A stretch of DNA of 64,000 nt from Mermis nigrescens. Its lineage: Eukaryota > Nematoda > Enoplea > Mermithida > Mermithidae. Numbering within the stretch: position 1 is the first letter of the stretch; each line of letters opens with the position of its first letter. This document shows positions 1 to 64,000 of the stretch, piece by piece. A model generated the notes under the pieces. The model worked only from the letters and a program-made list of their open reading frames with translations. It was not told the origin of the DNA and searched no databases. The position numbers and the translations under genes are program-made. Location: NCBI GenBank assembly GCA_036768485.1, contig JAVLUZ010000619.1, positions 1-64,000 on the forward strand, in the 5' to 3' direction.

Positions 1-44
1 TTTAGTCGGATTCTTCCTTGTTGACTGTTAATTGATGATATTTG

Positions 45-2855
45 TTATGGCTAAAGACGATTTTGGGGGCATGCAAAAGCATAGTAAACGTTAAAGTATA
101 TACCATTGTTCGGCGACGCTCAGTGAGAACAATGGCGAGGGCTAGACGAAGGTCGGCGCATGTCAATAAATGAGAACAAAAGAATCTGGGTCGCGCATCC
201 GCGATTCGGGCTAGCTTAGCATTCGATTTCAAATTCAGGCACTTTTTGCAGCAAGATGATATAAAATTTAACTGAAAAATATGAAGTTTGAAAATCGCTT
301 TTTCACACACATATTACTCGCATGTTGCGCTTGTTGTCTTTTCTATCACATTCCTGGGCGAAATCAGAGGCGTAGCCAGGATTTTGGTTCGGAGGGGGCA
401 AGTACAAAAATTTTTAAAGACTATGTACTTTTGCGTCGAGTGCTTTGATGTGGTACACTACAGTGGAACAATGTGTAGTAAAACTTGAGTTTTTCGACCA
501 TTAGTAGTGTAGCCTGTCCGACTTATGGGTTTTTGACGATCAACAATACAACAAGTGGAGAGCGGCAGCGAAGCGCCAAAATTTTTCAATATTTTCACCG
601 TTTTTGTGTAGAATTTACGGCGTTTTTATAGACAATCAGTTCGGAAATCATGAGTGGCTCAAAGTACCAGAGAATTACGGCATTTTTTTACCGTCGCTAA
701 CATTTTATAGCTCTGTGAATACTGACATTCCTGACAGAGCAGAAAATTATGAAATTTGTGCAAAATAATTTTGACATAATGCTATAAGTTCAGGCTTCTA
801 ACAGGAAAGCTGCGCATTAATGACTTAGTACGAAGCACTAGAATATTTTGACTGATTCGACGCAATGCTGGAGCTTTACAAAAGTAACAACAGTAATCGG
901 CGGAGTTATGCATCGGAAAATTTTGACGCTTTCGCTCTTTAAACTTAATTTATACCGTTTAAATCATGCAGAACAAACAAACCTTCCGGCAGCGAAGCGC
1001 CTGGAAATTTCAAAGAAATTTCAAAACCATTTTTCCCCTTTTTGTCCTACCAAAACTTTTTTTACACTTTTACACGTACAACAAGATTTTATGGTTGGCC
1101 ACAGCGGATCCATTGCAGAGCCACGGAAAATTTTGTAAACAATGCACCTCAATGTTGAATACTAATGTTAAAATTTTCGCAAAATCGGCCAAATCTTAGT
1201 TCTGAATTAAGCCCGAAAACAATTAAAATTGATCGAATCACACAAGAATCCTGAGCTGAAATGTGTTTTCAACCTCTGCTTAGTATATAGTGCAGCAACG
1301 GGTCGCTGGATATAGAAAAATGTACATATCCATGAAAATTTTGTTCTTACCATTTTCAGACCCATTTGTGGTCTTCTTATTAACAAGACGTAGTTCAGAA
1401 ATCAGAAAACGCTTAAGAACACAAGAAAATTTGGCCATTCCTTTCGATTTCAATAGAATTATGTGTCCTTGTAAAGAAAGACAAACAAAGCAGAGAATAA
1501 GCAAACCGGTAGGCAATCTCGCACTTTTACTATTATGCTCGAAAAGCATGCGCAGTTACATTCAAGGAACAAATAGTGCATCAAATCATTAAAGTGATCT
1601 AAAGCGATGAATTTTTTTAGCTTATTCAAGCTTCAAAACTCGCGGATCTATAAAACAATAAATAATAATGACTCATCACTAAGTGCCAGAAGATTTTTGA
1701 CGTTTTTTGCCTTTTTTGAACTCAATTTTTTGATCACAATTCTTGCGCCAGAAAAATCAACAAAATTTTTGAAAAATTTCGGAGGGGGCATGTGCCCCCT
1801 ATGCCCCCCCTGGCTACGCCCTGGGGCGAAATTCTATAATCTTATCTTTAAGATCTCGAAGGAGTTAGACACAGAAAGATCAAGTTTAGATTGACAACTT
1901 GAATTAAATTTTTTAAATTTGAAGTGATTATCTAGAAAAAAAGAGTCTGATACATTAAATCGTGCTATCCATACGCAAAATGTCGAATCTCAATGGTCAA
2001 AAGCAAAGCCCGACCTTCGTTGAAGAGTTGACCGCATGAACACCGCTACATACGAAAGCTTCTTAGTTGAATGGATTTGGCGTAGCAGATTTCCAGAACA
2101 CCGACGAGCTATTCCAGGACTTTTGTCAAGCTGCCTCCGATTTGTACAATATTCAGTGATAGATCATTTAGTTTCTTTCAATGGACGTCAGCAATCCGTT
2201 TTATTTTCATAATTGTTTCACGGACAGAATGTAATAAAATTCCTTTAAAAGCATTTTTATTTCAACTCGAAGACTCTAAATTTGTCATAGATAATTCAAA
2301 TTTTAACTAAAGCAGAAAAGAATATGGTTCTACATTGATGTAGACATCCTACAATGTATCAGACGCTTTTTTCTACATAATCAATTCATATTTAAAAATT
2401 TAATTCAAGTTGTCAATCTAAACTTGATCTTTCTGTGTCCAACTCCTTCGAGAAGATCATAAAGATAAGAGTCATAGGTTTTCGCCCAGAAAACGTATAA
2501 GAAAAGACAACAAGCGCAACATGCAAGTTATGTATGTTGATAAAAAGTGATTTTTAAACTTCATATTGTTCAATTAAATTTTATATCATCTTAATGCAAA
2601 AATTGCGCTGAATTTGAAGGTAACATTCAAAACCGATGATTTTGCGAATTTGAAGTTTGAAATCGAATGCTAAACTAGCCCGAATCGCATATGCGCGACC
2701 CACTTTCTTTTTGTTCTCATATATTGACATGCGCTGACCTTCGTCCAACCATCGTCATTGTTCTCACTGAGCGTCGCCGAACAATGGTATATACTTTAAC
2801 GTTAACTTATACTTTTGCATGCCCCCCAAATCGTCTTTAGCCTTTGTTATTTATA
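45..2855. repeat. Large foldback (inverted) repeat, interrupted
   Basis: Bases from about 45-364 and 1833-1970 reappear in reverse complement at about 2340-2855. The match includes the stretches around the GGCATGC motif near 67 and 2818, the region near 1880 paired with the one near 2430, and the inner segment near 1945 paired with 2355. Each arm is roughly 480 bases, with a spacer of about 370 bases. The left arm is interrupted by a hAT-type element at 365-1824. No protein is recognisable. The 102-codon minus-strand ORF at the left edge lies in the arm and looks like chance. A full alignment would set the outer ends, and the left one may lie close to the window edge. Confidence 0.75.
365..1824. 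mobile_element. hAT-type non-autonomous transposon, copy 1
   Basis: The ends are inverted: CAGAGGCGTAGCCAGG on the left and CCTGGCTACGCCCTG on the right. The flanks repeat GGGCGAAAT (356-364 and 824-832), which fits the 8 bp duplication typical of hAT elements within one base. The interrupted flanks rejoin into one arm of the surrounding foldback repeat. The interior has the family's short GCGAAGCGCC-type sub-repeats and a central block (about 1290-1600) shared with the copies at 3390-5952 and 7847-10083. The ORFs inside (for example 1290-1592) have no recognisable domain, and no transposase was found. Confidence 0.75.
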
Positions 2856-3389
2856 GTTCTGTTCAATTTTGAAACTGTTGAAAAATAATTACTCAAGAAT
2901 TTACGATTAAAACATAAACTGCGTTCAAATTGTGGGTGGCCTTAAACTTTTGAGCGGCATTTATGGACAAAATCCATCACATCTATATAATGAAGACGAG
3001 TAGACTGAAAAAACGCGCGCAGTGCTGTAATGACCTGTTTGGCGAATAGAGGAAAAACAAAAATCCTAATACTCTTTTATTCATTTTTGTGAAAAATTAA
3101 ATTGTTGGACTTCGGTCCCCTGATTCTTCCAGAATTCACTGAACTCTATTTCTATTGATTCTGCTAGATTGAATTAGGCTACAAAAGTGGCGTATAAATT
3201 CGGTCTTTTTCGCTAGACTTCCAAAAACTCGATATATTGCAGAATATCACTTCTTATGTATTTGTCAAAAACGCTTTTGTAGCCGCTTTATTAACTTTTT
3301 CAAAAAGCTGTCGGAAAAAATAGAACGGACTATAAGTAAGAATGGTTCATTTAACTGAAAATATGATTATGTAGGTATACCTGCGTAGA

Positions 3390-5952
3390 ATAGGCATGCA
3401 GGTATTCACATACGACGCTTGGTTGTCAAGGAAGCCGAAAATCTTTAGAAAATCTCAACACTTTCACCAATTTCGTCCTCCGAAAAATCTTTGTACATGT
3501 ACAAAGAATGATCCTGAAATGACTCTGTACATTATGTACGTCGGGAAAATCATTATCAAATATATCAAAGAAACAATGTTGTAAATACATATTATAGGTT
3601 ACGGGCCCTTTAAGCAGCTAATCTCTGGGTAGCCAGTACGCTAGGACATTAAGAGAATGTAAAAAAGCATTTTTTATGGTTGGGGTCTGTGACGCGCTCA
3701 TGCGCCCTCCCCCAGCGGAATCCGGGGCATAGCCCCGGAAAATTTTGTAAAAAATCCCGGTAAGCTTGAATCTTGGTTCAGAATTCAGCCTAGAAACAGC
3801 TAAAATTTATTAACTCCAACATATGTACAGGTCCGTGAAAAAACTTTGGCAGGCGAAATAATGCACGGAGAGATGAGTAAAATTGTATCTATTTGCTAAA
3901 AAATCATCAAATTTTCGGCGTTTCAAGTCATATGTCAAGCATTTCATATAGTTTGCCTCATGCGCGACCAACAAATTACAATTTTTATAAGTTAATAAGA
4001 AAAAATTTTTTCCTGAAAAGATCGAATTTTATGGGGAGAATGCGGTTTTTACGAGCTATCCAGACGAAGTTTCCATGGCACAGACCGATTTATCTTGAGT
4101 CCGTCCCTCTCTGACGAATCCTGAATATGTGCCGTCGTATGCACAAAAATCTTAATTGCTTGCTGTTTAATAAATAAATGTGTGCTGAGCTGAATGCGGT
4201 TTTGACCTTTGCATTATGTAAATAGTGCAGCAAAGGGTCACTCTCAGTGAGATATAGAAAAATGTATCAATGTAAACTTTGTTCCAACCGCACATGGGCG
4301 TGCTGACGGGTCTAGGGCGTTTACACACCCGCAGAAGTTGAAAAACCCTCGCAGATTACTGTAGACCCATGACATTCTATTTTTAGTAACATTTTTGGCA
4401 ATTGTAGGCGATTTCACTTATCCAAAACTTTTCTTGCTGCCTTTGTATGGTTCCAACCATTTCCGGGCCCATATATGGCCTTCTTATTAACAGGATGTAT
4501 GTAGTTTAGAAATCAGAATATGCGAAAAACACAAGAAAATTTGGCCATCCTAATTAGAGTAGGATTACAGAATTGATGGAATAGACGGCATAATTGTAGT
4601 ACCGGATACCCGTACTCTGTGTGCGCCCATGCACTTTACGTGAATCGATTTTTTGTAGTAACTGCAACTGCAATAAACTTAGCTTTAAATCTAGAAATCA
4701 ATGGTGTGCGAAAGATTATATCGGCAATGTAGGTGACTAGAAGGTTATAAAGGTCCCAACGCATCGCACTCAGCTTTTTAAGACTAATCTCACGCTTACA
4801 AGGAATAAATTCGAGGTGTTTTATAAATTTCCTGAACGAACTAGAAGGTTTCAGAACATGAGACATAGCTCATTAGAAATAATCATAAAATTTTCTAGGT
4901 ATTCACTGAAAAAAAATTCGAAATACGTCAGAAACTCACAAAATAAGAGCTGAAAACATATAAAGTTACAGTATGACAGCCTTCCTGGCGGCCATATTGA
5001 AAAACTGGAATTCTTTACTGAATCAGACAAACAGAATAAACAGGATATCGAAATTGCAGGACGAACTATTCAGTAACACGAAAAACAAAAAAGAGTGACA
5101 TTTAGAGCACAAAAGTATCTAACTATTTTGCTATTTTTCAAAATATGACACAAAACCAATATACTGTAGTGATCATGCAAAGTTTGAGCACTTTTTAGAG
5201 CCTAGCATACTGTAGACATAAGCTAGCACAACTTTTCTTGGCAAAATAGTTTCGTTTAAAATTATCTACCCAGACTACCCAGAACGCTTTATTTTATTGA
5301 AATCCATCAAGTGGTTCGCGCGTTAATCTCAAAAACAGCCATTTCACTGAAACGCATTATTCGATGGTAAGGAGGTATACTTGCTTTGGCCTGCAGCTAT
5401 ACTGCAGTTGCATGGTATTATATAAGTTGTACAACTATAACCTTCTAGTCACCTAAATTGCCGATGTAATTTTTCGCACACCATTAATTTCAAGATATAA
5501 AACTAACTTTATTGCAGTTACAGTTACTACAAAAAAATCAATTGACGTAAAGCGCATGGGCACACAGAAAGTACGGGTCCCCGGTACTACAATTATGCCG
5601 GAATAGACTTTAAAGACCAACGAAGCAGAGAATTGATTAACCGCTGTATACAGTGATTTTCGCATTTTTACAATGATGCTAAAAACGCGGGTCTAAATAA
5701 GTACATACCTACTGACATTAAATAAATTAATGTGAAGTGCTGATGATTTTTACTGACATAAGCTTATAAATGTATTGGAACTGTATAACATTGAATAACA
5801 ATTATTAGGTGCGAAGCGCCGGAAAATGTTGAAGTTTTTGCCTTTATAACTCGGTTTTTTTAGCACATACTATTGCACCACAAAATCAACAGAATTTGTA
5901 AAAAATTTCTGAGGGGGCACCGGACACATGCTTTCCTTTGGCTATGCCCTTG
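3390..5952. mobile_element. hAT-type element, diverged copy, split by a MITE
   Basis: The stretches at 3470-3510, 3700-3800, 4220-4560 and 5600-5952 match parts of the hAT-type elements at 365-1824 and 7847-10083. Shared features include a GTACATGTAC-containing segment, the GGAAAATTTTGTAAA block, the interior around 4500 and a right end reading GGCTATGCCCTTG. The match breaks at 4587 and resumes at 5601, exactly where a MITE with its own duplication is inserted. The left end was not identified, so 3390 is approximate. Confidence 0.5.
4587..5600. mobile_element. MITE with long TIRs (about 170 bp) and GAATAGAC duplication
   Basis: Bases from 4587 to about 4755 are inverted at about 5440-5600. 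The outer ends read GGCATAATTGTAGTACCGG and its complement. GAATAGAC occurs at 4579-4586 and again at 5601-5608, giving an 8 bp target duplication with one ambiguous G. The interior (4760-5440) has no recognisable coding sequence. The two ORFs in the TIRs (4636-4866 and 5453-5665, minus strand) arise only because the TIRs are copies of each other. An 8 bp duplication suggests hAT-type mobilisation, but the termini alone do not prove a superfamily. Confidence 0.8.
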
Positions 5953-6561
5953 AAATTCCACGCTCTAATTTTCCCCAAACTCGATCCGTTTTCCTCATAA
6001 CAAATCCAACAAAGTCACAACAATTACCTAAATAAATTCGATCAATAAAAACGTACCATTATTTTCAGTCAATTTTTGGGCATGCTATTCTTTACCCTCT
6101 AGTAAAATCATAAACGGATAAAGACGTGTTGAACAGTATACGCCCCGAACGGAGCAAGCAAAAATTGCCTGTGTCGGCCATATTTCAGGCCAACACGGCG
6201 GGGTATTGGTAAAAGTTTTCAACCAGCAATAACTGCACCTCGGATAAACCTCATGGATTACAGTATCGCCTCTGCGCAAAGCTGGGAGATGAGAATTTTT
6301 TCGGTTATATAGCTGATCTGGAACATCAACCCTACGGGTTGAACTGAAAAATAGGAAGGAGTTGCGTTCATTAAGTTATAAATAGCTGAGCAGTCGTTAA
6401 AAAATGCGCTTCGGCGTGCTCCTGAGCAAAATTTCTTTTCACCAATCAATCTGATTGTTTTAACTAACTTTTGTAGAATTTCCATGTACACAAACGGATC
6501 ACCGTACACCGTATAGTCTGCCAGGCACAATACAGGTCGACCTTAATGTTCTAGTACCTAT
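5953..6561. other. No gene seen
   Basis: This is AT-rich sequence between two repeats. Two short overlapping minus-strand ORFs (64 and 90 codons) show no domain, no codon-use signal and no conserved motif that I recognise. It may be older repeat sequence. Confidence 0.5.
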
Positions 6562-7583
6562 CTAGGCGCGGATTTAGAGGGTGCGTATGGGGTCGTTCGT
6601 CCCATCATCAAAAATAATCGGGCGCAATAGGGAATAATGTGTATTTTTAAGAGATTAGCCATTTTTTATCACGATTTTTCACATTTTTCGGGTAGTGCTC
6701 ATTGATGACATTTATTGATTTCCTCGGCGTTTTAACGCAAACGCTAGTTTAGGAGTGTATCTATTGCTTACGTGAAGTCCTCTTAGACATACTTCAATAT
6801 CTAATTTATTGAAGAAATAATAATCGAATATAATAAAGCCCGAACACAAACTAAGTGCAAAAGAACCTAAAAACTGAACCCATAGCATTCAGTACTTATA
6901 CGATTACTTAATGCCGAAAAATACACGACTTACGCAGATGGTTCTTTAAAAATAAGTTAAAAGACTTAGAGCAATTAATTAAATCAATACAAAACATATG
7001 TGAGCAAGTGTTAAGAAAATTGGAAAAGGCTAATCTGAACATATGCAAATTAACACTTGCGCGGCTTCTATCAACCAAGTAAGCTAAATTGGGAAAAGTG
7101 ATTAACGCGAAAAGAGTAGTTATCATTAATCAAGAGGAAATATAGATGAGATTTAGTCGATTTCCACGTGGACTCCGGGTTTCTTGATTCTTGAGTTGGA
7201 AATTGGGTGCTAGAGTCACATAGGCTACTTTGTGTGCGTTTTTGAATATTCATATTGATTTTCTATGTCACAGCTTTCTTACAACTTTATTTTCACATCA
7301 TCAGAGTAGTGTATAGAACAATGATTCTTTAATCCGTACAATGATTTTTCGAGTATATTTTCGGTGCTTTGTTCCGCTTTTGGCACTAATTTTTGCGCAT
7401 TTTTCAAAAGGAACTTTCAAAATATTCTAACCTTTCCGGATGAAAAATGATTCCGTCTACCAAAAGACGAGAAAACCGTTTCTTCAAGCAAAATGAACGG
7501 AGTTTTTCTGGACAATTTTTGATACTTTTGGAAAAAATTTAGGTTCTGCTCCCCTCTATCAGAAAATTCTGGATTTGCCACAG
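6562..7583. mobile_element. hAT-like repeat of a second family, copy 1
   Basis: The segment starts CTAGGCGCGGATTTAGAGG and ends near GGATTTGCCACAG. Its first 130 bases match the reverse complement of 17155-17284. Its last bases match the reverse complement of the start of the element at 16854. The flanking 8-mers (GTACCTAT and TTACCATT) are only weakly similar, so the duplication is not convincing here. The internal ORFs are short and unrecognised. Confidence 0.5.
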
Positions 7584-7846
7584 TTACCATTGTACCTTTA
7601 TATGGACCAGATGAAGAGCTTCATAGCCCATTGTGAGGGTGGTGGAATAGCTAATATACAGAGGCCGCATTGTTTTTATACATTAGCAAGTAGCAAGCAA
7701 CAATGTTTATTTCTGATTTTACATTAAAATGATTTTAAATAATCAAATATTAATATAAATATTTGACAGTTATTTCTCTGTTTCTTGTCGATTTTTGTCT
7801 GTTTATAATGTTGCTAATAAAACTAATTAGATATACTTACCTACAC

Positions 7847-10083
7847 CATAGGCGAAGCCGGGGAAGGGGTCATTGGGGGCATGTAACCGCCCAAAAATTC
7901 TCAGAAATATTGTTGATTTTTCTGTTGCAATAATGTGTGTCCAGAAAACTGAGTTCAAAAAGGCAAAAACGTCACAATTTTCCGGCGCTTCGCGCCGAGT
8001 CATTATTATTTATTGTTATATAGATACAATGAATTTAAAAGCTTGAATCAGCTAAAATAATCCAGCACTTCACATCACTTTAGTTATTTAATGCACTATT
8101 TGTTCGTTGAATGAAACTGCGCATGCTTGTTGAGCATAAGAGTTAAACTGCGAAAATGATTGTTTACCAGTTTGACTATTCTCTGCTTGGTTTGTCTTTC
8201 TTTACAAGGACACATAATCCTATTTTAAATGAAAGGAATAGCCAGATTTTCTTATATTTTTGCGCATTTCCTGTTTTCTGAACTGCATCTTGTTAATAAG
8301 AAGGCCACAAATGGGCCTGAAAACGGTAAGAACAAAATTTTCATTGATACATTTTTCTATATCTTATTGGCAACGAACGACCCATTGCTGCACTATGTAA
8401 TTAGCAGAGGTCGAAAAACGCATTTCAGCACATAAGTTTTGTGCAATGTAGGAGTTCATTATTTTAAGTGTTTTTGGGCTTGATTCAGAACAGAGATTTC
8501 GCCGATTTTGCGAAAATTTTAAGGTTACTATTCAACATTAAAATGCTTGTTTTACAAAATTTTCCGGGACTCTGCCTCGGACCCCGCTGGGAACGCTTCA
8601 GCGCGCTACCCCAGACCCCCCCGCAGCCGTAAAATCTCGTTGTACATGTGCAACGAGACTTAAGGGAGAACACGCCAGGTAAGAAGGTTAGGAATTTCTA
8701 AAAATTTTCGGCGTTTCGCGCCGGCAATAATTTTTCTGTTTTGTATGATTTAAGCAGTATAAATTGAGTTTAAAATGCAAAAAACGTCAAAATCTTCCGG
8801 CGCATAGTGCCGCCAGTTACTATTATTTCTTATTGTTAAGGTCCAGCATTGCGTTTAAAAGCCTAAATCATCGAAATATCTTCAAACAAAATTGATTAAT
8901 TCGCAGTTTTCTTCTTATAAGCTTGAATTGTCAAAATTCTTTTGTACAAATTTGATAATTTTCTACGGTCAGACTATTAGTATTAACAGAGCTACAAAAT
9001 GTTAAGGACGGTAAGGAATGACTAAACTTCTTGGCACTTTGCGTCACTTATGATTTCCGAACTGTTTGTCAATAGAAAGGCCGTAAATTCTAAATGAAAA
9101 CGGTAGAAATTACAAAAGTTTTCGCAATTCGCGCCGCTATACACTTTTTGTATTTTTGATCGTCTGAAACCCATAAATTAGCTAGGCTACACTACTAAAG
9201 CTTGAAAAACTCAGTTTTATTATACATAACGTTCAGTGCATTTTTGTACTCGGCAAATATTTTTCCCGATGTACAAAGACTTTTCGGGACCGTCTTTGTA
9301 CATATACAAAGATTTTTGAGAAGACAAAAAATGTAAAAAGGGTCTGAAATTCGCAAAAATTTTCAGCCGCTTCGCGCCGGAATCATTAATTGTGTGTTCT
9401 ATATATGTATCTGTATAATGGCAGAAATTGCATTTCAAAAGGAAAAATGTCAATTTTTTCGGCGTTTCGCGCCGTTTTAAGACGATTCTTAGCGAATTTT
9501 GCCCTTAGAGACCAAAAATTAGCTGAAATACACTACCAAAAGTCGAACAACTCTGTTTTTACCACGCTAAAATCGCTACTGTACCATATTATAGTACCCA
9601 AAAAATTTGTGTGCACAAAATGAACAAAGATTTTTGGGAAGACAAAAACTGTAAAAAGATGTAAAATTCCCAATAAAATTTGACGCTTCGCGCCGAAATG
9701 AGTAATTGTTTGTCCTATATATCTTTAAAATGACAGAATTTGCATATAGAATGGAAAAATATCAAATTTTTAGGCGCTTCGCGTCGTTTTGAGACAATTT
9801 TTAGTAATTGTTGGCGTCAGAAACCCAGAAATTAGCTAAAATACAGTACCAAAGATCGAAAACCCTGTTTAACCTGACTAAAATCGCTACTGTACTATAG
9901 TATAGTACACAAAAATTTGCAGGTACAAAATGTACAAAGACTTTTGGGGACCATCTTTGTACATGTACAAACGGACTTTGTAGAAAAAACACTAATAACG
10001 TTACTGACATTCAATGCAAAATTAGTCTTAAAAAATTGTTGTTTATGCCCCCGCCCCGAACCAAAATCCTGGCTACGCCTCTG
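7847..10083. mobile_element. hAT-type non-autonomous transposon, copy 2
   Basis: The element runs from CATAGGCGAAGCCGGGG to CCTGGCTACGCCTCTG and is flanked by an exact 8 bp duplication, ACCTACAC (7839-7846 and 10084-10091). It is inverted relative to copy 1 and shares its interior (8090-8420 corresponds to about 1290-1600 in reverse). Between 8690 and 9790 it has many short units ending in GCGCCG-type words followed by GAAAATTTT, and several GTACA-rich palindromes such as those at 9270-9310 and 9930-9970. No transposase domain is visible, so it would have to be moved in trans. Confidence 0.85.
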
Positions 10084-10129
10084 ACCTACACTATTTATAA
10101 TATTAATTTCGAGTTATCTCTGTGTGTTT

Positions 10130-10812
10130 TGTGTGTGTGTGTGTGTGTGTGCCGGAGAAAAAGTTTTTACTGTTAATCATATTTTAACTCAATACGTAGT
10201 CTGAGCTTCTGATTCCGAATTTTCGATCAAGATGGCTCGATTGGGCTAGTGAAACCCGGAAACGACGGATTACTATAAAATGTATAAGCGGCTCTAGTGG
10301 CTTCTGTAATTGCCGTGGGGCAAATATTTTATGGCACACTAGGCCAACTTTTAATGCGCTATCGACTGCAGTGAACCACTTCACACCGCAGTGTAAACTG
10401 ACGAAAACCCGTAATAAAAACGCTATTTAGGGTTGCATTTTTCTTCATATCTCAAATCGCGGCGAATAAATTTCATTTGAATTCTGATCATACCGACTGA
10501 CTTTACTGCAGATTTTGGGGAAAATTCACGGTTGATTTTAACATACCCTATCCATAACGCAAAATTTTGGATTGTTGTCTTTCTGCCGAAGCACAGCTTG
10601 GATGGTACTTCCGTAATTTGGCCTTTTGGGGTATGTTGGACCTCTGATTCCAAATTGACTAATTTAAATGCGATCACGGGAGCTTTCGGAAACATGATTC
10701 CTCGTTGAGGACGAGCTCACAGCAAAGCAGGCTATCAAATTATGAATTGTCTTTTGAATAATTTAAATCAACATGCGTACGATTCAACATAAACAAGCCG
10801 AAAGCAGCAAAC

Positions 10813-10890
<78 letters not shown>

Positions 10891-11625
10891 AAAAAAGTTT
10901 TTACCTCGTAATGGATAATATACTGATATTCATATTTTGGCTCAATAAGTATTCGATTTTCCGAATTTTTGAATAAAATGAATTGGCTATCGAGCTCCTG
11001 AAACTCGAAAACGACGGATTACCATAAAAAGTTTTAGTGACTCTTGCTGATTGTGTAATTACCGTTAGGCAAATTTTTTAGGCCATCTTCGACAAACTTT
11101 TGATGCGCTATTGAAAGGTGTAAACCTCTTCGTACCTCAGTGTAGACTGCCGAAAAACCGTAAGAAAAACGCTTTTAAAGGTTGCATTTTTTCTTTATAT
11201 GAATCTCAAATCGCAATTAATAAATTTCATTTAAATTTTAACTATTTATTAATGACATCACGACGTACCTTACTGTAGAATTCGAAAATGATTCACGGAT
11301 TGGTTTTTGAGATGAGGGAGCCAAAACAAACCGTGCCCTATCCATTAAGTAAAATTTTGGGTTTTCGTCTCTTTGTAGAAGCACGCTTAAGTATTACTCC
11401 CAAAATTTGCCCCCAGGTTTATTGAACCTATGATTCTGATTCGACTACTTAAAATCCTAGCACCGTTAAACAGTTAACGGAAGGCTTAACAGAAAATCAC
11501 GAAATGTTCTAACAAGCTTGATCAATCAATCAAAAGCGAGCTAGCCGCAAGTTAAAATATCAAATTATGAATAAAGTTTTTGATGATGTAAACCAACGTG
11601 CCTGCATTTGATGTAAATCAGCTTA
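10130..11625. repeat. Diverged tandem duplication, each unit starting with (TG)n
   Basis: Two consecutive units of about 690 and 810 bases align with each other. Each starts with a TG tract, then a GAAAAAGTTTTTAC-like word, then ACGACGGATTAC (near 10263 and 11013), then AAACGCT followed by GGTTGCATTTTT (near 10420 and 11170). Each ends near AAAGCAGCAAA (near 10801 and 11622). The units differ by many substitutions and indels, so the duplication is old. No coding potential is seen. Confidence 0.75.
10815..10889. repeat. (TG)n microsatellite
   Basis: An uninterrupted run of about 37 TG dinucleotides lies at the head of the second tandem unit. A shorter, interrupted TG tract (about 10120-10151) heads the first unit. 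Confidence 0.95.
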
Positions 11626-11953
11626 AAGCAGCAAAGGCTCCGCTCCCCACAACTTCAAATATTTCTGCTTCTAGCGGCTAATTTTACATGAAACTTACGG
11701 ACAAAGTTTATGAAATATTGTGTGTGTATGAACGCATTAAGAATAAACGGCGTCGGTGAAATGATTGGATAAACTCTGCTGCGTACTAAACTAACGGACA
11801 CTCGTGCCAGACCAAACGATAAATCGGACGTAGCCCCTCCAGAGATGTGGGTCAGTTAGTACCCAAAAAGCGACAACTCGACAGCCGCCCTGGCTGAGAC
11901 AGGAAACTACTTAAATTGTACTTAAGATGAATAATTGGTTACAGACCTCCACC
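11626..11953. other. No gene seen
   Basis: Unassigned AT-rich sequence between the tandem duplication and a MITE. No ORF of interest and no repeat partner in the window was noticed. Confidence 0.4.
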
Positions 11954-12124
11954 TATAGCCTGTTTCACATAACTTTGTGCATGAATTCTAAGAATTTTCA
12001 TCGACAATAGGCCGAGGGTTACGATAATTATATATCATATCGATGCTAAAATCGCAATCTGTCAGCTTATTGTCAATCATAGTTCTAAAATTTATGATCG
12101 AAGTTGTGTGAAACAGACTATAAT
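11954..12124. mobile_element. Small MITE, TA-type termini
   Basis: This 171-base unit starts TATAGCCTGTTTCACA and ends TGTGAAACAGACTATA. The terminal inverted repeats extend for about 20 bases, and further partial pairing is visible around GAATTCTAAGAA and TTCTAAAATT. TA or TATA at both ends fits a Tc1/mariner-type duplication, but no autonomous partner is in the window. Confidence 0.7.
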
Positions 12125-15100
12125 TTGTACGATTAGGACATTAATTTTGAAGAGTATGAATTGTTTTAGATGTGAAAAAATAATGCATTTCACCTCATCG
12201 AACCCCCTCCCTCCCGGAGCTTGCTGCCCATGTATAGTGGAGTTAGTAAACGAGCCAGCTCTGCTCATCCCGAAATAGCTAATGACGCTGGTTATCTCAC
12301 ACGCATGACCTAAACATCTAAACGCCCTTCTGTTCAAATCTAAATTCACTGATTTTGGGAAGGAGAAAATCTGATGGATAAAAGTGATCCGTCTGTTCGG
12401 CGGAACTTTCTCGAAAAATTGAAGAAAGGTGCTTATTACTAAGCCTTTACACGAAAATACAATTGTATGGTCAGAGTCGCGAAATTTGTAGCATGCGAAA
12501 TGGCTATATTCTGGCGTCTGAATCAAAAATAAGGCTTTCAACCCGCCCCAGCAAACTTTATTAATGACTCTTATTAGCTGCGAAAACGCAGCAAAAAATC
12601 ACGATTAATGACGGTCAAAAATTATTAAAAAATGCCCAATCATCCAGTTTTGCACAAGCAATCAGCCTGCACATTGGCGTGCCTTCTCTGATCATTTCAA
12701 AATATTTTATTAACGTCGCTTCTGAGGGGGCCGCTGCTCCCCCACCCACCTGGAGGGTGGGAGCAGCGGCACACGTATATTACAGTATAAGACTATTGAC
12801 TTTCTACGACACGATGAGCTAAGCGCATTTAAGCATTTGAAACTGCTAGCGATAAGATTAGTCGTAATGTTTACTTTGCATGGCGAAAACTGCCTCCAAT
12901 CTGAACGTGGACATTGGACAATTTATCGATATTTCATGTTCAGCGATGAATTATATAATGCTGATTGCTGGTCCTTTATGCCAAACATTAGATGGTATTG
13001 TTTTAGAAGCGCGTCTCTGCAATAGCTATCTCTGTAATTGATATCCCTAAGGGCTAACGTAAGTAAGACGCCTGTAATAAAAGTAAAGCTTCAACTTAAC
13101 ACATTGTTCGCTTCTTAGTCTTTCCACCAGAATATTTAGATCTTGACCCCGACGACTTAGAAATCATGATTTCGCCGATGTACACTTTGATCGCTTTTAC
13201 GGTTTTACTATCCTTAGCTTCTTGTGGGCCTATGCTGAGTAAGCATGCGTACAGTTAGATTGTTTCTCAAATTCAATGAAGTGCATTTGTTCCTCGTAAT
13301 TTTGAATTTTTGGATACATCGCGCGAAAGCGTTTTTGTTCAGATAAGAGTGACGCTTGGACAGATGTCATCCTGGTTAGAGGAGGATTTTGACCCCCTCA
13401 TGCCCATGCGGGCTGCTGCCTATTTGAGAATATTGGTGATCCGCAGAGTTGGCGATTTTCCAAAAATGCATCAGGAGTAGTTTTAATAATATTCTTTGTG
13501 GTTTTTCGTCACAAAGCGTCAATTTTTTGGCGACTTCTTGATATTTTAATTTTTTCAAAAATGTTGAAAGCATATGGGTGCAAAAATTGATTACGGTTGC
13601 TAAGTCAAGAGTCTCATCCACAAGTCGAGCCTTTCTGAGGCCTTTAAGGACTTTTTCGACCGATGAATGTTGAAACGCCTTGTAACGACCGAAAGAAGAC
13701 TTGCTTGATCCAAAGTTATGCGCTCATGAATTTCTCAATTGATTAAAAATGGGATTTTCGGATCGAGCGCTTGACTAGTAAAACTTTTCGATGCTCCATC
13801 AACTGATGAAAACTGATTAAGCTCTCAGTGAATCGAGACTTCACTCTTCAATGAGCGATTAATTTTGAAAAAGCAAATAACTCTGATAAATCAAAGCAGG
13901 ATTAACATGGAATTAGGCATGGCCGCCGCACTGCGGCATGGAAATTCTGGCGAGTCAGCGACGAAAAATGTCAAAAAAACCCACTTTTTTGTACTTAAAA
14001 ACCAGAACCTTGACACATTTGAGCCAAAATCTAGTAAAACACGCCTAAAAACACATTTCCAGCAATTTTTTAGGAAATTTGACAATTTTGGGTGTCAGCA
14101 AAGTATTTTACGGGAGGGCGAGTTCAAACCATACATGATGGATGAGCTGCCAAATCCTGCGCGGTCAGAAGCAGCAAAAATCACAAAAAAAGATTCTGAA
14201 AATTTAAATTCTGGGGGAGATGTTATTCAATATTTAGCTTTTCAGATTTTGGAGTGTAAAACTCCCGAAACCCTCACACCTATCCGTGGTTCCACAAACC
14301 CCTCCCGCCCCCAAGACCATGTATGGTGACCGCTAGCCAGCTTTTTTACTACATACCTAGTTTGTTATTTGTAGTCTGTGGGTGAGTGGATAGCTTGTGC
14401 TACAATCGAAAGCTTAGATAACATAAAATTTATTTGGAGGTAGCCACATAAGCTAAAACTCGTGTAAGATACCGCTAAGCACTTTTGAATGGAAAATAAT
14501 CAATAACGAATAGCAGCTAGGGTTCAAATTCAGATAATGATACAGACAAAATCTAGTAAGGGAGTGATTTAATTTTTTCTTCCTCTGAACACAAATATAC
14601 GGGATTATGCACTCAAAATCTTGAACTATTATTTGTTTAAAATATGTAAACTGACTTCAGTCGTTGATTGTGCCCGCTTCAATTGATTAAGAAAGTAAGA
14701 GTAGAAATTTAATATCAGTTTGTAAACGTTTATATTTAACTTTGTCAAATATTGGCTCTTAAATATTCAGGCAGATTAAAATTCGGTAACAAGCGGCACT
14801 CTAAGCGAATGAACGAATCCGAAGCAATAACAAATCAAAACACTGGAAACGCGCTGAATAACGATTCATCGAGTCAACTATTATCAGGTGATAAATACGA
14901 TACTTTTTTCTTAGCACGGCAAAAGTAGGGGTTCCATACTGCCTGGGGCTTAGCCAGGGGGCCTTATGCTATATAAACCTTCACAAAATTCGCAAACGGG
15001 TCACAACAGCATGGAACATTTTTTTGAGAGCATTTAGGAAATAGGATTACAGATCTGAAACAATGTTTTTTCTTAGGATAAAATAGAAAGGCCTTATCTG

Positions 15101-16853
15101 TTTAGTGCAGAAGGTATCTCAATTTACAATTTTCAAATGATTCCAACCCAGTTTCCCAAGAAATTTTGATTTTTGTCCATTTTTGTTTTGATCTTGCACT
15201 TTTGCCGACTTTATTCTACAACTTTCGCCATACATTGAGCACTTCATATACTCGTAAAAAGTGGTTCGTACATTTCGCCACAATGAAAAATAATGCCATC
15301 AGCGCTTATTCAAGCTTTGTAAAATGGTATTAATAAGAGAAAATGCTGTTTTCATTGAATAAAAGAACTATGTCTTAAAAAGCGGATAATGGAAGATTTT
15401 AAGCTTGAATAACGGTTATAATTTTATTCATCTATTTATATCGTTTTTGTGATACAGACTTTGGACAAATGAAATACTCTACGGCTTCCTTCAATCGTAC
15501 TGCATCTTGTGGTGAGAATAAGTTTATTTCTGAATTTAATTGATGAATTATGATTATTTATGTCCCAGAAGTGACCAAAATTTTACTGAGTTACGTACTT
15601 ATTTCCATCAAATGTTAGCGTACAAGCACGTACAACTTTCATTTCACCAAAGACCCTAATGTCCAACTCATAAATAGAGCAAACATTTTGGAGGCGCGAT
15701 TTTTTAATGATAGATAAAAAAGATAAGATTTGTATAATTTGACAACTAAAGTTCAAATAGTTTGCGGATTCCATGTAGAGTTTTCGTCGCTACGAGACGG
15801 ATAATACCTAATAAAGAAATTTTATTCATTTTCTTGGTAGCCCGGAAGCATATTTATGCTCAGAGAATGGGTTTTTAAACGATTTCAGGAGATGGAACAG
15901 CTTTTCTTGCATAGTTTTCTATTTTCTATCATAACTTTTAAGAATTTTCGACGTTTCGCGTCGAATACAATAACTATAGGAAATCGGGCAGTAATTCGAG
16001 CTTGAATGTTCTTCAGGTCAAATTTCATAAATATTTCAGTTGCTTCGTGGCAGATTTCCGCTAAAATCAAAAAGTGATCTTTTCGAACGAAATCCCCCGA
16101 AATTTTAAAAGTTTTTGAAAAAAACGTTGCGTCAAAAGCGATTTTAAATTAAAGTAGTCAAGGTAAAATGCCGAAAAAACGTTAATTTGTACGTGAATGG
16201 CATATTTCTAGACCTATTCCCGACAGTATTTAGGGAAGTTAGGGTATCCCCCCTCACATAGGAAAATCATAGATCCGTCACTGAAGTTGCTCCCAAGTGA
16301 TTAGTCCGCCGGGCGAAGAAACACATTAGGTCTGAGGAAAGGAGTATCCACCAATTTTTGTAAAACATTGGACTAATATCGAGTTTTTTCACGAATCGTA
16401 CAGTATTCCACAGTACGCATTAATTTCAAAGACTAAAGTAATAATACGAAAATATTATAAGCTATTTATTTTATAGATAAGCATCAAAAGCTGTGAAAGG
16501 AGAATGGACAAGGCGTTAGGGGATGCTATCATTTAATTTCTGTGAAATGCTTGGCTTATGTTTAATTTGCAGCCTTCTGGACTTGCCTGTGTCCGTAGTT
16601 CTATACAAAGTTTTAGTATGGTCCTTATTGGTCCTTATTGAATAGACAGCGAGCTCACGGAGAACGACGTGCTTAGTTTTCGTGCTTTAAAATAGTCTAC
16701 AGTGTTAAAGCAAGCGCTCTACGCGTTTGTTTTTCTCGTTAAGAGCTTGCGAGCTGGAATCTATGTTCGCAGTCGATCAGCGGAACTCGTGATCGTAGCT
16801 GAGAAAGCTTTAAAAAACGACAACGTCTTTGTATTTTTATGGCTCGAAATAAG
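12125..16853. other. Unassigned AT-rich region without a recognisable gene
   Basis: There is one GC-rich hairpin (12730-12772). Two longer ORFs occur, at 12092-12541 on the minus strand (149 codons) and 13865-14329 on the plus strand (154 codons). Neither shows a domain, signal peptide or motif that I recognise, and both lack flanking gene structure, so I do not call them genes. Short fragments resemble the GCG-rich hAT sub-repeats (for example near 15950). Confidence 0.4.
12730..12772. repeat. GC-rich perfect-stem hairpin
   Basis: GCCGCTGCTCCC followed by CCACCC is complementary to GGGTGGGAGCAGCGGC. This gives a stem of about 16 base pairs with a loop of a few bases, in otherwise AT-rich DNA. 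It may be the centre of a foldback element or a hairpin end. Confidence 0.7.
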
Positions 16854-17284
16854 CAATGGCGGATCCAGGATTTTCTAACGAAAGGAAAAGGGGTCAAGAA
16901 CCAGAATTTCCCTGAAAGTGTCGAAAAACCAAAAAAACCAAAGCGTTTCTATTGGTGCAGAATCATTTCTGATAAAAAAAATAGAAAATTTTGAATGTTT
17001 TCCGCGAAAGAGACCGTAAAATTATTGCGATACAAAGCAACGAAAAAATACTCGAGAATTCATTGTAAGAACACATAAAATCTTTGTCGCAGTACATAAG
17101 CTACTCTGCTGACGTAAAAATAAAGTTTTAAGAAGGTCAAGAAAGTGTGGAAGAGCCGGAAAAATTTAAAAAATCGCGATAAAAAATGGCTAAAATCGTC
17201 AAAAATACACATTATTCTCTATTGCGCCCGAAATATATTTTGACGATGGGTCGGGGGACAGTCACTCCTCTGAATTTGCGCCTG
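16854..17284. mobile_element. hAT-like repeat of a second family, copy 2
   Basis: This 431-base element starts CAATGGCGGATCCAGG and ends AATTTGCGCCTG. It is flanked by GAAATAAG (846-853 of the 16 kb block) and GAAATAAC (17285-17292), seven of eight bases identical. Its right half is the inverted counterpart of 6562-6690. No coding sequence is present. Confidence 0.65.
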
Positions 17285-19892
17285 GAAATAACCGAAAAGT
17301 TGAATGTCTACAGCTGCCTTGATTAGTGCAAAATGATTTTAATCAGGTATACTCTAGAATAGAACTTAAAATCTTTATTTCATAACAGCATTTCAGGCAC
17401 CTAGGTTGCCTTCTCCATTCGTGGGACCAAATTTGAAAAGAATTTGAAATAACTTAAGCCGATTTCAGTCATTTTAAAAAATTACGTCGCATAAAACGAT
17501 AACTTAAATGTTTTATGAATATTTTATCAAAGCTCGACCCCGCTTAAAAATCGTTTTACTCTCTGGTTCTGCAAAGAAAAGTAATACGGAAAATAGATGA
17601 CTCTGCATGATTGTCAGAAAATTTCGACAAATTTGGACCGCTTGGAATGCAAAGAGTATAGAAAAATAATCAATTCGGAGCGAAGCATCTGAAAATATTT
17701 GGCTTACTCCTCTGTAAAAAATTGTTGAATTTGCCCAATAAAGTTGGGTTAACTTTGTTGGGTTAAAGCTGGAAATTCCGTGTAGTGGGCTCGATTAACC
17801 CATCAAATTAGTCAAATAACATGAAAGTTGTGTTGGATTTACAACAAAAGTTGACCAATGCCTGACATAGACTTATCTACGTAAAATTTGTATGCTATCA
17901 ATAAACTGTAATTACTTATTGTGTGTCCCAGTGAGCAAAAAATTTGCATCGTCCTAATTAGCAAATTTCATTTTACGATGGCAATCGCTATACGGGCCCA
18001 AAGATCGGCGATGTGAATCTGGACCCCTATAATTTCAAAGACCCCAAACAAAATCGATAGACCCCAGATTTAAATTGTTGATGGTGCAATTTTTCGGCAG
18101 TTTGGCTCTATCGGATCATCCGAATTTTTTAGCTGCTCTTGTATGTACGGAGCTAAGCATCTTCATTGTGATTCGTGCGAAAGGCTGTGTCTATGCCGCA
18201 CACGTCATGCCATTTCAAAAATCCTAGATAAAGAAATTTCTTCTATGACTTAACGAGTTTATCAAATTGCTAAAGCTAACATAATTTCAATTATATTCTG
18301 GTATGGGATTAAAATGAAGAAATACAGTTTTTCTAACTTCAATAAAATTCGTTCAACAACTTCATCGATAATTTAGATGCTCGTATTACGATGTTTCATA
18401 ACTTGTGCTTACTTTCATAGGATACAAATTTCTTGCTCGAGCTTCGATTTACTCGTTCTCATTTTGTATTTCTGCAAAAACGCTTTTCAAAAAATCTATG
18501 CTAATTTCTTACTCTACATTTTGCAGAAAAATTTCAACTTTACAATATTTTTGAGTTTTTGCAACACATTGTTGAAAATCGATACGCAAATTTGAGAACG
18601 CAAAATCGGTACACACGTTTATTAAAAATTGCAGATTTTCACATTTTAAGTATTTTATTGTATCTTTTTATATCACTTATTTTATTTTGAGCATTAATTT
18701 TATTGATTCAGGAGATCAGGTTCGCGCATGTTGTGAGAATCCAGATACAAGAGCGTGTTGTCAAAATAAGAGCGGAGGAGGTAATATAATCACATTAATA
18801 ATTAGTACTAAATAAGTGTTATACCGTCAATCGTTAGCTTACTGATCAATATTCTAGAAATGCAAAATCTAAAAGATGAGCAAAGCTTCCGCATACAACA
18901 ATGATTTCTGAGATAACTGAATAGATGCAAGGAATCGGAGTTAAAGACAGCTCGCTTAGAAAGGGCATAAAATTTTCTACTTATTTACTGAAAAAAATTG
19001 TAAAGATGTTGAAACCGCAAAATATTACGAAGAAAAACGCCAAAAATGACAGCATATTAACATATTTTTTCAATATTAAAAAACACGGATTCTTTACAAA
19101 ACCTAATTGTAATCATACGAAAGCGCGTTTTCTCGATAATTACAATCTTATCAGACATGTAATAATATGCAATCTAGCGTGCTGTAAGCATAGCTTATGG
19201 AGGCAGCTATATTAGCAAAAATATGAAATGCGTTATGAAGTGAATGGCGAGCTTAGAAGGAAAATCGGAATATGAACATTTTAGAGGATGCTTAAAAGTA
19301 ACTATTTCGCCAGTTTTGGCCATAATATTATAGACTAGTAAGAATACGACCATGTCGTAGTTTTAGCTGTTTTTTATTTATGGTCTATTGTAGCTGTAAA
19401 AATTTGAAGGTTTCTTCTGGAAACTTGTTTTATTTTCTTGCTCTGCATTTGAAAGTTTTACTTTTTCAAATCGCTTTGGTTATTCTTAACATTAATTTAG
19501 AAACTACATTTGCTATCTTAGCTTCATAAGTGTTCCTATTCACATTGTGTAATGCTGAACAGCAGGCACTTGGCTTTTGGAATTTGGCGAGGACTGAAAT
19601 ATTGTAATCAGACATCTCAAAAAGTAATTGTTCAGACAAAAGTCACTGTATTATTGAGCGTTTTTCAGCAAGCGCTGCACATTAGAGAGAAATTCATTTT
19701 CGAAAAATTTAATAATTTAACTTGATTTGAATATTAAAAAAATATGTTGTGTAAAAGAAGCATGCGTGATTTCTAAATTTTTGAACATTTGAAAGAACTC
19801 TTAACCTTTTTTTACTCAATTTTGGTATATTGCAAAGGAAAACGATATGAGCGAAAGATAACTAATTCTGCAAAACGCATCAGAAAATCATA
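17285..19892. other. No gene seen
   Basis: AT-rich sequence with several short ORFs (for example 18377-18595 and 18925-19215) that have no recognisable domain. No clear repeat boundaries were noticed. Confidence 0.4.
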
Positions 19893-20588
19893 GGTAGCGC
19901 ATTAGCTAGTACCTATAATATACGTGGGTACCCCGAACTTATGTGAACCTCCTTTACGGCAATAATAAAACACATTTGAGAGGTGCGGTTCTTTTATAAG
20001 TAAGATAATGGAAGAAAACAATTAGTTATTTTTTCTTTTACTTTACACTCGATGCCTAGCGTGTAATGAGCATATAAACTTTGGTCGTAACACTATAACA
20101 TAGCTTTTTAGCTTTGGTGCGTCACAGCATTGTTCTAACTCAGTTTTGCTTTATGTTTAGTCTGACTTTGCTGCAAAATGTAGACAATTGATTAAGCTCA
20201 AAATAGCTCTTTTTTTTAAATGTGACTACTTTCCGGGTGGGATAAAGATTGTTAAAAATTTGAAGGTGAAAAACACATTTCGACCTTGTTTTTGTCTGCC
20301 AAGAACTCCGTTTAAAAAACACAATATTGAGTTATTCATAAGGATGTAAAGTTCGAAATTAGGGGTGTAACATCAAGCGAAAAAACAAGTTGTTTTTTCC
20401 CTTTTTTGATTGGTAAATATCTCAAATAATGGGTTTTTTCTACACAACAAGTTTCACACATGAACGCACTACGATTCAAAAACTGCAGAAGTTTTCACAT
20501 TAAACGTACTACGATTCGAAAACTACAAATTAATTTAAACCAAATTTCATTATACTTAATAGGGAGTTAGATTCAGATTTTTAAAGTA
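19893..20588 (+). repeat. Repeat family A, left part of the copy that hosts the Polinton
   Basis: The segment starts with GGTAGCGCATTAGC and TAGTACCTATAATATACG. It goes on through blocks shared with 28962-29860, including the AATATTGAGTTATT word near 20325 (29668 in the other copy). It stops at the Polinton's TACAAT duplication. A family-A copy elsewhere (reverse complement of about 50700-50740) has an uninterrupted equivalent of this target. Confidence 0.75.
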
Positions 20589-20594
20589 TACAAT
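20589..20594. repeat. Polinton target-site duplication, left copy (TACAAT)
   Basis: TACAAT lies directly outside the left TIR and again directly outside the right TIR at 34141-34146. A 6 bp duplication is the known integration signature of Polinton/Maverick integrases. Confidence 0.92.
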
Positions 20595-20975
20595 AGTAGT
20601 TAAGCCTGTGACCCTGGGGTGCAACACAAAGTGTATACGGCTATGTTTTGTGTTATAGGCCCCGCCCACTCGATCGTAGAGAAGCGGCCTCTCCTGTGTT
20701 ATAGCATAGGCGGATAAGCGCCCTGCTTGCGCCCTGGCTTTTCTCTCAGGGCGCAATGATGAGGGATGGGGGGCCCAGGGAAGCCAAGGAATGAGATACC
20801 TACATATAGGAAGAAGAATATTGCGCATTGGCAGCAAACTTATAATAAGCGCATTAACGAAGCATTTTTTGCAGCTGGTAATATCGCGCATTGGCAGCCT
20901 GTTTGGAATTTATAATAAGCGCACTGGCGAAGATAAGTAATATCGCGCATTGGTAGCGCATTTATAATAAGCGCA
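20595..20975 (+). repeat. Polinton left terminal inverted repeat
   Basis: The first 180 bases or so are nearly identical to the complement of 33960-34140. The rest is more diverged but made of the same short units, GCGCATTGGCAGC and TATAATAAGCGCA, repeated in different numbers at the two ends. It contains a GCGCCCT...AGGGCGC hairpin near 20720-20755. The 111-codon minus-strand ORF here is a by-product of the TIR. Confidence 0.9.
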
Positions 20976-21161
20976 TTTTGTTGACTGGAGAAGCAATAGC
21001 ATTAAATTGATAATTCTCGCGCCTGCTCAAATTTTTTTGAACGCGTCCAGCCCAATTTAAGTGTTTGTGATGAAATATTTATTTATAGTCTAGGTCCACG
21101 GTCTACTGCATCTTAATCATTCAACCCCCCAATTTCCAAGCCGTTTTGGACTTGCAAAATC

Positions 21162-21170
21162 TATAAATAC
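21162..21170 (+). promoter_or_regulatory. TATAAATAC box, Polinton ORF 1
   Basis: TATAAATAC ends 33 nt before the ATG at 21204. The same box recurs before most Polinton genes. Confidence 0.65.
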
Positions 21171-21203
21171 TAATAATTCTTTCATTAATTTAAATCTTCA
21201 AAA

Positions 21204-21524
21204 ATGGAGGAAAATATGGAATTGAGAAAACGTCCTTTTACGGATGTGGAGAAGAAACCTTATGGGCGGAAAATACGACCGCCTATTGAGTTATGTGGGA
21301 GGAATCTGGAGCGTCCCATGTACCCTCTCGATACATTTATGTAATTTTTGTCAAAAAATTCGTCTGAAAAAGACGTTTTTGAAGCAAATTCAGGAAAATG
21401 GTATTTTAACGTTCAAATGTGCCCAAGATGTTGTGAATATAATCGGGCATCCCAGGAGGCTGGGAACATGGTCATTAAAAAATATATTGCTCAACAGGTT
21501 GAAGAAGCGAAAAATGGCTTGTAA
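21204..21524 (+). pseudogene. Small Polinton protein of unknown function, in-frame stop
   Basis: The ATG at 21204 opens a 106-codon frame interrupted only by TAA at 21342-21344 (codon 47). The frame is otherwise open to the stop at 21522. The second part holds a CPRC motif followed by CEY, and a Gln/Glu/Lys-rich helical tail (IAQQVEEAKNG), which looks like real protein. The first part is basic and proline-containing. A TATAAATAC box sits 33 nt upstream. An alternative frame (21244-21549) is open but shows no motif, so I judge it a shadow. I do not recognise the family. A small zinc-binding or DNA-binding accessory protein is possible but unproven. Confidence 0.5.
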
Positions 21525-21527
21525 AGT

Positions 21528-21536
21528 TATAAATAT
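21528..21536 (+). promoter_or_regulatory. TATAAATAT box, Polinton ORF 2
   Basis: TATAAATAT ends 30 nt before the ATG at 21567. It is the same element-wide promoter motif with T for C at the last base. Confidence 0.6.
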
Positions 21537-21566
21537 CAGCGATATCTGACAAAAATTATCTACAAA

Positions 21567-21893
21567 ATGAGTTCTCAAGGTGAATTGAGTTTTAATCATT
21601 TTGTGACCAAGTTGGCTGATAAAGCCAGTACAAGGTACATCACTTCTCACGATATACAAAGCATTGGCTCCTGCTTTTGGAGTTTGCTTTCTGAAGAATA
21701 CACAGAAAATCGCAAAAGCCTCGATAATCGGAAAGCATTTTGGAATTTTGCGCTTTATGTGAAACGATGCCTAATAAATCGTGAAATCGAGCCTATTTTA
21801 GATTTATGGCAAGATTTCGATCAAAATGGCAAAAATACATGGGAAAGCATGTATGAAAATTGCCTAAACGAGCGAGTTAGTGGTGTATTATAA
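21567..21893 (+). CDS. Polinton 108-residue protein of unknown function
   Basis: This is an intact frame from the ATG at 21567, preceded by a TATAAATAT box with the usual spacing. The protein is predicted to be mostly helical. It is rich in Trp and Phe, with FWSLL, FWNFALYVKRC and LDLWQDF-type segments and a helical C-terminus. It has no signal peptide or membrane segment. The gene lies next to the left TIR, in the position where Polintons and related viruses carry lineage-specific accessory genes that often target host responses, but nothing in the sequence shows such a role. I do not recognise a family. It is one of the few genes in the element without a lesion. Confidence 0.6.
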   Translation: MSSQGELSFNHFVTKLADKASTRYITSHDIQSIGSCFWSLLSEEYTENRKSLDNRKAFWNFALYVKRCLINREIEPILDLWQDFDQNGKNTWESMYENCLNERVSGVL

Positions 21894-22054
21894 ACGATTT
21901 GATTGAATTGAAAAATAAAAAAACAAACAAAAAAATTAGCGCCTCTCAGAGGCATCATGTGTGTGTGTAAAAAATGGTGGTTGCCCACCACTAATAACCT
22001 GCTAGCGCATTGGCGAAGCAATTTGCTTACAGCATTGATGATGTCCGGCCAAGC

Positions 22055-22828
22055 CTAGGGCTTCTCAGGCATTTTTGTTATTAGATCATAATGATTATTA
22101 GCAGCGTGCAAGTGAATTACTTTCTCAGCCTCAGGCCCTTGAAAGTACAAAATATTGCCATGATAAACATTTATTTGGTAGTCTGGCACCAGACTCTTTT
22201 GAATTTTGTCTACAGCTTCAAGTCCATATTTCTCTTCATTAATACTGAGATCAGCTTTGTGCATCAGCTTTAATGCTAGTTGCTTTTGCATAGTATGCCT
22301 TGCTTTGTCACCTTTTCGAACAGATTCCCACTTAGGGCAGTTGTCTTGCTTTGCTATACCTGTTACAAGAGCTCTGGCTAATGATAAATTATCGTTTGAT
22401 GTGATTTTAATATATGCTCCACCATTTTTGCAAAAGTCACCTACTTCAAAGTCATAACCGGTACCCATTTGGGGTTTTTTGTCAACCAGAACTACTTTAA
22501 AAGTCAAGTCTTCACTTAAACAAAAGTCTTTTTGGAACTGAGCCACCTTTTCTATAATACTCAAAACCTTGTCAGCATTTATGTATTGACGTTGAGTGAA
22601 TGGTACTAACACAGGCGTATTAAGGCTTGGCTGTCTAATTTCAATGCCTACCATACTGTCAAAAGGACAGCCACGCAACATGAGGTTAATAGCTTTTTCA
22701 AAAATCTGTTCGAAAATCTCAAAGAGATTAGGGCATTTCTTGAAACGCAACAAAAATGCCTTAGCGGTCGTCCTAAACCTACGAACAGAAATGTGTGGGA
22801 GCTCATGTACTTCAAAGTACTGCTCCAT
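22055..22828 (-). pseudogene. polB: Protein-primed DNA polymerase B, N-terminal part only
   Basis: This 257-residue frame matches the N-terminal region of Polinton PolB. It has the conserved block KITSNDNLSLARALVTGIA at about residues 141-159, a Trp/Arg-Lys-Gly segment at 167-173, a YQINVY-like block at 217-222 and NHYDLIT at 245-251. In full-length proteins the zinc-binding, exonuclease and palm domains follow, to about 1,000 residues or more. Here the frame ends six codons after NHYDLIT and only about 160 bases remain before the neighbouring ORF, so the catalytic two-thirds is deleted. The ATG at 22828 is chosen because a TATAAATA box (22868-22861, minus strand) lies 32 nt upstream; the longer frame starts with TTG. 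It is divergent from the integrase gene. Confidence 0.8.
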
Positions 22829-22860
22829 TTTCAAATTAAAACTACATACTTACTTATCGT

Positions 22861-22868
22861 TATTTATA
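22861..22868 (-). promoter_or_regulatory. TATAAATA box, polB
   Basis: On the minus strand the sequence reads CTATAAATAAC, 32 nt upstream of the polymerase ATG at 22828. Confidence 0.55.
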
Positions 22869-22881
22869 GACAGAATGATGT

Positions 22882-22890
22882 TAATAAATA
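22882..22890 (+). promoter_or_regulatory. TAATAAATA box, integrase
   Basis: TTAATAAATAG lies 27 nt upstream of the integrase ATG at 22918. It is a variant of the element-wide box, also seen at 28545. TATAAAATG at 22901 is an alternative but is only 8 nt from the ATG. Confidence 0.4.
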
Positions 22891-22917
22891 GATGGACTGT
22901 TATAAAATGTTTAAAAA

Positions 22918-23972
22918 ATGAAAAAAGTGTTAAAGCACATATATTACGACCCTAAAACGGGATATAGTAGCGTGGAACAGCTAGAGAGGGCTAAAAAGTA
23001 AAGCCAAAAATAGACTGGTCCTACGTGAAACAATGGTTGGAAAAGCAGCCCACCTACACGTTACACAAACCCGCTCTCAAGAGGTATTCTCGAAATAAAG
23101 TGTTAGTAAGTAGCATTGATGAGCAATGGCAATGTGATATTGTAGATCTGCAGTCCTTAAGCAAGTTTAACGATAATTTTAAGTATCTCTTGAATTGCAT
23201 AGACATATTTTTAAAGTACGCATGGTCCATCGCTTTGAAATCTAAAAGTTCAGAAGATGTTCTGACCGCTTTCCAAAGCATTTTGCATTCATCAAATCGA
23301 AAACCGTACAAGCTGCAAACAGATGCAGGGACCGAATATACAAACAAAGAATTTCAAAAATTTCTTAAATCTGAATCTATCAATTTTTTCACGACTAAAA
23401 GCGAAATGAAGGCTATTATAGTCGAACGTTTTAATCGCACGCTTAAAGAACGTATGTGGCGGTACTTCACCAAGAGCAATTCATATAAATTTATTGATGT
23501 ATTACCTGACTTGATGAAAAACTATAATCACTCCAAGCATCGTACGATAGGTACCTCGCCAGCTAATGTTACAATCAAATATGAGACGGAAATTTTAAAT
23601 AAAACATTTAGGATTGATAAACAGAACGTTGTTTTTAAATTTAATATTGGTGATAAAGTCCGGCTGAGTAAAGTTAAGCGCGCTTTTGAAAAAGGATTTT
23701 GGCCCAACTGGACAGAGGAGTTTTTCATAATTAAGGAGAGGTTTGCTCGCACACCGCCCGTTTATGTTTTAGAAGACCTAATGGGCGAAAAAGTCGAGGG
23801 TATTTTTTATGAACCTGAACTGCAAAAAATTGATATATCCTCGGATGACTTGTTTATTGTTGAAAAGATTTTGAAAACGCATAAGAAAGGCAATAAAACT
23901 GATTATTTAGTGCGCTGGCGAGGGTACCCAGAAAAGTTTGATTCCTGGGTCTCAAACCTGATAAAGTTATAA
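22918..23972 (+). pseudogene. int: Polinton integrase (DDE family, chromodomain), frameshifted
   Basis: The retroviral-like integrase that inserts Polinton DNA. The first block from the ATG at 22918 encodes the typical N-terminal segment with YYDPKTGYSSVEQL. It runs into a stop after an A5 run at about 22993-22997, and the rest continues one frame over (23025-23972). The core has the expected acidic triad: Asp in WQCDIVD, Asp in QTDAGTEY, and Glu in VERFNRTLKER (residues 38, 100 and 134 of the downstream block, spacing 62 and 33). The C-terminus (about residues 275-315) is a chromodomain with YLVRWRGYP and SW. Such domains in Polinton integrases probably guide target choice. The frameshift is a single-base lesion in a homopolymer, so a sequencing error is possible. 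Confidence 0.9.
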
Positions 23973-24004
23973 ATGTCTAAAAAAGGGCGCCTAAAGGCCA
24001 GACT

Positions 24005-24300
24005 TTTACACTTTACAATATTTTTTGTAAAGTTTGGGATATTTTTTGTAAAGTTTGGAAATTTTTTTGTAAAATTTGGAATATTTTTTGTAAAGTTTGG
24101 AATTTTTTTTGTAAAATTTGGAATATTTTTTGTAAAGTTTGGAATTAATTTTACGTGCTTAAGCATAGTACTTTTGCAAAGTTTGGAATATTTTTTGTAA
24201 AATTTGGAATATTTTTTGTTAAGTTTGGAATATTTTTTGTAAAGTTTGGAATATCTTTTGTATAAATTGGAAATTTTTTTGTAAAATTTGGAATATTACG
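24005..24300. repeat. Minisatellite of about 20 bp units inside the Polinton
   Basis: About a dozen copies of a unit close to TTTTTTGTAAAGTTTGGAAT lie between the 3' ends of the convergent integrase and TBP-like genes. One interruption near 24145-24175 is unrelated sequence. The array makes long but meaningless ORFs on both strands (a plus-strand frame of 75 codons and a minus-strand frame of 87 codons, both low complexity). Confidence 0.9.
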
Positions 24301-24814
24301 TATCTAAGTTGCATTTTTCAAGCATTGTTGAAACTAGTTTATATGCTATATGCAACTCATGCTTGTGCTTTGCACCTGTGAGAATCATTTTTCCACTTGT
24401 AAAGAGTAAAAAAGTCACTTTTCTAAATTTGTATACTAATTCGGGAAATAATTCTACTTCATACATGCATTTCCTTTTCACCAGCTCATAAAACTTACAA
24501 AGATCAATGCGGAATCCCAAGTTAGTTGAGCCAACAAACAACACTGGCTTTATTTTCAACATGAAATTCTCCATCTTCAGTATATCAATGAATGTCTTTA
24601 TCGTATTTTCGCCTTCTTGCATAGTTTTAGCTCCAACACATGCAATTTTACCCGACTTGAAAATCAGCAATGTTGCCTGAGGTAATCGAAATATGATGCC
24701 TGGAAATTTTGAGCGATTGTATTGCGCAGTATTTGGCAATTTAGGGTAGATATCATGTAGATTCAGCGTATTTGGTAGTGCTGTAGTCAGCACAATGTTC
24801 TGTATAGTTAGTAT
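24296..24814 (-). CDS. TATA-box-binding-protein-like protein encoded by the Polinton
   Basis: The protein matches the two-fold repeated DNA-binding core of TBP along its whole length. Counting from GTG at 24793, repeat 1 holds YNRSKFPGIIFR (25-36) and LLIFKSGKIACVGAK (42-56). Repeat 2 holds ELFPELVYKF (114-123) and FLLFTSGKMILTGAK (128-142). The four phenylalanines that in TBP wedge into the minor groove are all present (F30, F45, F116, F131), with equal 15-residue spacing in each half. It lacks the variable N-terminal domain of cellular TBPs. TBP-like similarity continues seven codons upstream of the GTG to an ATA at 24812-24814, where an ATG is expected, so the start codon may be mutated. 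The minus-strand box TATAAATATA (24850-24841) lies 26 nt upstream. The inferred role is recognition of the element's own TATAAATAC promoters. Confidence 0.85.
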   Translation of the reverse strand: MLTIQNIVLTTALPNTLNLHDIYPKLPNTAQYNRSKFPGIIFRLPQATLLIFKSGKIACVGAKTMQEGENTIKTFIDILKMENFMLKIKPVLFVGSTNLGFRIDLCKFYELVKRKCMYEVELFPELVYKFRKVTFLLFTSGKMILTGAKHKHELHIAYKLVSTMLEKCNLDT

Positions 24815-24818
24815 TTTC

Positions 24819-24827
24819 TATAAATAC
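24819..24827 (+). promoter_or_regulatory. TATAAATAC box, packaging ATPase
   Basis: CTATAAATAC ends 32 nt before the ATPase ATG at 24860. It overlaps the 5' region of the divergent TBP-like gene. Confidence 0.65.
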
Positions 24828-24840
24828 TTCATGATAAACT

Positions 24841-24850
24841 TATATTTATA
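24841..24850 (-). promoter_or_regulatory. TATAAATATA box, TBP-like gene
   Basis: On the minus strand TATAAATATA lies about 26 nt upstream of the presumed start of the TBP-like gene. Its distance from the plus-strand box at 24819 is only 13 nt, so the two divergent promoters overlap. Confidence 0.5.
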
Positions 24851-24859
24851 CATATAACC

Positions 24860-25509
24860 ATGATGTTCCAACATCCTTTCACCTGCCTTGTTTCAGGACC
24901 AACCAAGTCTGGCAAAACAACTTTTGTCACCCGATTAATCGAAAAAGAGCACACTTAATTGATATTAAAATCAAAAAGATTTGGAGGTGCTTTGCAGGAA
25001 ATCAGCCTCTTTATAAAAAATTAAATGATGTTTTATTCATAGAAGGGCTTCCTGATTTTAATTATTTAAAACAATTCAGTCATGTGCCACAACTTTTGAT
25101 TCTTGATGATCTTATGCAACAGAGCAAGGGTAATGCCCAGATTGTTCAACTTTTTACAAGGAGTTGTCATCATTGGAACATTAGCATTATACACATTGTT
25201 CAAAACGTTTTCTTTGATGATCTAAGAACTTCACGCATCAACTCTGATTATATAGTTTTATTCAAACACCCTGCTGATCAGCTACAGGCACAAATGCTTT
25301 CCAGACAGCTCTACCCCGCCAACGCTAAATATTTTCTAGAAGCTTATTCAGACGCTACTTTTCAGCCACATGGTTACCTTTTAATTGATCTAACTCAAAA
25401 TGCTAGAGATGAGCGCAGGCTTAAAACAAATATTTTTAGCCCTCATCCAACTGTTTATGTACAGAAATCTATAAATACTAGTAGAGACATTGCAACAAAA
25501 AATGGGTAA
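24860..25509 (+). pseudogene. A32/FtsK-like genome-packaging ATPase, frameshifted
   Basis: The ATPase that would drive DNA into the capsid. The first block from the ATG at 24860 has the Walker A motif GPTKSGKTT (residues 13-21) and stops at about 24957. The continuation in another frame starts at LIDIKIK and carries IWRCFAGNQPLY, the Walker B motif LLILDDLM (25096-25119), a QNVFF segment typical of the family and an Arg/Asn sensor-like region. The break lies in the run near 24950-24956 and looks like one lost base. The length of about 215 codons is normal for Polinton ATPases. The 3' end overlaps the next ORF's start (25502), and that gene's promoter box lies inside this coding sequence. Confidence 0.88.
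25470..25478 (+). promoter_or_regulatory. TATAAATAC box inside the ATPase 3' end
   Basis: CTATAAATACTAG ends 23 nt before the ATG at 25502 and is embedded in ATPase coding sequence. Confidence 0.65.
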
Positions 25510-25852
25510 AGAACGATTAAGACGCAATATTGGTTGTCTACATCTCCTAAGTCAAGCAAAAAAACCTAAAAGAACCGCTATTATAAATACTGCCAGCAAA
25601 GATCAAATCCTTTGTCTCTGTGACTGTGCAAACAACTTTCTGAATGGTAATATTCCTTTTGCTGAGAAGGATATAAATAAACTTCGAAGATATCAGAATC
25701 AAATAAGATACCTGACAAAGAATAGGCAGGCAACTACGGAACAAAAGAAAGATATTATAATACAGGAAGGTGGTTTCCTTCCTCTTTTACTTACTCCTAT
25801 ACTTACAATAGCTGGTAGTTTGTTAGCTGATGCAATAATTGGTAGAAAATGA
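25502..25852 (+). CDS. Small basic Polinton protein with hydrophobic tail
   Basis: Starting at the ATG at 25502 (MGKERLRRN), chosen because the TATAAATAC box ends 23 nt upstream, this gives 116 residues. The N-terminal half is Arg/Lys-rich. A central segment contains CLCDCANNFLNGNIPF. The C-terminus GGFLPLLLTPILTIAGSLL is a glycine-led hydrophobic, probably amphipathic helix. This layout recurs in a conserved small protein of arthropod Polintons, and it resembles in style the membrane-active or core proteins of adenovirus-like virions. The role is inferred, not shown. The stop codon overlaps the next gene's ATG (ATGA). Confidence 0.7.
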   Translation: MGKERLRRNIGCLHLLSQAKKPKRTAIINTASKDQILCLCDCANNFLNGNIPFAEKDINKLRRYQNQIRYLTKNRQATTEQKKDIIIQEGGFLPLLLTPILTIAGSLLADAIIGRK

Positions 25853-26415
25853 AACATACTGAAAAGATGATTCTTATACCCGCTGAAATCAGTGAGCGGA
25901 CTAAACCTATTGATGTTGTGCTAGATTCTTTGGATAATAAAATGCAAAAAGTTTTGCATAGCAAAAGCGTAGCTCCTGAAATAAAACTCATGAAATACAA
26001 TCAGGCGCTTAACAGATTTAAACGATTATATGAACAAAAGCAGCAGCCATATAGAGCTAGTATACTTAAAGATGCAAAAAATGCTTTGAGTGATGAACTT
26101 GTGCTCATTGGTATGCCAAAAAATCAGATTCCAAAGGCCAAACTCCTTCTTCACTACATTTGTACAAATCCATTTATTGAAATTGAGCCTAATGGCGAGC
26201 TTGTGATAGATAGCAATAAAATTGAAGGCTCAAACATTACAGATTTTGTTAATGATCTTGCACGTGAGCGTAAGAAAATAAGTAGGCATCCTGGCACAAA
26301 AGAATTGCTGAAAGTCTTTAATCGCACAAATGTTCCACTGGAAAGTATAGCAAATAGACAAGGTAAGGAGATTTTTGCTGCAGGTAGTGAATTTGACTGG
26401 GATGTAAGTCTATAA
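25849..26415 (+). CDS. Conserved Polinton protein, 188 residues
   Basis: This is an intact frame whose ATG overlaps the previous stop (ATGA at 25849-25852). The overlap suggests coupled translation, because no TATA box of the element type precedes it. An internal Met at 25867 is an alternative start. The protein is charged and mostly helical. A C-terminal module (about residues 100-180) contains FIEIEPNGELVIDSNKIEGSNITDFVNDL and a basic patch. I recognise the overall pattern (helical N-terminus, then a GELV-D-GS-I--LV-D block) as a protein regularly found just upstream of capsid genes in Polintons, but its function is not known to me. It is possibly a virion or assembly protein. Confidence 0.72.
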   Translation: MKHTEKMILIPAEISERTKPIDVVLDSLDNKMQKVLHSKSVAPEIKLMKYNQALNRFKRLYEQKQQPYRASILKDAKNALSDELVLIGMPKNQIPKAKLLLHYICTNPFIEIEPNGELVIDSNKIEGSNITDFVNDLARERKKISRHPGTKELLKVFNRTNVPLESIANRQGKEIFAAGSEFDWDVSL

Positions 26416-26419
26416 ATAC
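26411..26419 (+). promoter_or_regulatory. TATAAATAC box, glycine-rich virion-type gene
   Basis: TATAAATAC overlaps the TAA of the upstream gene and ends 36 nt before the ATG at 26456. Confidence 0.65.
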
Positions 26420-26455
26420 TTATCATATTTAATTCCTTCAAACAAAATTACAAAA

Positions 26456-26786
26456 ATGCACATTCAATTCAATCCTAACGATTACAACATTTGGTTGGAC
26501 TATTACACAGGGCAGGCTGCCCAAACAGGTTATGGGTTGGAGGGGTATAAAGGCATCCCATTCCAGCGGGGCGTGGGTCTTGGCAGCTTTTTTCCGTTCG
26601 CTTTTCAGAATGGCAGTCCCAGTTTTGCAGTCAATTGGTAAGCAAGTTGGAAAACATGCTCTAGTTGCAGGTTCATACATAGCGTCTGACTTGGCACGAG
26701 GAAAGCCGCTTTTTGAATCTACTAAAGAACACTCAAAGCGAGAAACTGCACAACTTTTTGATGAAGCCTCTCATGCCCTTCAGTAG
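26456..26786 (+). pseudogene. Small Gly-rich/basic Polinton virion-type protein, frameshifted
   Basis: The first block from the ATG at 26456 encodes a Tyr/Gly-rich N-terminus with GYGLEGYKGIPFQRGVGLG. At a run of six T (26588-26593) the reading shifts. The next frame gives FRSLFRMAVPVLQSIGKQVG, then KHALVAG and an Asp/Glu-containing tail ending at 26786. A Gly-rich start followed by an FRxLFR-V-P amphipathic helix is typical of a short conserved protein encoded just ahead of the major capsid gene in Polintons, thought to be a virion component. One extra T in the run explains the break. Neither half alone is a plausible product. Confidence 0.72.
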
Positions 26787-26821
26787 CAGCAAGGAGAGGG
26801 TCTTGGTAGTCGCCCAAAGTC

Positions 26822-26830
26822 TATAAATAC
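26822..26830 (+). promoter_or_regulatory. TATAAATAC box, major capsid gene
   Basis: CTATAAATACTAG ends 32 nt before the ATG at 26863. This supports 26863 rather than the in-frame ATG at 26842 as the start. Confidence 0.65.
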
Positions 26831-26862
26831 TAGCATGATAGATGCTTTTTCGAAACAAAAAA

Positions 26863-28155
26863 ATGGCTCTCATAAACGGAAAATCTATTCCCAGTACTAA
26901 AACTGAATTGGACCTTTTCACGGTCCCTCCTACTCAAGTAGTGATAAAGCGTGGTTTTTGGCATGAAATTCAACCTACAAATCCTATTACCAATGAGGGG
27001 CTCTATGAATTTAGAGTACCTCCTGATCCACATTATATTCAGCTCAATAAAAACTGCATTTATATGCTACTGAGAATCAAAAAACCAGTTGTTGCTGCTG
27101 GAGCAGCAGTGCCTGACTATGCGCCTATCAATCTTATTGGTAATACTTTCTTCAAGCAAGTAAAATGCTTTTTAGGAGGCAAATTAGTTTTTGACAGCTC
27201 TGATAAATATGCATATAGATCATATTTCGAAACTGAATTGAATTATGGCAATGATGCCAAACATTCACACTTGCAATCTGCGCTGTACTTTCATGAAGGT
27301 GGAGGCGATGTTGACACAAAAGAGAATGAAGCTTTCAAGAAACGTTCAAAATGTTCTAAGATGAAAATGTTGTGGAAGTCGCGGCCCCACTGCACATTGA
27401 CATGTTCTTGCAAGACAGATATTTAGTTAATTTTACCAATTTCCGCCTAGAATTACACAGAAATAATAATGCATTTGTTTTGCAGTGCTTTGAGGATGTC
27501 AGCCTTGACTTAAAAGTCTCCCAAATGAAATTATTTATTCGAAAAGTTGAGGTTTTGGACACTGTGAATTTAGCTCTTGAGCAAACAATGCTTTCATATA
27601 CAGCAAAATATCCCATAAGGCGTGTAGCTTTGACTAATTTGCACATTTCAAATCCTGCGAGAGAAACGCCCAATTATACATTGTTCACTGGTCAGCTGCC
27701 TAGGCGTATAGTGTTTGCCTGTGCTGAAGGCAGTGCTTATCGAGGCAACTTGGCAAAATCGCCATTCAACTTCAAACCATTCAGCTTAAATGATGTAAAA
27801 GTAACGTGTGGAGGTATAACATATCCTGCTTACCCACTCAGCATTTCATTTAAACATGACAGGTACTTGCAAGCTTATACTCAGATGTTTGATGCATTAG
27901 ATATTGGGCACAAAGGTAATTTTATTAGCAGAGAAGATTTTAAAACAAGTCACTGCTTCTTTGTGTTCGATTTGACCCCTGATGCAGATGATGGAGGACA
28001 CTGGGACCTAGTTCGCAAAGGAATCATCGAGCATCGCTGTTAGGTTTTCTGAAAATTTGCCCGATTCTGGCATTGAAATCATTATATATGCTGAATTTGA
28101 TAACTTAATAATGATTGATAAAAATCGAAACACGTTTCATGACTATGATGCATAA
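26863..28155 (+). pseudogene. mcp: Major capsid protein (double jelly-roll), two frameshifts
   Basis: The hexon-like capsid protein. The start MALINGKSIP is chosen by its TATA spacing. Block 1 (26863 to about 27360) has the characteristic SKTELDLF-type opening, PPTQ and VPPDPHYI segments and the INLIGNTFFKQ strand of the first jelly roll. Block 2 (about 27361 to 28030, another frame) carries the second jelly roll with PLHIDMF, the RRVALTNLHI segment, the LPRRIVFA segment and SLNDVKVTCGG. Block 3 (about 28030-28155) returns to a third frame with IIIYAEFDNLIMID and ends in TAA at 28153. The total of about 430 codons fits the family. The two breaks, near 27360 and 28030, each look like a one-base indel. 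Confidence 0.88.
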
Positions 28156-28157
28156 AC

Positions 28158-28538
28158 ATGAACACTATTGAAATATTCAAAATTCTCAGACATAATAATA
28201 TATTTGCAGACGTTTTCCCCATAGATCTTCTGCCACCTATAAATAATTACCCTGCGGCTCTGGTTGTAAATTTGGACTCCAGTAAAGAACCAGGATCGCA
28301 CTGGGTCGCAATTTATTTTGAAAATAATAAGCATTGCAACTATTTTGACAGCTATGGGCTAGAACCAAATATTCAATTGCATCAGTACATTTCTGATAAT
28401 GCGCTCTCATTTACATACAATAATATACAAGTACAAGGGCTTTTTTCAATTAGCTTTGGTCATATGTGTATCTACTTTTTGGTCTGCATGAGCCAAGGCA
28501 TAACTTTCACAAACATTGTTCTGTCTATGCATCAGTAA
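28158..28538 (+). pseudogene. pro: Adenain-like maturation protease, catalytic Cys lost
   Basis: A cysteine protease of the adenovirus-protease/Ulp1 type that would process virion proteins. The frame is 126 codons starting 2 nt after the capsid gene's stop, with no clear TATA box. Catalytic His48 (GSHWVAIYF), Asp64 (NYFDSYG) and oxyanion Gln93 are present. The nucleophile position, seven residues after the Gln and directly before Gly, is Phe100 (codon TTT, 28455-28457) instead of Cys. Family members read CGxxC here, and the second Cys (C103) is kept. A single G-to-T change (TGT to TTT) would explain it. The C-terminus after YFL is shorter than usual, so truncation is also likely. Confidence 0.82.
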
Positions 28539-28544
28539 AATAAT

Positions 28545-28554
28545 TAATAAATAC
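28545..28554 (+). promoter_or_regulatory. TAATAAATAC box, minor capsid gene
   Basis: TTAATAAATAC ends 23 nt before the ATG at 28578. It is a variant of the element-wide box. Confidence 0.5.
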
Positions 28555-28956
28555 TTCAATAAACTTGAATTATAAACATGGATACAAAACAGTTTTACGT
28601 AACGCTTCCGAACAATTCCCAAGAAACAAACACTGCAGCCACATTTGTTACCAATCTGCCTAGACAAATCGCATTAACTGGTGACTGGGATGTTGGGTTA
28701 TCTGAAATAATTTATGCAAATACATGGCACAATGTTGCCGAGGAGCAGAATATGATACAATTTTACGATTTAAAAAATAATGTTTGAATAAAAATGCTTA
28801 TTCCTCGAGCAAGATATCTAAATATACATGATCTTGTTGAAACAATCAGTGAAGGAATAAAAACGGTTAGTTTGAAAGAAAAATTTGAATGCATACAATA
28901 TTTCAGTATAAAGTATGATGAAAATAGAAAATTTTGTCACTTAACAATCAATCTTA

Positions 28957-31900
28957 GATAGCGCGTTAGCGGTACCTATACATATACTTGGGTACCCCCA
29001 ACACCTGTGCACCCCCCTACAGCTATAACGGGACACTTCTGGAAGGTGCGATTTTTTTAAAAGAAAGATAATAAAAAAATTCGCTGCCCGTGTTTTTTGT
29101 TTTTCTTGAAACTCAAAATTGACTGTGTAAAGAAGGTGTAAAGTTTTTATGTAACATTATAACATAGGACAAATTTTGGGACCTTTTTACTGCGGCATGT
29201 GAACAACTGAGTATTGATGACTCGAAGGACTGAACAGGATAGGATAATAGAGGGATGAATTCTACAGATGACACTTTTTTTGTTTTTTGAAATTCGCATT
29301 AGTTATCGAATGGCAGTGTAAAGAGTGCGAAAATCTGGGGGTGAAAAAGCACTTTTTGGTCGAGTTTTCAACCTTCCTATGTCCGATACTAACTCCGGTT
29401 ATGAGGTTTTTAAAATGTTTTCTGACAGAAATGTAGAGCGGATCAAGGGCTACATTCTGCATATAAGCAAAGTCTTCTATGCTCTATGGTGAGTTAGATC
29501 CTGGGGTTTAAAGTTTACACTCTAGTGGATGGTGTAAAAAACGGATTTTAACTAAGATTTCTCTGCCAAATTTTTCCGCTTATGAGTCAGTGTAAATCTA
29601 AGACAGCATTGATAAAGTGCCTCATAGGGGCTAAACATCGCAGCAAACCGCATTTAAAAAAACGCAATATTGAGTTATTTATGGGGGTGTAAAGTTCGAA
29701 ATCAGAGGTAAAAAATGGGCGAAAAAACACGTTTTTTCCGAAGTTTGATTGATAAATCATACCAAATAATTTTTGCAACAGAATTTTGGCGCACAGGAAT
29801 GTACTACGATTTAAAAGCTACAAATTGTACCAAACCGAATTTCTTTAAACTCAATGGAGAGTTCGGTACGGAATTTTAAAGTTTACAGTGTTCTAAATGA
29901 TGGAAAATACGTTTTTGTTGCGTTTTTTGTTCGCCACTTTCTCCGTCCAGAAGTCGGGATAAGTCTAATAGAATAAAAATAAAGTGCTTTATATCGGGTG
30001 CATGTCAAAGCAAATTGTCTATACATTAATATTTAGCGAGTGTAAAGTCAAAAATTTGGAGTTTAAAATGCGTTTCTGTCTTGTTTTTTCTGCCTGCTTC
30101 TCCGGTTTCGAGTCAGGGACATGCTTATCAAGTCTAGAAATGGACCAGGAACCAAATTTGATATGCCAGTCTGGCGCATATGTTTACACTCTACGGTGTT
30201 GTAAAGTAGTTTACACCAATTGTTAGTTTGCCCATAGAACATTATGTAGACTTAATTTTTTCATAAATATTAATCGTAATATCGGAACAATATCAAAATT
30301 ACGAATCTGACTAAAATCTTCTTTACACTAGGTGTTTACATGAAGTTTACACTACATATGTATTTATCTTCGTTTTTGAGCATTCCAGAAACCTAATTTT
30401 TTCCTGGAGTATAGAAGTTTTCAAAGGATCAAATGTGAGACGTCACGTAGGCGCGTTTGTTTACATCCAACAGTGATGTAAAGTAGTTTACACTCATTGT
30501 TTATATGTCCTCAGACCATTGTAGAGACATAATTTTTTCATGAATGTTGATCATAATATCCGAGTAATTTTTTACACTGCATGTTAGCCTTTGTTCTAGA
30601 GCATTGCAAAAACCGAAATTTTTTCCTGAGATATAAAAATTTACAGGGAATGAAATATTTACGTCAGTTGGGCGCGCTTGCTTACACTCAGCAGTATTGC
30701 AAAGTGGTTTAAACCTAATGTTTATTGTCTTTAAAACATTATGGAGACTCATTTTTCCATAAATGTTGAAAGAAATATCGGAGCAATATCAAAATTACGA
30801 ATCCGACTAAAATATTCTTTACGCTATGTGTTTGTGTAAAGTTTACATTACGTGTTAACCTTAATTCGATAGACTTGCAGAGACTTTGTAACTGAAGTCA
30901 AGAAATTTTCAAGGATTCATGTGTGAGACATCAATTAAGTGAGTTTGTTTACCCTCAAAAGTAATCTAAAGTGATTTAAAAATTATGTTCAAGTGTCCTT
31001 AGATCATTGAAGAGATGTAATTTTGTCTTAAATGGGTTGCATTAAAGTTAAATCCTTCTTAGCCGTGTTTATAATATGTTTCACAAAATCTTGTACATGG
31101 AGGGCTATCGTTTAATTGATGTAAATTGCCTGCAAAAGTGGTTTAAAATGAACCAGCAACCACACTACTGTGCACAGAAGTCGACAAAGATATGCAGCTT
31201 TATTGTAATCATGTACATTAATAAGTCGTAAACTGTTAGTATTCTCTACACCTAGTAGTTGTGTAAAGTTTGCACTATTCATTTGTTGTTAATATGTAGT
31301 CTATACTACAAATTTATTTTACTACCAAATCAAAGCGTTAGTGTTCCTTACATTTGATATTTGCGTGAAGTTTTTGAATTTTTGCCGAAAAACTTTGCCT
31401 TCTAATTTACCAACATCCCGCCTTTTCCATTTTCTTAAAGTTTAAAATCTTTCATAATTATCTTAATAATTTAATGGTAGGTTTTAACTTTAAGTTTCTC
31501 TTGGTTTACAACTCTCGCTTAGCAAGCTCATTTTTCAAAACTTTTTCATAGTGATCAGATTAGTCGCGTTTAGTTTGGAATTGGTGGACGGTCGTTATTT
31601 TATTACTCGGCTTAAATAAACCAAGTGACTATCTTTTGATTATTTCTTTATCGCAAATTCAAACACCCAATTTTCAATTAGAAAATTGATCCAATTTTCG
31701 ATTTGAAAATTGAAAATTGAGTGTTTTCAATTTCAAAAGTCACAACACATTGTGCTTGTGTATTGATTGAGTGAGGATTTGCAATGTGAATTCGTTGGTT
31801 ACATATTTGTGCTTGATTATAAGTGAACTGCACATTAAGAAGAAGTAACTTAATGCAATTTTAATTTGAAAATGGATGGTGTCAATAAGGTTGTCTTCTT

Positions 31901-32822
31901 TAAAAAGGATAATGCTGATGTTAAGAACAATATTGTTCTGCCGCGTTCTTGGACTGTTGTCATTATTGTGGCATGTTACTGATTGTATTTACTGACTGAT
32001 GTACTGAAATCACGCTAATTAAAAGTAGTGTACTAGCAAAGAAAAATGCTCCGATGGAACAAAAAAGATGAATATACTTGGAATTGTGGATTATTATGGA
32101 TGTAAAAGGAGGGGACTAGGAAAAATCTACCTAAAGTCGTAAAATCTGCTCAAAATCACACTTTCTCTAAGCAACGCAAAAAATCGAAGTATATTCTGCG
32201 GCCTCTAAAAAGTGTCTTTTTTAAACAATTTTCAAAATTTCAGATAATAAACGAAATCTATAATGTTTCCTTTTTTTAAATTGCTGGCAAGTAGCAACAC
32301 TGACTAGCTTCGTATCCTGATTGAAAGAAAACTTAGTGATATTGTATTTAAAGTTGTTTTATTTTGCTATGAGCATTATTGCAAGCAAAGCAGGGGCCGA
32401 TTGATTAGTGCACACAATCGTTGCGGGCATGCTAGTGTACCTACATTTAGTCTGTTTCAAGTCAACTCACGCGTTTCCTACTGTTTTGAACCAACAATTC
32501 TTGCAATTGTTTTGGATGCATCGATGTTTGCTATTTCATTCAATTGGCTTAGAAAGACTGTTACTCGATATCATTTCCCATAGCTGCTGCATAGCTAACG
32601 TGCTGCTTTTTCAATCATTTTTATAGTTAAATATTTATTCTAATGTGTTGACCGCAGAATATACTTCGATTTTTTGCGTTGCTTAGAGAAATTGTGATTT
32701 TTAGCAGATTTTACGACTTTAGGTAGATTTTTCCTAGTCCCCTCCTTTTACATCCATAATAATCCACAATTCCAAGTATATTCATCTTTTTTGTTCCATC
32801 GGAGCATTTTTCTTTGCTAGTA
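28957..32822 (+). repeat. Repeat family A-B composite inserted in the minor capsid gene
   Basis: It starts near TAGATAGCGCGTTAGCGG and ends TTTGCTAGTA. From about 29100 to 31400 it contains many copies of words built on GTGTAAAGTTTACAC. The last 788 bases (32033-32820) form a foldback unit. The same order of sequence occurs in reverse orientation at 47989-52386, and the left portion recurs at 19893-20588 and 57872-58650. No coding sequence is recognised. No convincing target duplication was found: CTTAGATA on the left and CTTAATAT on the right are only partly alike. Confidence 0.75.
32033..32820. mobile_element. Foldback unit B, copy 1, TA-flanked
   Basis: It has inverted termini CTAGCAAAGAAAAATGCTCC and complement, TIRs of about 175 bases, and TA on both sides (32031-32032 and 32821-32822). 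It has about 430 bases of non-coding centre. A 749-base copy with the same termini lies at 47991-48739. The structure resembles a Tc1/mariner-type MITE, but in both copies it sits exactly at the edge of repeat family A, so it may be the structured terminus of that larger repeat. Confidence 0.75.
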
Positions 32823-33225
32823 CTTAATATATTCGAAGTGTAAAGCTGACAAAGCATTTAATGTATATGCTAGGATTTCTAGAAAGTCAGCTTAGCGATA
32901 TAAATTATACTGTCGCACAAGAATTAATCATAGCTGCCCATCATCCTCCTGACATGCTGGGTGGAATGCATAATTCTTACGTGTATTGTGACATAGTTGA
33001 ACCTCAAATCGTTGGAAATGTTTTTGCACCGCTTCTGCAGGTTGTGAATATAGAAGGAAAATATATGGATATTGTTAATCATGCATATATTACTCCATAT
33101 TATATACCTGTGCTCAAAAAATCATTCAATACCATTGAAGTGAACATTAAAAGTGATCAAGATAAACCTGTGCCTTTTGAATTTGGCAAGACTATAGTTA
33201 AATTGCATTTCAGACGCCAGTAGGT

Positions 33226-33234
33226 TATAAATAC
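33226..33234 (+). promoter_or_regulatory. TATAAATAC box, membrane protein gene
   Basis: TTATAAATAC immediately follows the minor capsid stop and ends 26 nt before the ATG at 33261. Confidence 0.65.
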
Positions 33235-33260
33235 AAACCATTGATCAGAAAATATAAAAA

Positions 33261-33713
33261 ATGATTTTCTTGCGGGTGGTTTTACATTTTACATACGGGG
33301 TTGACACATACTGTGATGATTATGCGAATGAGTCTACGGTAGTGTGTCATAATTTAGCAGACTATAGTAGGCTTCCAAGATCAGTCCAAAACATGATTTT
33401 GAGAGACAGCTGTAATTTTTAAGTTTCCGATTGGAAAAATTTGACAACATGCTTACCAAAACTTGAGTCTATGAAATTTGTGCCTAAATGTAAAAGCTGT
33501 TTGAAAATTGATGAGCATTTTAATGGAATAAAAATTGAAGGCAGGTGTTCGGAGAGCGATTTAAAATGCAGACATAAAGAAGATTTGAATATCATTTCAA
33601 ATGAGATTTTGAGTTGTATTGCAATGTTATGCACTCTAACCATCCTCTACATTTTTTGCTTTATTAAAAATGATATTTTAAAGCATCATGTGGCAGTCAA
33701 AATAGAAATATAG
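33261..33713 (+). pseudogene. Cysteine-rich membrane protein of the Polinton, in-frame stop
   Basis: The frame from the ATG at 33261 runs 150 codons to 33713 and is interrupted once, by TAA at 33420-33422 (codon 54). It starts with a short hydrophobic segment (MIFLRVVLHFTYGV) that may be a signal peptide. It continues with a Cys-containing ectodomain (VCHNL, LPRSVQNMIL, CKSCLK, CRHKEDL). It ends with one strong membrane segment (LSCIAMLCTLTILYIFCFI) and a short basic tail. Its place next to the right TIR, behind its own TATA box, suggests a separately regulated surface or host-interaction protein. The LP-V--MIL pattern hints at a leucine-rich-repeat cap, but this is weak. I cannot assign a family. 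Confidence 0.6.
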
Positions 33714-33744
33714 TCATTGCATATTTGAGCAAATGCGTAGATCA

Positions 33745-34140
33745 TAAAAAATGCGCATATTATAAATTCCGCTGCCAATACGCTTATTATAAATTCGCTG
33801 CCAATGCGCGATATTATAAATTCCACGCGCAATATTACCAGCTGCAAAAAAATGCTTCAACAATGCGCGATATTACGCACACTGTTTCGCCAATTTTATA
33901 ATAGTGTAGGTATGCACCTTACAATATGTATGTTAATTCATTGGCTTGCTCAGCTTCCCCTTCCCCATGCCTCATCATTGCGCCCTGAGAGAAAAGTCAG
34001 GGGCGCAAGCAGAGCGCTTATCCGCCTATGCTATAACACAGGAGAGGCCGCTTCTCTACGATCAAGTGGGCGGGGCCTATAATACAAAACATAGCCGTAT
34101 ATACTTTGTGTTGCACCCTAGGGTCACAGGCTTAACTACT
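33745..34140 (-). repeat. Polinton right terminal inverted repeat
   Basis: This is the complement of the left TIR, ending CTTAACTACT. It has the same hairpin (GCGCCCTGA and its complement near 33980-34010) and the same GCGC/TATAAT sub-repeats in a different arrangement. Plus-strand ORFs here (33804-34082 and 33946-34203) mirror the left-TIR ORF and are not genes. Confidence 0.9.
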
Positions 34141-34146
34141 TACAAT
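34141..34146. repeat. Polinton target-site duplication, right copy (TACAAT)
   Basis: Identical to 20589-20594. Joining the flanks recreates an uninterrupted repeat-family-A segment like the one at about 50700-50760 (complement). Confidence 0.92.
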
Positions 34147-35400
34147 GTAGTGGATGGTGGGAAAATGAGACCTTCTTTAAATAATTTTCAATGCTTCACA
34201 TAAGAGTGTATACATTACGATTAACATTTATGGAAAACAATAAGTCTTAACAATGACATGCAGACAAATAAATATTTGATGTAAACCACTTTACTCCACT
34301 GTTGAGTGTAAACAAAGGCGTCCAACCGCCGTATCAAATTTGATTCCTGGCACATTTTTTAGACTTGAGATCATATCCAGATTTACAAAAGTTGGCAGAA
34401 AAAAAAGGCAGAAACACGTTTAATACACCCAATTTTTGACTTTACATCTCCCAAAAAAGCTAAATATTAAAGTAAATAAACGCAAATTCGCTGTGACGTG
34501 TAACCCTTAGAAAAGTAGCGAACAAGAAAACGGACAAAAACGTATTTTCTACCATCCATCACATTGTAAACTTTAGAAATCTCTATCTAATTTCCCATTC
34601 AGTGTTATAAAATTCGAGTTCAGACCAGTTTGCAGCCTTCTGTTCTATAAAATATTTGAGAATTTTCCAATCAAAATAGGGAAAAAACGTGCTTTCTTCG
34701 CTAATTTTGCGTCCTAATATCGAACTTTACACCTGCATAAATAAGTCAATATTGCATTTTTCAAGGCGATTTTCTGCGTTGTGTAGCCCTCAGAAGGTTC
34801 TTTACTTCCGTTATATTTAATTTATATCGACTTATTGAAGGAAAAGTCGATAGAGATATCTTAGACAAAATCAGTTTTCGACACCATCGACTACAATGTT
34901 AATTTTAAACCCCTAGATCTAACTCCGTATCAAGTGTAAAAAAGTTCGCTGGTAAAGAGAAAGAAGTCGTAATACATTTCCATCAGAAAAAATTCTTGAG
35001 TCTTATAACTGGAATTGTTGGCGGACATTAAGTAGGAAAAAACGCAACCAAAATCTGTTTTTACAAAAGCAAATTTTCACACTCTTTACACTCCATCTCG
35101 AGAAAAAATGCGAAATTAGAAAAATTGAAAAATCTGTTTCCAGATAAATTTATTTTCTACAATCGTATGCTATCGAATTGTAAGAGGCATTTTTACTGAC
35201 TTGTATACGCGCTGTCTAAAATATCCAAAAGTTTGTCTATGTTGCACCAAAACTTTAAACATTCCTTACAAGCCAAGTATTGAATGTAGAGAAAAACAAA
35301 AGAACATGGGCATCAGAACTATGTAATTATCTATATTAAAAAACCAAACAGCCTAGATGTGCCCGAACCCATATACCAGCCTAATTGGGTGTAAATGGTC
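34147..35400 (-). repeat. Repeat family A, right part of the Polinton host copy (inverted arm)
   Basis: The segment at 34270-34450 is the reverse complement of about 30041-30230. The segments at 34530-34760 and 35230-35360 match the reverse complement of 29650-29900 and 29100-29160. The family-A sequence therefore turns round shortly after the Polinton insertion point, and this copy is a large foldback with arms of over 700 bases. The outer end near 35400 is diverged. No gene is seen. Confidence 0.6.
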
Positions 35401-35559
35401 ACCCTTTGGGCTATTGCGACACACAAGGTATGCATTGTTACATTACATCTAATTTTGGTGGTGGATATATGCAACACGCTTGACGTGTTTAGCCGTGTTG
35501 GGGCCTCCCTCTCCTCCCAGGCGTTTCAGGTCGTGTAGCCAATCGCTACTAGAACACGT

Positions 35560-35760
35560 TTAAGCAACGACCAGGAAAGTCAAAGGACCAGGAAGTGACG
35601 AAGGACAAGGAAGTCATTCAGCGCACTACTCAATGCAATGTAAGCAAGGGCCAGGAAGTCAAAAAACAAGGGAGTCAAAGGACTAGGAAGTCAAATGACC
35701 GGGAAGTCAAATGACCAGGAAGTCGAAGGACCAGGAAGTCAAAGGAGCAGGAACTCAAAC
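35560..35760. repeat. Minisatellite-like array (ACCAGGAAGTCAAAGG units)
   Basis: About ten imperfect 15-17 base units built on CCAGGAAGTCAAAGGA, with one interruption near 35610-35640. Non-coding. Confidence 0.8.
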
Positions 35761-35959
35761 TTATATATGCACAGCTCATTACTCCTTAGGTCTACTTCAC
35801 TCCATAGCTCAGCTAGGCTTTGCTTTTCAACATTCACTTACTTTACACTTAGTTCAGATTTAGTCTTAATTTAATCCTAGGCTTTCTCTGGCTCGCTCAG
35901 GCTTAATTTACTCCTTCCACTCCTCAACTAATTTTTCATATGTTATAGCGTTAGCCTAT

Positions 35960-36212
35960 CGTTAACCATTGTATATCCTTAACGATTGCCCATACTTAAC
36001 CATTGTATATCCTTAAACATTGCCTATCCTTAACCATTGCGCCCTCACCCTCACCTCAGGGCGCAAGGCTCACACCCCTCGCCTATGCTTAACCATTGTA
36101 CATGTAATAGCATTAGCCTAAGATATAACATTGTATATCCTTAAGAATTGCCTATCCTTAACCATTGCCTATGTTATAACGTTACATCTAGGGTCCCACG
36201 CATAACTACTAT
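35960..36212. repeat. Relic Polinton-like TIR with short tandem units
   Basis: Repeated words close to CTTAACCATTGTATATC surround a GCGCCCT...AGGGCGC hairpin (36044-36066) like the one in the Polinton TIRs. The segment ends TCTAGGGTCCCACGCATAACTACT. This resembles the end of the complete Polinton's right TIR, where CCTAGGGTCACAGGCTTAACTACT is followed by its duplication. It looks like a solo or strongly shortened relative. No second TIR was identified. Confidence 0.45.
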
Positions 36213-37010
36213 CGAGAATATTATAATCTAAGCTTTTTTAAATTTCGTAAACGTACTTCCGTAATTGTTTTTCTCATTTTTGTTTAGATGACGCTATAAC
36301 TTGTTGTGGAATAATCATTGGTTGTTGCGAGATAAGTAAATTTTTAATGTATGGTTTTATGTATACGTGTGACCCCAAAGGACGAATCTTAATCAAGAGT
36401 CTTACTTACATATATGCACATTATGGAAATTCTGGGGAGGCTTAAATTTGAAATTATAATGAAATTATAAAGAGTCTTTTGTGGGCCCAAAACAGTAGGT
36501 AGGCGTTAAAGACATCGTTTTTTAGTGTTTCTTACAATGCTCTATCTTTCTGAAGCATAAAAACATAAAAAAATTTCAAAAAAATTAAAAAAGTCGATAA
36601 AATTGATCAAAATATAGTCAAAACATGATTGTAAAATGGCGCGAAGCGCAATGAATTTGACACTTTTGAGCCAAGAGATGGCTAAAAACGCATAAAAAGC
36701 ACATTTTTCACGAATTTTTAGAAAATTCTAGGAAACTTTCGAAAAATCACGTATTCTGGGAGGGGGATAGAAAAATTTCTGGGGCGGGCTGAAAAATTTT
36801 CCGAGAGGGGGGGTGGGGTTCCCCCAAACACCCACCCTAAGATTATGTATGCTTGCTTACCCTTTTGAACCAAAATTTTTGTTTCCAATTTTTTGAAAGG
36901 TGGCAATTAATTTTCAAAGTTTAATAACGGTTGCTTTGACTTTGATCATTATGATTAAATTTGTACTGCTTTTGAAAAATTTAAATGATTTATATATTCT
37001 TGGGGTCGTA

Positions 37011-37275
37011 GCCATACGTGGGCAGCAAGAAAATTCTGGGGGGGGGTGCAAGATTTTTTGAAGGTAAAAAAATGGCCCTAAAAATGATGGTATGGCGATA
37101 AAAACACCATTTTTCGACGTTTCTCATCAAGCACTATCCATTGGCATCAAAAAATTGCGAAAAAAACGAAAAAAATTTTCAAAAATTGAATTCTGGGGAG
37201 TATTTTGATTTCTGGGGGGGGGTATTTTGGTTTCTGGGGGGGGGGTGCATACACCCCCAAACCCTACGCCCAGGT
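37011..37275 (-). mobile_element. Short MITE-like repeat (family C)
   Basis: Inverted relative to the other copies. It contains the family words AAACACCATTTTTCGACGTTTCTCATC and GATGCCAATGGATAG-type in complement, and homopurine runs of 8-10 G (37039, 37215, 37240). Confidence 0.7.
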
Positions 37276-38025
37276 GTGGTCGTAGCTCCGGTATTGTATT
37301 AACGCAACTAAATTTTGATCGGTGGTCAGCTATCATTGATACCATTATTCTAAATGTTGTGGTACCATGATGAATAAACGATTAGTTATCAATATGCAAT
37401 AAATAGTTCTTAAATAAAACTTTTAAGATTTACGTATACCTTATCAATAAATTCTCGAATTCGGAACCATTATCGAAAGTCATTCGGAAGTGTAAATTAA
37501 CACTTTACAATGCATAAATTGTAACTTATATCGTTTCAAAAAAATTTAAGTTAAAAAAAACAAACATTCTGATAATTTCTCTAATATGACTTGACTGGTG
37601 GGTCCACGATGCCTATCATTTTAAGAACAACATTAAGACTTACGTAAATAGATTTATGGACAATCCTTCTTTTGCTACCATAACCAATTGACTGGCAGTT
37701 CCAGACTGTGTAGTAAAAAGTTTTTGCATTTAACTTTTTAAAATAATATCTATATTTTTGAATTTGTAGTAAGGTGCTAAGTCGAAGGGAACCATACGTG
37801 GCCAGAGGGTATTGGGCTGTACCCCCCGCGAGAATCCGACACCCACAAATCCATAGACGCCCAGAATTGAATTTTCGGCATTTTTTTAGGATTTTACGTG
37901 ATGATTAAGGATTTATTTTAGCATTCGTCTGATATGCATTCGGATTATTCCGCTTTTTGCTTCCGTGATATATATTTTTGGACCGGTTTCTTTCAGAAGT
38001 GACCTGCTAGTAGTTCCATCAATAC

Positions 38026-38282
38026 CTGGGCATGGGGGTTAGAGGGGTATGCTCCCCAAAAAAAACACCAAAATACTTATCCAGAAACCAAATTTCCCCA
38101 GAATTCGATTTTAAAATTTTTTTTTGTTTTTTTCTCGCTATTTTTTGATGCCAATGGATAGTGCTCGATGAGAAACGTTGGAAAATAATGTTTTTCGCCA
38201 TACTACCATTTAAGGCCATTTTTTGACCTTTCAAAACATCTTGCACCCCCCTCCCACAACTTCGGTGCCGCCTACCTATGGT
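38026..38282 (+). mobile_element. Short MITE-like repeat (family C)
   Basis: Starts TACCTGGGCATGGGGG, contains GATGCCAATGGATAGTGCTC and GAGAAACGTTGGAAAATAATG, and ends GCCGCCTACCTATGG. The ends form a short imperfect inverted repeat (CATACCTGGGC against GCCTACCTATG). Confidence 0.75.
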
Positions 38283-38757
38283 TCCATCTCGTTGGACCGA
38301 CTGTACCGATAGACCCACCGAAAAAGGCTCGCTGAACCCACTGTATCGATTAGACCTAATGTGGCGGTTGACTCATCAATTGAAGTTTCTTTATAGCATT
38401 TTTGGGCCGCTGCACTATAATTTTTTGTTTAACTCTCATGGTCTCTGATTCCATGTTTTTACCCGACGCTGTGATCTTCGATCGTGCACAGTGAACATAC
38501 AATCACAATCAAAATTGCATCTGACTTGCAACTTTTCATGAAGCTTATGTATATCTTGAAGCGAAAATGGGAACTCAGCTTGGAATACATGTTTGGTGAT
38601 AACTAACCTACCTGATTACGTGAAATGCATAAAAAACAGCTGGGTAGAATCTCAGTGTCTCTAGTCTCTCAGAAGCTTAGATATCTGCAAAAAACCTATC
38701 GATGCGATCAAGGATCACACGGTCGGGCGTACAAGGATTAGTTCATGCGTAATATCA

Positions 38758-38982
38758 CCATACCTGGGCATGAGGGGTTTGGGGTATGCACCCCCCAGAA
38801 ACGAGAATACCCCCCAGAATTTAATTTTTGAATTTTTCAGCAATTGTTTGATGCCAATGGATGGCGCTCGATGAGAAACGTTGAAAAATGATGTTTTTTC
38901 GCCATATTACCATTTTTAAGGCTATTTTTTGACCTTTGATAAAATATTGCACACCCCCAGTACTCTGGTGAGCCCACCTATG
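38758..38982 (+). mobile_element. Short MITE-like repeat (family C)
   Basis: Same layout as the copy at 38026, with GATGCCAATGGATGGCGCTC and a CCATATTACCATTTTTAAGG block. It ends GAGCCCACCTATGC. Confidence 0.75.
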
Positions 38983-40704
38983 CTCTCGATATTGACTCTA
39001 ATGTAATTGTGTTAGTGGGTCTAATGCGATTTTTTCGATGGGTCTGTCGATTCAATGAGGCTATCAGGATCCTTTATCGAAGCGTCTACTGGGACATTGG
39101 GTCTAACGAGACGTTGGGTCTACTCCTAGGTGCTTGATCCTTGCTTCTTATTTAGGCTTAGTGAGTTTGAACCGCAAAATAGGAATTTAGAGTTGTGGAT
39201 TTTTTGCTATCAGTAATAACTTAATATACATACTTATATTTCTGCCACCAATCCAAACTGAATTGGTATATTCGTAATTCTCTTCCCGCTTTCATTTAAC
39301 CTAAACAAGAAGTAAGGGTCGTAAATCGGAGGCACGATGCGGAATTTCAATGCACGTCGGACTAAACTTGAAGAAATCCAATAAAATTATCACATGCATA
39401 GCTGGCCTTCTGCGTTTGGAAGCACTAAAATTTTGATGTCGGATGTTTCAACAAAATCTGGGCGAAAATAATGGCATTTTAAGCGTTTATCAGCGAGCTC
39501 TACGTGTTACCGAAGAATAGAATTTAAAGGAATTCATAATTGTTTTTAGCCGATTTCAATCATATTTAAAAATGTCGTATAGAATTTACCACAAAAATGA
39601 TTACTTAACATTATAATCAAGCTCGACCCTGCTAATCTGGTACGTTGCAAAGAAAACAATACGTAATATAAATAATTTTGCGCTGAGCATCTTGAAAATT
39701 TGGCATATTCATCATGTTTACTCAAATTTTGGCTGTTTAGAAGCAAGAGACGAGACAAGTCTAGAATTTATTTATTGTCCAGTAGCAAGCAGTACATGAA
39801 ACAAGGTAAAACACGAATACATGATAGAACGGCATCTGAGCAAAAGGACATACACATCACGGAGTGATACTAGGTGTGCTATATGCTAAATAAGAGATAC
39901 AAGAAAACAATGAATTAGGTGCAAAGTGCCGCGAAAATTTTAATTTATAATTTAAAAAGCGTGTTAAAATCTATTTTAACGGTCTTCTATATGAGCTTCG
40001 ATGATTTTTAATTTTTTTCTTCATTAGAGGACTATTGCTAAAAATACCCGTACTTTCTAATTTTGAGGGACTAGTCGCCCGGTCCCCTCCGCAATTACGT
40101 GCATGAAAATTGCATGCAACTGTTCTAACTCAAAATTAAACAATTTCCAAAATTTACAAACTTAAGACACGAGCCTACAAATTTTTCATTTTAACAAACT
40201 GCCATTTGACTGTTTACTAATATAAAAAAGGGACCCAAACAATGCAACGCTGAGGTCAACCATTTGGTAAACCAAATTAAGTTTGTCTCATATTGTACCT
40301 TTTGGACCTATTTTATGATAGGCGGCCTGTTTCTTCAAGCCGATTTGAACTTCATCCAGTTTATTTTGTTTTGAAGCAGCTCAGTGTGCGATGGCGTTCG
40401 GATGATAATTTTACGTGAACTTCCATTCTTGAATGTATATGATTATATTCTTGCATTTACTAATAAACAGCAATTCAGAGCACGACTGTGTTTACCTTTA
40501 CGCATATGAATTGTTTTTCGTGTTTTAAAAAAAGGAAAACTCCCAAACCAATAACAGGATAGACGCTGGACCAGATAGGTACGAACATTGTATGTATTCA
40601 GATTTTTCGGAAGCTCTTCTTTTTCGACTCAATAGTTAGGCGCATAAATGTGCCAAATTTCTCAGTTTGTGTGTTAACGGCATAACTCGAGTGGAGAGCA
40701 AAAC

Positions 40705-40966
40705 CTGGGCGTCGGGAAAGGGGTTTTGGGGGTATGTACCCCCTAAAAACTAAAATACCTCCCGAAGAAATCAAAATACACCCCTCCCCAGGATCAATTT
40801 TCGAAATTTTGTTTTTTGCAATTTTCTGATGCTAATAGATAGTGCACGATGAGAAACATAAAAAATGGTATTTTTAGCCGTGCCACTATTTTTAAGGCCA
40901 TTTTTTTACCTCTGGAAAAATCTTGCACCTCCCCCCCAAGAAGTTTGGTGCCGTCCACCTATCGTG
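40705..40966 (+). mobile_element. Short MITE-like repeat (family C)
   Basis: Starts ACCTGGGCGTCGGG, contains GATGCTAATAGATAGTGCAC, and ends GCCGTCCACCTATCG. Confidence 0.72.
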
Positions 40967-41099
40967 GATAGCCGTCTTATCATTGTGACGTCCTGTGCAA
41001 CCCGTTTTCGATTCTGTATCCCTCATTTCTTTCGAATTTACAATCAATTTTCATTTCATAATTTTTTAGTCAACGTAAATTGGTTTAAACTGAAGCAAT

Positions 41100-41109
41100 A
41101 ATTATGATA
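41100..41109. repeat. LINE target-site duplication, copy 1 (AATTATGATA)
   Basis: Ten bases identical to 46288-46297, bracketing the LINE. Confidence 0.8.
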
Positions 41110-41196
41110 GTGATAGTGATAGTGATGAAGGGGTGGGCGCAAGCCCTTCACGCAGGCTAAGAAGCCCATTGTGTACCCCATGGAAACTTTTGAGAG

Positions 41197-42056
41197 CTAG
41201 TCGCACAAACGTTTTGAGGCTTTAATAAACCCCAAAAGTTGAGCAACAGGCTCCTGTAAAACGGCCGAGGGTTCAATATGTGGAGCATGGAAGAACCTAG
41301 CTCTCAATTTATCAAACCCAGGGCAGGGACAAAGGAAGTGGATAGAATCCTCTTCTGTGAGCAGACATTTTGCGCATTTGGGGTTGTCAGAAACCCCAAT
41401 AGTACACAGGTGTCTGTTGAGGGGACAGTGTCCAGTTAAGAGACTAGTTACTGTCTTAAGCAGCTTACGATCTAAGCTGATCAGGAGCTGGCTATTTTCT
41501 TGCATGGCTTCTCCATAAAGGATCTGGCCTGACGGCAAGTCTTTTGCTCACTCTAATATTGCACATGTTGTTCCCTGACCCAGCTGTTGATGTCAGCCTC
41601 AGCAACAGCTCTGGAGACAGCAACTACCGGTTCTGGGCCAATATCTTTACGTGCTGATCCCATTCTTGCAGCATGATCTGCAAATTCATTGCCCTCAATG
41701 CTGCAGTGACCTAGGACCCATAATAATTTGACATTTTTATCCTGCGAGAGTTCTTGCAAAGCAATAACACACTCGAGAACTAACTTTGAAGACACTTTTG
41801 GAAATAGAAGTGACTTCAGAGCAGATTGACTGTCAGAGCAAATGAAGATGTTCTCATTTCTGATGGCCATCAATTCTCTGCTACGGCAGCATTGTAAAAT
41901 AGCGAGTATTTCAGCCTGAAAGACAGTACACATACTGCCTAAGGTAAAATACCGCATCTGTTTTAACTTCTGGAAATAGATGCCCGCGCCTGAGGTATTC
42001 ACAAAGCGTGATCCATCAGTGTAGCAGACAATTCCAGGAGGCGAGAGAATATTCAC
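41197..42056 (-). pseudogene. LINE ORF2: RNase H domain and zinc-knuckle tail
   Basis: The frame at 41553-42056 is RNase H: YTDGS (first Asp), FQAEILAI (Glu), CSDSQSALKS (Asp) and LGHCSIEGNEFAD (His and final Asp). All catalytic positions are present. The neighbouring frame at 41197-41538 continues with a RLLTGHCPLNRHL-type segment and C-x2-C-x8-H-x4-C (CAKCLLTEEDSIHFLCPC), the metal-binding tail common behind RNase H in such LINEs. A stop or frame change separates the two blocks near 41540. RNase H removes the RNA strand during target-primed reverse transcription. Confidence 0.85.
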
Positions 42057-42254
42057 TCTAGATTTTTCTTAGTCATCACTAGTGGGAAACTGAATGGTAT
42101 AAAGTCTACCAAAAATAAATTTTGGTACAATAAAGTCACTTGGCATTTTGAGTACTGGCCAATTGCCCTTAGCCCTAACAGCATTGTGACCTACAACCTT
42201 GCCTTTTGCATTCCAACTGCCAGCTATGTTTAGTCGATATGCAGCTGCCCTTGC

Positions 42255-43811
42255 TTAACCCTCCACAAAGATATGCAGGGGAGGCAGGTCCAGCAAGACT
42301 TCCATGGCTGCAGTCGGTGTGGTGCACATGGCACTACAAATGCTGAGGCAAGCCATTCTATGTAAATGACTAAGCTGACATTTCACAGTAGACAAGTGTG
42401 CACAAGGCCACCAGATTAGTGAAGTATCGGTGATCATGGGTCTAATCACAGACACGAAAAGCCAACGCATGACCTGTGGTGATAGACCCCAGGATTTTCC
42501 TACAGCTCTACGACATTGCCAGAATGCATTAACAGCCTTCTGACATTTGACCTCTACATGATTGCGCCAGTTTAATTTTTGGTCCAAAATAAGTCCCAAA
42601 AATTTGACCTGGTTTGCACGTTGTAGTGGCGTACCATAGAAAATTGGTGGTTTAAACCCATCAAGTTTCCGTTTATGAAGTGAATAGCACCATTCCGGTT
42701 TTCTGTGGGTTCACAGATAGACCATTATGGTGACACCACTGTTCCACCTTGGCTAAACCATTTTCCATAAGTGAGGAAATGGTGTCAAGGAACCATCCAG
42801 TAACAAGGATTGCCAAATGATCAGCATATCCTTGAATGTAGAGAGCCAGACTTTTGCAAATTCTGCAAAAGTTCGTCCTACAAAGGCACCACAGCAAAGG
42901 AGATAGTACACCTCCTTGTGGACAGCCTTTAGTCGTAGTAAAGATCATGCTGTCTCCACAAGAGTCAGTCATGATATGGCGAAATCTTAGCATAACATCA
43001 ATCCATTTAACAATGGTCTGATGTACGCCATGATTGGATGCTGCTTTTGCAGATAGCACTGAAGGTTGTATTGTCAAATGCCCCTTCAATGTCCAGAAAA
43101 ACGCCCAGTGTGAATTGTTTGTTGTCTAATGCCCGTTCAATCCTAGAAACTAGTTCATGAAGGGCCGTATCAACAGACTTTCCACACTGATACGCATGTT
43201 GTGTAACATGCAAAGGATGTTCCAGCAAGGGACCATCTCTCTCTTATAAAGCGATCGATTAATCTTTCCATACACTCCAGTAAGAAGGAGGAAAGACTAA
43301 TTGGTCTGAAGGATTTTGCCAGGTCATAGGAACTACGCCCTGGCTTAGGAATAAAGATGACCTTTACTTGTTGCCAGGCTATAGGAACATAGCCAAGAGC
43401 TATTCATCTTCGATAAATATTCACTAGGGGTCTCACCAGCATGTCCAGTCCTTCCTGCAAAAGAGCTGGAAAAATGCCATCAACCCCTAGAGTCTTGTAG
43501 GGTTCAAAAGACTTTACAGCCCAGCAAACCTTATCAGGTGTTATCACCTTGCAGGCCAGAACTTGGTCACCAAAGCCAGAAAAACTGGTTGGGCCCAATG
43601 TGTCCGGATATGCCTCATTTCCAACTGCAAAGCTGCCAGGAAAATGAGTGTCAAGAAGGTGAAGCAGGGTTTCCATTCGGTTGAGTGTATATTGACCCGA
43701 AGGTAGTTTTATTGAGCCAACTTCACCTACTTGTGGTTTACATAAAATGCGGCAAAGCCTAGCAGCATCCGACATTTTATCAATATTGGAGCAGTAGTCC
43801 TGCCAGCACAA
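42255..43811 (-). pseudogene. LINE ORF2: reverse transcriptase domain
   Basis: Pieces in different frames (43404-43811, 43007-43228, 42673-43089, 42255-42599) together cover the RT. Visible motifs are GVFLDIEGAFDNT (motif A Asp), TTKGCPQGGVLSPLLW (motif B), GYADHLAIL (motif C) and a MGLILDQKLNWRNHV thumb-type segment. Motif C should be YADD, but the second Asp is His (codon 42817-42819, minus strand), which would abolish catalysis. Frame changes occur near 43240-43400, 43030 and 42640. The linker to the endonuclease lies in 43404-44070. Confidence 0.85.
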
Positions 43812-44067
43812 AAGCTTTCTAGTGCGTATAAGATGCTTATACTCCAGTCAAACCTTGCAATAATCAGCCCAATCGGAAACTGATTGAGATAATTTCGCTT
43901 GATTCCAAGCTCTCCTACTTTTCTTACGGAGGTCTTGGAGCTCCCTATTCCACCAGGGAATAAGTTTGCTCTTTTCCCTCTGTAATCTGCAGGAGTACTC
44001 ATAAGAGGATGTAAGAGCTTGCTGTACAAAGTCAAAAGCACCCTCTATGTTCTCTTTTGTTGAGCAA

Positions 44068-44770
44068 CTAGGAGGTCCGAGAACCCAAGCGACTACCAAG
44101 GTGCTGCTTAAAAAGAGCCCAATTAGTGGACCTTGGATTCCTGTACAACCTAGAAGAAAAGGAATCAGCATGTAAAGAGAAGCGTACCTGTCTGTAGTCA
44201 GATAGAGACTCCTCTTGTGAGACATGCCAATTTCTTATATCATTAGCGAGGTCGAGAGAACATAAGGTTAGATCAATAACCTCCTGTCTCTTTGCTACAA
44301 CAAATGTAGGTTCACTACCTCTATTTAATAAAATTAAATTGGTAGAGACTAAATATTCAGCAAGTGCAGTCCCACGTTTATTGGTATCGCTGCTGCCCCA
44401 CAAAGTGTGGTGAGCATTGGCATCACACGCAATAATTAGTGGTATCTGCTTTTTACTGCAGTAGTCAACCAGAAGAGGAAAAGCTCTACCTGGAGGTAAA
44501 TGAGGAGAGTCAAAAGGCAGGTATGCTGATGTAACAATAATGTTACGCCAGTGCCCTGCACTTTTATAGCTTAACTCAACAGACACCATGTCACGGTTGC
44601 TAAATTGTTGGAGGAGCACTGGGTTAAGTTTCCGTGAGGCAAGCACGCTGAGCCCTTGGTCCTTGTACCGCACTCCCTACTAACACAGTATATAATTTAT
44701 CACTTAATCCACATACCTTGTTCTTATAGATCCAAGGCTCCTGGATCAACGCTAGTTTGTCTGCAGTTTC
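44068..44770 (-). pseudogene. LINE ORF2: AP-like endonuclease
   Basis: The endonuclease that nicks target DNA for insertion. An LALIQEPWIYKNKV segment near 44700-44765 holds the catalytic Glu. A frame change follows near 44665. The main block (44068-44673) then has VTSAYLP, IIACDANAHHTLWGSSDTNKRG (metal-binding Asp/Asn), FVVAKRQEVIDLTL and a SLSDYRQV end, where the family usually has SDH (here Tyr instead of His). That substitution and the frame change suggest inactivity. Confidence 0.82.
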
Positions 44771-44893
44771 GCTAGGCAGCGACTAAGTACACCAGTCGCA
44801 CCTTGGCTATGCTGCAAGTTAATCTGGAATAATTCCAGTACTGATTGAGATGGGAGAGTACTAGTACCAACCATCCTAATCTATGTACAAATT

Positions 44894-46041
44894 ATGCGCT
44901 TATTCCAACTTGGTATGTGTCATCAAAGTGACACGCCCAAGTTTGAAATAAGGTCTGAAGTTCAGCTTCTTGAGCACCTGGACCGATGGATGGTCCACTC
45001 CCAGAGCAAAGAAAGTTTGACCTTCTTTTTCCTTCCATTTGTAGATTTTCCAAAGGCCAGTGCACAAACCAGGGTTCTGGCTTTGCAGTCTGGAAAACAC
45101 AGAGTCCCTGTCAGCTAGGCCTGGGAAAAACCACTGTGAACTTGGTCAACTTGGGAAGTTCTGATTTGCTGCAAATGTGCAGATCAGCTCCTTCCCAGGG
45201 TGGATCCAAGATTAGCTACAGTGTTCTTCAGCCAATCTAGAGTGAACTGATCTGCACATGTCATATAAAAAACGCCATGTGACAGGCCAGAGGAGTGAAA
45301 CCTTGGAGGTCTTGCTAGTACTTGCGACCTGATCCAAGGCTGTAGTTAAGACAGCAGTGAGTGTATCAAGCTTATCAGCTGGGATGCCGCCTTCGCTGCT
45401 GAAGTCAACAATACCAACTTTCAGTGATTCCTCAACAGCTGCTTTATAACTAGAAGGTCTTTTGGACCTTTTAGCTGGCTGTGTCAGGCTAGTGGGCGTG
45501 TCATCCTTAGGATGTCGCCGCTTGCCTGTTTGTTAGGCTTAGGCGTTGGGTGTGCAACAGCAATTGCTTGCTGTGCTCCCCACTACTAATTGCCCTAGAC
45601 TTGGAGGGATCTGGGTCCTCCTGAGCAGTGTTCCGCCCAGTGCCCCTGCTCGAATCAGAACCAGTAACTTCGGGCAGGTTAGTGCCAGATCCCTGGAGGG
45701 CTCTGGCAGCACAAGCCTGCTTACGAAGTTTTTGTTTCTGGGCCCCGCTAAGTTGCTTGCGCAAATTTATGGAGCCCAGTTTCTCTGAAAGGTTCTCAAG
45801 GGAGTCCCTTTCACAAGTGTTCCAGTAGCATTGCCCTCAACTGCCACCTGGTTCCTACGGCGACTGAGGAGCCACAAGTAGCTCGACCACTAGTGATGCC
45901 CTGTGACAACACACCACTAGTTGGGCTGCAAGCCAGCATGACCGCCAGCATTGCCTTGCAACAACACAGTGCTGGCTGGGTCTCTGGGGATTTAAGAACC
46001 CTCGTCTGCCGGATACTGAGGGCCGGTCTCTGATAACTCCA
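44894..46041 (-). pseudogene. LINE ORF1 remnant
   Basis: The ATG near 46041 starts MELSETGPQYPADEG and stops early. Further pieces are a basic Lys/Arg/Gln-rich stretch (RKQLSGAQKQKLRKQ, within 45507-45764) and a C-terminal domain (within 44894-45100) with PGLCTGLWKIYKW, then FALGVDHPSVQVL and KLGRVTL. The last resembles the domain often found at the end of ORF1 in RNase H-type LINEs, thought to bind RNA. At least two frame breaks are needed to connect the pieces. Confidence 0.6.
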
Positions 46042-46287
46042 TGGTCATAGAACGGTGAGTTGGTTCACGGCTGACAAACTCAGCAAGTTGACAGTTAGGG
46101 TCCCAGCAGGGCCCCCAGTGATCCCAATGGGCTCACCCTGCCAACTTCTAACGGCCACTAACCGCCAGACATGCCCAGTAGCCACTCAAGCCCTGGGGAG
46201 CGGCTCTTGATCTGGCCCCTCAGTTAGCTTCATTGGGGCACACAAACCCCTCCACTGCGTTAAAGTGGCTGCTCATTGGAGGGGAAC

Positions 46288-46297
46288 AATTATGATA
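46288..46297. repeat. LINE target-site duplication, copy 2 (AATTATGATA)
   Basis: Identical to 41100-41109. Confidence 0.8.
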
Positions 46298-47014
46298 CTA
46301 TTGTCCGTGCCTTTTGGTTAAATCTGCCACTTTATCGGTAAATGATGTGAGTCAAAAGAAAAATTTGCGCTCAATTTTGATTCCAAGTTAGCTTTTGGTC
46401 TTTATAAAAGCAAAGCTCCATTCTCGCTTTTTTGAGAAGTATTATTGGTGTAAATTTTTTAATTTTACTCAATTTCCCTATTTTTTTGCCTTTTATAATA
46501 TATTGTGATCAAAAATCGATGATCCTTTGTCTTTGCCGTTGCTTTCCAGTAACTAACCATTCGATGTCAGCATCTTTTTATTTTTTGAAATACAAAAATT
46601 TTATCACTTTTGATTATTCTAAAATAAATACTGAAATTTAAACAGAAATTGTTCGTCCTATAGGATAGCCTTGTACGTTTCTGTCATTTCAAATGGGGAA
46701 TTGGAGTTACATTATATGCCATTACCTAGGATAATGTCAAAAAGTTCCTATTATTAACTATGACACGTTACAAAATATCATTCAAACAATGATTAATCGT
46801 TGAAAACAAAATTAAAAGTAAAAAGAATAGTTAAAACAGCTAAATACAAAATTAATAAAGATACAATATGATATTTGAAAAATTTTTCAAAAACAAAAGT
46901 GGGATAAGAAAATTTAATGGCAAATTATCCTAAATAAAACGTTTTTATAAATTGACAATAAGTGAGAAAAAACATTCGTTGAAGCTAAAGGAATGGCGAA
47001 AAATATTTAGTAAT
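46298..47014. other. No gene seen
   Basis: AT-rich sequence continuing the LINE's pre-insertion site. One 69-codon ORF (46432-46641) is Phe/Ile-rich with no domain. Confidence 0.4.
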
Positions 47015-47017
47015 TAA

Positions 47018-47210
47018 GGCCCGTATTCACAAAGGCGGGCTAGCGCTAGCCCGAGCTAAGTAGACGACTTTAGCCCGGGCTAAGTTCTTAGCCTGTATTC
47101 ACAAAGGCGGGCTAACTTAGCCCGGGCTAAATATTTCCACATTTTAGCCCGCGATTTTAGCCCTGCTCGGGAGGAGGACTAAATCTCGGGCTGAATAATT
47201 TTTTCAATGG
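47018..47210 (+). repeat. Harbinger 5' terminal region with TAGCCCGGGCTA palindromes
   Basis: The terminal 25-base inverted repeat is itself repeated at about 47092-47116, and the region has several palindromic GGGCTAGCGCTAGCCC-like words. The other end (52800-53009) has the same composition. Confidence 0.8.
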
Positions 47211-47241
47211 TGTGTTCTATTATTCCAGGTCACGCTACTTT

Positions 47242-47489
47242 ATGATGGAACTTATTCAATTCTTTGATGATGTCGATGCAATATATGATATTTGAAATGA
47301 ACAAATTGTTCAAAGACCTATTATGAATCGACTTGACCCATTCCACGCTTTTGATAATCAGAAGTTTCGGCAATGCTACAAATTACGGGAGGATACGGCT
47401 GCTGAATTTATTAATTTGCTGGAGCCACAGCTAAAATCAGCAGCTTACCGAAATGATCCGGTGCCACCGTATTTAAAAGGTAAAAGTTA
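47242..47489 (+). pseudogene. HARBI1-like transposase, N-terminal fragment
   Basis: From the ATG at 47242 the frame encodes MELIQFFDD-like sequence, meets TGA at 47293-47295, then continues with RPIMNRLDPFHAFDNQKF and a YKLREDTAAEFINLLEP segment, ending near PPYLKG. The RDP-F--FDD--F---Y-L----V--L---IEP pattern is the conserved N-terminal helical region of HARBI1-type nucleases. A GTAAAAG right after LKG could be a splice donor. The catalytic DDE part is missing, either deleted or lost beside the nested repeat. Confidence 0.65.
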
Positions 47490-47500
47490 ACATCAGCAAT

Positions 47501-47760
47501 TTATTCATCGTATGCAATTTTAAACCAAATTTTGATAGTAACAGTTTGACAGCTCGTGATAGGACTATAGGAGGTATAATTACGCGGATAAATCTGCTGT
47601 TGCTGCTGCTGTTGTTCAAGCATTCGAAGTTTCGTTTCATAATATAGCCTTTTGGCATCTGCTGCATCTTGCTCCTTTCGTAACAAATCCATTCTTGCTT
47701 CATGCTCTCTCTTTAGAAGCTTCCTTATGAAAAATCAATGTTTCATATCGCATAATGGTT
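47501..47760 (-). pseudogene. Myb/SANT-like Harbinger second protein, C-terminal fragment
   Basis: Minus-strand frames contain MDLLRKEQDAADAKRLYYET, then a helical KLRMLEQ stretch followed by seven glutamines. This coiled-coil, Gln-rich tail is typical of the DNA-binding partner protein that Harbinger elements encode next to the transposase. The Myb domain itself would lie further upstream on the minus strand and is not recognisable. The gene is convergent with the nuclease fragment. Confidence 0.5.
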
Positions 47761-47990
47761 TCACCATACGGTTTCTAGTGCAGCTTTACTTCGCCTGATA
47801 ATTTTCTCGACTCTTTTCGTGGTTCGTCTTCAGAACAAGCCGAAATGGAACTACTTCCGTATTCGGAAGGTTCTGCAAAAAATGCGAATTCAGACTTTTT
47901 CTAAAATGAATGATTGTTTTGTTTTCTATCCGCGGGATATATAATAATATTTTTCAATATGAAAAAGCATCACCCGTGCATATTAAACTA

Positions 47991-48739
47991 CTAGCAAAGA
48001 AAAATGCTCCGATTGAACAAAAAAGATGAATATACTTGGAATTGTGGATTATTAAGGATGTAAAAGGAGGGGACTAGGAAAAGTCTACCTAAAGTCGCAA
48101 AATCTGCTAAAAATCAGACTTTCTCTAAGCAACGCAAAAAATCGATGTATATTCTGCGGCCAACAGATTAAAATAAATATTTAACCATAAAAATGATTGA
48201 AAAAGCAGCACGTTAGCTATGCAGTAGCTATGGGAAATAATATTGAGTAATCTAACAGTCTTCTAAGCCAATTGAATGAAAAACACAAACATCGAAGACC
48301 ATTGGAGACATGGTTGGTTAAAAACAGTAGGAAACGCGTAAGTTGACTTGAAACAGACTAAATGTAGATACACTAGCTTGCCCGAAACGATTGTGTGCAC
48401 TAATCAATCGGCCCCTGCTTTGCTTGCTATAATGCTCATAACAAAATAAAACAAACCTCTTAGTTTTCAATCAATCAGGTGCCAGCAATTTGAAAAAGTA
48501 ACCTTGATAGATTTCGTACACTCTTATCTGAAACTTCGAACATTATTTAAAAAAGCCACTTTTTTAGAGGCCGCAGAATATACATCGATTTTTTGCGTTG
48601 CTTAGAGAAAGTCTGATTTTTAGCAGATTTTGCGACTTTAGGTAGACTTTTCCTAGTCCCCTCCTTTTACATCCTTAATAATCCACAATTCCAAGTATAT
48701 TCATCTTTTTTGTTCCATCGGAGCATTTTTCTTTGCTAG
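47991..48739. mobile_element. Foldback unit B, copy 2, TA-flanked
   Basis: 749 bases with the termini CTAGCAAAG and CTTTGCTAG and TA on both sides (47989-47990 and 48740-48741). It aligns with 32033-32820 throughout. Confidence 0.78.
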
Positions 48740-49387
48740 TACCCCACTTTTAATTAGTATGATTAGAGAACATCAGTCAGTAAACACATACAGTAACATG
48801 CCATTATAATGACAGCAGTCCAAGAACACGGAAAACAATAATGTTCTTAACATCAGCATTATCCTTTTCAAACAAGACAACCTTACATTATTTTAACAGA
48901 TCAAAGTTTTTCAGCATTAACTCTACGCAAATATCAAGTGTAAGGAACACTAACGCTCAGATTTGGAAGTAAAATAAATTTGTAGTATAAACTACATTTA
49001 ACAACAAATGATTAGTGCAAACTTCACACAACTACTAGGTGTAGAGAAAACTAATAGTCAGATTCTCAATTCTGATTTTACGTAGAACATTTTGAAAAAA
49101 TTAAGCTTCCGCAATACTCTAGAACAAGAGTTGAGTTAATAGGCAGTTAAACTTTACACAACCACAGAGTTCAAAGAAAATTTCAGTCGGATTCGTAATT
49201 CTGATATTACGATCAACATTTATGAAAAAATTAAGTCTCCACAATGGCCCAAGGACAAGTAAATATCAGATGTGTTAACGTAGACTCAAGCTACGTTCAC
49301 TTCGCTTACTTAACCATAATCTCAAGCTTATGCGCTCACACGGGGGTTCTCGCCCTTTTTAGGAGGTCGATCACCAGGCGGCGATTC

Positions 49388-49401
49388 GGGGGGGGGGGGG
49401 G
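49388..49401. repeat. G14 homopolymer
   Basis: A run of about 14 G in otherwise mixed sequence. Its length is prone to assembly error. Confidence 0.8.
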
Positions 49402-51179
49402 TAAGCGGCCCAGCCTATTCAAGGTAGCCCGTCCCTCTACGCACGCACCTAGTGAAACTTACTTATTTAACCCCTTTGAGATTAAGTACCTAATTAAAGT
49501 AAGTTCCCCGGAAACCTGATTGAGGGCTCAAAAAGATTATTAATTAATTTGTTTTGGACCGAATTCCGGTGCTTGAAAATATTAAGGGTTCCTAAGTATA
49601 GTGTAGCACAAGGACAGAATTCAACAGCACGGAAATTCAACCGTTAATTAAATAATTAATTTTTACAATATTTTTTCGACAGAAAAATTATGAAGCAATT
49701 AAAAAGCGACAGCATGGAGGATACATGCTGCTGACCGTCGTGTTACGCTAATCGGATAAAATCAAACAATATTACTAAACAAGGGCACAAAGCCCTGCCA
49801 AAGGCATACAACAACTGATGCCAATTTGCACAAACACGACGAGTTCTGCAGCCTAGCAGATAAAAAGGCACGTACGGAGTCTGCTCACGTACGGCGACGA
49901 AAAGGAAAAAAGATACGCTCAGCGCGGAAGCTGGCGGAGAGGCTCTCAGGCTCAAAAGCTAATTGTAAAATGTAAAATCTTAAAGTGCCGTCAAAACTGC
50001 GCTCGCACGCAGTTTTAACTGACGCGGAAAAAGAGGCGTAACAACACGAACCAAGAGATATGAAAAGGATCTATGAATACGACAATAGGCCTATGGGCAA
50101 AAGCTTACGGTAAAGGTATGTACAAACGAGACAGGCACAAATTTGAGGCACACACATATGATCTTTTAAAACACGTAAGATATGATAACACACATACCAA
50201 TTTGTACTCAAGTCGCATTAAGCCCGAGTGCCCATTTTCCTATCCCGGATTTTGATTGAAAATATGTGTGGGAAAGGAATTAAAAATATGATAATTTTTA
50301 GGGGAAGGTGGTCCCGGGCGACTCGCTTAAGCGTTGCGCTTAACGGTCGTGTACGTGCGCATGGAAATTGAGCACAAGAATGCACATCTGGGGCAATCAA
50401 TCGGTTTTTTTTTCATCTGTTTCAAAAAAAAACCCAAACCGATTTTTTTCCCAAAAAATTTTTTCAGTGTAAAGTTTACAAACATAAGTTACAAACGTAC
50501 TACAATCAACGGGCTACAAACTGGCCCAAACCGAATTTATTTACACTTAACTTTCTCTGTTCAGAAGTCGGGAGAGGTCGAATAGGATAAAAATAAAGTA
50601 CTTTCTAAGGGGTGGCGAACAAAAATATGAAGTGAAGAAGTCGGGAGAGGTCGAATAGGATAAAAATAAAGTACTTTTTAAGGGGTGGCGAACAAAAATA
50701 TGGACAAACACGTATTTTTCGCTGTCCACCACATTGTAAACTTTAAAAATCTGAACTGAACGCCCCATTGAGTGTAAATAAATTCGGCTTGGGCCAGTTT
50801 GTAGCCCTTTGATTGTAGTACGTTTGTATGTGCCAAACTTATGTTCCGCAAAATATTTGATATGATTTACCAATTAAATACGAAAAAAACCTGTTTTTTT
50901 TCGCCCATTTTACACCTCAGATTTCGAACTTTACACCCCCATAAACAACTCAATATTACATTTTTTTAAACGCGGTTTGTTTCGACGTGTAGCCCTTAAA
51001 AGTTACTTTATTTTTATCTATATAAATTATCTTAATTCATAACCGAAAAAGTTGGCAGAGAAATCTTGGACAAAATCTGTTTTTTTACTCATCCACTAGA
51101 GTGTAAAGTTTGAATCCCTGGTACTGTGTATTGATTGTAGAAAAGTTTGAAGGTCAGATTCGTTATTCTAACCTCACAG

Positions 51180-52110
51180 AGAACATTAAAAAAAAATTCA
51201 TCATCCACGACGCTCTGGGCGTGAAAAATTTTTTCAGTGTAAAGTTTACACCTGCACTAATAACGCAATATTGATTGTAAAGAAACAAAATAAATTTTGA
51301 CGTGTAGCGCTTAACACGAGGCAGATTTTAAAGGTAGTTACCACGTTTTTTCTACTAAGTGGAGAATATGGCAGGGAAAAATATTTTTTGTCTCAGACTC
51401 TTTACAATAAACCGCCTCTAAATTCGAAAGTATTACTTTTTAAGAAAAAATAAAAAAAGTTTCTCCTAGATTTTATAACCGTCTACCTTTTGAAACCAAT
51501 CAGACTGCATAGAATGTAAAACTGAGTTAGATATGCTCTTGCACATGAAAACAGTAAAAAACCGTCTAATTTACACTCCTGTGCAACAACCAATGAGTGT
51601 AAAGAAATTTTAAGACCAGATTCGTAACCTACTAATTAGGGAAAACATTTTTTAAAAAATTCATCATCCACGACGCTATGGGTGGAAAAAATTTTTTCAG
51701 TGTAAAGTTTACACTTGCACTAATAACGCAATATTGATTGTAAAGAAACAAAATAAATTTTGACGTGTAGCGCTTAAGACGAGGCACATTTTAAGGGTAG
51801 TTACCACGTTTTGTCTACCAAGTGGAGAATATGGCAGGGAAAAAAGTTTTTTGTCCCAGACTCTTTACAATAAACCGCCTCTAAATTCGAAAATATTACT
51901 TTTTGAAAAAAATTAAAAAAAGTCGTCCCTAGATTTTTTGACCGTCTACCTTTTGAGACCAATCAGACTGCATAGAATGTAAAACTGAGTTAGATATGCT
52001 CTTGCACACGAAAACTGTAAAAAACCGTCTAGTTTACACTCCTGTGCAACAATCAATGAGTGTAAAGAAATTTTAAGACCAGATTCGTAACCTACTAATT
52101 AGGGAAAACA
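51180..52110. repeat. Direct tandem repeat of about 470 bp within family A
   Basis: The segment starting near CATCATCCACGACGCT (51201) recurs from 51661 with few differences, including the CCAATCAGACTGCATAGAATG and AACCGTCTA words (51497 and 51959). Confidence 0.85.
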
Positions 52111-53012
52111 TTTTTAAAAAAAAATTGGCCCTCCGCAAATTATTTGAATTTTTGGTGTAAACTTTACACACTCACGACGCACTCGGTATTGAGTGTAAAC
52201 AAGAAAAAAAAATGGGGGCACTAAGTTTTTTTATTATCTACCTTTTAAAAAAAACCGCACCTCTCAGATGTGTGCCGTTATAGCTGTGAGGGGGGACAGA
52301 AATTTCGCACTCGCTGTGAAGAACATATAAGAAAAAAGGGTGGCCAAGTATATTATAGGTAGCGCTATCGCGCTACCTATGATTAAGCAGATCAAAAGAT
52401 CTTACATACGTACATAGCACCAAAGTGTAACATTGATAAAAAACTCGTAAAAAAGCTCAGACTATCTGGCCGAAAAACGCGAGGTACGACTCATGCCTAC
52501 TACATGGTTTTAAAGTTATTCGGGCTACTAGGACCAAAAGTTTTTGGAACCCCTGTACTTCGAGCAGACCACTTTTTTAAATATACATGAAACGGCTTCG
52601 ACTTATTTTTGCTGCTTGCGCACCTGATCTGGTGCGAGTGGAAAAGAGGGGGTCGAAAGCTGTTTGGGATAGGCACCTTTCGGCTTTCTTGGGGTCCCAT
52701 TCCCCCATTAAGCAATGTTTAAACAAACTTCTGTGAAGTAAACAGAGCGTTTTTTTGCAATAACTTTCGTGTAAATATGATAGTTTTACTTCCATACGTA
52801 GAAAAAGGCCTACTCTACGGCCTGCACTAGCCCAGGCTAAGTAGTTATTTAGCCCGAAAGGCTACGTAGCTCCGGCCGTAGCTCGCCTTTGTGAATACGG
52901 GCTAGCATTAGCCCGGGCTAGTTGTTAGCCCGGGCTAAATCTCGAAAGCTACGCGGTGCCCGGGCTTGAGTCACTTAGCCCGACTAGCCCGCCTTTGTGA
53001 ATACGGGCCTAA

Positions 53013-53659
53013 GTTTCAAGTTTAAGATTGACTCAATCTTACTTTCTTCAAAAACTCATGCTTTTAGACGGTTTTAGCGCTTAAAATTGCGAGATTTTAT
53101 ACAGCGAACGATGATGACTTTTTACCAGGTTTCATTATATTTTAATTTTCTTAAAATTTTTTCAATTTGTCATTGAAAATAAGAAGCATAATCAAAATAA
53201 ATGCTGAATATATGCTATTTTCGTCGATTACGCAGTATTTTTATAGAAAAGAAATCTAATTCTTTCTTGCTAGGTGATTATTTAAAATTTTAAACATATT
53301 TACTAATCTATCAAAACCATTCGAGTTTAATCAATAAATCAGAAATTCTGTTTTGTCTCAATATAATGAGACAACTTCGTTTCTTTCATTCCATCACTTT
53401 TGATTTCTGTCAATTTTGTTCTTTTTTATAGCCAATCAGATATTTCCGCTATACTTCGCGTGCTTATAAAAAAAATTTTTAGATTTGCAATAAAAAGTTC
53501 TACCTCCTGCCAAAATCAACTTGAACCCAGTGCCTACGTGCCGGATTGCGCGGTTATTTTATACACAATTTTAATTAGTTAATTTAGTCTGAATGTACAA
53601 ATTAAATGAAATCAGCGCAATAAAGGCTTTGATATTGCATGGTGTTTGCTGCTCCTAGA
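53013..53659. other. No gene seen
   Basis: AT-rich sequence outside the Harbinger. The 60-codon ORF at 53400-53582 has no domain. Confidence 0.4.
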
Positions 53660-53733
53660 CGCCTTGTGGCGTAGTGGTAAACTCCGCGTTGCACCTGGTG
53701 CAGAAGGTTGACGGTTCGAAACCTACGTAATGC
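53660..53733 (+). ncRNA. tRNA-like unit (tRNA pseudogene or SINE head)
   Basis: An A-box-like TGGCGTAGTGG (53667-53677) and a B-box GGTTCGAAACC (53713-53723) have tRNA-like spacing. The acceptor stem (GCCTTGT against GTAATGC) pairs poorly and the T stem has a mismatch, so it is not a good functional tRNA. The following sequence (to about 53850) could be a SINE body, but no second copy was noticed in the window. Confidence 0.5.
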
Positions 53734-54159
53734 AAACGAGTTTTCTCTTCCTGGAGGCACGAAGAAAACTCGTGCATGAACTACTTGGTAGTGACAGGCT
53801 GAAGTATAGCCGACTTTAAAATTCGATTTTCTATCCGGACCTCCCGTGTCAAACCCCTATAAACGGGACATATTCACACGTTAAATGGGGAAGTTAAATG
53901 GGAAGAAAGTGTTCGCTGCTCCTGTAAAATAGTATCAAGATGATGTATTATCCGAATAGAAATTATCACTCTGAATTAGAAACTGCAAATATCTCGGATC
54001 ATTGACTTTAAAATGTAAACAATCCTATCTAAAGCAGCATCGGGTGCTAAATTGTGGCAAGGACTATACACGCTCATGAACAATTTAGTACTAAAGGTAA
54101 GAATGAAATAAATGACAATAATAATTCGAATAAATCAGGATAACAGTGCATAATCCCCA

Positions 54160-54400
54160 TACATGGGCATGAGAGGTTTGGGGGGTATGCACCTCCCCCA
54201 GAAAATAAAAATACCCCCGCCCCAAAAATTAAATTTTTTAAAATTTTTTAATTTTTCAGCAATTTTCTGATGCCAATGGATAGTGCTCGATGAGAAACGT
54301 TGAAAAATGGTGTTTTTGGCCATCCCACCATTTTTGAGTCCATTTTTTAAGATCGAAAAATTCTTGCACCCCCAGAACTTTGGTGCCGCCCACCTGTGAT
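54160..54400 (+). mobile_element. Short MITE-like repeat (family C)
   Basis: Starts ACATGGGCATGAGAGG, contains GATGCCAATGGATAGTGCTC, and ends GCCGCCCACCTGTG. Confidence 0.75.
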
Positions 54401-54407
54401 AATGTCT

Positions 54408-54545
54408 AGGGATGGACCGATTCCAAAATTTTCAATTTCTCGGTCCGGGTCCAAACAAATGAAACTTTAGGGCACGGGTCCGGGTCCTAAAAATAAAAAT
54501 TTTGGGTCCGGGTCCGGGTCTTAAATCTTGTAACCGATCGTGTCC
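54408..54545. repeat. GGGTCC-rich short repeat, possible hAT end
   Basis: Multiple overlapping CCGGGTCCGGGTC words follow AGGGATGGACCGATTCC, a sequence that looks like a hAT terminal region. The other end was not found. Confidence 0.4.
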
Positions 54546-56169
54546 GGATCCAGCCTGCTTTTATAATTTATATATACAAGCCGTAGATATAAATACTTAC
54601 GTCAAAATGGATAGGATTCTAGCCGGTAGTACGATCGCTGAGCACCTAGTAGTTAATGCAAAATGTAACATAAGATAAAACAAGGGTTTCACAAGACCTA
54701 AGCATGCTAAGCTACCATTCCGGAACAGGGAGGAATCGCTGAAATAAAAAGTGTGAATGTGTTCGTAAGCGATTTTACGTCATAAAAAGACAATTTCCGA
54801 CATATTTTACGTTTTAAGATAACTTTATCATTATTGTGGGTTAATGATATATTCTTATTAATCAAAAGTTCTAAACTCAAAGTAGACGTTTTAATAAAGG
54901 GAAGTGTCAATAATTTATTGAAACCTCGCCAAGCGCCGGATATCTTTGGCGCTTTCTGCCCTTTTCAACTCAATTTTGAGCTATAAAGGCAGACAGTAAA
55001 AGTACTACGAGTATACCCGATATTTTTCCGATTTTTGTCCTCGCGTAAAACATTTGCACATGTTAAGAGAGAGATACAAAGAATGTTTATACGGATGGAG
55101 AAATCTTAGCTGATTGCAAAAAGCCAGGGTCAAGTATGACAAAGTTTTTAATAGTTTTAATAATCATTTCATATGTATAGGCTATCTTCAGCCTCTCAAA
55201 ATCCATTTTAGATGTATGAAAAATGGATTGAAGACAATTTAAAGATGCATTTTATAGATTTAAACATCGACTTCTTTCTTGATCACGATTGGTGCATGCA
55301 TTTAAGCTCTATCAAAGCTAATTGATAAGCCCTTTTCGAACAGATGGCCCACAAGTCGTTGCATATTTTTTAAATAAAAATTTTAGGGTACTATATGGTA
55401 CATGAACGCGTTCTGTGTGGTGAACTGGGTTTCGAAATTCAGTAGTGGAGTTAAGCCAGTTTCTGGTTTGACAGTGATGAAAAATATAAGAACTTAAAAA
55501 TTAAGCGCGAAGCGCCGAATAATCTTTGACTTTACCGTTTTCGAGCAGAAATTGCGGCCTTTCTGCTGCGCCAAGCTCTCTTGGAGACCTTTCGTTACTC
55601 AAAATCACCTGACAGTACCACCTAATTTTTCTAAAATCTAAGGCAGGGGTAATATTTCCTTCTCCCCTTATGCCCCTGTGTGATAACATTGAAGTATGTA
55701 AGAATACAATTGTGTCAATTGATAAAATTCTGGTAATAACATTTTAACGAAAGCCATGTTCGCCGATTCTCTCGGTTTTCCTTCCCTAAAAATCGTAAAA
55801 AAATAAACTTACAGTAGTTTTTATTGATTTTTAAACTTCAATTTTATCCAAAAAACGGCTCACATTTTGCCTATTTACAATTTGCCGAGTTCTGTTATTT
55901 TACTGAAATCGAGTTGAGTAATCCAAAAATTTTCTAAAAAAACATAAATTAGCTTTATCTGTTTGATCGATAAATTTCGAAACCCGTCCATGTCTTTCTT
56001 GGACCAGAATTCTAATCTGGCCTGATTTTTCATACGAGATAGTTGAACTTTTCGTACAATGAAAAAATGAGATTCCGATCACTATGTATATTTATATTTA
56101 TGTTTAATATAAGCTTCGATTCTAATAGGGTCTCTGCAAGCGATTGTGTGAGTAGCCGACTTCAGGGCC
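54546..56169. other. No gene seen
   Basis: AT-rich sequence with a short GCGCGAAGCGCCG-type fragment near 55505 resembling hAT sub-repeats. The minus-strand ORFs have no recognisable domains. Confidence 0.4.
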
Positions 56170-56410
56170 ACACCTGGGCGAGGGGGAGTGGGAGGGGTTG
56201 GGTTTGTACACCCCAGAAACCAAAATACCCCCATTCCAGAATCCAATTTTTGGTTTTTTTTGTTTTTTTCCCGCAATTTTTTGATGCCAAGGATATCGCT
56301 TAATAAGAAACGTTAAAAAATGGTGCTTTTTCGCCATACCACTGTTTTTAAGGCCATTTTTTGACCGTCAAAAAACCTTGCACCCCCAGGAATTTTTATG
56401 CCATTCACCT
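56170..56410 (+). mobile_element. Short MITE-like repeat (family C)
   Basis: Starts CACCTGGGCGAGGGGG, contains GATGCCAAGGATATCGCT, and ends GCCATTCACCTATGC. Confidence 0.72.
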
Positions 56411-57871
56411 ATGCTTAGGGCGCTGTTCATCAAAGTACATAAATATATAATACAATTGTACAACGAGCATAGTATTATTGAATAAATTCAGTCCTTTGAA
56501 TCTCGATAATCGGACGTTTGATCGCACGTTTGCGGCTCATCCGAATTTATATAGAATTTGGATAAGGTCTAATTTGCTCCAAATTCAGATAGTGCAGTGT
56601 TGGCGAGATCCTAAGGTAGGAAGTACCATACATGTCCAGCGTAGAAATCCTTGGCGGGGGTGTCGTTAATCTTTATCTTTTATTAATACACTTTACACTT
56701 TAGCGACAGATTAATTACTAAATTAATCAGTCTTTATTAATGACTATAAATTAATAGTATAATTCAACCGCTAATATAACTTATTAACCAAACCATATTC
56801 TAATCTGAATGTCCTTTTCTCTTTCAACTCTTTTAAATGTGACAGGAAGATCTCGAACTAATAAACAGTAATGATACTATGTGATTATCGTTTCTTATTC
56901 CTAATTAATAAGTTTGCCGACCGATTTGATTATCGTTACTTATTTCAGATTGACCTGTTTTTTAATTTTTACTTCTTCAATTTTTTAATTTCAATTCGAT
57001 CTCTGCTGGAATAGAATGTCGACAAACGCAACTGTCTTTACACAGAAAAAAGAAAATCTTCATCAGCCAACCGAAAATCCGAATACTAAGAACAATAAAA
57101 AATTATGTGTCGTAACAGGTGATATAAATAAATGTAAATGTCAAGCTGCGCAAGCATCTTGACATCTAGCGAAAGGCTCAAAATGTCGCGTACAGATTGT
57201 AAATCAGGTCCTTCTTTATTGATTTTGCTTGTACGCATGGGTCGTATGATTAGTGTCTTGAAGGACTTGACTGAGAACAAAATTTGATCATTGACCTAGG
57301 TTGTTGGAGGCTAGATGTTGACTTTTGGTAAAAAAAAGTTGATACTGATGATAGATTTTTGAGCTTCGTTACATACACTCACGCATGACATTCAAAGACA
57401 AATTCTTCTCATTGAATTTTCTCAAACGTACGAGTACATATCAACATTCACATTCTGATCCGCATATGTTATTTGTCATAAACACCTTTTTTATCACAAC
57501 GGCTTTAACACGCATACAGTAAGCTAATTATTGTTAATTTGCGATGTTTCGCAACATTCCCTAAGCAAAAAACATACCGTGTACAGATAAATCAAAAAAT
57601 TTATTTCGTTGTGAAATTTCTTACTTGCAAATATCCATTCCTCATCCTCTTCAACATCCTCATGCGTCCTAGTGCTTATCCGATGTTTAACTTCGATGTT
57701 GCTTTGCTGCTTCTTTTACTGTTGTTTACACTGACGACGACAACATTCCTCATATTGCTGAATAGGATGACTCTTGTTCGTACTATGGAAATTCACGAAA
57801 TTCTTTTTTACGCTAAAATCCAACTTTTTGGGATTTAAATTCATGTGGAACGATTTCTCGTACTTATTGTG
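56411..57871. other. No gene seen
   Basis: AT-rich. The 99-codon ORF at 57539-57838 is hydrophobic (a Leu/Thr-rich stretch) but has no supporting context. Confidence 0.4.
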
Positions 57872-58650
57872 CCAATCATATTTAGCGCGTTAGCACGTAC
57901 CTTCCCTGAAAAAGTGACTCTACCTACAGCATCAACGGGACATCTATGTATTGTGCGATTTTTAACGATAGATAATTAAAAAACTCGATTCCGCTATTTT
58001 CCTATTTTTTTACACTTCTACCCAGTGTGTAAAGAGCGTCTAAAATTTTACTTTAACGTTATAATATACTTTTTTGAAATTCGGTCGGTCACACGACTTT
58101 TATAACTCAGTTTTGCATTCTGTTCAGTCTGGTTTTTATATTGCAGCCAATTGAGTAAGCTTGATATGATAATCTTCACTTTCTTCAAAAATACTCATAC
58201 CCAGAGTGGCAGTGTAAAGAGTATAAACATCTAGGGTTGAAAACACACATTTTGGTCGACTTTTCGACTTATTTATGTCTACCAAATTCTTTTTATAAGA
58301 GTCCCCTGAAAACCTATCCCAGGAAATGTACTACGGATTAAGGGCTACCTTTGGCTTATCTGCAAACTTTCTTACTCTCAAAGCGGAGTTAGATATAGGG
58401 GTTCAAACTCTACACTCCAGTGGAAAGTGTAAAAACCAAATTTTGTCTCAGATTTCTCTGTAAACGTTTCCGCTCATAAGTCGATACAAATTGAATAAAA
58501 CAGTAATAAAGTGTCGTCTAAGGGTTACACGTCGCAGATAACCGCGATTAAAAAAAACGCGATATCGAGTTATCCAGGGGGTGCAAAGTTCGAAATCAGG
58601 GATGTAAAATGAGTGAAAAAGCACGTTTTAAGCATTTAAAATTGCTTATT
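57872..58650 (+). repeat. Repeat family A, partial copy
   Basis: Starts AATCATATTTAGCGCGTTAGC and CACGTACC. It then shares the ACGGGACATCT / GTGCGATTTTTAACGATAGATAAT block and the GTGTAAAGAGCGT, GGTGCAAAGTTCGAAATCAGG and GCGATATCGAGTTAT words with 28962-29760. It ends abruptly near 58650 in unrelated sequence. Confidence 0.75.
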
Positions 58651-61600
58651 GGACCAGTATGATTCGTTCGAATATAATTTTTATTACTAGTAGAATTGCT
58701 AATTATATTATTTATTTTTTCTTAAAATTAAAATAGAATAACTTTAATAATTACTAAATTATTGCAATCGTTTAATCCTTAAATTTTGAATAACTAGTTA
58801 ATAGTTATAATTTTAATTATTACAATAATTAATAGTCATCATCAAATGTTGTTGGTAAGAAACCAGTTTTTCTTGCTGCATGCATCAGACTTATGCGCGT
58901 AAAATAGACTAAATGTTTTCATTTAAACTATCGATTGAAATTATTTAAGCAAAATGAAAACTGAAAAAAATAGTTTTGTCTAATATTTGGGTGATGCATT
59001 TCAGATCATTCTATTGAATTTCTTTTTACGTATAAAACCAAATTCTTTTATCGCTTTTCATACTCACAGGCGTCAATTTTCCGTCATTTCTCAACAAAGA
59101 TAACTTACCACATTTCATGTAGTTTTTAGAAAAGGCGCTTGATCCAAAGTAAGTCTAAAAAAAGCGACATTCCACGACCTTGCATTTTTACGAATAAAAA
59201 TCTGATTCGGTATTGTCGATGACTGCCGAATTTTAGTCTACCTACGTTTGCTTATCACTCAAATCTTTCTATAAAGTTTAATCATAAATATCAGAAGTTT
59301 TCAAATAGCTCGTTATATTAACTTGTTTAGTACATCATCAATTAAATTTTGACTCATTTATGTCAATCTGTATTTGCTCTAATTGATCGTATACTCGTAT
59401 TAAGCTCTAACTCCAAATTTTGGGTGCTTAAAATTTGCGCAATTTTACGATGATTCGTCTCAAAATCGAACCCATTGGTTATGTGTGGAGCTAAAAGGTG
59501 ATTAAAGGCACCATGTCATAGATTTCATTGCGTGGGTGGTACTTCCTTTGTTTTAACACAAAAATAATCTAATAAAACTATCCTTGAGCTACTGACCGTT
59601 ACATTCTGATACTCTGATGAAATTCGATTTAACGGAACAGTTTTGCTCCGTCAATGAATTGTGTCGGTCAAATGTGATAAGTTCCGACAATGTGTCTGGA
59701 ATTTTAAGACCAGCAAAATCAATTTATGTATTAGAAATTGAAGAAAACTAAGAAATTCGTGATTATAAGAAACGTAGTCACTAATTGAAATTATTTTAAT
59801 TTTATATGGTGTCCTTATTCGGTCGTTTCTTATACGAAAAGTGTTTTATCGTTGTGCTGAAGTAACCGGTCGTGCGATTTCAGAGGGAAATATGGGGGAC
59901 GAAAGCATTAAAAGGACCAGAGCACCAATTATCTTAAAAAAATAACTTTCTATCAAATAAAATTTTGTCTACTGACCAAAAGTCATGCACAAGAATGAGG
60001 TTAATGTAGCTTGACCCGTAAAAGGCCTGTATATCCTCGCAAAGTCCTAAAATTTCGAATTTTCGCTAATTTTCTCGTTTTTACAGTATTAATGATTTAT
60101 TTTAATTTGTTTACAGTATTAATTCTTTTTTTGTCAAAGATTAATGATTTTGCTTTAAAATGATGTTTATTGCTTCATTTTGACCTTAGGATTCCAGCAG
60201 ATCCCTTGTAACTTTCGCCAAACCAGAATATACCGCCGGCCATGCCTGTAGGGCATAATTATTCCGGGCGAAGTAACCATAACAATTTCTAAACATAGCC
60301 TGCTGGCTAAATCAACAGACGAAAATTTTTTTCATTGAAACGTTTTTATTATTAAATTTATTAAACAGTGTTGTTAGGCAGAGCTTGTTCATTTTGAAAA
60401 ATTTACAAACAAAAAAAAACAATTAAGAAAAAATTTGCAAATAAAATTTCAGCAAATTGAACAAAAAATGGCGTGTGTGGATACTGTAATCCTCCGACCG
60501 CAGTGAATTCGACGACCGGAAAATCTTCAAAATAAAATATTGCGCGAGGAATATGATCCGTTGAATATTTTAGTCAATAGTGCTTATTCAGCTGATTAAG
60601 CAGGGCTAATATTTTTTGCACACGATTCAGCGAGAAAAATAAAGAAATACAAAGAAATTGATGCCGATCACAAAAATTATATTGTGTATGATTGAATTTC
60701 TGTAATTTAGCGGTGCAGTGATTATTATTGGCCCAATAAGCGTTAAAAAAGATCGATACTATGATCTATATTTTATTTGCTTTTTTCTAGGAAATGCCGA
60801 CTTTGAAAAAAAAACAAAAAACCAGCTCCATTTGTTTACGATGACCGATTTTCGAAAATATTCTTAACCGACAAAATCAAGCGAATTGTCCGTCTCAATC
60901 GCGTTCAAAAACTTTATGTCTCAATCGCATTCTTTAATTGCGTCGCTTGTTGTATTTAGTTTTCGACAAGCTTTTTAATTTTCTATTTTATGTCCTTTCA
61001 TATCGTTTTTGTCTTCTTATTCATTACTAGTAGTCTCTCCTCTTTTGAGCATATTTTTCGTTTCCAGTCGTTTTTTATCATTTTTATTGTTTTTGTCTTA
61101 TATTGCTAATTTTTGTCTTTTTATATTCTTAGTCATTCTTTTTTTAAAATCATTCTTAGCTTTGCCGTTTTTTATAATAAAACAACAGTTTTTTAGATGA
61201 CGATAAGGAACTTTAGGGAAAGCCGACGACATAGCCCTGCTCTGGGTTGATAAAAATAATTTGGTACTGAAAAATTATTATATTTGTTCGGCTAACGCTG
61301 CTTGAATTATTCTCTATTTCTGTCCAGTTTTTATGTTGATTCCTTTTATTAATGCCCAAAAAATGTAAAAAAAGCAATAAAAAACTTAGAAGCGTCTATT
61401 GCATACAATTTCAACAAATATACATTAGTGTCTCTGCATAAAATTCGAGCAAATAAAGAGTAGCCTTGATCGACCGTTTTAGTGCCTATCTCAATCAGCT
61501 TCTCGCCCAATCCTCAATGGATTAATAGTTCAATATTTTGTTATGTCTTAAAATAGGAAGCACGTTGACTGTGAAATGAGCGCTTTTTGTGTTTTGAATG

Positions 61601-63377
61601 AATTTTTCATTCTTATTCTCTATTATTTTTCTGTTTTTAATTTTAAAAATTCTTCTATATAAATTAGCCTTTTCTAATCTACTCTTGATTATGTCTTATA
61701 GAAAATTTTAGATGCGCTCACATTACGCCGGGCTTGATACCGTCTATTCTATAAATGTCCTAAGTTTTGTCTGTTCGAAATTAGTCTAGAAAATACTACT
61801 GTTTTTTTATCTATAGAATTTTTCCTTTTTTTAAATTTTGTATCCGATCGGCTTCCCAACAGGAGTCCTGCAATCAATGTTAAGAAATAGCAAATTTTGC
61901 TCTCTGCGCATATTCGTTTGAAAATTTGCAGCTATAATATTTTTTACGGACAAAAGTGTACGGTAATGAGCATGCCTATGACGCAAACAAATTCTAAGCG
62001 TGCCTAAAAATTATCAAATGTAGAAAATGTCAAAGAAATTAGGAAAGCAGTGAATTTTGTCAATTTTTATCCAGGTCACTTTATTGACACAAAAAATCAC
62101 AAGTAAATGAAAAAATTGTATAAAATTTTATTATGGGGTCTCTTGCACTCTACGGAGGAATGCACACCTGACATGTACGTAGGATGTTGTGAGGGGCGTG
62201 TAGAGCCCTAGAATAGAATAATGGAAAAATATAGGTCAAAATATTCAAAATAAAAGAGAAAAACAGATGCAAGTTGAAAGTTTTATTCAAAATTGCTTTA
62301 AATTGACCAGAAACTGTGTAACATAGTTTAAACCGTATTTTGGCGCTGATACTAGTTTTTAAAGTAAAAAAATTTTTTTGACTGGCAAAAAAAGGCGTTA
62401 CCCGAGGAAAACGTAAAATGCTAAAAACAATGCGTATATTTTCTTGTTAAATAATGAATGAAATTCGAGGAGAAAAAGTAGCATATTATATCACGTTTTA
62501 AAAAGAGGCTAATCATGGATTTTTGATAGTAGCATATTATATTTTTTTGATTTTCTGTATGTAACTCTGCTTCAACAAAGGAAAGAGAAAAGTAGATCGC
62601 AAAAATTCGTTCATTATGCGAAAACTAGCATAGTTCTCGCCATTCATTCATTGTTAGAATCATAATAAGAAAACTTTCAATAAATTCTTGAAACTAAATG
62701 CGAAAAATGGGTGAAATGTGAAGAAAATTGAATAATTAGAAAAAAACAAGCAATCGAACATTTGTATATGTATAAAATTGCAGGTGCTGTTCCACGTATC
62801 TTACATACGAGTATAGTAAAGAAATGCTATGTTCTAAATCATTAATGGGTAAAATTTGTAAAAATTACCATGCCAGATCTAAAATAGTCGTTGTAAGAAT
62901 CATAAATCCAGGCTGAGAAGCTTTATATCCGGCGCCCGAATAAATTCTAATTAGACAAAAAATCTATAAATAAGTGAGAAAAAATTCGGAAAATCTGTCA
63001 AGTAAAAATCAGAAATCATTAGTTAATAAAATACGCACTTATTCCTTATATTAACAAGTAAGTTAGAGGGATGGCCGCCCCCCGCCCTCTGTATCCGCCT
63101 ATAAATTTAAAACTCTTATATTTAATTGTTTGAATGTTAAATCCTACCGAGCAATACCTGAAGACATTGTTGTGTTCTAAGCGTATTAATTATTACGCCC
63201 GCGAGTCAAAATCATCTGCAATTAGATTTCAAAATAGAACGTCGTCGGGACGTACAATAGTGGAGGGGCTGGGATTGAAAGAATTCTAAATAATCAAAAA
63301 TTACAAAAAATTAAGCAAAAATACTTCGAAGATAGCTTTTGACAGGGAAAGTTAAAACAAAGGACACTGACTATACC
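58651..63377. other. Unassigned AT-rich region
   Basis: Very AT-rich, with T-rich tracts (61000-61200) and no convincing ORF, RNA gene or repeat boundary. This may be ordinary intergenic or intronic DNA. Confidence 0.4.
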
Positions 63378-63620
63378 TTGGCTTGAGGGGTTTTGCACCC
63401 CTCAGAAACCAAAATGCCCCCCTGAAACGAAGATAATCCCCAGAATTCAATTTTTGACATTTTGTTCTGTTTTTTCGCAATTTTTTTGATGCCAATGGAT
63501 AGTGTTCGATGAGAAACGTAGAAAAAATGGTGTTTTTCCCCCATACTATCATTTTTGAAACCATTTTTTGACCTTTGAAAAAATCTTGCACCCTCAGAAC
63601 TATGGTGCCGCCCACCTATG
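63378..63620 (+). mobile_element. Short MITE-like repeat (family C)
   Basis: Starts ACCTTGGCTTGAGGGG, contains GATGCCAATGGATAGTGTTC, and ends GCCGCCCACCTATGC. Confidence 0.75.
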
Positions 63621-63851
63621 CTACTGATTTATATATCGAGTTCTAGTTTTATTCAAAAAGGTATATCGCCCAACAAAAAACAAATCGTGTTCGATTGACG
63701 TTCTTTCTGACAAACTACAACGAGCTGTGCATCCTTCATATGCGCGTAGAAGAATGATATCTGCACCTTCTTTAACTTTGCATTTTCATTATTTTGGCAT
63801 TAGAAAACAAATAATTAATCAATACAATTTCAACATTGTGGATATTCTACA

Positions 63852-64000
63852 TACACGTGGGCCTGGGAGACGGCGGTTGGGATGAAAGGGTATGTAATAC
63901 CTCTCCCCAGCAGCCCCAGAATTCGATTTGTGTAATTTTTTTTGTTTCGTACGCAATAACCATCATTTTAAGAACCATTTTTTAAGTTTTAAAGAATCTT
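63852..64000 (+). mobile_element. Family C-like repeat, cut by the window end
   Basis: CACGTGGGCCTGGGAG, then a CCCCAG-rich block, AATTCGATTTG and ATCATTTTAAGAACCATTTTTTAAG follow the family order with an internal deletion. Confidence 0.5.

What the first reader, a model, noticed from the sequence alone, without database searches (positions are those of the whole stretch)
24296..24814. A Polinton that encodes a TATA-binding-protein relative
The minus-strand gene between the integrase and the packaging ATPase encodes the whole two-repeat TBP fold. Seen in the sequence: two matching halves (F-x14-F spacing in both), IFKSGKI and LFTSGKM saddle strands, VGAK and LTGAK turns, and all four phenylalanines that in TBP intercalate and bend DNA. 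Known: TBP homologues occur in cells and in some large DNA viruses. To my knowledge TBP is not part of the usual Polinton gene set. Inferred: this lineage captured a TBP gene and uses it to direct RNA polymerase II, or another host polymerase, to its own promoters.
Basis: partly seen in the sequence, partly recalled or inferred. Interest (0 to 1): 0.92.

Follow-up and report, generated by a model that had tools for sequence, protein, structure and literature searches.

The report
Polinton carrying its own TATA-binding protein
A virus-like mobile element (a Polinton) in what looks like an animal genome carries its own version of TBP, the protein that marks where genes start, and one identical TATA-type signal stands in front of several of its genes, which suggests that the element brings its own start switch for transcription.

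Summary
Confirmed: the minus-strand ORF 24296-24817 encodes a two-repeat TATA-binding protein (Pfam PF00352, E=1.8e-36; AlphaFold2 pLDDT 88, top PDB folds are TBPs). It lies inside a Polinton with termini at 20595 and 34140 and a TACAAT target-site duplication. This copy is decayed, and the TBP frame has no in-frame start ATG before its core.

It is unlikely to be a recent host retrocopy: 36% identical to mammalian TBP, with a sister protein, P0190, at 54% (support 100/100). Both keep the four DNA-kinking Phe and the TFIIB-facing residues; both lost N253 and T218 and changed the TFIIA face. The donor and P0190's genomic context are unresolved.

New here: the 12-mer TCTATAAATACT occurs five times in 64 kb, all in the element, upstream of + strand ORFs; no copy in 100 shuffles. 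Best reading: an element-encoded TBP that starts transcription at the element's own boxes. Binding is untested. The papers found and searched report no TBP in a Polinton, but key original papers were not held. The own-genome search did not complete (22 tries), so other copies, synteny and dN/dS were not examined.

The parts
20589..20594 (.). left copy of the 6-bp target-site duplication TACAAT
20595..20979 (+). left terminal inverted repeat, begins AGTAGTTAAGCC
   Evidence: gapped alignment of the two ends; 140-nt ungapped part 96% complementary
21160..21171 (+). exact box TCTATAAATACT, TATA 42 nt before ATG 21204 of a short, apparently broken ORF
   Evidence: first ORF of 60 aa or more starts at 21244
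21567..21893 (+). ORF of 108 aa, unknown; TATAAATA (not the exact box) 39 nt upstream
   Evidence: no PHROGs or NCBIfam match
22055..22834 (-). probable N-terminal part of the Polinton DNA polymerase, truncated before the polymerase domain; box variant TCTATAAATAAC upstream
   Evidence: recalled motifs only; no Pfam, PHROGs or NCBIfam match
23025..23972 (+). integrase, RVE core plus chromodomain
   Evidence: Pfam rve E=5.3e-12, Chromo 3.3e-8
24017..24297 (.). 21-bp tandem repeat between the convergent 3' ends of integrase and TBP genes
24296..24817 (-). TATA-binding protein ORF (stop-to-stop, no in-frame start ATG before the core)
24817..24828 (+). exact box TCTATAAATACT before the ATPase; overlaps the 5' edge of the TBP frame on the other strand
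   Evidence: TATA 41 or 44 nt before the ATPase ATG
24841..24852 (-). TATA-like site TGTATAAATATA upstream of the TBP ORF
24860..25509 (+). A32-type packaging ATPase; Walker A GPTKSGKT present, reading frame changes soon after it
   Evidence: 116 relatives, best 70% identity; frames
25468..25479 (+). exact box TCTATAAATACT, TATA 32 nt before ATG 25502; inside the ATPase 3' end
25502..25852 (+). ORF of 116 aa from ATG 25502, unknown
   Evidence: the 120-aa frame from 25490 has no NCBIfam match
25849..26415 (+). ORF of 188 aa, unknown
26409..26420 (+). exact box TCTATAAATACT, TATA 45 nt before ATG 26456
26456..26641 (+). ORF of 61 aa, unknown
26820..26831 (+). exact box TCTATAAATACT before the capsid ORF; TATA 41 nt before ATG 26863, or 20 before ATG 26842
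26842..28155 (+). major capsid gene (double jelly roll), frame changes twice
   Evidence: sub-threshold Pfam DJR-like E=0.0029 for one piece; frames
28158..28538 (+). adenain-like protease
   Evidence: Pfam Peptidase_C5 E=4.1e-4, 20.5 bits, cut-off 21.3
28572..33223 (+). penton-like gene (recalled), one internal stop, split at about 28961-32828 by roughly 3.9 kb of other repeats; exact borders not determined
   Evidence: frames; repeats
33748..34140 (-). right terminal inverted repeat
34141..34146 (.). right copy of the target-site duplication TACAAT

Best explanation
A Polinton lineage carries a compact, core-only TBP as one of its own genes. Shown: TBP sequence and predicted fold, position inside the TIR/TSD-bounded element, long divergence with conserved DNA-kinking and TFIIB-facing residues, and one shared 12-bp TATA box before several ORFs. 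Inferred: the protein, made early from a different TATA-like promoter, binds the TCTATAAATACT boxes, bends them with its four phenylalanines and recruits host TFIIB and RNA polymerase II, without the usual TFIIA contact, to transcribe the packaging, capsid and other late genes. It would thus bypass or compete with host TFIID.
For: Pfam E=1.8e-36. AF2 pLDDT 88; all 44 PDB matches with E<=0.001 are TBPs or TBP complexes and fusions. Sister P0190, 54% identity, 100/100. Of 39 columns conserved at 85% or more in 43 other TBP rows, the window keeps 30 and P0190 keeps 29. Four Phe, N163, T309, E280 and E282 kept in both; 283 is L in the window and I in P0190, both usual in other eukaryotic rows; N253->L and T218->V in both; 187 is Q in both against E in 30 of 30 eukaryotic rows (residue roles and numbering recalled). 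Box: 5 exact 12-mers in the window, all in the element and on the + strand, TATA 32-45 nt before the ATGs I take as starts; largest count in 100 shuffles 0. TATAAATA 13 in 9.7 kb of element vs 10 in the other 54.3 kb, Fisher p=5e-6, region chosen after it was seen. Precedent: a large algal virus with TBP and TFIIB genes, read by its authors as redirecting host RNA polymerase (PMC12085832, passages).
Against: Host TBP should also use TATAAATA, so the boxes do not require an element TBP. This TBP frame has no start ATG and the copy is decayed. N253 and T218, DNA-contact residues of normal TBP (recalled), are lost. P0190's context is unknown. No other copy or related Polinton DNA could be examined. 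No exact box was seen before the integrase, protease or penton-like ORFs, and one ORF served by a box is short and seems broken. With 2 mismatches allowed, 24 sites occur against 11.8 expected, so many looser matches are background.
Confidence: 0.58

Rival explanations
1. Decoy or inhibitor: the element's TBP binds host TFIIB or promoters and shuts down host transcription, while the element's TATA boxes are read by the host's own TBP.
For: TFIIB face kept while N253, T218 and TFIIA-face residues changed; TATAAATA is a usable host TATA box (general knowledge).
Against: All four DNA-kinking Phe, N163 and T309 are kept in both window and P0190, which a pure decoy of TFIIB would not need; the flanks of the 12-bp box are identical beyond the TATA core.
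Confidence: 0.17
2. Targeting or replication factor: the TBP helps the neighbouring integrase find host promoters, or bends DNA at the element's ends, rather than starting transcription.
For: Gene lies next to the integrase; the Ty3 retrotransposon integrates near TBP-containing TFIIIB (recalled).
Against: The shared boxes lie before ORFs, not at the termini; a single insertion site (flanked by TACAAT) says nothing about targeting.
Confidence: 0.08
3. Passenger: a TBP gene caught from a host or another virus, without a lasting role, now decaying with this copy.
For: No start ATG in this copy; other genes of the copy are broken; insect-type donor not rejected (p-AU 0.134).
Against: 36% identity to mammalian TBP yet an open 173-codon core and TBP-type sites conserved; sister P0190, 54% identical.
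Confidence: 0.12
4. Helper dependence: as in virophages, the boxes are late promoters of a co-infecting large DNA virus, and the TBP came from such a virus.
For: Mavirus-type elements share a TCTA late motif with their giant virus (PMC8547959, passages); large DNA viruses encode TBPs.
Against: The window TBP is nearer in sequence to cellular TBPs (36-43%) than to the 6 TBPs from viral contigs tried (29-34%).
Confidence: 0.05

Closest known systems
Cellular TATA-binding protein core (Pfam PF00352)
   Same: two-repeat saddle fold, four intercalating Phe, YExE(L/I)FP segment that faces TFIIB
   Different: 36% identical to mammalian TBP; core only; N253, T218 and TFIIA-face residues changed; repeat-2 loop two residues shorter
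TBPs of large DNA viruses (Nucleocytoviricota in BFVD; Megavirus chilensis; Chrysochromulina parva virus BQ1; mirusviruses)
   Same: TBP encoded by a eukaryotic DNA virus (passages in PMC11464507, PMC12085832, PMC10132985)
   Different: genomes far larger; in the 50 BFVD rows shown identity is 8-23%
Animal Polintons/Mavericks and adintoviruses
   Same: TIRs, 6-bp TSD, chromodomain integrase, A32-type ATPase (best relative 70% identity), adenain-like protease, DJR capsid
   Different: usual gene set has no TBP (recalled); no TBP or TATA in the main texts of PMC8097293, PMC11071308, PMC11071296, PMC8363768
Mavirus-type virophages with the TCTA promoter motif
   Same: one short motif containing TCTA before genes (PMC8547959, passages)
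   Different: here a 12-bp TATA box, with a TBP encoded in the same element

Membership tests
TATA-binding protein (PF00352) | profile match over both repeats above the curated cut-off | tested here: met
   124.2 bits vs cut-off 22.9, two stretches
TATA-binding protein (PF00352) | saddle fold | tested here: met
   AF2 with 44 rows pLDDT 88, pTM 0.71, all 44 PDB matches with E<=0.001 are TBPs or TBP complexes and fusions; with 2 rows pLDDT only 59
TATA-binding protein (PF00352) | four DNA-intercalating Phe | tested here: met
TATA-binding protein (PF00352) | minor-groove contacts N163, N253, T218, T309 (recalled roles) | tested here: not met
   N163 and T309 kept; N253->L and T218->V in window and P0190. 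These are not needed for family membership by profile, but they weaken the claim of ordinary DNA reading
Archaeal TBP (NCBIfam PRK00394 models) | score above curated cut-off | tested here: not met
   best 112.8 bits vs 270
TATA-binding protein (PF00352) | binds TATA DNA and TFIIB | not testable with these tools
   needs protein
Polinton/Maverick | TIRs with 6-bp TSD | tested here: met
Polinton/Maverick | RVE integrase with chromodomain | tested here: met
Polinton/Maverick | A32-type packaging ATPase | tested here: met
   116 protein relatives, many with precomputed Pfam PF04665; the window piece itself is sub-threshold for Pox_A32 (E=0.022)
Polinton/Maverick | double-jelly-roll capsid and adenain-like protease | tested here: inconclusive
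   both below Pfam cut-offs (E=0.0029 and 4.1e-4), in the usual order
Polinton/Maverick | protein-primed DNA polymerase B | tested here: inconclusive
   N-terminal stretch recognised by recalled motifs only; no profile match; polymerase domain absent in this copy
Adintoviridae | placement by PolB phylogeny | not tested
   no polymerase domain here

The most novel reading that the evidence does not exclude
A mid-sized mobile DNA virus of animals carries a private transcription-start system: an element-specific TBP with re-tuned DNA reading and no need of TFIIA, paired with a conserved 12-bp box before its late genes, giving an early-to-late switch that is independent of host TFIID.
Probability: 0.4. 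Interest if true: 0.88.

Novelty: new variant of a known kind. Interest (0 to 1): 0.74.

Why it matters
TBP is the universal starting factor of eukaryotic and archaeal transcription and is otherwise known from cells and large DNA viruses. A Polinton with its own TBP and matching promoter boxes would show that an element with only about 10 kb of its own sequence can carry its own promoter-recognition factor. It would be a small natural system for asking how TBP changes its DNA and cofactor specificity, and a link between Polintons and the transcription modules of larger viruses.

Tried and rejected
Recent host retrocopy: rejected as the main reading (36% identity to mammalian TBP; sister P0190); retrocopy marks such as a poly-A tail were not specifically tested. 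Chance ORF: rejected. Donor: the best PDB hit is archaeal and most pairwise scores favour archaea. The tree without P0190 groups the window with the eukaryotic rows (95/88); with P0190 the pair sits between eukaryotic and archaeal rows with weak support (68/77 and 77/96). Left open. Capture from an insect-type TBP/TRF is not rejected (p-AU 0.134), nor is kinship with P0225 (p-AU 0.412).

Searches that led nowhere: the first protein search gave only P0001 and missed P0190, so its silence is weak evidence. Viral contigs was scanned 8 of 8 times: 7 scans gave no confirmed relative and one gave 12 TBP loci, whose neighbouring genes I did not examine. The phages collection gave 3 weak transposase-type matches to the integrase. 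The first structure model (2 rows) was poor.

Rows used: one search used 28 rows (6 of 12 viral loci, 16 of 80 archaeal loci). One search used 46 rows: 34 of the 120 proteins listed (181 passed) plus 12 of the 28 rows; 11 archaeal and 5 viral rows were dropped to keep it small, among them the two longest viral branches. Alignment A5 used 36 of 80 archaeal and 6 of 12 viral loci; L035 was left out for a stop.

Papers: searches (listings, capped at 20 rows) showed no title or shown abstract start that puts TBP in a Polinton. 'Find' in main texts gave 0 TBP and 0 TATA in PMC11071308, PMC11071296, PMC10120064, PMC8097293, PMC7805220, PMC9952930, PMC8363768, PMC4642659 and 0 TBP in PMC12220804 and PMC8547959. 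The two papers holding both words 'Polinton' and 'TBP' speak of TBP in large viruses (passages). PMC10675990 (passage) reports TBP genes in algal viral elements that lack polymerase, packaging ATPase and DJR capsid genes. Two original papers and one review were not held. Supplements were not searched.

Full report
Observation. The minus-strand frame 24296-24817 is open for 173 codons between stops; none of 20,000 first-order Markov sequences made from it stayed open over that length. Its product matches Pfam TBP at E=1.8e-36 over both repeats and solved TBPs at up to 2.6e-25. An AlphaFold2 model made with 44 aligned rows reaches pLDDT 88, and all 44 PDB matches with E<=0.001 are TBPs or TBP complexes and fusions; with only two rows the model was poor (pLDDT 59).

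Setting. The gene lies in a Polinton. Inverted termini beginning AGTAGTTAAGCC stand at 20595 and 34140, and TACAAT flanks both ends. Inside are a chromodomain integrase, an A32-type ATPase with 116 protein relatives at up to 70% identity, a capsid gene and a protease matched below Pfam cut-offs, a penton-like gene (recalled) split by about 3.9 kb of other repeats, and an N-terminal stretch that I recognise from memory as Polinton polymerase but that matched no profile. The copy is decayed: a frame change after Walker A of the ATPase, two in the capsid gene, a stop in the penton-like gene, no polymerase domain. The TBP frame lacks an in-frame ATG before the core; upstream ATGs in that frame run into a TAG that is itself part of the ATPase's TATA box on the other strand. 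So in this copy the start is either lost or non-ATG.

Age and constraint. Identity to mammalian TBP is 36%, to Chaetomium 37%, to the 18 archaeal rows 35-43%, to 6 TBPs from viral contigs 29-34%. A second-round search with a two-row alignment found P0190, a 174-aa protein from a 1670-bp metagenome contig, 54% identical and sister to the window TBP with 100/100 support. Of 39 columns conserved at 85% or more in 43 other rows, the window keeps 30 and P0190 keeps 29; between the two, 30 of 39 conserved and 60 of 132 other columns are identical. This shows long conservation of TBP-type sites.

What changed. Both keep the four Phe, N163, T309 and the TFIIB-facing E280 and E282; 283 is L in the window and I in P0190, both common in other rows. 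Both have L at 253 (N in 30 of 30 eukaryotic rows), V at 218 (T in 28 of 30) and Q at 187 (E in 30 of 30). Of the other residues that I recall as facing TFIIA, 180 is Y in both (the column is variable: A in 19 of 30), 201 is absent in the window and N in P0190 (R in 23 of 30), and 185 is kept as N in the window but E in P0190 (roles and numbering recalled). I infer altered DNA reading, kept TFIIB docking and loss of ordinary TFIIA docking.

Promoter boxes. The 12-mer TCTATAAATACT occurs five times in 64 kb. All five are in the element and on the + strand, before ORFs 21204, ATPase, 25502, 26456 and capsid; the largest count in 100 shuffles was 0. TATA lies 42, 41 or 44, 32, 45 and 41 nt before the ATGs that I take as starts, or 20 if the capsid starts at 26842; the ORF at 21204 is short and seems broken, and the first ORF of 60 aa or more there starts at 21244. 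With two mismatches allowed there are 24 matches against 11.8 expected (none of 100 shuffles reached 24), 11 of them in the element outside the nested stretch; many of the looser ones are background. TATAAATA is found 13 times in the 9.7 kb of element and 10 times in the other 54.3 kb (Fisher p=5e-6; region chosen after it was seen). The truncated polymerase gene (TCTATAAATAAC) and TBP (TGTATAAATATA) have variants. No exact box stands before the integrase, protease or penton-like ORFs. Early genes with other promoters and some late genes with the exact box would fit; this is inference.

Origin. Without P0190 the window TBP groups with eukaryotes (95/88). With P0190 the pair lies between eukaryotic and archaeal rows with weak support (68/77 and 77/96). 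Capture from insect-type TBP is not rejected (p-AU 0.134). The donor is open.

Limits. The genome search did not complete in 22 tries, so neither other copies in this genome nor the host species was examined. The host is taken to be an animal from the Polinton type, a U4 snRNA and a LINE with endonuclease, RT and RNase H; this is inference. Viral contigs gave no Polinton relative in these searches. The first protein search missed P0190, so negative protein searches here are weak.

Literature. The listings show no report of TBP in a Polinton by title or shown abstract start. Ten Polinton, virophage or adintovirus papers have no 'TBP' in the main text. The two papers that hold both words place TBP in large viruses (passages); one of these, on an algal virus, reads its TBP and TFIIB as tools to redirect host RNA polymerase. 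Mirusviruses carry TBP in 59% of genomes (PMC10132985, passages). Two original papers and a review were not held, and supplements were not searched.

Verdict. A real gene that is new to this kind of element as far as the searches show, with an unexpected shared promoter box. The mechanism is plausible and testable, not shown.

Noticed in passing
6143-6283 (-): U4 spliceosomal RNA match, 114.4 bits over the full model.
   Followed up: no
24017-24297: 21-bp tandem repeat, 13.3 copies, between the convergent 3' ends of the integrase and TBP genes.
   Followed up: no
32030-32823: MITE-like repeat with 172-nt inverted arms, 99% complementary, nested in the Polinton; a related stretch lies at about 48.0-48.9 kb, about 90% identical.
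   Followed up: partly
41197-45836 (-): LINE with endonuclease, reverse transcriptase and RNase H domains in several frames.
   Followed up: partly
28158-28538 (+): In the adenain-like protease the place where I expect the catalytic Cys (recalled motif) reads Phe, so the enzyme may be dead in this copy.
   Followed up: no
P0225 (9616-bp contig, source ena): Another compact 176-aa TBP that shares GFRIDL, V at 218 and the shortened repeat-2 loop with the window TBP; kinship neither shown nor rejected.
   Followed up: partly
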